From Paramagnetospirillum caucaseum (GTDB lineage Bacteria; Pseudomonadota; Alphaproteobacteria; Rhodospirillales; Magnetospirillaceae), in NCBI RefSeq assembly GCF_000342045.1, contig NZ_AONQ01000036.1:1-46314 (forward strand): DNA of 46,314 nt. Direction: 5' to 3'. Made by a program: the position numbers and the translations under genes. Position 1 is the first letter of the stretch, and each line of letters starts with the position of its first letter. A model generated the notes under the pieces. It was not told the DNA's origin and did not search any database. It worked only from the letters and a program-made list of their open reading frames with translations. Below, piece by piece: positions 1 to 46,314 of this stretch.

Positions 1-954
1 GCCCTTTCCTTGACCACCCGCCTGCTCCATTCGCTGCTGGTGCTGCTGGTCATGTCCTTCGTGGTCTACGGCCTGATGGGCCTGATGCCCGGCGATCCCA
101 TCGACCTGATGATCGCCGGCGATCCCCGCCTGACGCCCGAGGACGCGGCGCGGCTCAAGGCGCTGTACGGCCTCGACCAGCCGTGGGTGGAGCGCTGGCT
201 GCGCTGGCTGGGGCAGTTCGCCCGGGGCGAACTGGGTTATTCCCGCCTCTACGCCCGGCCGGTGGCCGAGGCCATGGCCCCCGCCCTGCTCAACAGCGCC
301 GTGCTGATGCTGTCGGCCATGACGCTGTCGCTGTCCATCGCCATTCCCCTGGGCATCGCCGCCTCGCTCCGGCCCGGCAGCCCGCTCGACCGGCTGGTCA
401 ACCTGCTGGCCTTCGCCTCGGTGTCGGTGCCGGTGTTCTGGCTGGGCCTGATGCTGATCGTGGTGTTCGCCGTGTCGCTGGGCTGGCTGCCGGCCGGCGG
501 CGTCGAGACGGTGGGCGGCGGCGGCGGCCTGGCCGACCGCCTGCGCCACATGGCGTTGCCGGTCTCCGCCCTGGCCCTGGCCGGCATCGGCCAGGCGGCG
601 CGGCACATGCGGGCCGCCATGATCAACGAGGCCGGTTCCGACTACATCCGCACGGCGCGGGCCAAGGGCTGCGGCCCGGCCCGCGTAGTGCTGGGCCACC
701 AGCTGCGCAACGCCCTGCTGCCCATCACCACCATCGTGGCGCTGGAATTCGGCGGATTGTTCTCGGGCGCGCTGATCACCGAGACGGTGTTCGCCTGGCC
801 GGGCATGGGCCGCCTGATCTACGAGGCGGTGATGGGCAACGACTTCAATCTCGCCTTGTCGGGGCTGCTGCTGGCCACTGCCATGACCCTGGCCGGCTCG
901 ATCCTGGCCGACATCGCCTATCAGCGCCTCGATCCGCGGATCGGCCGGCCATGA
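1..954 (+). CDS. ABC importer permease, DppB/OppB type (5' edge)
   Basis: Inner-membrane permease of a dipeptide/oligopeptide/nickel-family ABC importer. The frame is open from base 1; a TTG at base 10 could be the start, or the true start may lie just outside the window. The N-terminal membrane helix is followed by the family-typical stretch around MPGDPIDLM and a YGLDQPW element. Further helices follow, and the EAA-loop region near residues 205-235 (IRTARAKGCGPARVVLGHQL) contacts the ATPase. About 314 residues is normal for DppB-like subunits. Its stop overlaps the ATG of the next permease (ATGA), so the two are translationally coupled. The binding protein and ATPases must lie outside the window. 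The substrate cannot be deduced. Confidence 0.92.
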   Translation, partial: ALSLTTRLLHSLLVLLVMSFVVYGLMGLMPGDPIDLMIAGDPRLTPEDAARLKALYGLDQPWVERWLRWLGQFARGELGYSRLYARPVAEAMAPALLNSAVLMLSAMTLSLSIAIPLGIAASLRPGSPLDRLVNLLAFASVSVPVFWLGLMLIVVFAVSLGWLPAGGVETVGGGGGLADRLRHMALPVSALALAGIGQAARHMRAAMINEAGSDYIRTARAKGCGPARVVLGHQLRNALLPITTIVALEFGGLFSGALITETVFAWPGMGRLIYEAVMGNDFNLALSGLLLATAMTLAGSILADIAYQRLDPRIGRP

Positions 955-1784
955 GAAGCGGCGCCATCATCCTCGCCCTGCTGCTCGCCGCCGTGCTGGC
1001 CGCCCCCTGGCTGCTTCCCGCCCCCGATTCCATGGACCTCGCCATCCGCTTCGATCCGCCGTCCCTGGAGCATCCGCTGGGTACCGACGACCTGGGCCGC
1101 GACATCGGGGCGCGGCTGGCCCAGGGCGGGCTGGTCTCGCTCAGCGTGGCGGCCATCACCGCCCTGATGGCGGCGCTGATCGGCACCCTGATCGGCCTGC
1201 TGGCCGGCTATCACGGCGGCAGGGCCGACGCCCTGCTGATGCGCCTCACCGACGGCGTGATGGCCCTGCCGCTGCTGCCGCTGCTGATCGTGCTGGCCGC
1301 CGCCGATCCGGCCAAGCTGGGGATGCCCCCCGGCATGACCGGGTCCGAGGCCTTCGCCGTGCTGCGCCCCGCCTTGATCATCGCCTGCGTCGCCTGGACC
1401 GGGGTAGCGCGGCTGGTGCGCGCCGCCGCCCTGTCGGTGCGCTCGCGCGATTACGTTCGGGCCGCCGAGGCCCTGGGCGCCAGCCCCGGGCGGATCATGC
1501 TCCGCCACATCCTGCCCAACGTCGCCTCGCCCATCGTGGTGGCCACCACGCTGTCGGTGGGCAACATCATCCTCATCGAAAGCGCCCTGTCGTTCCTCGG
1601 CCTGGGCATCCGCCCGCCGCTGGCATCGTGGGGCAACATGCTGACCGGGGCCATGGACGTGGTGTGGAGCGCGCCCCTACTGGCCTTCTGGCCCGGCGCG
1701 GCCATCTTCGCCACCGTGCTGGGCTTCAACCTGCTGGGCGACGGGCTGCAGCGGGCGCTTGACCCGAAACGCCTCAGTGGCTGA
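951..1784 (+). CDS. ABC importer permease, DppC/OppC type
   Basis: Second permease of the same peptide/nickel-type importer, 277 residues. The start ATG at 951 overlaps the previous stop by 4 nt. An N-terminal membrane helix is followed by the DppC-family signature HPLGTDDLGRDI (about residues 42-53), several transmembrane helices and the EAA loop (YVRAAEALGASPGRIMLRHI, about residues 168-187). It ends with the usual SALSFLGLGIRPPLASWG-type stretch. Its 3' end overlaps the convergent universal stress gene by 11 nt. No ATPase gene follows, so the nucleotide-binding subunits, if in the same operon, would be upstream. Family assignment is firm; substrate unknown. Confidence 0.93.
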   Translation: MRSGAIILALLLAAVLAAPWLLPAPDSMDLAIRFDPPSLEHPLGTDDLGRDIGARLAQGGLVSLSVAAITALMAALIGTLIGLLAGYHGGRADALLMRLTDGVMALPLLPLLIVLAAADPAKLGMPPGMTGSEAFAVLRPALIIACVAWTGVARLVRAAALSVRSRDYVRAAEALGASPGRIMLRHILPNVASPIVVATTLSVGNIILIESALSFLGLGIRPPLASWGNMLTGAMDVVWSAPLLAFWPGAAIFATVLGFNLLGDGLQRALDPKRLSG

Positions 1785-2598
1785 ACAGCACCGGCACGGT
1801 CATGGACTCCAGCATGTGCCGGGTCGCCCCGCCCAGCACCATCTCGCGCAGGCGGGAACGGCCGTAGCCGCCCATGACCATCAGGTCCACATCCTCGTCG
1901 GCGGCGCGCGACAGCAGCATCTCGCCGACGTTGAGATCGTCCGAGGCCACATGCTCGCACACCGCGTTGACGCCATGGCGCGACAGGTGCAGGCAGATGT
2001 CGGCGCCGGGAATGTCGCCGTGGCCGGCCATGCCGTGGCCGGGATTGATGGCGATGACGTGGACGGTCTGGGCGCCCACCAGCAGCGGCATGGCGTCGTG
2101 CACGGCGCGGGTGGCCTCGCGCCCGCCGTTCCAGGCGACCATCACCCGGCGTCCCGGGGTGGGGAAGCGGCCGGCGAACGGCACCACCAGCACCGGACGG
2201 CCCACCGCCAGGATCAGCTCGTCGGCCAGACGGCGGGAGTCGGAATCCGGCTCGGCCTGGCCGATCACCGCCAGGTCGGCATAGCGGGCATGCAGCGCCA
2301 CCACCTCGGCGATGGGGCCGCTGACGTCGCGCCATTCCCGCGTCACGCCCGGCCCGGCATCGAAGCCATCGGCCAGGGTCTTGACCCGCCGGGCCGCCTC
2401 GGCGTCGCCGGCGGCGCGGATCTGGTCGAGGTCGCCGCCGAACTGGGCGGTGAGATGAGACGGCAGCGGCACCTGATCGCGCACGTTGAGTGCGATCAGG
2501 TGGGCCTGGAAGCGGGCGGCGAGGCCGGCGGCGAGGTCGAGACGCACCCGGGCGCGCGGGTCGTCATCCACATGGACCAGGATATCCTTGTACGTCAT
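1774..2598 (-). CDS. Universal stress protein, tandem Usp domains
   Basis: Cytoplasmic UspA-family protein of 274 residues, about twice the length of a single Usp domain. The N-terminal half begins YKDILVHVDDDP. The C-terminal half restarts near residue 150 (RVMVAWNGG) and ends with the ATP-binding signature GGYGRSRLREMVLGG, of G-2X-G-9X-G type. The first copy lacks an obvious ATP motif, which is common in tandem Usps. The start at 2598 is chosen because a GGGGGA ribosome-binding site precedes it by 6 nt; an upstream in-frame ATG has no such site. It is convergent with the permease gene and overlaps it by 11 nt. Such proteins are usually induced by starvation or stress; no regulator site was seen here. 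Confidence 0.9.
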   Translation of the reverse strand: MTYKDILVHVDDDPRARVRLDLAAGLAARFQAHLIALNVRDQVPLPSHLTAQFGGDLDQIRAAGDAEAARRVKTLADGFDAGPGVTREWRDVSGPIAEVVALHARYADLAVIGQAEPDSDSRRLADELILAVGRPVLVVPFAGRFPTPGRRVMVAWNGGREATRAVHDAMPLLVGAQTVHVIAINPGHGMAGHGDIPGADICLHLSRHGVNAVCEHVASDDLNVGEMLLSRAADEDVDLMVMGGYGRSRLREMVLGGATRHMLESMTVPVLFSH

Positions 2599-2686
2599 GG
2601 CGCATCCCCCGGAAGCTTGGGCCAGAGGGTATTCTAGCCCCAACCGGGGGCGACAGCCAAATCACTCCGGGAAATACAGCCCCGAG

Positions 2687-4057
2687 CTAATAGCTGGTCG
2701 CCTCGCAGGACTGGCGGTGCAGCTTCAGCACCTTGCACAGCTTGGTGGCGTCGGCGCGGCTCTTCATGGGGCCGGCGACGATGCGCCAGCGGGTTCCCCG
2801 CTCGCCCTGCTCGATCCTGGGGAAGGTCGCCTCGATACCGCCCAGTTCCTCGGGGAACTTGGCCTTGATCCTGGCCCAGGTATCGCGGGCCTCGGCCTCG
2901 GTCTTGGCGCTGCCGAGGCCGGCGCCGGGGGTTCCGCCGCCCGAAGCCTTGGCGGCGGCGCCGTTGGCGGTTCCCTGGCGCAGGCCGGTGGCGGTGCCGG
3001 AAACCGGCTGCTTGGCCAGCTGGGTGTCGAGGACCTTTTCGACGGCGGCCTTTTCGCGCTTGGCCTCGTCGGCCGAGACCAGGTTGGCGGCGCGCAGGCG
3101 CTCGACCCGGCCGACGGCGGAGGCCGCCTCCATGACGTCCCTGGGCGGCAGCACCGGCAGGTCGACCTTGCGCGGCTCGGCCGGCAGCAGGGCGTCGAGG
3201 ATGGCCAGACGTTCGGCACCGTGTTCGGCCGGCGACAGGGCGCGGCTTTCCAGCGCCACGCCCAGGGCCCGCAGGCGGTCCACTACCTGCTCCTCGGTCG
3301 GGCCGGGGCGTTCCAGCCCCTGGGCCGGCGGCAGCTTGGAGGAATAGGGCAGCAGGGCGCCGAGATTGGTGTTGCGGCGCCGGGAATGTTCGTCGGGGGT
3401 GACCAGCCCTTCGTCCAGCAGGCGGCGCAGGGCGCGGAAACGGGTGGCGACGTTGGTTTCCGCCTGGGTGGCGCCGCGGGTCGCCATCATGGAGGCGGGC
3501 GAGCCCTGGCCCGGCTCGCCCAGCGGTTCGGCGGCGACCATGCCGCGCGAGGCCCCCTGCGGCGTCATGGGCTCGTATTGCTGCGGCGTGGCGTCGGGGC
3601 CGCGCCCCGAGCGCAGCGCCGAACCGGCGACGGGACGGCCCAGCATCTTGTCCACCACCAGCAGGTTGGCCTGGGCCACGTCGACCAGCGAGCGCACCTG
3701 CGGCCCGCCCTGGGACGGAGTGGTGAGGGTGACCTGCGGCCGGTTGGCGATGATCACCTCGTAATACTGGCGCGCCAGATCGTAGCGGCCGGTGGCCTGA
3801 TAGACCATGCCGGCGGTGTAGAGGGCATAGGGGTCCTTGGGGTTACGCCGCAGCGCCCCGATGGCCAGCCGCTCGGCGGTGCTGTACTCGCCCCGGGTCA
3901 GGGCGGTCATGGCCCGTTCGCTGGAATCGTCCTCGAGCAGGGGGGACTTCATCACGGCGTCGGTGAAGCCGCGCGGATCGTTGAGCACGCCGCATCCCGC
4001 CAGCGCTGCCGCCAGCGACACGGCCAGGACGCCCCTCAGCAACCCGTTCATCCTCAT
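2687..4057 (-). CDS. TPR/SPOR-domain lipoprotein
   Basis: Predicted envelope lipoprotein of about 456 residues. The start at 4057 is preceded by a GACGAGG-like ribosome-binding site and places a signal peptide directly before the lipobox LAGC, so the mature protein would begin at that Cys and be lipid-anchored. A TPR-like helical pair follows (around ERAMTALTRGEYSTAERLAI and YALYTAGMVYQATGRYDLA). After it come a low-complexity middle and a C-terminal SPOR-like domain (about the last 80 residues, with AEARDTWARIKAKFPEELGG and RWRIVAGPMKSRADATKLC). SPOR domains bind glycan strands lacking stem peptides, often at the division site. A cell-envelope or septal role is inferred; the exact function is unknown. 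Confidence 0.8.
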   Translation of the reverse strand: MRMNGLLRGVLAVSLAAALAGCGVLNDPRGFTDAVMKSPLLEDDSSERAMTALTRGEYSTAERLAIGALRRNPKDPYALYTAGMVYQATGRYDLARQYYEVIIANRPQVTLTTPSQGGPQVRSLVDVAQANLLVVDKMLGRPVAGSALRSGRGPDATPQQYEPMTPQGASRGMVAAEPLGEPGQGSPASMMATRGATQAETNVATRFRALRRLLDEGLVTPDEHSRRRNTNLGALLPYSSKLPPAQGLERPGPTEEQVVDRLRALGVALESRALSPAEHGAERLAILDALLPAEPRKVDLPVLPPRDVMEAASAVGRVERLRAANLVSADEAKREKAAVEKVLDTQLAKQPVSGTATGLRQGTANGAAAKASGGGTPGAGLGSAKTEAEARDTWARIKAKFPEELGGIEATFPRIEQGERGTRWRIVAGPMKSRADATKLCKVLKLHRQSCEATSY

Positions 4058-4200
4058 AGACCTCGTCCCCCAAGATGGCACGATCATCCGCCCCTTCCGG
4101 ACTCTCACATCGGGACGGACGGGACAAGACCTTTTCAGCCTTCCCGGCATAATGCGTCAATGAACCTTCACACTTTGCTAATGGCTGAGAACGCGGCGGC

Positions 4201-4209
4201 TGGTATAGT
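4201..4209 (+). promoter_or_regulatory. Extended -10 promoter candidate for CYTH-CHAD gene
   Basis: TGGTATAGT matches an extended -10 element (TG-N then TATAGT, 5 of 6 to the sigma-70 consensus). It lies 23 nt before the ATG at 4233. There is no good -35, as is usual for extended -10 promoters. Predicted only by eye. Confidence 0.35.
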
Positions 4210-4232
4210 TGGCGGATCGACCGGGGGACGTT

Positions 4233-5768
4233 ATGGACGGCCGGGAAATCGAGTTGAAGCTGGCGCTGGCGCCCGAGGAAATGGGCCGTATCGCCGCACG
4301 TCCCTGCCTGACCGCCGGAAGACTGGCCGAGCCGGTCTCTAAACGCCTGTCCTCCATCTATTACGACACGCCGGATTTCGCCCTGGCGGCCCAGGGCATC
4401 GCCGTCCGGGTCCGGCGCACCGGCTCGGGCCTCGTCCAGACGGTGAAGACCGCCGGCACCACCGTCTCGGGACTGTTCGACCGCGACGAGTGGGAGACAC
4501 CGCTTTCCTCCCCCGACCTGGATGCCGGGCAATTGCGCCTGACCGGGCTGGCCGCCTTCGCCGAGGAAAATCCGGCCGCGTCCCTGTCCCCGGTCTTCGC
4601 CACCGAGGTGGAGCGCACCGTACTGCGCCTGGGCGGCGATGGCTGGGAGGTGGAGGTGGCGCTGGATCGCGGCGCGGTACTCGCCGGCGACCGGCGGGAG
4701 GACATCTGCGAGGTGGAGCTCGAGCTGGTCAGCGGCACCCCCGCCCACCTGTTCCAGCTGGCCGCCCGCATCCTGGACGAGGCGGCGGCCCGCCCGCTCT
4801 GCCTGTCCAAGTCCGAGCGGGGCTACCGGCTGGCGGCAGGCAAGGATTCTCCCGCGGTGAAGGCCAAGGCGCCGGTCCTCACTCCGGCCATGACGGTGGC
4901 CGAGACCTTCCGCGCCATCGCCCATTCCTGCCTCGAGCACCTGATGCTCAACGAACGCTGCCTGCTGGCCACCGAGGCGGGCGAGGCGGTCCACCAGATG
5001 CGGGTGGCCATGCGCCGCCTGCGTTCGGCCATCAAGGTGTTCAAGGGGATCACCGCCGGCCCGGACCTGAACCGGGTCAAGGACGACCTGCGCTGGCTGC
5101 TGGCCCATCTGGGGCCGGCCCGCGACGCCGAGGTGTTCCTGTCCGAGATCGTCGAGCCGGTGCTGGCCGCCCATCCCGGCGATGCCGGCCTGCTGGCGCT
5201 GCGCACCCATTGGCGCAGGGACCGCGAGGCCAAGCTGGCCGCCGCCATCGCCGCCGTGCGCTCGCGGCGCTACGCCGCCATGATCCTCGGCCTGGGGCGC
5301 TGGGTGGAGACTGGCGACTGGCTGGGCCCGCCCGGTCAGCCGCCGCGCCGGCGACTGGCCGAGCCGGTGGCCGCCTTCGCCACCCGCCGGGTGGACAAGG
5401 CGGTGCGCCGCCTGCTGAAGGAGGGTGGCGAGACCCTGTCGCGGCTGTCGCCCGAGCATCGCCACGCGGTGCGCATCCGCTGCAAGCAGGTGCGTTACGC
5501 CGGCGAGTTCTTCGCCTCGTTGGCGCCGCGCAAAACCACCAAGGTCTTTCTGGCGGAATTGTCGGAGCTGCAGGACGTGCTGGGCCAGCTCAACGACATC
5601 GCGGTGGCCGGACCGAAGCTGTCGGGGCGCGGCGCCGAGGCGGGCTCGTCCAGGGCCGCCGGGCTGGTCTCCGGCTGGCACCAGAGCCGCCGCGCCGCCC
5701 TGCTGGCCGAGGCGGACAAGGCATGGAAGCGCTGGCGGTCCCTGCCGGTGCCATGGAAAGGGGAATAG
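4233..5768 (+). CDS. CYTH-CHAD domain protein
   Basis: Protein of 511 residues with an N-terminal CYTH domain (about 1-205) and a C-terminal CHAD domain (about 220-500). The CYTH metal-binding signature ExExK is present as EIELKL near the N-terminus. CYTH enzymes hydrolyse triphosphate groups (inorganic triphosphate, thiamine triphosphate). The CHAD part shows conserved basic helices (HQMRVAMRRLRSAIKVF and HAVRIRCKQVRYAGEFF), which in this family bind polyphosphate. A role as polyphosphate-associated triphosphatase is therefore likely. The start at 4233 has a GGGGGACG site just upstream; a TTG at 4209 is less likely. It is divergent from the lipoprotein gene, so the 175-nt gap between them should hold both promoters. 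Confidence 0.88.
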   Translation: MDGREIELKLALAPEEMGRIAARPCLTAGRLAEPVSKRLSSIYYDTPDFALAAQGIAVRVRRTGSGLVQTVKTAGTTVSGLFDRDEWETPLSSPDLDAGQLRLTGLAAFAEENPAASLSPVFATEVERTVLRLGGDGWEVEVALDRGAVLAGDRREDICEVELELVSGTPAHLFQLAARILDEAAARPLCLSKSERGYRLAAGKDSPAVKAKAPVLTPAMTVAETFRAIAHSCLEHLMLNERCLLATEAGEAVHQMRVAMRRLRSAIKVFKGITAGPDLNRVKDDLRWLLAHLGPARDAEVFLSEIVEPVLAAHPGDAGLLALRTHWRRDREAKLAAAIAAVRSRRYAAMILGLGRWVETGDWLGPPGQPPRRRLAEPVAAFATRRVDKAVRRLLKEGGETLSRLSPEHRHAVRIRCKQVRYAGEFFASLAPRKTTKVFLAELSELQDVLGQLNDIAVAGPKLSGRGAEAGSSRAAGLVSGWHQSRRAALLAEADKAWKRWRSLPVPWKGE

Positions 5769-5772
5769 GGGA

Positions 5773-5791
5773 TGCGGGCGTCCCGCCCGCA
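5773..5791. terminator. Hairpin between convergent genes
   Basis: Perfect 8-bp inverted repeat, TGCGGGCG and CGCCCGCA, with a 3-nt loop. It sits 5 nt after the CYTH-CHAD stop and 41 nt from the stop of the convergent GGDEF-EAL gene. There is no T-run, so rho-independent termination is uncertain. It may act as a bidirectional pause or mRNA end. Confidence 0.4.
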
Positions 5792-5832
5792 AGCCCGCCT
5801 AAGGCGACGTGCGCCATTTGGCGTACGGTGAT

Positions 5833-8253
5833 CTAGCGGAACACCCGGCCCAGCAACGGCGGAATCTCGGCGGCGGGTACCGGGCGGCTGAACAGGTAGC
5901 CCTGGGCGATATCGCAGTTGATGGCGGCCAGATGGGCCAATTGCTCGGCGGTCTCCACCCCTTCGGCGATGACCTTGAGGCCCAGGCCGGAGGCCATGGC
6001 GACGATGGTTTCCACCAGCACCTTGCGCTCCTGGCGCTCCAGCATACCGATCATGAACGAGCGGTCGATCTTCAGGGTGTCGAAGGGAAAGCGCTCGAGG
6101 TAGCTGAGCGACGAATAACCGGTGCCGAAATCGTCGATGGACAGCAAGATGCCCATGTCGGTCAAGGTGCGCAGCAGGACGTCCACGTCGCCACGCTCGG
6201 TCAGCAGCAGCCCTTCGGTGATTTCCAGCTCCAGATTGCCCGGCGGCAGGCCCGAATTGCCGAGGGCGGCGCGCACGTCGTCGAGGAAGCCGGCATCCTG
6301 GAACTGGCGCGGCGAGACGTTGATGCACAGCCGGAGATCGGTATGCCCGGCCTCCACCCACCGGCGGGCGTCGCGGCAGGCGGTATGGAGCACCATCCGC
6401 CCGATGGGAACGATCACCCCGCTGGTCTCCGCCTGGGGGATGAAGCGGTCGGGGGGCACGTGGCCCAGCTCGGGATTGCTCCAGCGCAGCAGCACCTCCA
6501 CCCCCATGGCGCGGCCGGTGCTGACCTCGACCAGGGGCTGGTAGGCCAGATGGAACTGGTCGGTGCCCACGGCGCGGCGCAGTTCGCCCTCCATGCGCAG
6601 CCGGGCCTCGGCCTCCTCGTTCATGCGGCTGGTGAAGAAGCAGAAGCGGTTCCGCCCGGCCAGCTTGGCCTGGTACATGGCGATGTCGGCGTTGCGCAGC
6701 AGGGTCTGCTGGGTGCGGCCGTCCTCGGGATAGATGGCCAATCCGATGCTGGCGGTGGCGATCAGCTCGCGGCGGCTGATGGTGAAGGGCTGGGCGAAGC
6801 TTTCGACGATGCCGGAAGCCACGGTGCGCGCCGCGTCCGCATCCTCCATGTCGCCCATGATCACCAGGAACTCGTCGCCGCCGAAGCGGGCCACGACCCC
6901 CGCCGAGCCGGCGGCCTGCCGCAGCCGTTCCGAGGCCAGCACCAGCAATTCGTCGCCGTATTCATGCCCCAGGGAATCGTTGATGGCCTTGAACTCGTCC
7001 AGATCAACGAACAGCAGGGCCACCTTGCGCCCCCGGTCGCGGGCCTGGTCGATCTGCTGGCCGAGCCGGTCCAGGGCCTGCACCCGGTTGGGCAGGTCGG
7101 TCAGGCCGTCGAACAGCGCCTGATGCTGCAGCTTGCGCTCCTGGTCCTTGCGGATGGAGATGTCCTCGATCTGCAGCAGGTAGTGGGTGGTATCCTCGCC
7201 CGGGGTGGCCACCTTGGAACCGTAGACCTGCTGCCATTGCCGCGCCCCGTCCTGGCGTTTGACCTGAACCTCGCCCCGCCACTCCCCCTGGGCGAGCAGG
7301 GCCTGCCAGAACTCCTCCAGCGCCGCCTTGGCCTTGCCGGGATACAGCAGGGCCAGGTTTCGCCCCACCACCTCGGCGGAAGGATGGCCGGTGATGCCGG
7401 CATGGGCGGAATTGACGTACTGAACCACCCCGTCGCAGCCCACCACCGCCACCGCCACCGGGCTCTGCTCCACCGCCTGGGAGAGCAGGCGCACGCTGGC
7501 CTCCGCCTTCTTGCTCTGGGTCAGGTCGCGGATGGAGGTGACGCGGACCGAGTTCGCCCCCATCCAGCTGTGCTTGGAATAGATCTCCATGGGAAAGACC
7601 GAGCCGTCCTTGCGGACACCGCGCACCTCGTAGGGCGCCTCGTATTGCTGGGCCACCATGCTCTTGGCCAGGGGGATGTCGCGCGGGTCGATGACGTCCC
7701 ACGCCCACATGGTGAGCAATTCCTCGCGCGGGTAGGCGAACAAGGTCTCGAACGCCTTGTTCATGTCGATGATCTTGCCCTGGAAATGGATGCAGATGGC
7801 CTCGGTCGCCACGTCCGACAGGCGGCGGAAGCGGTCCTCGCTGTCCTGGAGGGTCTTGCGGGTCTGCCATACCTCGGTGATGTCGCGGATGGCGCCGTTG
7901 ATGCCGGCGAAACGGCCATCCGAGTTATAGTGGGCGCAGGCATAGATGGCGACCCAGATGGCGGCGCCGTCCTTGCGGCGCATCTCGATCTCGGCCCGCG
8001 CCGCGCGGCCGCGCGCATGGCGGATGCGCTCCACCACCTCGAGACGTTCGTCGGGCCGTATATAAAGACGCGCCGCGTCGGTGCCGATCAGCTCGGCCAC
8101 CGAATAGCCGAAGACAGCGGCCGCGTTGGGGGAGATCCAGGCGATGCGTCCCTGCGCATCGATGCTGTAGAGCACATCCGGCAGATCATTGAGCAGCGCG
8201 GCGTGCAACTCCGCCGGAATCCGCTCCCCGGCGGTTTCTGGTGCCTGTCCCAT
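5833..8253 (-). CDS. PAS-GGDEF-EAL cyclic-di-GMP protein
   Basis: Cytoplasmic c-di-GMP turnover protein of 806 residues, with no membrane segment. Three PAS modules occupy about residues 15-395 (first one around DVLYSIDAQGRIAWISPNAA). A GGDEF domain at about 410-560 has an intact active site (ARFGGDEFLVI), so diguanylate cyclase activity is plausible. The EAL domain at about 570-806 has EVLLRW instead of EALLRW but keeps CINVSPRQF, ELEITEG, IDDFGTGYSS with the following Lys, and AEGVETAEQ. Phosphodiesterase residues therefore look complete. The start at 8253 has GGGAGGCAG 2 nt upstream. PAS domains suggest redox, oxygen or small-ligand control. Which activity dominates cannot be read from sequence. 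Confidence 0.92.
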   Translation of the reverse strand: MGQAPETAGERIPAELHAALLNDLPDVLYSIDAQGRIAWISPNAAAVFGYSVAELIGTDAARLYIRPDERLEVVERIRHARGRAARAEIEMRRKDGAAIWVAIYACAHYNSDGRFAGINGAIRDITEVWQTRKTLQDSEDRFRRLSDVATEAICIHFQGKIIDMNKAFETLFAYPREELLTMWAWDVIDPRDIPLAKSMVAQQYEAPYEVRGVRKDGSVFPMEIYSKHSWMGANSVRVTSIRDLTQSKKAEASVRLLSQAVEQSPVAVAVVGCDGVVQYVNSAHAGITGHPSAEVVGRNLALLYPGKAKAALEEFWQALLAQGEWRGEVQVKRQDGARQWQQVYGSKVATPGEDTTHYLLQIEDISIRKDQERKLQHQALFDGLTDLPNRVQALDRLGQQIDQARDRGRKVALLFVDLDEFKAINDSLGHEYGDELLVLASERLRQAAGSAGVVARFGGDEFLVIMGDMEDADAARTVASGIVESFAQPFTISRRELIATASIGLAIYPEDGRTQQTLLRNADIAMYQAKLAGRNRFCFFTSRMNEEAEARLRMEGELRRAVGTDQFHLAYQPLVEVSTGRAMGVEVLLRWSNPELGHVPPDRFIPQAETSGVIVPIGRMVLHTACRDARRWVEAGHTDLRLCINVSPRQFQDAGFLDDVRAALGNSGLPPGNLELEITEGLLLTERGDVDVLLRTLTDMGILLSIDDFGTGYSSLSYLERFPFDTLKIDRSFMIGMLERQERKVLVETIVAMASGLGLKVIAEGVETAEQLAHLAAINCDIAQGYLFSRPVPAAEIPPLLGRVFR

Positions 8254-8404
8254 TCTGCCTCCCGGTGGCCCGGCGCGTTGAACCGCGCACTGGTTGCCGC
8301 AAACTCTATTTATTGGAGAAAAACCAGCAACATCCTCATGGTTACTCTACAATATAAGATGTAGCTTTTGAACACCTTTCAAACGGCAAGTTACCCCGGA
8401 AGCA

Positions 8405-8581
8405 TCACTCGTCCAGCTTCTTGCCGTCCAGGTCCCGGGACTGCTGCTCGGCTTCGCGGCGCGCCGCCTCCTTTTCCTGGCGGTTGCGGCCGAAGCGCAC
8501 GCGGTTGCTCCTGGCCGTCTCCTCGGCCTCGGCCTTGGCGCGCGCCTTCCGCGCCTTGTTGAGATTGACGATTTCCGCCAT
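8405..8581 (-). CDS. DUF4169-type small basic protein
   Basis: Protein of 58 residues beginning MAEIVNLNKARKARAKAEAE. It is rich in Arg, Lys, Ala and Glu and probably a single long helix. It matches the DUF4169 pattern (start MAEIVNLN.ARKA, then NRVRFGR and a terminal LDGKKLDE), a small alphaproteobacterial family of unknown function. The start at 8581 gives the canonical family N-terminus and has a GGAGG-like site upstream; an ATG 30 nt further up would add an unrelated leader. It is transcribed away from the adjacent tRNA gene. Confidence 0.78.
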   Translation of the reverse strand: MAEIVNLNKARKARAKAEAEETARSNRVRFGRNRQEKEAARREAEQQSRDLDGKKLDE

Positions 8582-8703
8582 GGCCACCTCCCACGAAAGA
8601 CCTCGACCCACTGTAGGAGCCGGCCGTCACGCTGTCGATTCGCATCCCACGAAGAAAGAGGCTTGCGCACCCCGGATTCGACTGCTATATCACCGGCCCT
8701 CGC

Positions 8704-8780
8704 GCGGGTGTAGCTCAGTTGGTCAGAGCGCCGGCCTGTCACGCCGGAGGTCGCGGGTTCGAGCCCCGTCACTCGCGCCA
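8704..8780 (+). tRNA. tRNA-Asp (GTC)
   Basis: Cloverleaf is complete. Acceptor GCGGGTG pairs with CACTCGC with one G-U pair. The D-arm starts GCTC, the anticodon stem is CCGGC/GCCGG with loop CTGTCAC (anticodon GTC at 8738-8740), and the T-arm contains GGTTCGAG. The CCA end is encoded at 8778-8780. A 7-bp hairpin (8780-8798) and a strong terminator (8809-8835) follow directly. Confidence 0.97.
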
Positions 8781-8808
8781 TTCCTCTCTTCGAGGAATGG
8801 CATCGCAA

Positions 8809-8835
8809 ACGCCGGCCCCCAGGGGCCGGCGTTTT
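8809..8835 (+). terminator. Intrinsic terminator after tRNA-Asp
   Basis: Inverted repeat of 11 bp (ACGCCGGCCCC and GGGGCCGGCGT) with a very short loop, followed by TTT. It lies 29 nt after the tRNA and fits rho-independent termination of the tRNA transcript. Confidence 0.8.
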
Positions 8836-8884
8836 GCGTTTCAACCCCGGCCCAATCATCGCACAAATATTAATCAACAAAAAA

Positions 8885-8898
8885 TTTATGCCCATAAA
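8885..8898. repeat. Palindrome TTTATG-CC-CATAAA
   Basis: Perfect 6-bp inverted repeat with a 2-nt centre in an AT-rich patch about 230 nt before the ammonium transporter start. It could be a regulator site or chance in AT-rich DNA. Confidence 0.35.
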
Positions 8899-9016
8899 TA
8901 AGGCCATCGTCGCCATCCGGGCGACTGCCCCGCCGAAACATGCCGTGATTTTAGGCTCATGCCCGAGATGCCTGCCTATTTTGCACACACCACCCAGCTG
9001 CCCGCAAAACGCGCCG

Positions 9017-9031
9017 ACAGTAAGTTACTGT
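9017..9031. promoter_or_regulatory. 15-bp operator-like palindrome upstream of amt
   Basis: ACAGTAA-G-TTACTGT is a perfect inverted repeat with 7-nt arms and a single central base, about 97 nt before the ammonium transporter ATG. The size and symmetry fit a dimeric regulator site. It does not resemble the NtrC consensus (TGCACC-N5-GGTGCA), so the regulator is unidentified. Confidence 0.5.
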
Positions 9032-9061
9032 TATTAAACGACTCTTCTCCAACCACCCATC

Positions 9062-9076
9062 TGGCATGCATCTTGA
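9062..9076 (+). promoter_or_regulatory. Weak sigma-54-like promoter match
   Basis: TGGCATG-CATC-TTGA resembles the -24/-12 consensus TGGCACG-N4-TTGC with correct spacing, but the invariant C of the -12 GC is A. It is 52 nt before the amt start, where nitrogen control by RpoN would be expected. Treat as a candidate only. Confidence 0.25.
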
Positions 9077-9127
9077 AGCCGCGCCGCCATCCCGCGGCGG
9101 CGGCAGCATTTTGGGCAGAGGAAGCAA

Positions 9128-10405
9128 ATGGAGACCACGAAAACAGGCGCCGATGTATTGTTCATCCTCTTGGGGGCGATCATGGTTCTGGCCATGCATT
9201 CCGGCTTCGCTTTCCTGGAGGTCGGCACGGTCAGGAAAAAGAATCAGGTCAACGCCCTGGTCAAGATTCTCTCAGACTTCGCGGTCTCGACCATCGTCTA
9301 TTTCTTCGTGGGCTACTCGGTGGCCTACGGCACCAGCTTCCTGGTGGGGGCCGACGTGCTGGTCGGCAAGACCGGCAACGCCTTCGCGGCGTCGGGCTAC
9401 GATCTGGTCAAGTTCTTCTTCCTGGCCACCTTCGCGGCGGCCATTCCGGCCATCGTGTCGGGCGGCATCGCCGAACGCGCCAAGTTCAACACCCAGCTGA
9501 TGGCCACCGCCCTGCTGGTCGGGCTGGTCTATCCCCTGTTCGAGGGTATGGTGTGGGGTACCCGCTTCGGCTTCCAGGACCTGATGAAGGGCTGGTTCGG
9601 CGTGGCCTTCCACGACTTCGCCGGTTCGGTGGTGGTGCATGCGGTGGGCGGCTGGATCGGGCTGGCCGCCGTGCTGATGCTGGGCATCCGCCTGGGCCGC
9701 TACCGCAAGGACGGCCGTCTGGTGGCCTTCCCGCCGTCGAACATCCCTTTCCTGGCGCTGGGCGCCTGGATCCTGTCGGTGGGCTGGTTCGGCTTCAATG
9801 TCATGAGCGCCCAGCTGATCGCCGACATTTCCGGCCTGGTGGCCATGAACTCGCTGATGGCCATGGTCGGCGGCATCGTCACCAGCCTGCTGGTGGGCCG
9901 CAACGACCCCGGCTTCGTCCATAACGGCGCCCTGGCCGGCCTGGTGGCGGTGTGCGCCGGTTCCGACGTCATGCATCCCATCGGCGCCCTGGCCACCGGC
10001 GGCATCGCGGGGGGCATGTTCGTCTGGCTGTTCAACCTGTGCCAGATCAAGTGGAGGATCGACGACGTGCTGGGCGTCTGGGCGCTGCACGGCATGTGCG
10101 GCTTCATGGGCGGCATCGCCTGCGGCGTGTTCGGCCAGGAGGCCCTGGGCGGCCTGGGCGGAATCAGCCTGGGGGCGCAGATCGCCGGCACGGTGACCGG
10201 CGCCGCCTTCGGCCTGGCCGGCGGACTGGCCGTCTATGGCGGTCTCAAGGCGGCCTTCGGCATCCGCCTGTCGGACGAGGAGGAATTCGCCGGCGCGGAC
10301 CTCTCCATCCACCAGATCGGCGCCTATCCCGAGGACGCCACCACCGTCCACGACGACGGGCTGGCCATGTCGGCGCATTCGGCCAACAAGCGCCGGGCGG
10401 GCTGA
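9128..10405 (+). CDS. amt: Ammonium transporter, Amt/MEP/Rh family
   Basis: Inner-membrane ammonium channel/transporter of 425 residues with about 11 hydrophobic helices. The Amt signature FHDFAGSVVVHAVGG supplies the first pore His (about residue 168) and WALHGMCGF the second (about 318). The start ATG at 9128 has GAGGAAG upstream; there is no extra signal peptide. The C-terminal tail of about 50 residues is hydrophilic, as in Amts gated by PII proteins, but no glnK is adjacent on either side. Ammonium assimilation under nitrogen limitation is the expected role. A sensory role is possible given the chemosensory neighbours, but this is inference. A strong terminator follows. Confidence 0.95.
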   Translation: METTKTGADVLFILLGAIMVLAMHSGFAFLEVGTVRKKNQVNALVKILSDFAVSTIVYFFVGYSVAYGTSFLVGADVLVGKTGNAFAASGYDLVKFFFLATFAAAIPAIVSGGIAERAKFNTQLMATALLVGLVYPLFEGMVWGTRFGFQDLMKGWFGVAFHDFAGSVVVHAVGGWIGLAAVLMLGIRLGRYRKDGRLVAFPPSNIPFLALGAWILSVGWFGFNVMSAQLIADISGLVAMNSLMAMVGGIVTSLLVGRNDPGFVHNGALAGLVAVCAGSDVMHPIGALATGGIAGGMFVWLFNLCQIKWRIDDVLGVWALHGMCGFMGGIACGVFGQEALGGLGGISLGAQIAGTVTGAAFGLAGGLAVYGGLKAAFGIRLSDEEEFAGADLSIHQIGAYPEDATTVHDDGLAMSAHSANKRRAG

Positions 10406-10427
10406 TCCCGATGGTATGAAACGTCGA

Positions 10428-10455
10428 GGGCCGCTCCCCACGGAGCGGCCCTTTT
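10428..10455 (+). terminator. Intrinsic terminator of amt
   Basis: Perfect 10-bp stem (GGGCCGCTCC and GGAGCGGCCC) with a 4-nt loop CCAC, followed by TTTT. It lies 23 nt after the amt stop and directly abuts the stop of the convergent kinase gene. Confidence 0.88.
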
Positions 10456-10456
10456 C

Positions 10457-12064
<1,608 letters not shown>

Positions 12065-12068
12065 GGGC

Positions 12069-13765
<1,697 letters not shown>

Positions 13766-13769
<4 letters not shown>

Positions 13770-14824
13770 CGCGTCCCTCCCAGGGCAAGTTCACGCAATC
13801 TGGCGGCGATGGCCGGCAGCGGCAGGGTCTCGCGCGCGCCGCCCAGCTTGGCGGCGGCGGCGGGCATGCCGTTGACCACGCAGGTGGAGGCATCCTCGAC
13901 GATGGTGTAGGCCCCCTTGTCGGCCATCTGCCGCAGGCCGTCGGCCCCGTCGGAGCCCATGCCGGTCAGCACCACGCCGATGCCATGCTGGCCCAGCTCG
14001 CGGGCCATGGCGGCGAACAGCACGGTGCCCGACGGCTTTTGGCTGCACACGGCGGGCGAGTCGAGAATGGCCAGATGGCCGCTGACCAGCCCCAGATGCC
14101 GGTCGGCGGGGGCGACGTAGACCCGTCCCGGCACCGGCTTCTCGTCATCCTCGGCGATACGCACCTCGAAGGGAGTCGCCCCCGACAGCCAGGTCACGAA
14201 GCCCTCGAGGAAGCTCGCCGTGATATGCTGGACCAGCAGGATGGGCAGGGGGAAGTCGGCCCCCAGGCCGCCCAGCAGTTGCACCAGGGCCTGCGGCCCG
14301 CCGGTCGAGGCGACGATGCCCGCCATGGAATAGCTCACCGGCCCGCTGCGGGGCGGCAGGGCCGGCGTCTCGTCGCTGCCGAAGGACAGGCCCCGGCTGA
14401 TCCCCTGGCGCACCACCTGGACCTGGCTCATGATCGCCAGCTGGGTACAGATCTTGGCGGCCATGGTCTCGTAGCCGGCATTGGTGACGCCCACCGGCTT
14501 TTCCACCACCGACAGCGCCCCGGCGCGGAGCGCATTCATGGCGATGTTGAGTTCGACGTCGTCCACCTGGGCGGCGACCACCACGATGGGGGTGGGGCGG
14601 CGCGCCATGATCTTCAGCGTGGCGTCCAGGCCGTTCATGCCCGGCAGGCGGATATCGAGCGAGATGACGTCGGGCCGCAGCGTGTCGAGCTGCTCCAGGC
14701 ATTCCTCGGCGCTGGCCACCGCCGCCAGCACATCGAACCGCTCGTCCGAGCCGATGATGTGCTTCAGCAGTTCCCGGACCACCAGGGAATCCTCGACGAT
14801 GAGAACCTTGATCTTCTTTCTCAT
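13766..14824 (-). CDS. cheB: Protein-glutamate methylesterase CheB
   Basis: Receptor methylesterase/deamidase of 352 residues. The N-terminal receiver has D12 and phospho-acceptor D57 (VISLDIRLPGMNG); the C-terminal catalytic domain spans about 165-345. The catalytic triad is visible: S173 in ASTGGPQ, His in VQHI, and Asp in GMGSDGADG. Phosphorylation by CheA activates demethylation of receptor glutamates, opposing CheR. Start and stop overlap both neighbours (ATGA with cheA, TTGA with the kinase), so it is translationally coupled. Two receptors (17106 and 23322) are plausible substrates. Confidence 0.95.
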
Positions 14825-17109
14825 AGGAACTGCCCTATAGTTTCGAGGAGTTCCTTCTGGTCGAACTTGCGCTTGACCACATAGGCGTCGGCGCCCAGCT
14901 CCAGCCCGCGCTCCTTGTCTTCCCGCGCCTCCAGCGAGCTGACCAGGATCAGGGGGATGGATTTCAGCGCCGGGTCGGACTTCACCGCCTGCAGCAGGCC
15001 GAAGCCGTCGAGGCGCGGCATCTGGATGTCCGAGATGATCAGATCGATCTGCTCGGCCCGCAGGCGCCCCAACCCCTCCAGCCCGTCATGGGCCAGGCGG
15101 ACCTGATAGCCGTGGGCCTCGAGGATGCTTTTTTCCAGGGTGCGGGTGGTTAGCGAATCGTCCACCACCAGGATCACCGGCACCCGGGTCTCGGCCGGCT
15201 TCTCCACCGTGGTCAGCACCCGGATGCTGCCCGACTTCCGGAAGGTCTCGACGATCTCGAAGGGATTGAGGACCAGGGCGATGTCGCCGTCCTCCAGCAG
15301 TACGCCGCCCGCCACCATGGTGCCGCGCGCCCCCGGCACGCCGATATCCTTGACCAGGCCCTCGCGGATGGACAGGAAGCCGTCGATGGCCACCGCCACC
15401 CGGCGTTCGCCGTTCTTCAGCACCACCAGCGGCACCACGTTGCGCGTCACCTTGACCGAACTTTCGCCCAGCGCCAGCAGATGGGCCAGGGACAGCAGCG
15501 GAATCTGCCGGTCGCCCAGGAACACCACCGACTTGCCCTCGACGGTGCCCACGTCCTCGGCCCGCACACGGTAGAGGCGGTCGACGCCCTCGGTCGGCAG
15601 GGCATAGACATGGCCCTGGCATTCCACCATGAAGAGGCGCTGGGTCGAGACGGTGAGCGGCAGCGACAGGCGGAAGCGGGTCCCCGCCGGCTGGCGGTCC
15701 TGGACCTCCACCGTGCCGTTCATCATGGCCATGGCTTCCCGCACCACCGACAGGCCCATGCCGCGCCCCGACAGGTCGTCCACCACCCTTGCGGTGGAGA
15801 AGCCGGGATCGAAGATCACGTCGATCAGCGACTGGCGGTCCACCTGGAAGGATTCGGCCTCGGAGAACATGTTGCGCTCCACCGCCTTGCGGCGGATGGC
15901 CTCGAAATTGACGCCGCGGCCGTCGTCGTCGATCAGCACCACCAGACGGCCCTCGGAGACGTCGAAGGACAGCCCCACATGGGCCGCCGCCGACTTGCCC
16001 TCCGCCTTGCGCTCGTCGGGCGGCTCGACCCCGTGGGACAGCGCGTTGCGCAGCAGGTGCATCACCGGGTCCTTCAGTCCCTGCAGCACCATGCGGTCGG
16101 CCTCGACGTCCAGGCCGGAGACCTTCACCACCACCTGCTTGCCGGCGGCGCGGGCCAGATCGCGCACCATCTTGCGGAATCCGCCGAAAATGGAATCGGC
16201 CGGCACCATGCGGACCTGGCGGACCTCCTGCTGCAGGTCGTTGCCCAACTGGCGCAGCGCCCAGCCGGTGCGCTGCTGCCGGCGCCGCACGGCGCGCAGC
16301 TCGCGGCTGATGCCGGTCAGGGTCTGCTCCAGGGCCTCGTACTGGCGCTCGAGCGCGATGGCCCGGTCGTAATCGCCCAGGTCGCGCAGCGCGGCGGCGG
16401 CGTTCTTGCGGGCGCGCCGCCACGAGCGGTCGAAATCGGCCAGGGTGCGATCGAGACCGAGCAGCGACTGGGTCACCTGCCGCTGGTTCATGGTCTCGGT
16501 CAGTAATTCGTTGGACGAGCGCAGCAGGCGGTCGAGGTGAAGGGCCCGGACCCGCACCGTTTCCTCGGGGCGCACCGGGGCGGCGGCGGAGCGGTCGGCG
16601 GCGGTTTCGTCGTCGTCCTCTTCCGCGGGCTCGACGATGGCGATGGACGGGGCGGGGGGCGGAGCAGGCGCCAGAACCGGCGGCGGCGGCGGGGCGGCCA
16701 GCGGATGGATCTCCACCGCCTGCCCGTCGATCATCGCCTCGAGGGCGGCGACGGTGGCGGCGGTGTCGGGCAGCGGCTCGTTGGCCAGATTGGCCGCCAC
16801 CCAATCCTCGATGACGTCGAGCACATGGCCCAATCCTACCGCCATGTCGCGGTCGAGCCGCGACTGGCCGGAGCGGACCTTGGCGAACAGGGTCTCCATG
16901 CGGTGGGAGATTTCCTCGATGGCCGGCAGATCCACCGCCCGCGACGCCCCCTTCAGCGAGTGGGCGCGGCGGAAGATTTCGTCCAGCTGCGCAAGCCCGC
17001 TGCCTTCCGCCTTGTGCCCGAGGTCGTCGAGCAGCAGGCGGATGGCGTCAACATGTTCCCGGTATTCGATCTGAAAGGCTTGCAGCAGCCTTTCGCGGAT
17101 ACTGATCAA
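14821..17109 (-). CDS. cheA: CheA-receiver hybrid kinase
   Basis: Chemotaxis-type kinase of 762 residues, cytoplasmic, docking to receptors through CheW. In order: HPt (1-115) with phospho-site H50 in RRAHSLKGAS; a Pro/Ala linker at about 140-165; helical dimerisation region; HATPase (LRNALSHGVEPPDER, DDGRGVN, SGRGMGLSVVR, about 335-475); CheW-like domain (about 480-610); and a C-terminal receiver (about 635-762) with acceptor Asp in LIISDIQMPRLDG. No P2 domain is evident. The start is TTG at 17109, overlapping the receptor stop (TTGA). CheA-receiver fusions are typical of alternative (non-flagellar or pilus) chemosensory systems, where the attached receiver tunes or sinks phosphate. Confidence 0.93.
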   Translation of the reverse strand: MISIRERLLQAFQIEYREHVDAIRLLLDDLGHKAEGSGLAQLDEIFRRAHSLKGASRAVDLPAIEEISHRMETLFAKVRSGQSRLDRDMAVGLGHVLDVIEDWVAANLANEPLPDTAATVAALEAMIDGQAVEIHPLAAPPPPPVLAPAPPPAPSIAIVEPAEEDDDETAADRSAAAPVRPEETVRVRALHLDRLLRSSNELLTETMNQRQVTQSLLGLDRTLADFDRSWRRARKNAAAALRDLGDYDRAIALERQYEALEQTLTGISRELRAVRRRQQRTGWALRQLGNDLQQEVRQVRMVPADSIFGGFRKMVRDLARAAGKQVVVKVSGLDVEADRMVLQGLKDPVMHLLRNALSHGVEPPDERKAEGKSAAAHVGLSFDVSEGRLVVLIDDDGRGVNFEAIRRKAVERNMFSEAESFQVDRQSLIDVIFDPGFSTARVVDDLSGRGMGLSVVREAMAMMNGTVEVQDRQPAGTRFRLSLPLTVSTQRLFMVECQGHVYALPTEGVDRLYRVRAEDVGTVEGKSVVFLGDRQIPLLSLAHLLALGESSVKVTRNVVPLVVLKNGERRVAVAIDGFLSIREGLVKDIGVPGARGTMVAGGVLLEDGDIALVLNPFEIVETFRKSGSIRVLTTVEKPAETRVPVILVVDDSLTTRTLEKSILEAHGYQVRLAHDGLEGLGRLRAEQIDLIISDIQMPRLDGFGLLQAVKSDPALKSIPLILVSSLEAREDKERGLELGADAYVVKRKFDQKELLETIGQFL

Positions 17110-18728
17110 AGCCGGTATTTCTCCAAGGTGCGCGACAGCTTCTGGCCCAGCTGGCTCAGGTCGAGGGAGGCCTTCTCGAGCTGGGCGGTGGTCTGCGCCG
17201 TCTGCTGGCTGGCCTGGCGGATTTCATGCAGTGCCTGGGTCACCTGCTCCAGCCCGATCTGCTGCTGGTTGGTGGCGCCGACGATCTGCTGGAAGGCGTG
17301 GACGCTCTCCTGGATGTTGTCGGCCATCTGGCGGATGACGTGTTCGGACATGGTGGACTTCTCGCGGCCCAGCTCGACGCGCTTCAGGGCCTCCTCGGTC
17401 AGCATCACCGAGGTGTTGATGCCCTTCTGGGTCTGCTCCAGGATGCCGCGCACCTGGGCGGTGGCCTCCTTGGCCTGATCGGCGAGGTTCTTGATCTCGC
17501 CGGCCACCACCGAGAAACGGCGCCCCTGCTCGCGGGCGTCGGCCGCCTCGATGGCGGCGTTGAGCGCCACCAGATTGGACTGCTCGGCAATCTCGTTGAC
17601 CGTGGCGATGATCTCGCCCACCGCCTGGGTGCGCTCGGACAGGGTGATGATATTCTCGGCCACCGTCTCGGTCTGCTCGCGGATGGCTTCCATGCCCTGG
17701 GAGGCGTCGCGTACCGCGTGCAGGCCGGCATTGCCCGAAGTGGCCACCGCCTCGGCGGTGCCGGCCACCTGGCGCGAGCGCTCGGCCACCTGCTTGCCCG
17801 ACAGGCTGATTTCCTCGACGGTGGTGGTGATCTCCTGCACGGCGGCGGCCTGCTGCTTGGTGCCGGCGGCCTGTTCCTGGGCCGAGGACAGGATGGCGGC
17901 GGCGGCCGCGGTGAGCGCGTCGCAGGCCGAACGGGTCTGCAGCGCGATGTCGCGCTGACTCTTCAGCATCTCGTCGAAGGCTTCCTGCAGCATGCCGATC
18001 TCGTCCGAGGAACTGATCTCCAGCGGCTCGATGCGCAGGTCGCCCTCGGCGATCTTGCGGGCTGCCTCGGCGCAGGCGGCCAGCGGGTCGGCGATCTGGC
18101 GGCCGATCAGGCTGCTGACCACCAGCCCCGACAGGGCGCAGATCAGGCCGACGATGATTTCCAGCCCGATCATCGCCCGGATGGAGCTGTCGGCGTGGAA
18201 GCTGAGCATCTTGACCGCCGCCTCGGCGGTGTCGCTCAGCTGGGCCTGCAGCACCAGCATTTCCTTCAGCTTCTCCGCCCGGCGGACGTCGCCGGCGCCC
18301 AGCGCCAGCAGGCCGGTGGCCGAGGCGTCGTACTGGCGCAGCAGCGTCGCCTGCTCGGCCAGCTTGGCCCGGATTTCCTGGGAGGGGGCCGGCGGCAGAT
18401 CGGCCCGGGCTCCGGTGTCCAGGTTGATCACCACCTCGCCGCCCTCCATGAGGGCCGCCAGGGAATCGCGCATCAGCCGCAGGGTGGCCTGATGGTCCAC
18501 CGCCACGCCGTTGCCCAGCAACAGCACCTCCTTGGCGAATTTCTGCGACAGCATGCGCTGACGCCCGGCCATGTCGGTGACCACCGAGTTCTGGCTCTGG
18601 CTGCGCAGCACCATGACGTTGAAGGCGATCAACCCGGCCAGGACCAGGGTGAAGCCCAGGGACACCGTCGAGAACTTGCGGCGAAGCTTCAGATTTTTCC
18701 ACCAGGAGCGGTGCGCGGTCTTGACCAT
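17106..18728 (-). CDS. Methyl-accepting receptor, PilJ-type sensor
   Basis: Membrane chemoreceptor of about 540 residues. TM1 lies near residues 20-40 and TM2 near 185-205. The periplasmic domain contains the PilJ/NarX-type motif DMAGRQRMLSQKFAKE. A HAMP domain follows, then the long signalling hairpin with tip IAEQSNLVALNAAIEAA. The tip continues as ADAREQGRRFSVVAGEIKNLA, which departs from the usual EAARAGEQGRGFAVVA. I prefer the start at 18728 because AAGGAAG lies 5 nt before it; an ATG at 18743 overlapping the upstream stop (ATGA) is an alternative adding 5 residues. It lies between cheW and cheA, so it should be the cognate input. The ligand is unknown. Confidence 0.92.
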   Translation of the reverse strand: MVKTAHRSWWKNLKLRRKFSTVSLGFTLVLAGLIAFNVMVLRSQSQNSVVTDMAGRQRMLSQKFAKEVLLLGNGVAVDHQATLRLMRDSLAALMEGGEVVINLDTGARADLPPAPSQEIRAKLAEQATLLRQYDASATGLLALGAGDVRRAEKLKEMLVLQAQLSDTAEAAVKMLSFHADSSIRAMIGLEIIVGLICALSGLVVSSLIGRQIADPLAACAEAARKIAEGDLRIEPLEISSSDEIGMLQEAFDEMLKSQRDIALQTRSACDALTAAAAAILSSAQEQAAGTKQQAAAVQEITTTVEEISLSGKQVAERSRQVAGTAEAVATSGNAGLHAVRDASQGMEAIREQTETVAENIITLSERTQAVGEIIATVNEIAEQSNLVALNAAIEAADAREQGRRFSVVAGEIKNLADQAKEATAQVRGILEQTQKGINTSVMLTEEALKRVELGREKSTMSEHVIRQMADNIQESVHAFQQIVGATNQQQIGLEQVTQALHEIRQASQQTAQTTAQLEKASLDLSQLGQKLSRTLEKYRL

Positions 18729-18739
18729 CGGGACTTCCT

Positions 18740-19342
18740 TCATGACTCATCCGGGTCCTCGACGCGCGTATCCTTCAGCGCGTCCAGGGCCAGAAGCTGT
18801 GCGGTATCGAGAAGAATCAGGGCATCGGGGGCGATGCCGGAGATGAAACGCTGCGGCAGGCCGTTGCCGGCCTCGTGCGGGCGGGTCAGCCCGGCGGGGT
18901 CGAGGCGGACCACCCGGTCCAGGGCATCGACCCGAACCCCCACCTCGGCGCCGCCGGCCTTGAGGAAGATCACCCAGGTCCGCGCCTCTGGGGCGGGCGG
19001 GGTCAGCCCCAGCAGGGAATGCAGGTCGAGCACCGGACGGATCTCGCCCCGCAGATTGGTGACGCCCAACAGGTATTGCGGCTGGCCGGGGACCGGGGTC
19101 CAGCGGGCCAGCACCATCACCTCGGACAGGCTGTCGAGCGACAGGGCGTAGCGCTCGTTGGCAATGCGGGCCCCCAGGACGTCGAAGCCGGCGGCGACGC
19201 GATCGGCCAGCCCGCGCGGAGCGGCCAGGCGCCGGGCCCGGACCTTCAGCAGTTCCTCGGCGAATTCCGCCTCGCTCCACCCGGCGGGCTGTTCGCCCAG
19301 GGCGTGGAGACGGTCGAGGATCGTCGCGGCCTGCCGGGACAT
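18740..19342 (-). CDS. cheW: CheW-like coupling protein with N-terminal extension
   Basis: Coupling protein of 200 residues. A CheW domain occupies about 60-195 (ALSLDSLSEVMVLARWTPVP, then YLLGVTNLRGEIRPVLDLHS, which is the classic NLRG motif). A helical extension of about 55 residues precedes it, rich in Glu, Arg and Ala. It bridges the receptor and CheA. Its start shares one base with the cheR stop. Two different CheW proteins in one operon suggest either two receptor types or a specialised scaffold; the extension on this one marks it as the variant. Confidence 0.9.
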   Translation of the reverse strand: MSRQAATILDRLHALGEQPAGWSEAEFAEELLKVRARRLAAPRGLADRVAAGFDVLGARIANERYALSLDSLSEVMVLARWTPVPGQPQYLLGVTNLRGEIRPVLDLHSLLGLTPPAPEARTWVIFLKAGGAEVGVRVDALDRVVRLDPAGLTRPHEAGNGLPQRFISGIAPDALILLDTAQLLALDALKDTRVEDPDES

Positions 19343-20817
19343 CAGGCCCCTCCGACCAGTTTGAGATGCATCGCCACCGCCTCACGCATCTGTCCCACGG
19401 TGATCTTCTCGCCGGGATTGACCGGCTGCTCGTCGGCAAGGCCGGCCAGCAGGGCCTGCGCGTTGCGGAACGAACGCACGGCCCCGGCGGCATCGTCTTT
19501 CCGCGCCAGGAACAACCCCAGGTGATAATGGGGCAGAACCAGTCGCCGGTCGAGATAAATGGCGCGGCGCAAGGCCTTTTCACAGGGCTCGTCCTCGCCC
19601 AGTTGCTCGTGGACCATGGCGCGGTAGAAATGGGCCCAGGCGTCGAGGGGAACGGCGGCGATGATGGCGTCGCAGGCGGCGGCGGCCTTCTCCCACTGAC
19701 CGCTGTCCGCCAGATCGCGGGCCACCTTCAGGCGGTCGCCCCCCTCGGACGGACCCGCCGCCGGCACGGCCGGGGCCGGCGGCGGACGGGACGGAACCGG
19801 CGGGCGGACCCGGCGCAGCGGCGCGGCCTTGGACGGCTCGCCCCGGCCCGCCGGCAGCGGAGCCGGCTTGGGAAGGGGAGGAGGCAGGGATGATGGCGGC
19901 GGTGATGGCGGCGCCTTCTCCACGACCGCCTCGTCCGGCCGGTCCACCCGCTGGTAGAGGACGGCGCCGGGGGTATTGACCGTGCGGAAGCGGCTGAACA
20001 GCCGCTGATTGGGCTCTGCATGCCCCATGATCAGCCAGCCGCCGTCGTTCAGGCTTTCGTGGAAGCAGGGCACCAGGGATTCCACTGTGGCCTGGCTGAA
20101 ATAGATGATGACGTTGCGGCAGATGATGATGTCGAAGCCGGCGATGTTGTCGGCCAGCGAGGGAAACGGGCTCTTGATCAGGTTGTGGTACTGGAAGCTG
20201 ACGTTGCGCTTGAATTCCGGGCGGATCTGCCACTGGCTGCCGGCCCGCTCGAAACAGGCGGCGCGCAAGCTGTCGGGCATGGTCCGGAACGCCCATTCGT
20301 CGTAGCGCCCTTCCCGCGCCCGGGTCAGGAATTTCTGGTTGATGTCGGTGCCCAGCACGGTGACGTGCCAGCCGGCAATGCGGTCGCCGAACTCGCGCTC
20401 CAGCATGATGGCGACCGAATAGGGCTCGGGGCCGGTGGCGCAGCCGGCGCTCCAGATGCGCAGGCGGCGGACCGGGCGGTTGCGCTCGATCACCTCGGGC
20501 AGGATCAGGTCGCGCAACGCGTCGAACTGCTCCTTGTGCCGGAAGAAATAGGTCTCGCCGATGGTCAGTTCGGCGATCAGCGCATCCATCTCCGCCTTGC
20601 CCTGCCCCTGGGATTGCAGCAGGCCGAGATAGGCGGCGCAATCGCCGCACCCGATCTCCGCCATGCGCTCGGCCAGGATGCGGGCCAGATCGCCGTCCTT
20701 GTCGCGGTAGAACGCCATGCCGGTGGTGTCGATGACCAGGGCCTTGAGACGAGGAAAGGCAAGGTCATCCAGGATGGCGGCGACGGCCGGGGACGGATTG
20801 GCGGTGAACAGACTCAC
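19342..20817 (-). CDS. cheR: CheR methyltransferase with C-terminal TPR
   Basis: Receptor glutamate methyltransferase of 491 residues. CheR N-terminal helical domain spans about 20-85. The SAM-binding catalytic domain (about 90-285) contains GETYFFRH and WSAGCATGPEPYS, where the usual GEEPYS reads GPEPYS, followed by FDIIICRNVIIYF. A Pro-rich linker of about 65 residues (about 300-365) leads to a C-terminal TPR-like region (about 370-470, e.g. WAHFYRAMVHEQLGEDEPCE). CheR-TPR proteins are typical of alternative chemosensory systems (as in Frz/Wsp-like clusters), where the TPR regulates access to receptors. The start is GTG at 20817 with only a weak ribosome-binding site. Confidence 0.92.
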   Translation of the reverse strand: MSLFTANPSPAVAAILDDLAFPRLKALVIDTTGMAFYRDKDGDLARILAERMAEIGCGDCAAYLGLLQSQGQGKAEMDALIAELTIGETYFFRHKEQFDALRDLILPEVIERNRPVRRLRIWSAGCATGPEPYSVAIMLEREFGDRIAGWHVTVLGTDINQKFLTRAREGRYDEWAFRTMPDSLRAACFERAGSQWQIRPEFKRNVSFQYHNLIKSPFPSLADNIAGFDIIICRNVIIYFSQATVESLVPCFHESLNDGGWLIMGHAEPNQRLFSRFRTVNTPGAVLYQRVDRPDEAVVEKAPPSPPPSSLPPPLPKPAPLPAGRGEPSKAAPLRRVRPPVPSRPPPAPAVPAAGPSEGGDRLKVARDLADSGQWEKAAAACDAIIAAVPLDAWAHFYRAMVHEQLGEDEPCEKALRRAIYLDRRLVLPHYHLGLFLARKDDAAGAVRSFRNAQALLAGLADEQPVNPGEKITVGQMREAVAMHLKLVGGA

Positions 20818-20830
20818 GACCCTGATTCCG

Positions 20831-21346
20831 TCATGGCCCGGAATCCGTCAGTTCGGCCAGACGGGCCTGGGCGCGGACCTGGAACTCGGCCAGCCTTTCA
20901 CGCTCCTGCTCCAGCAGGATGCGGTCCCAGTCCAGCAGGTTGAGCGCCCGCCCGTCCCGCTCCAGCACCTCGGCCAGGCAGTCGTTGAAGGACTGGCCGG
21001 CCGGCAGGCCCATGACGGTGAAGTCGCCGATCTCGCGCACCCCGTCCACGTGCTCGACCAGCAGGCCGAGCCCTCCCTCGGCGGCGCGGGGCCGCATGAC
21101 CAGGATCGAGGCGTCCAGCCCGTACGGCGCCCCCGCCGGCAGCCCGAGCAGCCGGGCGAGCCGCAGGACCGGCACCGCCTGGCCGCCCAGGTTGAGGATG
21201 CCCTCGACCATGGCGGACAGATTCGGCGGACGGTCGAGCCAGGCCACCGGCACCACCTCGCGCACCTCCTCGACCGGCAGGCCGAAGCCCTGGCCGGCCA
21301 GATGGAACATCACGACACCGGAGATATTGGCGGGAACGAAGGCCAT
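20831..21346 (-). CDS. cheW: CheW coupling protein
   Basis: CheW-domain protein of 171 residues. The domain spans about 8-145 (MFHLAGQGFGLPVEEVREVV, then GILNLGGQAVPVLRL, where NLGG replaces the usual NLRG). A C-terminal helical tail of about 25 residues is rich in Glu, Arg and Leu. It links receptors to CheA. It is 13 nt upstream of cheR and 14 nt downstream of the parA-like gene. Compared with the second CheW of the operon it lacks the N-terminal extension. Confidence 0.9.
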   Translation of the reverse strand: MAFVPANISGVVMFHLAGQGFGLPVEEVREVVPVAWLDRPPNLSAMVEGILNLGGQAVPVLRLARLLGLPAGAPYGLDASILVMRPRAAEGGLGLLVEHVDGVREIGDFTVMGLPAGQSFNDCLAEVLERDGRALNLLDWDRILLEQERERLAEFQVRAQARLAELTDSGP

Positions 21347-21360
21347 GGCGGCGGCGTCCG

Positions 21361-22452
21361 TCAGACGAAACCGAGGAGCCCGGCCAAGCGCCGCGCCCCC
21401 TCGATTCCCATGCCCAGCAGGGCCAGCCCGCCCAGCAGCACCACCACCAGGAACGCCGCCAGCACCAGACGGTTCCCGATGAAGAAATGCACCACCTCCA
21501 GATGCCAGCGCTCCATGCGCGTCCGGTCGCCGTACAGCATGCGGTCCAGCTGGTCGGTCTTCTGGCGCATGCGGGCGTCGTCGGCGGGAACGGTATTCTC
21601 GGCACAGACCGCCTGCCAGCGGGACAACCGGGCGATGGCCTCGTCGCGCGACGAATGGGGGCTGACCGTCTCGTTGTTCTTGGCGGCGATGGCGATGTGG
21701 CGGCCGATGAATTCCTCGGTGAAGTCCAGATGGGCCTGGGCCGCCGGCGATTTGGGGGCGAAGGCGCAGACCGGCAGCCGCGAGGTCGCCGCCTCGATCA
21801 CCGTGTTATCGCGCGGAATCTCGGTGCGGTAGACCGTGCCGCCCAGGCGCGCCCGGATCAGCTCGTTGATCTTGCGGGTGGTCTTATTCTTGTCGTTGAT
21901 GGTGAACAGTACGCCCTGCAGCAGCAGATTCTTGTTCAGCCCCTCCTGCACGTACTTGATGGAGGGCAGGGTGCGCAGCAGGCCGTCATTGGCGTAGGGC
22001 GTGGCGGTGACCGGAATGATCACCGCATGGGCCGAAGCCAGGGCGTTGATGGGCAGGATACCCAGCGCCGGCGGGCAGTCGATCACCACATAGTCGCAGT
22101 CCAGCGCCGTATGGGAGAGGATGTTGCAGAGCGTCCGCTGGGAATTCTGCATCTCCGACAGCTTGATCTCGATGCCGGCCAGGCTGTAGGTGGAGGGCAG
22201 GACCCTGACCCCGTCGAACATGGTCTCGACCATGACGTCCTCGACGGCGGCGCCGTTGGTGAAAAGATCGTAGATGCCCTGCTTGGTCTTGGGATCAATC
22301 CCCAGGCTCTTGGTGGAATCACCCTGCGAGTCCAGATCGATGACCACCACCGATTTTCCGAATGCCGCCAAGCATACCGCCAGGTTGGTGCTGGTGGTGG
22401 TCTTGGATATCCCCCCCTTCTGATTGAAGATGGCGACAATATACGGTCTCAT
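21361..22452 (-). CDS. ParA/MinD-type ATPase with C-terminal membrane segment
   Basis: First gene of the chemosensory operon, 363 residues. The N-terminal 255 residues are a ParA-family ATPase: deviant Walker A KGGISKTTT (K12-T20, with S16 where ParA has Gly), Walker A' region VVVIDLDSQGDSTKS, and Walker B YVVIDCPPALG. A linker follows, then a hydrophobic C-terminus (about 325-350) predicted to span the membrane. ParA-type ATPases (ParC, PpfA) position cytoplasmic chemosensory arrays in several bacteria, so a role in placing this array is likely. The membrane tail is unusual for ParA and suggests membrane-tethered placement. No ParB or ParP partner is seen nearby. Confidence 0.85.
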   Translation of the reverse strand: MRPYIVAIFNQKGGISKTTTSTNLAVCLAAFGKSVVVIDLDSQGDSTKSLGIDPKTKQGIYDLFTNGAAVEDVMVETMFDGVRVLPSTYSLAGIEIKLSEMQNSQRTLCNILSHTALDCDYVVIDCPPALGILPINALASAHAVIIPVTATPYANDGLLRTLPSIKYVQEGLNKNLLLQGVLFTINDKNKTTRKINELIRARLGGTVYRTEIPRDNTVIEAATSRLPVCAFAPKSPAAQAHLDFTEEFIGRHIAIAAKNNETVSPHSSRDEAIARLSRWQAVCAENTVPADDARMRQKTDQLDRMLYGDRTRMERWHLEVVHFFIGNRLVLAAFLVVVLLGGLALLGMGIEGARRLAGLLGFV

Positions 22453-22696
22453 GGGAATCCAACACCCATGCCGACCGGCCGATCAACACTTAAACAATTC
22501 AGGGTGATTTCCAAAACTCTCCCCCTCGCCGGCATAATTCGGAGCGTATCGTCCAGTCCCGCATACGATCATGCTCCAGGTTCTCCCTCGCCCGGCGCGT
22601 ATAGCTTAAGCATAGAGACAAGGACGTTGCAACGAAAGACACCATGGAATTCTTTCCCCGGCGGGCGTTGATCGCCCCGGAGGAGGATTCCATTGA

Positions 22697-22736
22697 GTCG
22701 AGTCGAAGCGGGAAAGACCCGGAAAGCCGACTCGAC
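22697..22736. repeat. 9-bp inverted repeat GTCGAGTCG/CGACTCGAC
   Basis: Perfect 9-nt arms separated by 22 nt, in the non-coding region between the chemosensory operon and the Cache-protein gene. It could be a regulator site for the operon or an RNA hairpin; there is no T-run. Confidence 0.4.
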
Positions 22737-22774
22737 AGTGGCTTCGAACCAAAACCCGCCTTATTTCGCTACAA

Positions 22775-22808
22775 ATAAAAACGCCGCCCGCATTTTCGGC
22801 GGGCGGCG
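22775..22808 (-). terminator. Intrinsic terminator of the receptor/Cache genes
   Basis: A 10-bp GC stem (CGCCGCCCGC and GCGGGCGGCG, loop 7 nt) followed on the minus strand by TTTTTATTT. It ends the transcript of the Cache-protein gene 22 nt after its stop. Confidence 0.88.
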
Positions 22809-22829
22809 CGGAAAACGAAGCCCCCCCGA

Positions 22830-23300
22830 TCAGGCCGGCGGGTAGCAGCCGGCCATGAACAGCAGGTCGCCGTTGGCCTTCACCCAGGTCTGCTTGGGCG
22901 CCAGCTTCTTGGTCTCGGGGTGGGTCCAGGTGTACTTGGCCCAGGCGCCGGCCGGGCCGGACTTGCCGGCCTTGATCATCTCCTGGATGATCATCACGCC
23001 GTTGACGTCCTTGAGGCCCGGCAAATCCTTGTTGTCGATCAGCTTGGGATTGATGGCGTGGGCCTTGAAGATGCCGTCCATGCTCGAGACGATGACGTAG
23101 AGCTCGCCGTTGACCCACTCCTTGTTGCCCTTGTCCATGAAGTCGGCATAGGACTTTTCCAGGCCCGCCGACTTGTAGTGGGCGATGGCCTTGTCCACCA
23201 GCCCCTGGGCGGCGGCGCACTCGTCGGCGGCCCTGGCGGCACCCGACACCCCCACCACGGCAAAAGCGGCCAGCGCAACCATTTTGACGAAATTCTTCAC
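22830..23300 (-). CDS. Secreted single-Cache-domain protein
   Basis: Protein of 156 residues with a clear N-terminal signal peptide (MKNFVKMVALAAFAVVGVSG, cleavage after ARA). The mature part fits a single Cache domain (Cache_2 type): VNGELYVIVSSMDGIFKAHA, then KLIDNKDLPGLKDVNG, then AKYTWTHPETKKLAPKQTWV. There is no transmembrane helix or signalling domain, so it is a free periplasmic ligand-binding module. It lies 21 nt downstream of a receptor gene in the same orientation. I infer that it binds a small ligand and works with that receptor, or with kinases having PAS/Cache sensors. A terminator follows directly. Confidence 0.82.
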   Translation of the reverse strand: MKNFVKMVALAAFAVVGVSGAARAADECAAAQGLVDKAIAHYKSAGLEKSYADFMDKGNKEWVNGELYVIVSSMDGIFKAHAINPKLIDNKDLPGLKDVNGVMIIQEMIKAGKSGPAGAWAKYTWTHPETKKLAPKQTWVKANGDLLFMAGCYPPA

Positions 23301-23321
23301 GGGCTTTCCTCCTGGTTGTTG

Positions 23322-25022
23322 TTACGCGGACTTCAGACGGGCGACCAGCCCGTCCACCTGGGATTGCAGGCGGTCGAACTCGCCCACCAGGGTCTCGGTG
23401 GTCACCTGGACCGTGGCGGCGGCGTTGCCGACCTGATCGGCGACGCGACGGACCTCGCCGATGCCCGACGACACGGTACGGGTTCCGTCGGCGGCCTGGC
23501 TGACCGATTCGGAAATCTCGGAGGTGGCGCGGCCCTGCTCGGACACCGCGCCGGTAATGGCGGCCAGCGCCTCGTTGACCCGGCCGATGGTGGCGACGAT
23601 GCCGTCGATGGCCCGCACCGCCTCTTCGGTGGCCGCCTTCATGGCGGTGATCTCGCCGGTGATCTCCTCGGTGGCGCGCGCCGTCTGGTTGGCCAGGTTC
23701 TTCACCTCGTTGGCCACCACGGCAAAGCCCTTGCCCGCATCGCCGGCCCTGGCCGCCTCGATGGTGGCGTTGAGCGCCAGCAGGTTGGTCTGCGACGCGA
23801 TGTCGTTGATCAGGTTGACCACCTCGCCGATCTTGCCCGAGGCCACGGTGAGGGTCTTGACGGTCTCGTCGGTGCGGGCGGCCTCGGCCACCGCTTCCGA
23901 GGCGACGCGCGACGATTCCTCCACCTGCCGGTTGATCTCGCTGATGGAGCCCACCAGACGCTCGGCCGCCTGGGCCACGGTCTCCACGTTGCCGTTGGCC
24001 AGTTCCGAGGATTCCGCCACCTGGGCGGTCTGGGAGATGGCGGTTTCGGCATTGGCGGCCAGCACCTCGGCCTCGCCCCGGATGGAATCGGCGGCGCGCG
24101 ACGCGTTCTCGACGGCGCCGCGCACCGTGGTCTCGATCTCGCCGGCCAGTTCGGCCATGGCCTGGCGCTTGGCGGCCTCGGCCTGGCGCTGCAGCGCCTC
24201 CTGCTCGTCGGTCAGGGCCTTGACCCGCTGGGCGTTCTCCTTGAACACCTGGACGGTGGCGGCCATGGCGCCGATCTCGTCCTTGCGGCCGATGGCCGGC
24301 ACCACCACCGCCAGATCGCCCTGGGCCAGACGCTCCATGGCGCCGGTCATGCCGCCCACCGCGCTGGCGATGGCGCGGACCAGCAGGAAGGAAATCAGCG
24401 CCAGCAGCCCCAGCACCCCCAGGGTGATGCCGATGAACAGGGCGCGGGTGGTGCCGGCGCCCTTGCTGGCCGACAGGCGCTCGCTCTCGACCATGCGGGC
24501 CTCCAGCGCCACCATGCTCTGGGTCTCGGCCATCAGCGCCTGGAAACTGTCCTGGGCGGTCCACATGAAGGAGACGGCGGCGGTGAAGTCCATCTTCTGC
24601 ATGGAGATCACCTGATCGGTGGCGTTCTTGTACGACACCAGCCCGGCCTCGATCTTCCTGAGCAGGGCGTCCTCCTCGCCGGTGACGGGGAAGGCGGCGC
24701 GGAAGGCGCCCAACTGCTTCCCGGCCTTCTTCATGCCCTCGGCGAACGAGGCCTCGATCCTGTCGACCTTGGCCGCCTCGACGCCGGCGGCGTTCCAGGT
24801 CAGCAGCCGGTAGAGATCGGAATGGGAATCCTGCAGCACGTCGGACAAGTCGCCGATCTTCACCGATTTGGCGAAGGAGACGCCGGCGATCTCGTCCAGC
24901 GTCCGGCTCTGCCCCGCCAGTCCCTGCATGCCCACCCAGGCGATGATGACCAGCCCGATGGTGGCGACCACCGGGACGATGGCGATCTTGGCCCAAATCC
25001 TCATGTCGTCGAGAAAGCTCAT
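23322..25022 (-). CDS. Methyl-accepting chemotaxis receptor
   Basis: Membrane receptor of 566 residues. TM1 lies at about 12-32, followed by a helical periplasmic domain of about 150 residues (four-helix-bundle type) and TM2 at about 195-215. A HAMP domain ([20 protein letters not shown]) precedes the signalling domain with tip [20 protein letters not shown] and [15 protein letters not shown]. The start at 25022 has GGAGGGTGAA upstream, which places it 29 residues inside the longest open frame. It is co-oriented with the Cache protein (21 nt downstream). It is the second receptor of the region and may feed the neighbouring CheA or another array. Confidence 0.93.
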
Positions 25023-25125
25023 TTCACCCTCCGCGGCCGGCGCCGGCCGGAGGCTACGCTCCACCACCCCGCCGAAGCCATACATCTCAGCCATCCGAAA
25101 GCACGTCACAATGGATGACGCACCT

Positions 25126-25153
25126 ATTAAACAGTCATGCCGTAGACATTCAA
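25126..25153 (-). promoter_or_regulatory. Sigma-70-like promoter candidate for receptor gene
   Basis: On the minus strand, TTGAAT, 16 nt, then TTTAAT (4/6 and 5/6 to consensus) about 105 nt before the receptor start. It lies in an AT-rich island (about 25110-25235) that stands out from the GC-rich surroundings. Confidence 0.35.
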
Positions 25154-25207
25154 AGATTCAATTGTAATGAATCCTTTCATTATGACTTATGTTTAATAAG
25201 GTATTTA

Positions 25208-25235
25208 CTGTATCATTACTTATTTTTTGATACAG
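25208..25235. repeat. Inverted repeat spanning the patatin-like stop codon
   Basis: CTGTATCA and TGATACAG (8-bp arms, 12-nt loop). The TAA stop of the patatin-like gene lies in the loop. No T-run follows on the minus strand, so a transcription terminator is doubtful; it may stabilise the mRNA end. Confidence 0.45.
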
Positions 25236-26337
25236 CTTTAGCCGATGGCGGCGGCGTTCCCGTGCGATAAGCCTTGAGAACCGCATCGGCGGCGATCCGG
25301 CCGTCAGCGATAGAGCGGTCCAGGTTCGACCAGCTCCAGTCGTAATTGATGTTATGGGCGACGGGGATCTCGACCACCCTCACCGTCGAGCCGCTCTCCA
25401 GCAGGTGGTACTTGAACAGCTTGACGTCGTCCTCGCTGGTGGTGGCGGCGAACAGCATCACCAGGTTGTTGAGCGCGTCGTAGAGGTTTTCAGGCCGGCG
25501 GATCTGCTTGCGGTCGAGGATACGGCTGACCCACACCTCGTCCAGGTCGGGATGGTTGGTCAGCAGGTCCTCGAAATTGACGGTGTCGATGGTGGCGCCC
25601 TCGCAATAGACCTTGCCGTTCATGGTCACCGGCTCCTCGATATAGGGCAGGGCGGAACAGGCGCACAGGGTCTCGGCCGAGATGGGCTGGTACTTGGAAT
25701 CCTTGTTGCTGAACAGCTCGAGGCGCTGGTCGCTCAGGTTGTAGGAATTGTGGTAGAGCACCGGACGGCCCGGCTGGTACAGGGCCTTGAAATCGATCTG
25801 CTCCAGGAAGGCGCTGTCGGGATAGAACACCCGCGACAGCCCCTTGGTGGCGCTCTTGTACATCAGGCTGGTCATGAACCGCGACACCGGGTTGACCGCC
25901 AGGACCTGGTTGAGGATCAGGGCGTTGAGATTGGCCTGCGACCACTTGCCGGGGTCCCTGGAGAAGGCGACGATCTCCTCGGACGCCGCCTTGATGGCCT
26001 CGGGGATCACCAGGTTGCGATAACTGTTGGAATCCAGCACGAAGTTCAGCGCGTTCTCCGCCGCCGCCTCGAAATCGGGCGCGAAGGCCGCCGCCACCGG
26101 GAATTTCTCGTAGACGTCGTCGGGGCGGAAGATGCCGCGGAAGAAATCCACCGACGTCTCCACCTCCTTGCCCGGCGCGGCCTGGTTCCAGACGATGCCC
26201 AGCCAAGCGCCGATGCAGGCCAGACTCCACACCTCGAAGCGGATATCCGGTTCACGGTGGAGGCGCTCCAGCGCCCCGATGGACAGGCCGACGGCCGGGC
26301 CGCCGCCCGCCAGACAGATCGCGCGCTTGATCGCCAT
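25216..26337 (-). CDS. Patatin-like protein with altered active site (copy 1)
   Basis: Patatin-fold protein of 373 residues. The oxyanion loop is present (CLAGGGPAVGLS, residues 8-19). The nucleophile elbow, normally GxSxG, reads LACIGAWLG with C41 in place of Ser. The catalytic DGG/DGA reads EGA (E246 in YCEGATID). It is therefore either a Cys-dependent acyl hydrolase/transferase or an inactive lipid-binding relative. The start at 26337 has AGAGGGGG 6 nt upstream. A clear paralogue lies at 33518-34555 beside the polyketide synthase; both share the SxADQ/LSDQ, EG(A/G)xxDTxNF and RRPxNLxxA stretches. The receptor gene lies downstream on the same strand after 193 nt. Confidence 0.8.
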   Translation of the reverse strand: MAIKRAICLAGGGPAVGLSIGALERLHREPDIRFEVWSLACIGAWLGIVWNQAAPGKEVETSVDFFRGIFRPDDVYEKFPVAAAFAPDFEAAAENALNFVLDSNSYRNLVIPEAIKAASEEIVAFSRDPGKWSQANLNALILNQVLAVNPVSRFMTSLMYKSATKGLSRVFYPDSAFLEQIDFKALYQPGRPVLYHNSYNLSDQRLELFSNKDSKYQPISAETLCACSALPYIEEPVTMNGKVYCEGATIDTVNFEDLLTNHPDLDEVWVSRILDRKQIRRPENLYDALNNLVMLFAATTSEDDVKLFKYHLLESGSTVRVVEIPVAHNINYDWSWSNLDRSIADGRIAADAVLKAYRTGTPPPSAKAVSKNK

Positions 26338-26509
26338 ACTCATCCCCCTCTGGCCAACCCACCGCAACGGCACGGGAAGAACGGTATCTTGCGATGCGGT
26401 ATCTCGCAATAGTTACAAGGTATACCCCGGAAAGCTGCACTGACGATGACACTTTCGCCTCGCTGGGAATTCCCCTATGCTGCCATTGCGTGATCGAGGG
26501 GATCTGGGG

Positions 26510-28060
26510 ATGCATCACGGGGCGGGGTCTGCGGAGTTCAAGTGGCGCCACCTGATCGAGGCGGTGGAGGAATTCGGCCAGGGTTTCACCGTGTTCGACC
26601 GCGACCTGAACCTGATCCTGTGCAACAACCGTTTCCTCGAGATGCTGGACTTTCCGCCCGGCTTGGTCCATCCGGGCACGGTGTTCGCCGACTTCATGCG
26701 CTACAACGCCCTGCGCGGCGAGTACGGGCCCGGCGACGTGGAGGAACTGGTGGCCGAACGGGTGAAGAAGGCCCGCAACTTCACCGCCCATTGCTTCGAG
26801 CGCGAACGCCCCGACGGCACGGTGATCGAGGTGCGCGGCACCCCGCTGCCCGGCGGCGGCTTCGTCACCACCTATACCGAGATCACCGACCGCAAGCGCG
26901 CCGAGCGCATGCTGATCCACGCCAAGGACAAGGCGGAGGAGATGGCGCGGGTCAAGGCCAACTTCCTCGCCACCATGAGCCACGAGATCCGCACCCCCAT
27001 GAACGGGGTGCTGGGCATGCTGCACCTGCTGACCGGCTCGCCGCTGACGCCCGAGCAGCGCGACCACCTGGAAACCGCCCAGTCCTCGGCCCGCGCCCTG
27101 CTGGCCATCATCAACGACATCCTGGATTTCTCCAAGCTGGAGGCTGGGCAGATGAAGCTGGAGGCCACCCGCTTCGACCTGCACCGGCTGGTCGACGAGA
27201 TGCTGGCCCTGATGAAGGGGGCCGCCGCCGACAAGGGGCTCACGCTCCAGGCGCGCCTGGGAGACGGAGTGCCGCACCACATCGCCGGCGACCCCACCCG
27301 CCTGCGCCAGGTGCTGACCAACCTGATGGGCAACGCCGTCAAGTTCACCGAGAAGGGCGGCGTGGTGGTCTCGGTGAAGGCGGAGCCCGACGGCCCCGCC
27401 CCCGCCCGCCTGCGCTTCGAGGTGGCAGATACCGGCATCGGCATCGAACCCGCCGCCGCCCCGGCCCTGTTCGCCGAGTTCGTCCAGGCGGATTCCTCCA
27501 TCACCCGGCGCTTCGGCGGCACCGGCCTCGGCCTGTCCATCTGCAAGAGGCTGGTGGAGATGATGGGCGGCGAGATCGGCTTCGACAGCGTTCCGGGCGA
27601 GGGGACCACCTTCCACTTCACCCTGCCGCTGGTTGCCGCGGCGGAGGATCGCGACACGGGCGCCATGGTCAACGAAACCGGCGATCTGCCGTCCCTGTCG
27701 GTGCTGCTGGCCGAGGACAATCCCGTCAACCAGAAGCTGACCACCACCCTGCTCCGCCGCTGGGGCCAGCGGGTCACCCTGGCCCACAACGGGGCCGAGG
27801 CCATCGCCGCCGTGGCCCGCGAGCCCTTCGATCTGGTGCTGATGGACGTCCACATGCCGGGCATGGACGGGCTGGAGGCGACGCGGCGCATCCGCGCCAT
27901 GGCCGGCCCGCTGGCCGCCATTCCCATCATCGCCATGACCGCCGACGTTCTGGACGGCGATGCCGCCCTGTGCCTGGCGGCCGGCATGGACGACTACGTC
28001 GCCAAGCCGGTGGAGCCCGCCCGCCTGCTGGCAGCAATCAAGCAAGCCATCAGGCGCTGA
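26510..28060 (+). CDS. PAS hybrid histidine kinase with C-terminal receiver
   Basis: Soluble hybrid kinase of 516 residues, with no membrane helix. An N-terminal PAS domain (about 10-135, with GFTVFDRDLNLILCNNRF, a PAS_7-like pattern) leads to HisKA with phospho-His in TMSHEIRTPMNG. The HATPase follows ([25 protein letters not shown]), then a receiver at about 400-516 (LVLMDVHMPGMDG). The start at 26510 is chosen for GAGGGG 8 nt upstream; an ATG at 26477 lacks one. It is convergent with the acyltransferase gene, overlapping by 11 nt. The HPt and output regulator are not adjacent. Confidence 0.92.
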   Translation: MHHGAGSAEFKWRHLIEAVEEFGQGFTVFDRDLNLILCNNRFLEMLDFPPGLVHPGTVFADFMRYNALRGEYGPGDVEELVAERVKKARNFTAHCFERERPDGTVIEVRGTPLPGGGFVTTYTEITDRKRAERMLIHAKDKAEEMARVKANFLATMSHEIRTPMNGVLGMLHLLTGSPLTPEQRDHLETAQSSARALLAIINDILDFSKLEAGQMKLEATRFDLHRLVDEMLALMKGAAADKGLTLQARLGDGVPHHIAGDPTRLRQVLTNLMGNAVKFTEKGGVVVSVKAEPDGPAPARLRFEVADTGIGIEPAAAPALFAEFVQADSSITRRFGGTGLGLSICKRLVEMMGGEIGFDSVPGEGTTFHFTLPLVAAAEDRDTGAMVNETGDLPSLSVLLAEDNPVNQKLTTTLLRRWGQRVTLAHNGAEAIAAVAREPFDLVLMDVHMPGMDGLEATRRIRAMAGPLAAIPIIAMTADVLDGDAALCLAAGMDDYVAKPVEPARLLAAIKQAIRR

Positions 28061-28829
28061 AGCGCTTCACGTACCGGCCCGCGATGTCGGCGGCGTTGAC
28101 CACCACCAGCACGTCGGTGGTGTTGAACGGCCGATCGATCACCGCCCCGTCGCCGATCACGCCGCCCAGCCGCAGGTAGCCCTTGAGCAGCGGCGGCAGC
28201 GAGGCCAGCACGCGGCGCGCTTCCCACGGCGAGTCGATGGCGGCGAAGTCGACCTTGTCGGCGCTGTCCAGCGCCCGGCCGCGCAAGGCGGGCGGCGCCA
28301 GATGGTTGTCGCGCAAGTAAGCCAGTTGCGGCGCCAGCACCCGCGGATCGGTGCCCGGCAGGCTGCCGCAACCGAACAGCAGGCGGATGCGGTTGTCCAC
28401 CATGTAGGCGGCCAGCCCCTGCCACAGGGCCTGCAAGGTGCCGCGATGGCGCCAGCGGGCATCGACGCAGGAGCGGCCCAGTTCGAGGATCTCGCCGTCG
28501 GCCGCCAGGAACGGCCCGATGTCGAACTCGCCGGCCGAATAGAACCGCCCCACCGCCTCGGCCGCCCGGCGGCGGATCAGGCGGTAGGTGCCCACCACCT
28601 CGCCCTCGGCCAGCACCAGCAGGTGGTCGCAATGGCGGTCGTAATCGTCGAAATCCAGTTCCAGGGCGCGCATGGCGGCGCTGGGCCTTGCCCCCATTTC
28701 CTCGTAGAACACCCGGTAGCGGATGCGCTGGGCGGCGGCCACCTCTGCCCGGCTTTCGGCGAGGCGCACCTCCAGCCCGTCGGGGAGGGCCGGATTAAGG
28801 GCGTGGACGGCCGTCATCTGGTGGGTCAT
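28050..28829 (-). CDS. GNAT acyltransferase, OlsB/hemolysin-like
   Basis: Cytoplasmic acyltransferase of 259 residues in the Acetyltransf_5 group of the GNAT fold. Motifs: AAAQRIRYRVFYEEMGARPS, FDDYDRHCDHLLV, GTYRLIRR and the acyl-donor binding segment ELGRSCVDARWRHRGTLQAL. Family members include OlsB, which transfers 3-hydroxyacyl groups from ACP to ornithine in ornithine-lipid synthesis. That is the most likely role, although the partner OlsA is not in the window. It belongs to the same fold as LuxI autoinducer synthases but lacks their pattern. The start at 28829 has GAGGTGAG upstream. Confidence 0.8.
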   Translation of the reverse strand: MTHQMTAVHALNPALPDGLEVRLAESRAEVAAAQRIRYRVFYEEMGARPSAAMRALELDFDDYDRHCDHLLVLAEGEVVGTYRLIRRRAAEAVGRFYSAGEFDIGPFLAADGEILELGRSCVDARWRHRGTLQALWQGLAAYMVDNRIRLLFGCGSLPGTDPRVLAPQLAYLRDNHLAPPALRGRALDSADKVDFAAIDSPWEARRVLASLPPLLKGYLRLGGVIGDGAVIDRPFNTTDVLVVVNAADIAGRYVKRFSA

Positions 28830-29056
28830 GACTCACCTCGTCTGTTTGCGGACAATGGAACTTGGACGGAAGCCGGATCAAGCGCATCGCTTTCCGGCTG
28901 CTCCGGCACAACATGCCGGCCTTCGACAGGAGAGGTTTTATCGCCGTCCATGGCTATCCTATAACGCAAGGGCTTGTGCCGCCGGGGTGAAACAATTATT
29001 ACATCATGTGGTTCATCCGTTATTTCCGGTATGGACCCATTCACTGAGGAGCAGAC

Positions 29057-29422
29057 ATGGCCGAGTCCCGTATCGCCTCCGTCGAGGGCTTCCAGTTCTC
29101 GTTCCACACCCAGGACCCCGAGACGCCCATCCGCAAGGTCCAGGACCGCTGGGTGAAGCAGGACTGGGCCTGCCAGGTGGAATACGAGGGCGAGTGGTGC
29201 CTGTTCACCATCCACGAGTTCAACGACGGGGTGTTCGAGCCCTCGGCGGTACAGGGCGTATTCAGCGATTTCGCCGGAGCGGCGGCGGTGGAGGTCACCA
29301 CCCGCTGGCTGCAGCGCCGCCTTGATGAAAAGGACCGCGCCAAGCGCCGCCAGCGCGACATCTTCCTGGGCGCCCTGGCGGTGGTCGCCGCCCTGGCCCT
29401 GGCCGCCATCTCGCTAAGATGA
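29057..29422 (+). CDS. Unknown small tail-anchored protein
   Basis: Protein of 121 residues that I do not recognise. The first 90 residues are soluble and polar, with several Trp ([20 protein letters not shown]). A basic segment follows ([15 protein letters not shown]), then one C-terminal hydrophobic helix ([19 protein letters not shown]) that ends the protein, so it looks tail-anchored with the N-terminus in the cytoplasm. The start has GAGGAG 6 nt upstream. It is followed after 49 nt by msrA on the same strand, possibly in one transcript. Confidence 0.72.
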
Positions 29423-29471
29423 GCCGGGCTCCCCATATGGGGAGATGACCACGACGGACGGAGGCGGCTTC

Positions 29472-30107
29472 ATGTCGCTTTGGGGACCCAGCAAGACGGT
29501 GATGGTGACGGCCGAACAGGCCCTGCCCGGCCGAGCCAGCGCAATCCACCTGCCCGAGCGCCATTACGTGCTCGACACCCATCTGAAGCCCCCCTTCCCG
29601 GTGGGCATGGAGGTGGCGGTGTTCGCCATGGGCTGCTTCTGGGGGGCCGAACGGCTGTTCTGGAAGACCGCCGGCGTGTACTCCACCTCGGTGGGCTATA
29701 CCGGCGGTTTCACCGAAAACCCCACCTACGAGGAAGTGTGCACGGCCCGCACCGGCCACACCGAAGCGGTGATGGTGGCCTTCGACCCGGCGAAAGCGCC
29801 CTATTCCGCCCTGCTGCGTCTGTTCTGGGAAGGCCACAACCCCACCCAGGGCATGCGCCAGGGCAACGACATCGGCACCCAGTACCGCTCGGCCCTCTAC
29901 TGGACCACCCCGGAGCAGGAAGAGGCGACCAACACCTCGCGCAAGACCTATAGCGAGGCGCTGCGGCATGCCGGCTTCGGCGCCGTCACCACCGAAATCG
30001 CCCCGGCCGGACCGTTCTATTGGGCCGAGGATTACCACCAGCAATACCTGGCGAAGAATCCCGGCGGCTATTGCGGCCTGGGCGGCACCGGCGTGCGCTG
30101 CGCCTGA
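29472..30107 (+). CDS. msrA: Peptide methionine sulfoxide reductase A
   Basis: Repairs oxidised proteins by reducing the S-epimer of methionine sulfoxide. Length is 211 residues. The active-site motif GCFWGAE supplies catalytic C55. Substrate-pocket residues appear in YTGG, TGHTEAV and [10 protein letters not shown]. The C-terminal Cys residues ([14 protein letters not shown]) match the E. coli-type resolving cysteines. The N-terminal extension of about 45 residues is also E. coli-like. The start at 29472 has GGAGG upstream; an ATG at 29445 is less likely. It is followed on the same strand by the hemerythrin-like gene. Confidence 0.95.
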
Positions 30108-30115
30108 CTTTTATC

Positions 30116-30154
30116 CTGGAATTGTTCCAGTCCGCTCCCCACCTGAAAATCAGG
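30116..30154. other. Two small hairpins before hemerythrin-like gene
   Basis: CTGGAA-TTG-TTCCAG (30116-30130) and CCTGA-AAA-TCAGG (30142-30154) lie in the 71-nt gap between msrA and the next start. They have no T-run. They might shape the leader RNA or be chance. Confidence 0.3.
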
Positions 30155-30178
30155 CTTGGGAGGAAGGGGGGTTCGGCC

Positions 30179-30562
30179 ATGGCGACCTGGCTCGAAGACC
30201 AGTGGAAAAGCGGCGACCCGATCATCGACGCCGAACACCAGAAGCTTCACCAGATGATCCGCTCCATGGCGGCGGTGGTGCGCAACGACCCCGGCCTCGG
30301 CCTGGCCATCGAGGCGGTGGACGTCCTGGCCGAACGGATGCGCATCCACTTCCGCATGGAGGAGACCCTAGCCTCCAGGGCTCATTCCGACGCCGTCGCC
30401 ACGCTCAAGCAGGATCATCAGCGCCTGCTGCGTCTGCTGGCCCCGGTGCGCGACGCCCTGCAGGGCGGCGACCAGGACGGAGCCAAGACGCTGATGGAGG
30501 ATTTCCACGCCCAGTTGGACCAGCACGACCGCGAGGTTGATATTCCGCTGTTCCGACGGTAG
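30179..30562 (+). CDS. Bacteriohemerythrin-like protein, one ligand missing
   Basis: Protein of 127 residues with the hemerythrin four-helix pattern, full length for the single-domain family. Iron ligands seen: H20 (IIDAEHQKL), H57 and E61 (HFRMEE), H80 (KQDHQRLL), H116 and D121 (QHDREVD). The spacing is canonical, but the position expected to be the first His of the HxxxH pair is L76. With six of seven ligands it may bind iron differently, bind one iron or act without dioxygen binding. The start at 30179 has AGGAAGGGGGG upstream. Such proteins usually sense or carry O2 in microaerobic bacteria. Confidence 0.85.
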
Positions 30563-30596
30563 GACGGCTGTTCCAAAGACAGGGCGGCGCCGGGGA

Positions 30597-31184
30597 TCAA
30601 TGGCGGTAGTTCAGCCGGTCGTCGAACAGGTGGCGGGGTCCGAACAGGTTGACGCTGACCGCGCCCTTGTCGGTGTGGATGTCCATGGAGGCGAAGACGG
30701 CGTCGCCCCGCCGCTGGATGCTGCGCACCCCTTCCATCACCACCGGCGGCGACAGGCTGACGGTGGCTTCCTTCAACTGGAAGTCGGCGGTACACAGGCC
30801 CAGCACGGTATTGACCACCTCGGCGGCGGTCTCGCGCAGGTAGAGTTCGCGCTCCTCCTCCGGCACCGGCAAGGCGGCGGTGGCCTTGTCGAGGATATCG
30901 CCCAGCAGGCTCTGGTCGAAGCTGAAGGCGATCAGCAGGCCTACCGGCAGCCCGAATCCGGCCACGGCGGTGATGTCGTGCAGCCTGACGGTATCGATCC
31001 CCAGGTCGTGGACGTCGAAGCCGTCGATGCGCGCCACCCCTTCCCCGGCCAGCACGGCGCTGGTCTGGTGCAGGATGGCGGACAGGGTATGGGCCATCAT
31101 CTCGCGCCCGGCCGCGGCGGTTCCGCCCCTCCGCCCGGAGAGGCGCCCGTCACCATGACCATAGAGTGCCGAGGTCTTACGCAT
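30597..31184 (-). CDS. CheX-like (CheC/CheX/FliY family) protein
   Basis: Protein of about 195 residues, cytoplasmic. The C-terminal 155 residues fit the CheX fold. The core stretch LRETAAEVVNTVLGLC carries the E-x-x-N type signature used by CheC/CheX phosphatases to dephosphorylate CheY. Later strands include FASMDIHTDKGAVSVNLF. The start is uncertain: ATG at 31184 has an AAGGG close by; an internal pair of ATGs at 31100/31097 would remove a low-complexity Gly/Arg-rich leader and fits the family length better. It may dephosphorylate receiver proteins of the chemosensory systems nearby. Confidence 0.72.
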   Translation of the reverse strand: MRKTSALYGHGDGRLSGRRGGTAAAGREMMAHTLSAILHQTSAVLAGEGVARIDGFDVHDLGIDTVRLHDITAVAGFGLPVGLLIAFSFDQSLLGDILDKATAALPVPEEERELYLRETAAEVVNTVLGLCTADFQLKEATVSLSPPVVMEGVRSIQRRGDAVFASMDIHTDKGAVSVNLFGPRHLFDDRLNYRH

Positions 31185-31280
31185 ACCCTTAACGATACAC
31201 GTTCCGCAGCCACCTGAAAACAACGTAAAATTACCACCACCCGACAGCCATACAACCTTTCAGCCTTATCGCCGAGGCGG

Positions 31281-31523
31281 TCAGGCCTCGACCTCGACGT
31301 CGGCGACCGGAGCCCCGACCGGTACCACGTCGCCCTCGGCCACCCACCAGCGCACCAGCCGCGCAGCGAACGGGGCCTCCACCTCCTGGGCCACCTTGTC
31401 GGTCTCCAGTTCGTAGAGGGGTTCGTCCAGGGCGAAGACCTCCCCCGGCTCCTTCAGCAACCGGGTGATCGCCACCTTTTCCACATTGTAGCCGTAGGAC
31501 GGAACGGCCAGCACCTTGATCAT
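31281..31523 (-). CDS. Stand-alone lipoyl-domain carrier protein
   Basis: Protein of 80 residues that is just one biotinyl/lipoyl domain. The attachment site is K43 in ELETDKVAQEV, the pattern of lipoylated (not biotinylated) domains. The hallmark N- and C-terminal strands are present (GYNVEKVAITRLL and EGDVVPVGAPVADVEVE). It starts inside the stop of the E1 gene (ATGA), so the two are co-translated. In ordinary complexes this domain is the N-terminus of E2 acyltransferase; here the catalytic E2 part is absent. It would carry the acyl group formed by the neighbouring E1. The acyl acceptor is unknown. Confidence 0.88.
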   Translation of the reverse strand: MIKVLAVPSYGYNVEKVAITRLLKEPGEVFALDEPLYELETDKVAQEVEAPFAARLVRWWVAEGDVVPVGAPVADVEVEA

Positions 31524-33505
31524 CACGCGGCTCCTGTCATGTCGCGGATGGTCTCCGCGACGGTTTGCGGCTGGGGCAGATAGGCGTCGCCATAAGCCCC
31601 GCTGAATCCGATATGCACGTCCGGGCGGCCCAGAATCCGGGGCGGGCAGGCCAGGCGACTCCAGGCCGTCGCATCGGCGCAGACCTCGCTGACGATCATC
31701 TGGCCGACGCCGCCGCTGACATTGTCTTCCTGCACCACCAGGAGCCGGCCGGTCTTGCCGACCGAATTCAGGACGGCCGCCTTGTCCCAGGGCGCCAGGC
31801 TGCGCAGGTCGAACACCTCGACGGAAGCGTCCGGCTCCAGCAGGCTCACCGCCTCGAGAACCACCCGGACGGTGTTGCCCCAGCAGATCACGGTGATCCC
31901 CTCGCCGTCGCGCAGCAGCTTCGCCTTGCCGAAGGGAATGGCCGGAAGCTCCTGGGGCACCGCCTCGGACACCGGGAAAAGCCGCTTGGGCACCAGGATG
32001 ACGGCGGGGTCGCCGGCATGGGCGGCGGTCCAGAACAGGCCGACGGCGTCGGCGGGGGTGCTGGGCACCGCCACCCGCAGGCCGGGAACCTGGAAGAACG
32101 CCGCCTCGCAGGCCTGGCTGTGCCACATTCCCGCCCCGGCCACATAGCCGCCATAGGGGGCGTAGATCACCGCCGGGCAGGTCCAGGCGCCGGCCGACCG
32201 CCAGCGCAGGGTGGCCAGGTCGTTGACGATCTGGCTGAGGGCGGGGCCGCAGAAATCGACGAACTGCATCTCCAGGAACGGGCGGATGCCGGCGCCGGCC
32301 AGCCCGGCCGCCACCCCGGCGATGGTGGCCTCGGCCAGGGGCGAGTTGTGCACCCGGCCGGGGAACCGGGTCGATTGGCCCCGCGTCAGGCCGAACACCC
32401 CGCCCTTGGGGTCCTCCACGTCCTCGCCGAACAGCAGGCAGCTGGAATCCCGCTCGAAAATACCCTGCAGCGCCACCCCGACCGCCCGCGCCATGGTCCA
32501 CCGGCGGTCCGAGAAGTCCTGGGGCAGGCGAAAGGCCGGCAGGTCGGCGGCCGACGGCGCCAGGCGGTCGCCGAGCGCCGCCACGGGCTCGGGATCGGGC
32601 TCGGCCATGACCTCCTGGAAGATGGCGTAGACCTCGTCGGCCATGGTCCGGCGCCGCTCGGCCATCCCGTCGCCGGACACCAGGCCGGAGGCGACGGCCC
32701 GTTCCATGGCGGCGGCGACCGGGTCGCGCTCCCACTTGGCGCGGATCGCCTCCTCCGGCAGGTAGCCGCGCTGGTCGTCGAAGCTGGAATGGCCCTCCAG
32801 CCGGTCCAGTTCGCACCACAGGATGGCCGGGCCGCCGCCGCCGCGCAGCCCAGCCATTACCGGCCGGGCCGCCTCGAACAGCCCCCCGGGGTCCCGCCCA
32901 TCCACCCGGGTCACCGGCACGCCGTCCAGCATGCCGAGCGCCAGGGGATTGAGATCGGCGGTCGGCGTGCTGATGCCGAATCCGTTATCCTCGACCACGA
33001 ACAGCACCGGCAGGCGGCGCTCCACCGCAAAGGCCACCGCCTCGAAGAACTCGCCCTGGCGGCAGGAGGCCTCCCCCGTCAGGGCCATGGCCACATGCGG
33101 CAGCCCCCGGCTTTTCATGGCCCAGGCGAAACCGCAGGCCGGCAGCAGGTGATGGGCGACCGGCGACAGGGCGCTCCACACCCCCCGCTCCCGGTCGCCG
33201 AAATGCCCCGGCATCTGCCGTCCGTTGGCCAGGGAATCCGCCTTGCCCAGCAGCAGGCGCGCCAGTTCGCGCACCGGCGTGCCCAGCGCCAGCAACAGCG
33301 CCTTGTCGCGGTAATGGGGAAAGACCAGATCGCCCGGCCGGATCAGCTGGGCCAGGGCCGCCAGGGATTCGTGGCCCACCGACGAGACGTGGAACGGCGC
33401 CTTGCCCTGGCGGACGGCAATGGCCTCGCGCCGGTCGCATTCGCGGCTGAGCATCATGGCGCCGAGCGCCGCCAACGGCTCGAACGCCACTTCGCACCCA
33501 TCCAT
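31523..33505 (-). CDS. Fused E1 alpha-beta 2-oxoacid dehydrogenase
   Basis: Thiamine-diphosphate enzyme of 660 residues that joins the alpha (about 1-330) and beta (about 335-660) subunits of E1 in one chain. It decarboxylates a 2-oxoacid and transfers the acyl group to a lipoyl domain. The alpha part has the ThDP motif as GEAS (E145 in place of Asp) with DN at 173-174, a form also seen in fused E1 proteins. The beta part has LFGEDVEDPKGGVFGLTRG, NSPLAEATIAGVAAGLA and FVDFCGPALSQIVNDLA. The start at 33505 has GGGGGA 8 nt upstream. The natural substrate (pyruvate, branched-chain or other 2-oxoacid) cannot be read from sequence. Confidence 0.88.
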   Translation of the reverse strand: MDGCEVAFEPLAALGAMMLSRECDRREAIAVRQGKAPFHVSSVGHESLAALAQLIRPGDLVFPHYRDKALLLALGTPVRELARLLLGKADSLANGRQMPGHFGDRERGVWSALSPVAHHLLPACGFAWAMKSRGLPHVAMALTGEASCRQGEFFEAVAFAVERRLPVLFVVEDNGFGISTPTADLNPLALGMLDGVPVTRVDGRDPGGLFEAARPVMAGLRGGGGPAILWCELDRLEGHSSFDDQRGYLPEEAIRAKWERDPVAAAMERAVASGLVSGDGMAERRRTMADEVYAIFQEVMAEPDPEPVAALGDRLAPSAADLPAFRLPQDFSDRRWTMARAVGVALQGIFERDSSCLLFGEDVEDPKGGVFGLTRGQSTRFPGRVHNSPLAEATIAGVAAGLAGAGIRPFLEMQFVDFCGPALSQIVNDLATLRWRSAGAWTCPAVIYAPYGGYVAGAGMWHSQACEAAFFQVPGLRVAVPSTPADAVGLFWTAAHAGDPAVILVPKRLFPVSEAVPQELPAIPFGKAKLLRDGEGITVICWGNTVRVVLEAVSLLEPDASVEVFDLRSLAPWDKAAVLNSVGKTGRLLVVQEDNVSGGVGQMIVSEVCADATAWSRLACPPRILGRPDVHIGFSGAYGDAYLPQPQTVAETIRDMTGAA

Positions 33506-33517
33506 GCGGTTATCCCC

Positions 33518-34555
33518 CTACGAAATGGTTCGGCCGAGATCGACGCCGAACTCGGCGATATGCTTTTTGGCGGTGTCGTAGCCCAGCTCGAACATCCGCT
33601 CCATGTTGGAGGTCGACCAGTCGAGCGCCGCCGGCAGCCAGTCCGGCGGAATGTCGAAGCGGATCTTGACCAGTTCGACTTCCTTCTTGGGATGGGCGGC
33701 GTTCCATTCCTTCAGGTAGTAGTGCTCGAACAGCATCAGGTCCTTCCGGCACACCTCGACCAGCGGCAGGATCATGGACTGGGAATAGGCCTGGAACAGG
33801 TTCTTGGGACGCTGGATGTAGTTCTGGTTGCCGAAGGCGTCGAGGACGACCAGGGTGCGGATATCCTCGTCGGTTTCCAGCAGGCCGCTGAAATTGTAGG
33901 TGTCGACCGCCCCGCCCTCCATGAAGTAGATGCCGTTGACATCCACCGCCTCGTAGATGAAGGGATAGCCGAGCGAGGCGCCGAACGTCTCGAAGTTGAT
34001 CTCGCTCTTGTCGTAGACCACCACCTTCTGGTCGGCGATGGAATAGGCGTTGAGATAGACCTCTTCCGGGAAGTCCTTGATCTTGGAGAAATCGATGAAC
34101 TGCTCGAGCAACGGCGCGTGGGAGCACAGGCCGCTGCTGAAGAAACTGGTGGTCGACGGCGTGGTGATCGCCCAGATCAGCTGGATCAGGTCGCTCATGA
34201 GCTTCTTGCCCTTGCTCATGCCGTACTGGTTCACGACCTTTTCATAGAAGGGCAGCTTGGTCAGCAGGCCGCGATACATCTCGGCGATGCGGCTGCCCTT
34301 CACGAATACCCGGTAGTTGATGGGAAGGACGTTGAAGATCGCGTCGGAGACGCTGAGATTGATCGAGTTGCGCAGGTTCTCCTGGCGGCTCAGGCCGTCG
34401 GCGGGCGAGGCGTACATCAGGGCCATGGCGCCGCCGCCCCCGGCCCCCGAGATCACGTCGAACTTCACGCCGGCTTCGTCGAAGGCCAGCATGGCCCCCG
34501 TCATCAAGGTACAGTTGGGAGCACCGCCACCCAGCACCAACGCCATTTTCGTCAT
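33518..34555 (-). CDS. Patatin-like protein lacking catalytic dyad (copy 2)
   Basis: Patatin-fold protein of 345 residues. The oxyanion loop is VLGGGAPNC (residues 7-15). The nucleophile elbow reads GAGGG, with G39 where Ser should be, and the catalytic Asp is E213 (MEGGAVD). A standard Ser-Asp hydrolase mechanism is therefore excluded. The start at 34555 has AAGGAGG 6 nt upstream. It lies 29 nt after the polyketide synthase and 12 nt before E1, so it is surely co-transcribed. It is a paralogue of the protein at 25216-26337. A role in binding acyl chains or lipid, or as a scaffold, is inference. Confidence 0.8.
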   Translation of the reverse strand: MTKMALVLGGGAPNCTLMTGAMLAFDEAGVKFDVISGAGGGGAMALMYASPADGLSRQENLRNSINLSVSDAIFNVLPINYRVFVKGSRIAEMYRGLLTKLPFYEKVVNQYGMSKGKKLMSDLIQLIWAITTPSTTSFFSSGLCSHAPLLEQFIDFSKIKDFPEEVYLNAYSIADQKVVVYDKSEINFETFGASLGYPFIYEAVDVNGIYFMEGGAVDTYNFSGLLETDEDIRTLVVLDAFGNQNYIQRPKNLFQAYSQSMILPLVEVCRKDLMLFEHYYLKEWNAAHPKKEVELVKIRFDIPPDWLPAALDWSTSNMERMFELGYDTAKKHIAEFGVDLGRTIS

Positions 34556-34584
34556 GGTTTCCTCCTTGCGTTCACGACCCTTCG

Positions 34585-37500
34585 TCACGAAGCCGGCCGA
34601 GACAATTCCCGTGAAATAACTCTCTGGATAAACGCCTCGTCCTCAATGATAGAATAGTGCGTTCCCTCGCGCATGAGGATTTGCAACTGTCTGTTGGTGA
34701 ACCGCCCCCAGCCCAGGATATCCTCGCGCGAGACGAAGATGTCGCCGATGGCCACGAAGCAGGTGATGGGAACGTCCAGCGGCGTCCTGCGCCGGTAGCG
34801 ATAGGTGCTGGCCATCTCGAAATCGGCGCGGACCGCCGGCAGCATCAGGCGCCGCAATTCCGGATCGGCCAGCAGGTGCTCGCTGGCGGCGATATCGAAG
34901 TGGCGGACGATTTCCGCGAAGATCGGCCCCGGCTGGCGATAGGGCGGCCGGTCGGGCCGATAGCCGGGCATCCGCGCCAGACGGCGCATCAGGCTGGTCT
35001 CGAACGGACCGACGGCCTTGAGCCGGTCCGGCGCGCGCGCGCCGGAACAGAACAGGTGGCTGGGCTTGACCCCCGCCCGTTCCATCAGCCGGCAGGTGGC
35101 CTCGTAGAGGGTCAGGCTGCCCAGGCAATGGCCGAAAAAGGCGAAGGGCAGATCCAGCTTGCCGTCCATGGCCGCCATCAGGCGGTCCACCCACCGCTCG
35201 AGGTCGCGTTCCGGCTCCTCGGCGATGCGGGTCAGGCGGCCGGGCGGCTCCACCGCGATCACCTCGATGGCCGGGTCCATGGCCGGCCCCCAGCTCCGGA
35301 AGGTGGCCGAACCGCCGCCGGCGAAGGGGAAGCAGAACAGGCGGGCCCGCGGCTTTTCCGGCCCGACGATGGTCACCAGCCAGCCGTCCCGCTCCACCGC
35401 CCCGGCCGCGCCTTCGGCTTCGGCTTCGGGGATGGAAGCCGGCTCGCCGGCCGTATCCGGCCACAGCTCGTCGATCAACTGGTCGATGCTGGGGCCGCGG
35501 ATCAGGTTAAAGGTGGGAATCAGCAGGCCGGCGGCGGCCTCGATGCGGTTGGTCAGGGTGACCGCCATCAGCGAGTCGAGGCCGACCTCGCGCAGCGGCC
35601 GGCCGGGCTCGATGGGCTCGGACAGGCCCAGCGCTGCCGTCACCTGCTGGCGCAGGAACGCGGTCAGCGCCGCCCGCCGCCGGGCAGGGGAGCCGGAAGC
35701 GAGGCTGGCCCGCAATTCCACCAGACCGGCGGCCGGCCCGGCTCCGACCTTGCCCTGGAGATGGGCCAGCAGGGGCGGCGTCTCGGCGAACTGGCCGATG
35801 AAGGCGGTCCAGTCCACCTGCGCCACCGCCACCTGCCCCAGGCCGCCGCCGAACAGCAGGTCGAAGGCCCGGCCGCCCGTCTCCGACGAGATGAAGCTGA
35901 GACCACGGGCCTGCCACACGGCCTGCGCCCTCTCGTCCAGTCCGCCGGCCATGCCGGCCTCGGCCCAGGGGCCCCAATTGACCGCCAGCGCCGGCAGGCC
36001 GAGGCTGCGGCGATGGGCCGCCAGGGCGTCGAGACAGGCGTTGGCGGCGGTGTAATTGGCCTGGCCCGCCGACCCCAGCAGGCTGAGCACCGAGGAGAAC
36101 AGCACGAAGTCGCAGGGGCCGGCGTCGCGGCTCGCCTCGTGCAGCCACCAGGCGCCATCCAGCTTGGGCGCCAGGACACGCCGGAATTGCGCCCAGTCCA
36201 TTCCCTCGACCATGCCGTCATCGACCAGCCCGGCGCTGTGGTAGATGCCGCGCAGCGGCGGACCCAGAGCGCCCACCCGGCGCATCAGGCGCCGCACGTC
36301 GGCCCGGTCGCCCATGTCGGCCTTGACGATCACCACCCTGGCGCCGATCGCCTCGATGGCGCGGGTCACCGCGGCGGCATCAGCGGCCTTGCCGCCCTGG
36401 CGGCCGACCAGCACCAGCACCTCGGCCTTGCGGCTGCGGGCCAGCCATTCGGCCACCCGGCGGCCGATGGCTCCCAGGCCGCCGGTGACGACATACGTTC
36501 CTCCCGACTCCGGCGGGGCCGGGGGCTCGGGCGGGGCGATGGCGGCCAGCCGCGCCACCAGATGCCGCCCCCGGCGGAAGGCCGACTGGGTCTCGCGGTC
36601 CGGCCGCGCCAGTCGGGCGGCCAGCGGCGCCACCCCGTCGTCCCCCGCCTCCAGATCGATCAGTCCACCCCACAGGGCCGGCATCTCCACGGCGAGCGAG
36701 CGCCCGAAGCCCCAGAGCCCGGCCTGCAGGATCTCGGCCGGCGGGTCGTCCGCCGAGGCGGCAACCGCGTTGCGGGTGACCAGCCACAGACGCGCCCCGG
36801 CCTGGAACAGCCCCCGTTCCCCGGCCAGGATTCCGGCCAGGGCCAGGGCGGTGCCCAGCACCCGCCGCTGCGCCGTTTCGTCGGTCTGGGCCTGGCCGGC
36901 GGCGTCCAGTCCGCAAAGATGCACGATGCCGGCGGGACGCCGTCCCGCCGGGGCGGCGAAGGAGCGCAGCAATTCCCCCATGACCTCGGGCGTTGCGGGA
37001 ACGTCGGCGGAGACGACCCGCCGGACGACGGCCCCTTCCGCCCCCAGCGCCGCCGCCAGGGCCGGGCCGGTCCCGTCGCCATCGCCGCCCAGCAGCAGCC
37101 AGGCGGCGGGACCGCCGCCCGCCGCCGCCGGGGCGGCCTCCTCCTCCCAGCGCAGCTGATAGAGCCCGCTTTCGTCCGGCCGATGGCCGGCCGGCCGGAA
37201 CATGGCGGGCGGCAACGGCTTCAGGGTGACGCCCTCGAACCCGGCGACCAGCGTGCCGTCCAGGTCGCGGGCCTCCACGTCGACGACGGTGTGGCCGCCA
37301 TGGCCGGCGGCGGCGCGGCGCTTGACGTGACACCACAGGTCGCGCGCCGCCGACGGGACCATGCGGAAGCGTTCCATGGCCACCGGCAGCGGCAGCGCCG
37401 CGCCGGCCGGTGGAGGGCGGCTGAAATCGCCCAGGGCGTCGATCACCGCCGGATAGAGGTGAAGACAGGCGTCCAACAGGGCCGGCGGCGGATAACCGCC

Positions 37501-40500
37501 GGTTGCGGGTGGATCGACGCAATCGGGCAGGCGCACCCGCGCCAGGGCCTCGCCCTCGCCGCGCCACAGGCTTTCGATGCCCCGGAAGGCCGGCCCGTAG
37601 CCCAGGCCCAGCCCCTTCAGCCCGGCGTAATAGGCCGAGGCCTTCAGCGAGGTGGCGCAGCGCCGCTGTATCCGCTTGGCGTCGAAGCCGTTGCCGCCGC
37701 CCCGCCCCCGCTCCCGCTCCGGGGCGATTTTTTGCACCACGCCCCGCAGATGGGTCCGCCACGCCCCCTCCCCGGCGCCCAGGCTGGTCAGGGTGAAGCC
37801 GGCCCGTTCCCCGTCCCCGGGCTCGACCAGCAGGCAGACGGGGCGCTCCTCGTCGTCGGCCAGGGCCAGGATGTCATCCTGGGCGACATCCACCACTTCG
37901 AGCGCCGCCGCTCCCAGGCTGTGGCGTGCCGCCCCCAGCGCCGCCGTCAGGCCGGCGGCGACGGGCAGGACCATGGACTCATGCACCCGGTGATCGCCCA
38001 GCCACGGCAGCCGGGCGCGACCATAGGTGGCGTCGAACTGCTGCACGGCAAGGGGCGACGGCCGGCGATGGCCGGCCAGTTCCCCGTCCGGGGAAACGGC
38101 CGGACGCCGGGGCGAGGCCTCGGCCTCCAGCCAGAACCGCTCGTGCTGGAAGGCATAGGTGGGCAGGGACAGCCGGCGGGAGCGGAACGGGGCGTCGAAG
38201 CACCGCCAGTCCACTGCCACCCCGCGGCGATGCAGGCCGGCGAGACTGTCCAACAGCGTGCGGCCCTCGTCGCCTGCCTTGCCCAGCGTCGGCAGCCAGG
38301 CGAGGTCGCCGCCCGCCACGCCATCTTGCGCCAGGGCCAGCAGGCCGCTTCCCGGACCGATCTCCAGATATTCGGTGATGCCCATGCCGGCCAGGGTCGC
38401 GGCGGCGTCGGCGAAGCGCACCGCCTCGCGGGCCTGCCGATACCAGTACTCGGCGTCGGGGGCCGTCGCCATGGTCTGACCGGTCAGGGTCGAGACCCAG
38501 GGAACGGAGGACGGCCGGGCCCCGGCCCCGGCGGCGGCCTGGGCCAGCCCGTCCAGGGCGGGAGCCATCAGGGCGGAATGGAAGGCATGGGACACCGTCA
38601 GCCGCCTCGCCGCGACGCCCTGCCCGTCAAGGGCGGCCAACACCGCCCCGACCGTCTCGGCCTGCCCGGAAATCACCGTGTTGCGCGGTCCGTTGACGGC
38701 GGCCACGTCGATGGTTCCGGCGGGATATCCGGCCAGGGCGGCGCGGACCGTACCCTCGTCGGCAAACACCGCCGCCATGGCCCCGCCCTCGGGCAGCGCC
38801 CCCATCAGGCGTCCGCGTTCGGCGACCAGACGGGCGGCCTGATCCAGGGACAGCGCGCCGGCCAGACAGGCGGCGGCGAACTCGCCGATGCTGTGGCCGG
38901 CCACCGCCATGGGCCGGATGCCCCAGGCCCCCAGGCAATCGGCCAGGGCGACCTGCACGGCGAACAGCGCCGGCTGGGTATGCTCGGTCCGGTGGATGGA
39001 CGCGCCGCCTTCACCCTCGGAAAAGAGAACGTCGAGGATGGAGCCGCCGAGATGGGGGGCCAGGGCCGCCGCCACCCGGTCCAGCGACTCGCGGAAGACC
39101 GGTTCCGACCGGTAGAGCGACCGGCCCATGCCGGCGAATTGCGAGCCCTGGCCGCTGTAGAGAAAGGCGACCCGCCGGGGCGTGTCCGGCACCCGCCCGG
39201 CCTGCTCCGGGCGGTAGGCCGCCAGCCTGTCGCGCAGTTCCGCCCAGGATTCCACGGTGACGGCGAAGCGGTGGGCGAAGTGGGCGCGACCGGCGGCCAG
39301 GGTGTGGCAGACGTCTCCCAGATCCATGGCGGGATCGCCCGCCGCCACCTCCCGGTAGCGGCCGACCAGGGCGTCGAGCGCCGGCACGGTCCTGGCCGAC
39401 AGCAGGAAAAGATGGCGCGGCCGCCGGGGGCGCCCCGAGGCCGGCGGGGCGGCGGGCGCCTCCTCGACGGCGACGGCGGCATTGGTGCCGCCCATGCCCA
39501 GGGCGTTGATCAGGGCCCGGCGCGGCTGGGTTTCTGGCCGCCAGGGCAGCTTTTCCGTATTGATGAGGAAGGAAGTGGTCTCAAGCTTCAACAGCAGATT
39601 GAGGGTGCTGAAGTTCACGTTGGGCGGCACCACGCCGTCGCGCAGCATCAGCGCCGTCTTGACCAGCGACACCAGCCCCGAGGCGTTCTCGGCGTGCCCG
39701 ACATTGGGCTTGGCCGAGCCGATGGGACAGGGCGGACCGCCGGCGCAGCCCGGAAAGGCGCGCTTGAGCGCCGCCAGTTCCTTGGGATCGCCCACCGAAG
39801 TGCCGGTGCCGTGGCATTCCACATAGCCGATTGTGGCCGGCGGGAAACCGGCCTGGGCCAGGGCTTTGCCCAGCACCTCGCCCTGGGCTTCGGTGCTGGT
39901 CACCGTGTAGCTTGGCTTGCGCCCGCCGTCGTTGTTGACGGCGCTGCCCCGGATGACGGCGTAGATATTGTCGCCGTCGTCGAGCGCCTGGCGCACGTCC
40001 TTCAGCAGCACCGCCACCACGCCGCTGCTGAACGCCGTCCCGCCGGCATTGGCGTCGAAGGTGCGGATATGGCCGTCGGGGGAAAAGATCGATCCCTTGA
40101 CCGCCACATAGCCGGCCCGCTGGGGCACCCTGACCGTCGCCGCCGCCGCCAGGGCCATGGAACAGTCGCCGTCGCGGATCGCCTTGCAGGCCAGATCGAT
40201 CATCACCAGCGAGGTGGAGCAGGCCGCCTGCACGTTCAGGCTGGGGCCGCTGAGGTCGAGCTTGAAGGAAATGCGGGTCGACGCGTAATCCTTGTCGTTG
40301 CCGAAATGCAGCTGGCTGGCCGTCCCGCCGTAGCGCGCGTCCGGATGGCCGGACAGCGCGTTCATCATGTAATTGGTCACCACCGTGCCGGTGGTGGCGT
40401 AGACCGCCACCGGCCCGTGCCCCCGGCCGGGAGGATAGCCGGCATCCTCGAAGGTTTCCCAGGCCACCTCCAGCAGGTGGCGCTGCTGCGGATCGATCAA

Positions 40501-40755
40501 CCGGGCCTCGTGGGGGGAATAGCCGAAGAAGCCGGCGTCGAAGCGGTCGTGCCCGTCAAGGACATAGCCGGCCTTGACGTAATGCGGGTCCCTGATCTGC
40601 TCGGCGGGCACCCCGGCGGCCAGCAGTTCCGCATCGGAAAAGCGGGTGAGCGATTCCGTGCCGTCGCATAGATTGGTCCAGAACTGCCGCCAGTCGGACG
40701 CGCCGGCCAGCCGGCACGCGATTCCGATGATGGCGATCCCCCCCGGCTGCGCCAC
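34585..40755 (-). CDS. Single-module type I polyketide synthase
   Basis: Multienzyme of 2056 residues, domains KS (about 1-435), AT (530-840), DH (890-1185), KR (about 1215-1655), ACP (1695-1765) and TE (1800-2056). KS has C179 in AACSTSL, the GTGT His and NVGHAENASG. AT has S622 in GHSIGE and HAFH (about residue 718), which predicts malonyl-CoA. DH has H922, though its motif HRVHESMVLP has Glu where Gly is usual, and D1095 in LLDACLH. KR has TGGLGAIG, Y1568 and LVDD (B-type). ACP has S1728 in GLDSLMAV. TE has GHCLG with C1877 instead of Ser, D2005 and H2033. There is no ER. The start is GTG with GGGGAGG upstream. With one module it probably acts iteratively; the product is unknown. Confidence 0.95.
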   Translation of the reverse strand: MAQPGGIAIIGIACRLAGASDWRQFWTNLCDGTESLTRFSDAELLAAGVPAEQIRDPHYVKAGYVLDGHDRFDAGFFGYSPHEARLIDPQQRHLLEVAWETFEDAGYPPGRGHGPVAVYATTGTVVTNYMMNALSGHPDARYGGTASQLHFGNDKDYASTRISFKLDLSGPSLNVQAACSTSLVMIDLACKAIRDGDCSMALAAAATVRVPQRAGYVAVKGSIFSPDGHIRTFDANAGGTAFSSGVVAVLLKDVRQALDDGDNIYAVIRGSAVNNDGGRKPSYTVTSTEAQGEVLGKALAQAGFPPATIGYVECHGTGTSVGDPKELAALKRAFPGCAGGPPCPIGSAKPNVGHAENASGLVSLVKTALMLRDGVVPPNVNFSTLNLLLKLETTSFLINTEKLPWRPETQPRRALINALGMGGTNAAVAVEEAPAAPPASGRPRRPRHLFLLSARTVPALDALVGRYREVAAGDPAMDLGDVCHTLAAGRAHFAHRFAVTVESWAELRDRLAAYRPEQAGRVPDTPRRVAFLYSGQGSQFAGMGRSLYRSEPVFRESLDRVAAALAPHLGGSILDVLFSEGEGGASIHRTEHTQPALFAVQVALADCLGAWGIRPMAVAGHSIGEFAAACLAGALSLDQAARLVAERGRLMGALPEGGAMAAVFADEGTVRAALAGYPAGTIDVAAVNGPRNTVISGQAETVGAVLAALDGQGVAARRLTVSHAFHSALMAPALDGLAQAAAGAGARPSSVPWVSTLTGQTMATAPDAEYWYRQAREAVRFADAAATLAGMGITEYLEIGPGSGLLALAQDGVAGGDLAWLPTLGKAGDEGRTLLDSLAGLHRRGVAVDWRCFDAPFRSRRLSLPTYAFQHERFWLEAEASPRRPAVSPDGELAGHRRPSPLAVQQFDATYGRARLPWLGDHRVHESMVLPVAAGLTAALGAARHSLGAAALEVVDVAQDDILALADDEERPVCLLVEPGDGERAGFTLTSLGAGEGAWRTHLRGVVQKIAPERERGRGGGNGFDAKRIQRRCATSLKASAYYAGLKGLGLGYGPAFRGIESLWRGEGEALARVRLPDCVDPPATGGYPPPALLDACLHLYPAVIDALGDFSRPPPAGAALPLPVAMERFRMVPSAARDLWCHVKRRAAAGHGGHTVVDVEARDLDGTLVAGFEGVTLKPLPPAMFRPAGHRPDESGLYQLRWEEEAAPAAAGGGPAAWLLLGGDGDGTGPALAAALGAEGAVVRRVVSADVPATPEVMGELLRSFAAPAGRRPAGIVHLCGLDAAGQAQTDETAQRRVLGTALALAGILAGERGLFQAGARLWLVTRNAVAASADDPPAEILQAGLWGFGRSLAVEMPALWGGLIDLEAGDDGVAPLAARLARPDRETQSAFRRGRHLVARLAAIAPPEPPAPPESGGTYVVTGGLGAIGRRVAEWLARSRKAEVLVLVGRQGGKAADAAAVTRAIEAIGARVVIVKADMGDRADVRRLMRRVGALGPPLRGIYHSAGLVDDGMVEGMDWAQFRRVLAPKLDGAWWLHEASRDAGPCDFVLFSSVLSLLGSAGQANYTAANACLDALAAHRRSLGLPALAVNWGPWAEAGMAGGLDERAQAVWQARGLSFISSETGGRAFDLLFGGGLGQVAVAQVDWTAFIGQFAETPPLLAHLQGKVGAGPAAGLVELRASLASGSPARRRAALTAFLRQQVTAALGLSEPIEPGRPLREVGLDSLMAVTLTNRIEAAAGLLIPTFNLIRGPSIDQLIDELWPDTAGEPASIPEAEAEGAAGAVERDGWLVTIVGPEKPRARLFCFPFAGGGSATFRSWGPAMDPAIEVIAVEPPGRLTRIAEEPERDLERWVDRLMAAMDGKLDLPFAFFGHCLGSLTLYEATCRLMERAGVKPSHLFCSGARAPDRLKAVGPFETSLMRRLARMPGYRPDRPPYRQPGPIFAEIVRHFDIAASEHLLADPELRRLMLPAVRADFEMASTYRYRRRTPLDVPITCFVAIGDIFVSREDILGWGRFTNRQLQILMREGTHYSIIEDEAFIQRVISRELSRPAS

Positions 40756-40785
40756 GCCGCCGCCTCCCCGTTGCCAGATGGAACG

Positions 40786-41151
40786 CTACCAGTCCTCGCC
40801 GTCGTCGGGCTCGTCGCCGAACAACGAGCCGCCATCGGCCAGATCGGCCAGGCGCTCCAGGGTGCGCTCCATGAAGTCCTGCATGGAGGCCAGGTAATCG
40901 ATCCAGATCTCGATCATCAGCATGGCGAGGCGGAGCTGGAAACCGGCGACCCGCTGTCCGGGATTGCTGCCCCCCATGGCCATCAGCAACGGCAGCATCT
41001 GCATGAACGTTCCCATCTGGAACGGCATCTCGCGGTCATGACCGCCGCCCCGCCGCTCGCGGCGCGGGCCACGGCCACGACCTTTGCGGGATTTAATATC
41101 GTCAGAATCTCGCTCAGAGTTACTTTCATTCGACCGGTCATCATCTCGCAT
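40786..41151 (-). CDS. Unknown small charged protein heading PKS operon
   Basis: Protein of about 121 residues that I do not recognise. The N-terminal 45 residues are strongly charged (acidic, then basic RKGRGRGPRRERRGGGHD), probably disordered. A Met-rich hydrophobic segment follows (FMQMLPLLMAMGG), then an amphipathic helix (FQLRLAMLMIEIWIDYLASM) and a C-terminus of acidic residues (LFGDEPDDGEDW). It could be a membrane- or granule-surface binder of phasin style, but no family match is claimed. The gap to the synthase is 30 nt. A GTG at 41163 is an alternative start adding 4 residues. Confidence 0.65.
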   Translation of the reverse strand: MRDDDRSNESNSERDSDDIKSRKGRGRGPRRERRGGGHDREMPFQMGTFMQMLPLLMAMGGSNPGQRVAGFQLRLAMLMIEIWIDYLASMQDFMERTLERLADLADGGSLFGDEPDDGEDW

Positions 41152-41402
41152 ATCGATGCCCACCCATCTTGCCTTCGATTAAGGAGCCATTTGCACCGAT
41201 TACGCCTTATTACGAGACATGGCAAACGATTTTCCGGCAGAATGCCGGGGCCTCCGCCCGGCCGGTCCCGGGGCTTCCGAATATGGCAAGGAGGCAAATT
41301 ATGGAAATAGGCAGTTGAAAGCGTACCTCGGCTCAGTAAGATTGCAATTGGCGGGCTTTCCAGCAGTCAGCACGGCCAGAACACAGCAAAGGCGCCCATA
41401 GG

Positions 41403-44400
41403 TTGAGCCAGTCCAGCGTAAAACCTCTATTGGCCACAGTGGGAAAGGCGCAGGAGCTGAGCCGTGACCGCGAGCGCGTCCTTTGGCGGGGAGAGACCGC
41501 ACCCGGGGAATCGGCGCTGGTGCTGGTTCCGGCCGGGGACGAGCCTTCGGCGCGGATGCTGTCGCGCTTCCGCCATGAATTCGCCCTGAAGGACAGGCTC
41601 GATCCGGACTGGGCCGTGCGGCCGATCACCCTGGTCGAGCGGAGCGGTTCCGCCGAGATGCTCCTCGAGGACCCCGGCGGGGTCATCCTGGACAGCCTGT
41701 TGCGCGACCACGCGCGGGTGGACGGCGGGCTGGATATCGGGGAATTCCTGTCCCTGGCCCTGCGGATCGCCCAGTCCCTGGCCCGGATGCACAGCCGCGG
41801 CGTCATCCACAAGGACATCAAGCCGGCGAACATCCTGGTTCCGCCGGACGGACAGCCGGTCCGCTTCACCGGGTTCGGAATCGCGTCGCAATTGCCGCGC
41901 CACCACATCGCGCTCGACCCCATCGAGACCATCGAGGGAACCCTGACCTACATGGCGCCCGAGCAGACCGGGCGCATGAACCGGTCGGTGGACTGCCGCA
42001 GCGACCTGTATTCCCTGGGCATCGTGTTCTTCGAGATGCTGGCTGGCCGGCCTCCCTTCGCCTCGGATGATCCGGTCGAGCTGGTGCATTTCCATGTGGC
42101 GCGCAAGCCGCCGCCGCTTTCCCAGCTCCGCCGGGATGTTCCCGGGCAGATCTCCGACATCGTCGCCAAACTGCTGGCCAAGCCGGCCGAGGAGCGCTAC
42201 CAGACCGCCAGCGGCCTCGCTTCCGACCTCGGGCGCTGCCTGGAATCCTGGCGGCAGCACCGCTCGGTGCAGCCCTTCCGGCTGGCCGCCAAGGACATGC
42301 CCGACCGCCTGGTCGTTCCCGAGAAGCTTTACGGCCGCGCCGAGGAATTGCGCCGGCTGCAGGCCGCCGCCGAGCAGGTGACGGCCCGGGGCACCCTGGA
42401 CGTCGTCATCGTCACCGGCTATTCGGGCATCGGCAAATCGGCCCTGGTCGGCGAATTGCACAAGGCCCTGATCGAGCCGCGGGCGCTGTTCGCCTCGGGC
42501 AAGTTCGACCAGTACAAGCGCCACATCCCTTACGCCACATGGGCCCAGGCGTTCCAGGGAAGCATCCGCCAGGTCCTCGGCCAGGGCGACCAGCAACTGG
42601 CGGAATGGCGCCGGGCCATCCTGGACGCCCTCGGCCAGAACGGGCGGCTGATCACCGACCTGATCCCCGAGCTTTCCCTGCTGATCGGCGAACAGCCGCC
42701 GGTCCCCGACCTGCCGCCCAACGAGGCGCAGGTCCGCTTCTTCGCCACCTTCCGCCGCTTCCTCAGCGTCTGGGCGACGGCCGAGCATCCGCTGGTCCTG
42801 TTCCTCGACGACCTGCAATGGATCGATCCCGGCAGCCTGAAGCTGTTCGAATACCTGGCGACCCACAGCGAATTGCGGCATCTGCTGCTGATCTGCTCGT
42901 ACCGCGACAACGAGGTGGGGCCGGCCCATCCGCTGGCCCTGTCGCTGGATTCCATCCGCTCGCGGATCGCCATCGAGGAAATCCTGCTCCAGCCGCTGTC
43001 CATCGGGCACCTCAACCAGATGGTCGCCGAGACGCTGTCCTGCCCGCAGGACAAGGCGGAGCCCCTGGCCGGGATCATCGGCAGCAAGACGGCGGGAAAC
43101 CCGTTCTTCGCCATCCAGTTCATGCAGGGACTGTTCGAGGACGGCCTGCTCGCTCCCGGCCCCGAGGGATGGCTGTGGAATATCGAGCAGATCGCCCGGA
43201 AGAACTTCACCGACAACGTCGTCGACCTGATGGTCGGCAAGCTGCGCCGCCTGCCGCAAGGCACCCAGAACGCCATGCGGATTCTGGCCTGCCTGGGTAA
43301 CACCGTGGCGGTCAGGACGCTGCAGATCGTCCATGGCGCCGCCGCCGCCCTGGACGACGACCTGGACGAGGCGCTGCGCGCCTCCTATCTGGTCCGGCGC
43401 AAGGACGTCATCCGCTTCACCCACGACCGCATCCAGGAAGCGGCCTATTTCCTCCTCCCCGCCGAGGACCGGCCGGCCGAGCATCTGCGCATCGGCCGCG
43501 AACTGGCCGCCAACCTGGACGAGGACGGGATCGACGATGAGATCTTCGACCTGGTCAACCATTTCAACATCGGCGTGGACCTGATCGCCGATTCCGGGGA
43601 AAGACAGCGGGTCCGCCTGATGAACGTGCGGGCCGGCGAGAAGGCGAAGGCCTCCGCCGCCTACGCCACGGCCCGCACCTTCTTCGTGCAGGCCATGGAC
43701 ATGCTGCCGCCCTCGGCCTGGGAAGACGATTACGAGGGAACCTTCCGGCTGTTTCTCGAACGCACCACCTGCGAATTGCTGCTCGGCAATTTCCAGCAGG
43801 TGGACGACCTGTTCCCGCTCATCGTCGGCCGGGCGAAAAGCAACGCCGACCGCGCCCGCGCCTATCGGCTGCTCATTCTCCGCAACCAGGTGGCCGGCCG
43901 TTACGGCGAGGCGGTCGAGGTCGCCCTGACCGCGCTGCGCATGTTCGGGCTGACCTGCCCCACCACCCCGGCCGACATCGAGGCGGCGGTGGAAAGCGCC
44001 CGGCTGGAATCCAGGGGCAATCTGCGGGGCCGGGAGATCGGCGCGCTGATCGACGCCCCGGCCATGACCGACCCGGACGCCCTGGGCATGCTGGGCATCC
44101 TGGCCGACGCCATGCCCTGCGCCTGGATCGCCCGGCCCGACCTTTACGCTTGGCTGGCCCTCAACGCCCTGAACGTCACCCTGGTGCTCGGCAATGACGG
44201 CGATTCCTGCGCCGTCTACATGGGCTACGCCATCGTCCTGGTCAGCAAGTACGACGCCATCGACGAATCCCTGCAATACGCCAATGTGGCGCTGAAGCTG
44301 CAGGAAGCGCTGAACCGGCCCGACCTGCGGGGGCGCATCCTGGTCCGCGCCGGCGTGTTCATCAACAGCCGCCGCAACCATATCCGGTCGAGCATCGACA

Positions 44401-46314
44401 TCCTGAAGGAAGGCTTCGTCGAGTGCCAGGCGGCGGGGGATTATTCCTACGCGGTCTACGGCGCCCTGGAAATCTCGTGGCTGACCTTCGAGAGCGGCGC
44501 GCCGCTCGACGATTCCGCCGCCACGGCCATGACCTATGCCGCCTTCGCCCAGCAAAGCCGCAACAACGGACTGCTGCACACCCTGCGCTCCCAGGAGGCG
44601 TTCGCCGCCTGCCTCGCCGGGCAGACCGAGCTTCCGGCCTTCATGGAGCGCGGGGCGGAATCCCTGGCGGCCTTGACCACGGCCAAGTTCGGGACCGGCA
44701 TCGCCTATTTCCACCTGATGGGCCAACTGGCTTGCATGCTCCATGGCGATTACCGCCAGGCGCTGGAGCAAAGCCGCCAGATCGATCCGTACCTGAAAAG
44801 CATCACCGGATGGGTGGCGGAAACCACCTATCACCTGCTGGCGGTGCTCACCCTGGCGGCCCTCGCCGAGGGAGAGCAGACGCCCGAGTGGCGCGCCGAG
44901 ATGATGGCGCATGTGGACCTGCTGGCCAGAAGGACGGCGAGCAGTCCGGAGAATTACGGCTGCCGGCTGAGTCTGGCCATGGCCGAGGTCGCCCGCGTCG
45001 ACGGCGACCTGTCCGAGGCGGAGCGGCTGTACGAGGACGCCATCGCCCTGGCGCAGGAGCACGACTTCCTTCACATCGAGGCCATGGCCTTCGAACTGGC
45101 CTCGCGCTTCTACCGGGAGCGGAAGCGGGTCCTGATCGCCGACACCTACCTCCGCAAGGCGCGCGATTGCTACGCCCGTTGGGGGGCTCTGGGGAAGGTC
45201 CGGCAGATGGAGGCCGCCCATCCCCAGCTCATGGACAAGCACGACCGCTCGGGGGCGGCGGGCGAGGCCCACGGCCACCAGTTCCAGAACCTGGACGTCC
45301 TCAGCGTGGTCAAGGCCTCGCAGGCGGTTTCCGGCGAGATCGCCCTGGACCGGCTGGTCGAGACGCTGCTCCGGATCGCCGTGGAAAACGCCGGCGCCGG
45401 GCGCGGCGTCCTGGTGGTCGACCTGGGCGGAACGCCGACCGTCGTCGCCGACGCCCGGATCGACGACGGGGCCATCGTCGTCCAGTCGCTGCGCCAGGCC
45501 CCCGGCGTCAGCGCCCTGCCCGCCAAGATCCTCAACTATGTCCACCGGGCCTGGAAGCGCGTCCTGCTCGACGACGCCACCCTGGACAGCGATTTCGGCG
45601 CCGACGACTACATCAGGAAGCACAAGGTCCGCTCGATCATGTGCCTGCCCATGGTCAAGCAGTCGCGGCTGATCGGCCTGCTGTATCTGGAGAACAGCCA
45701 AGTCTCGCACGTTTTCACCGCCGCCCGCGTCGCGGTGCTGGAATTGTTGGCCTCCCAGGCGGCCATCTCGCTGGAAAACTCCCTGCTCTACGAGGACCTC
45801 GAGCGCCACAGGGACGACCTGGAGCGCACCGTCGCCGAGCGTACGGCGGAACTGTCCGAAAAGAAGGAGCAGCTGGACAAGATTCTCGCCGAGCAGGAAA
45901 TCATCCTGGAGAACGCCTCGCTCGGCATCGTGGTGATTCAGCCGGCCCCCGACGGGCGGCGCGTGATCACCCGCGCCAATCGCGCCATCGGCCGCCTGTT
46001 CGGGTACGGCATGGACGAACTGCTGGGCAAGGACACCCGGGAGATCTGGAACAACGACGAGGAATACCGAAACGTCGGCGAGGCCTACAAGCTCCTGGCC
46101 ACCGGCCAGACCTACAGCGGCGAACACGTCATCGGGCGGCGGAACGGAGAACTGGGGTTCTGCAAGCTGGTCGGCACCGCCATCGATCCCTCCGACCTTT
46201 CCACCGGCTCCATCTGGCTGATCGAGGACATCACCGACCGCCACAAGGCCGAGATCGCGCTCAAGGCCGCCAAGCAGATGGCGGAAGAGATGGCCGACGC
46301 CTTCCGCCACAAGA
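41403..46314 (+). CDS. Giant kinase-like/NTPase/GAF/PAS sensor (3' partial)
   Basis: Frame open from 41340 to the window end; at least 1637 residues, with no stop in the window. No ATG lies near the N-terminus; TTG at 41403 is the best start, with AAAGG 10 nt upstream. Domains: serine/threonine-kinase-like (about 10-275), NTPase with Walker A GYSGIGKS (339-346) and a DDLQWIDPGS Walker B region, long TPR-like helical middle (about 620-1290), GAF (about 1300-1460), coiled coil, PAS (about 1495-1620). This is the layout of the trifunctional Ser/Thr kinase-ATPase-sensor histidine kinase family, so a kinase should follow outside. The kinase-like part keeps HKDIKPAN (from H136) but has V42 at the Lys position and G157 in GFG for DFG. 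Confidence 0.9.
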   Translation, partial: MSQSSVKPLLATVGKAQELSRDRERVLWRGETAPGESALVLVPAGDEPSARMLSRFRHEFALKDRLDPDWAVRPITLVERSGSAEMLLEDPGGVILDSLLRDHARVDGGLDIGEFLSLALRIAQSLARMHSRGVIHKDIKPANILVPPDGQPVRFTGFGIASQLPRHHIALDPIETIEGTLTYMAPEQTGRMNRSVDCRSDLYSLGIVFFEMLAGRPPFASDDPVELVHFHVARKPPPLSQLRRDVPGQISDIVAKLLAKPAEERYQTASGLASDLGRCLESWRQHRSVQPFRLAAKDMPDRLVVPEKLYGRAEELRRLQAAAEQVTARGTLDVVIVTGYSGIGKSALVGELHKALIEPRALFASGKFDQYKRHIPYATWAQAFQGSIRQVLGQGDQQLAEWRRAILDALGQNGRLITDLIPELSLLIGEQPPVPDLPPNEAQVRFFATFRRFLSVWATAEHPLVLFLDDLQWIDPGSLKLFEYLATHSELRHLLLICSYRDNEVGPAHPLALSLDSIRSRIAIEEILLQPLSIGHLNQMVAETLSCPQDKAEPLAGIIGSKTAGNPFFAIQFMQGLFEDGLLAPGPEGWLWNIEQIARKNFTDNVVDLMVGKLRRLPQGTQNAMRILACLGNTVAVRTLQIVHGAAAALDDDLDEALRASYLVRRKDVIRFTHDRIQEAAYFLLPAEDRPAEHLRIGRELAANLDEDGIDDEIFDLVNHFNIGVDLIADSGERQRVRLMNVRAGEKAKASAAYATARTFFVQAMDMLPPSAWEDDYEGTFRLFLERTTCELLLGNFQQVDDLFPLIVGRAKSNADRARAYRLLILRNQVAGRYGEAVEVALTALRMFGLTCPTTPADIEAAVESARLESRGNLRGREIGALIDAPAMTDPDALGMLGILADAMPCAWIARPDLYAWLALNALNVTLVLGNDGDSCAVYMGYAIVLVSKYDAIDESLQYANVALKLQEALNRPDLRGRILVRAGVFINSRRNHIRSSIDILKEGFVECQAAGDYSYAVYGALEISWLTFESGAPLDDSAATAMTYAAFAQQSRNNGLLHTLRSQEAFAACLAGQTELPAFMERGAESLAALTTAKFGTGIAYFHLMGQLACMLHGDYRQALEQSRQIDPYLKSITGWVAETTYHLLAVLTLAALAEGEQTPEWRAEMMAHVDLLARRTASSPENYGCRLSLAMAEVARVDGDLSEAERLYEDAIALAQEHDFLHIEAMAFELASRFYRERKRVLIADTYLRKARDCYARWGALGKVRQMEAAHPQLMDKHDRSGAAGEAHGHQFQNLDVLSVVKASQAVSGEIALDRLVETLLRIAVENAGAGRGVLVVDLGGTPTVVADARIDDGAIVVQSLRQAPGVSALPAKILNYVHRAWKRVLLDDATLDSDFGADDYIRKHKVRSIMCLPMVKQSRLIGLLYLENSQVSHVFTAARVAVLELLASQAAISLENSLLYEDLERHRDDLERTVAERTAELSEKKEQLDKILAEQEIILENASLGIVVIQPAPDGRRVITRANRAIGRLFGYGMDELLGKDTREIWNNDEEYRNVGEAYKLLATGQTYSGEHVIGRRNGELGFCKLVGTAIDPSDLSTGSIWLIEDITDRHKAEIALKAAKQMAEEMADAFRHK

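Follow-up and report, generated by a model that had tools for sequence, protein, structure and literature searches.

A fused E1 and a free lipoyl protein as a probable starter-unit loader beside a single-module polyketide synthase of Paramagnetospirillum caucaseum

The window, i.e. the whole stretch of DNA analysed here, comprises 46,314 nt of a Paramagnetospirillum caucaseum contig, in which an earlier sequence-only reading had placed five minus-strand genes between positions 31281 and 41151. All five were found there (Table 1), encoding a small protein, a type I polyketide synthase (PKS), a patatin-like protein, a fused 2-oxoacid dehydrogenase E1 and a lipoyl-domain protein. In this order, the successive genes are separated by 30 nt, 29 nt and 12 nt, while the last two overlap by 1 nt. 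The PKS/patatin junction of 29 nt applies to the ATG start of the patatin-like gene and becomes a 4-nt overlap with the alternative GTG at 34588, which gives a protein of 356 aa. In agreement with the earlier reading, neither an E2 nor an E3 was detected by Pfam among the five genes. The full five-gene order was also found in two congeners, with protein identities of 71-95%, and because of this recurrence the gene set cannot be attributed to chance.

Table 1. Coordinates of the five-gene unit and of the divergent gene beside it, numbered along the window
Feature	Position	Strand	Family evidence
Small protein, 121 aa	40786-41151	-	No Pfam or NCBIfam match
Single-module type I PKS (KS-AT-DH-KR-ACP-TE), 2056 aa	34585-40755	-	Pfam
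Patatin-fold protein, 345 aa (ATG 34555)	33518-34555	-	Pfam Patatin, 1.8e-13
Fused E1 alpha/beta 2-oxoacid dehydrogenase, 660 aa	31523-33505	-	Pfam E1_dh, Transket_pyr, Transketolase_C
Free-standing lipoyl-domain protein, 80 aa	31281-31523	-	Pfam Biotin_lipoyl, 1.2e-10
Ser/Thr kinase-AAA_16-TPR-GAF-PAS regulator, divergent	41556-46313	+	Pfam; truncated by contig end

The six domains of the PKS are all confirmed by Pfam, and the motifs read in eight orthologues show the KS-AT-ACP core of a type I module with its active-site residues. The KS begins at residue 7 and the sole ACP lies at 1701-1762; Pfam detected no loading ACP ahead of the KS, and no KASIII within the five genes. The AT carries the motif HAFH, which we take to be of the malonyl type. 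Among the eight PKSs, the KS changes from TACSTS to AACSTS and from NIGH to NVGH occur only in the three that accompany an E1, but these three sequences represent one lineage and the changes may be due to drift. The DH of the E1-bearing PKSs is devoid of the HxxxG glycine, which is also missing from the DH of G281, a genome of another family.

The AlphaFold model of the patatin-like protein (mean pLDDT 82) has a patatin fold, and its Foldseek matches include CapV, PlpD and patatin (best E 1e-9, TM about 0.4-0.6). In comparison with PlpD, GTSMG is replaced by GAGGG and DGG by EGG. The resulting Gly and Glu are invariant in 11/11 aligned rows, and the same replacements are seen in five operon-type orthologues, so that the GxSxG serine and DG[GA] aspartate of patatin-like lipases are missing from every orthologue aligned. 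Judged from these residues, the protein is a pseudo-hydrolase. The sequence-only reading had suggested, as a side branch, that it takes the acyl group from the lipoyl carrier and passes it on, and its gene does stand between those of the PKS and the E1. Such a hand-off is not borne out, since the catalytic dyad is gone, and some orthologues were found with neither an E1 nor a PKS in their vicinity; a role as acyl shuttle was thus discarded as highly improbable. The protein belongs to a PKS core which also occurs without the E1; in this core it probably serves for binding or as a scaffold, without catalysing a reaction.

The small protein combines a charged, Gly-rich N-terminus with an acidic C-terminal end closing on a terminal Trp, and features a kept segment, MQMLPL..W.DYL..ERxLxRL. 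Relatives alignable by eye alone precede the PKS in the congeners. Given the lack of a family match in Pfam or NCBIfam, we rejected both known phasins and known docking proteins as identifications. On the other side of the intergenic region, the sequence of the divergent kinase diverges in step with the PKS cassette, being 82% identical to that of G016 and 43% to that of G009, with proteins on the opposite flank at 84-93% in these comparisons. The kinase is probably a regulator of the cassette.

The core, composed of the kinase and the small-PKS-patatin genes, is present at the same locus in congeners devoid of the E1 and lipoyl genes. The E1-lipoyl pair was recovered in 3/17 genus genomes searched and is syntenic in all three, whereas PKS and patatin genes stand without an adjoining pair in five of the eight patatin-bearing genus genomes, as well as in the 32 kb read from G281. 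It follows that this type of synthase does not need the pair. The proposal that the five genes form one unit therefore holds in part: their order is kept in two congeners, but as a single ancestral unit they were rejected because of the loci where the core stands alone.

In the E1, residues E145, H239, E361 and H462 occupy the aligned catalytic places and presumably retain their catalytic roles; with these roles assumed, the protein has the intact thiamine and catalytic residues of a 2-oxoacid dehydrogenase. Its nearest relatives, 46-48% identical over 97-98% of the length, were found in five of 72,556 plasmid records, the sole type of record through which Actinomycetes were covered, and all five are from Streptomyces. 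The sampling further included 119 relatives, 398 genomes of the phylum and 369 of the class. At a laxer limit, the other 35 rows among the matches listed (40 of 232 records) reached 35.5% or less. In a tree of 19 rows picked from the best matches, the window E1 is sister to the E1s of the Streptomyces loaders (support 99/98). The next relatives are E1-lipoyl-KASIII fusions, in which the KASIII keeps its Cys, His and Asn in three of four proteins, the fourth being an E1-lipoyl protein. The E1 of the G964 fusion has a Gln in place of the beta-subunit Glu, so that some of the fusion E1s may be inactive.

All gene neighbourhoods were derived with a simple gene caller that fails on low-GC DNA. The tree contains nine further E1s. 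Four of these (L020, L026, L110 and L111) adjoin a true E2, while two (L022 and L023) adjoin a protein made of a lipoyl domain and an alpha/beta-hydrolase, and L024 resembles L022 by eye; for L021 and L025, neither of these gene types was called alongside. A lipoyl gene without an E2 core beside an E1 is thus not unique to this operon, as L022 and L023 illustrate, and some comparison E1s lie outside classical E1-E2 operons.

The lipoyl protein follows the same pattern of kinship. Its K43 aligns with the lipoyl-lysines of other lipoyl domains, and the chain ends after the lipoyl domain, with no subunit-binding domain and no E2 core detected by Pfam. After two orthologues, it is closest to the N-terminal domains of three Streptomyces streptogramin-A-type PKSs (15 others compared), which match at 46-50% over 74 aa with E values of 3e-20 to 1e-23 in a set of 16 domains, while the remaining matches longer than 40 aa reach 34% or less. 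For both proteins, the nearest kin found belong to one PKS loader type, which is difficult to account for other than by inheritance of the pair in that function. The pair could alternatively have been inserted beside the PKS and serve another process, such as 2-oxoacid oxidation or a redox carrier function, sharing only the promoter. The loci devoid of the pair speak for this explanation, which nevertheless appears rather unlikely in view of the shared kinship and of the tight joining of the pair to the operon, where it is kept under selection in three species. The lipoyl protein is 95% identical in two congeners, with a dN/dS of 0.07, and both it and the E1 are under purifying selection.

The presence of E1-like genes next to streptogramin A synthases has been remarked on previously. 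Three of the five Streptomyces loci were read, and in each of them the E1 gene immediately precedes that of the synthase, with a 4-nt overlap in L114 and gaps of 22 nt in L115 and 21 nt in L116, and all three synthases begin with a lipoyl domain, an E2-like domain, an ACP and a KS. The present operon shares with these loaders the fused E1, the lipoyl domain and the adjacency of the E1 gene to a PKS gene. However, the lipoyl domain is here a free 80-aa protein rather than the N-terminus of the synthase, and neither an E2 nor a loading ACP accompanies it. Furthermore, no AT domains were seen in the scan of L115, where PKS and NRPS are combined, while the single module described here has its own AT. 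The gene order of L117 agrees with the description of the pristinamycin II cluster in PMC6963833, and the starter of pristinamycin II is isobutyryl.

The E1-lipoyl-KASIII fusions (G825, G964 and G890) and the E1-lipoyl protein of G1160 likewise combine a fused E1 with a lipoyl domain and have no E2 in the chain. They form one clade with the window and Streptomyces E1s (support 100/100), and in the three fusions a ketosynthase is the apparent acceptor. In contrast to the present operon, they are single chains in which a KASIII takes the place of the type I PKS, and their lipoyl domains are just 21-28% alike over 80 columns. A comparable thiamine-dependent E1 with a lipoyl/E2 partner loads an ACP with two carbons in naphthyridinomycin and quinocarcin synthesis, where a ketose donor and an NRPS make the difference. 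In the literature searched, of which subscription papers formed little part, no description of a unit of E1, free lipoyl protein and PKS was found. The sequence-only reading was aware of no described system with this gene set, a point to be amended by the related loader of Streptomyces.

The E1 fold, the catalytic residues and the lipoyl-lysine are shared with the PDH, BCKDH and OGDH complexes, from which the operon differs in three respects: it includes neither E2 nor E3, the genomes inspected have no E2 to spare, and its E1 falls in a separate clade. Each of five genomes encodes exactly two E2 domains, the same number with or without this E1. The two complete E1-bearing genomes (G016 and G010) have two E2 genes each; those of G016 are the PDH and OGDH E2s, scoring above NCBIfam cut-offs and lying beside their own E1s and E3s. 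In the draft source genome only two E2 fragments were found, both at contig ends. A dedicated or spare E2 was therefore not found in G016 or G010, with identities checked in G016. The sequence-only reading had named beforehand an E2 elsewhere clearly using this pair as the finding that would speak against it, and none emerged in these two genomes. Since the search gave no spare E2 and the E1 groups in another clade, an ordinary catabolic dehydrogenase was rejected as the first reading. A 495-aa frame at C13, considered as a PDH E1 beta, was also set aside, the family match there being DXS.

The pair might still borrow the resident PDH or OGDH E2, releasing free acyl-CoA for the PKS or for general metabolism. 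Acyl-CoA starters are common in PKSs, G016 has PDH and OGDH operons complete with E2 and E3, and a lipoyl-synthase-like gene recognised by eye adjoins its PDH operon. A precedent comes from Photorhabdus, where, according to PMC3838401, PMC8248439 and PMC9177418, the BkdABC operon of a 2-oxoacid dehydrogenase likewise provides branched starters to specialised metabolism: the Bkd dehydrogenase yields isovalerate-CoA and feeds isopropylstilbene and iso-fatty acids. We consider this explanation unlikely, because the resident E2s have their own E1s alongside, the 80-aa carrier has neither a subunit-binding domain nor an E2 core, a CoA route needs no carrier of its own, and the kinship is to synthase-bound loaders.

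The reading we prefer, with a probability of about 60%, is that the E1-lipoyl pair loads the adjacent PKS with its starter unit. The proposal that the E1 makes an acyl-lipoyl which primes the synthase gains support from the kinship of both proteins to streptogramin-A-type loaders, with the KASIII fusions next, and the pair is best described as a reduced variant of this existing kind, to which the transfer chemistry and product are added by inference. The E1, with thiamine diphosphate, would decarboxylate a 2-oxoacid, most likely a branched one, e.g. 2-oxoisovalerate to isobutyryl; by analogy with its kin, and on that ground only, isobutyryl is perhaps the starter. It would then reductively acylate the lipoyl moiety carried by K43, and the acylated 80-aa protein would dock on the PKS like an acyl-ACP, allowing C179 of the KS to take the acyl group. 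Direct docking is proposed because the operon has neither an E2 nor a separate loading ACP. Given that the E2-like domain and loading ACP which in Streptomyces stand between lipoyl and KS are missing here, this transfer is a step with no recognised catalyst. That the free lipoyl protein itself serves as an acyl-carrier protein, with the KS taking the acyl directly from the lipoyl thioester and no E2, CoA or loading ACP involved, is accordingly a tentative idea, to which we give a little less than even odds.

The module would subsequently extend the acyl with malonyl units, with the KR and perhaps the DH acting, a resident dihydrolipoyl dehydrogenase would reoxidise the carrier, and the Cys-type TE would free or transfer the product. 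In the TE motif, GHCLG, a Cys replaces the Ser in 8/8 PKS orthologues, and such a replacement can favour acyl transfer over hydrolysis. It is conceivable on this basis that the acyl-lipoyl is used last, the TE or another acceptor joining the loader's acyl to the finished chain. However, the Cys is equally present in the five of these PKSs that lack an E1, and hence did not arise with the E1; moreover, the related loaders are active where the chain begins, and use at the end is quite improbable.

Priming of PKSs normally proceeds by way of CoA and phosphopantetheine. If loading by the pair is confirmed, a synthase cassette would have acquired, together with a two-gene module, a new starter unit. 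Such a module, which would form the starter on a lipoyl arm from a 2-oxoacid, would represent a compact and portable means of changing starter units; lipoyl carriers would also be able to replace acyl-carrier proteins. Congeners with and without the module offer a natural comparison. The kinship described here ties an uncharacterised operon of Magnetospirillum-like bacteria to the loading of starters in a family of antibiotics with clinical use.

The operon lies on contig 36, part of a genome of 4.86 Mb. Its five genes are separated by 30 nt between the small gene and the PKS start and by 12 nt between the patatin stop and the E1 start, while the E1 and lipoyl genes overlap by one base.

Features of the window and of the compared loci
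Feature	Position	Strand	Length	Description
Five-gene operon	window 41151-31281	minus		order: small protein, PKS, patatin-like, E1, lipoyl
Small protein		minus	121 aa	no Pfam match
PKS	window 34585-40755	minus	2056 aa	Pfam KS, AT, DH, KR, ACP, TE
Patatin-like protein		minus		Pfam Patatin
Fused E1		minus	660 aa	Pfam E1_dh + Transket_pyr + Transketolase_C
Lipoyl protein		minus	80 aa	Pfam Biotin_lipoyl
Diverged or exchanged cassette	window 33518-46313			compared with congener loci L087/L112
GNAT protein	window 28050-28829	minus		resembles the ornithine N-acyltransferase OlsB; NCBIfam score of 246 bits, below the cut-off of 320
Second patatin-like protein	window 25216-26337	minus		27% identical to operon patatin
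Chemoreceptor relative	window 23322-25085			62.5% identical to a chemoreceptor gene near the G281 PKS (L031/L032)
E1-lipoyl-KASIII chain	L107 2361-5940			ACP gene directly downstream
E1-lipoyl fusion	L108 9625-11970		781 aa	chain lacks KASIII
E1 adjoining lipoyl protein	L022 9945-13440			lipoyl protein ends in alpha/beta-hydrolase domain, not E2 core
E1 adjoining lipoyl protein	L023 2414-5490			as L022
Regulator adjoining pseudo-patatin	L048 7004-9925			large, cyclase/ATPase-like (by eye and weak BLAST)
Regulator adjoining pseudo-patatin	L049 6586-9912			as L048
Regulator adjoining pseudo-patatin	L040 3-1493			as L048
PKS of congener G005	L090 3717-9926		1610 + 444 aa	split into two open frames

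A tblastn search of 72,556 plasmid records with the E1 returned five Streptomyces plasmids, at 46-48% identity over 97-98% of the query; in a laxer search, the other 35 rows among the best 40 of 232 records reached 35.5% or less. Three of the five Streptomyces neighbourhoods were read, the remaining two records being unannotated, and in all three the E1 gene lies just upstream of a large PKS/NRPS gene whose product starts with a lipoyl domain, an E2-like domain, an ACP and a KS. Downstream in locus L117 follow a second synthase, ACP, KS, HMG-CoA synthase, two genes at the place of the ECH-type genes, two synthases, a malonyltransferase and flavin genes, an order which fits the pristinamycin II cluster, with its isobutyryl starter, as described in the review PMC6963833. 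The window lipoyl protein is likewise closest to the N-terminal lipoyl domains of the Streptomyces synthases (46-50% identity across 74 aa); among the remaining matches, those above 40 aa in length, the domains of the KASIII fusions included, stand at 34% or less, and short pieces at up to 40%. In the E1 tree, the window clade and the Streptomyces E1s are joined with support of 99/98, and together with the fusion E1s they make up a single clade (100/100), from which nine other E1s are separate. The sequence-only reading had proposed that the E1 makes an acyl-lipoyl that is handed to the PKS as starter; by this kinship, a role of E1 and lipoyl in starter loading is well supported.

Outside the class, 6 of 369 genomes sampled from another class of the phylum, probably Gammaproteobacteria, carry an E1 with an E value no higher than 1e-80. 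Three of these proteins combine E1, lipoyl and KASIII in a single chain (one of them incomplete where its contig ends), a fourth is an E1-lipoyl fusion and two belong to E1/E2 operons. Cys, His and Asn are retained in the KASIII parts; in the G964 fusion, Gln replaces the beta-subunit Glu of E1. Inspection by eye of the frames listed around the L108 fusion showed no KASIII.

Within the genus, the E1 orthologue occurs in 3 of 17 genomes, the window's own counted (~80% identity to G016 and G010); the remaining seven matches in the 119-genome sample have 29-42% identity. All three share the gene order small-PKS-patatin-E1-lipoyl, together with the divergent kinase gene and most of the flanking genes. 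Neither G016 nor G010 gave a call for the CheX-like gene that lies 3' of lipoyl in the window; a CheX-like gene directly follows patatin in the five patatin-bearing genus genomes that lack E1 (G002, G005, G009, and G012 and G013, the last two by way of records L035 and L036). The patatin is found in 8 of 55 family genomes, every one within the genus; at class level, 3 of 385 genomes have it (the window's own, G281 and G349). In G281, from another family, PKS and patatin are 47.6% and 46% identical to those of the window, with an unlike small protein upstream, and neither E1 nor lipoyl was found in the 32 kb read around them; a thioesterase-like gene (by eye) lies upstream of that PKS. The split PKS of G005 reflects either a frameshift or an assembly fault.

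The window PKS keeps KS C179, H315 and H354, AT S622 with the malonyl-type motif HAFH, the KR tyrosine and the ACP serine. Its TE (residues 1805-2044) reads GHCLG, with Cys for Ser in all eight PKS orthologues, E1-bearing or not. AACSTS for TACSTS and NVGH for NIGH are confined to the three E1-bearing PKSs, which have also lost the HxxxG glycine of the DH, as has G281; these changes, from a single lineage, would agree with a changed starter.

In the cassette, the window's kinase, small protein, PKS and patatin share 41-59% identity with those of G009, an E1-less congener, and 71-88% with those of G016. On the operon's far side, from MsrA to MCP, six neighbours are 84-93% identical in G009, and five of these 88-93% in G016; three neighbours beyond the kinase share 78-91% between G016 and G009. 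The OlsB-like GNAT protein, whose gene lies beside the cassette, shares 91-92% identity with its counterparts in G016 and G009. The cassette seems close to saturation in synonymous differences (0.42-0.48); exchange at a fixed site and fast divergence, either of which may have produced it, are therefore not separable. Between window and G016, dN/dS is 0.074 for lipoyl, 0.28 for E1, 0.20 for patatin and 0.32 for PKS, values that indicate purifying selection on all four.

The suggestion that the patatin-like protein might serve as acyl shuttle was not borne out. In a PDB comparison, GTSMG of PlpD aligns with GAGGG and DGG with EGG, and the replacing Gly and Glu are invariant across 11 aligned patatin rows; the AlphaFold model (pLDDT 82.4) matches patatin folds, CapV, VipD and PlpD among the best. 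Replacement and fold together thus mark the protein as a pseudo-hydrolase. Among 84,980 species scanned, 43 patatin relatives turned up; 19 of their loci were gene-called and 17 returned genes (none for L051 and L053), and the PKS stands only at three Rhodospirillaceae loci among these 17. Ten Chromobacterium loci (L038, L039, L041-L047, L052) share a Ser-less orthologue (37-41% identity) in one conserved neighbourhood, with no PKS within about 10 kb of it; a PadR-like regulator gene (by eye) adjoins it in nine. A kinase-ATPase lies near the pseudo-patatin in the window, parallel to the regulators of L048, L049 and L040 from other bacteria, and a lasting regulator-patatin tie is possible. The second patatin-like protein of the window has Cys at the catalytic Ser place (VWSLACIGAW); it is 89-93% identical in G009 and G016 and was not called in G005.

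No E2 partner for E1-lipoyl was found among the E2 domains counted in five genomes (exactly two each in G016, G010, G009, G005 and G281) and identified in G016, where the first is a PDH E2 with lipoyl-E1 beta and E3 as neighbours and the second an OGDH E2 next to its own E1 and E3 (all above NCBIfam cut-offs). The window's own draft genome shows E2 only as two fragments, at contig ends. For the PKS loading, we infer substrate, acyl transfer and product. Whereas the Streptomyces loader has an E2-like domain and a loading ACP, the window operon has neither, so that the acyl group would have to pass from lipoyl to KS directly or through some helper.
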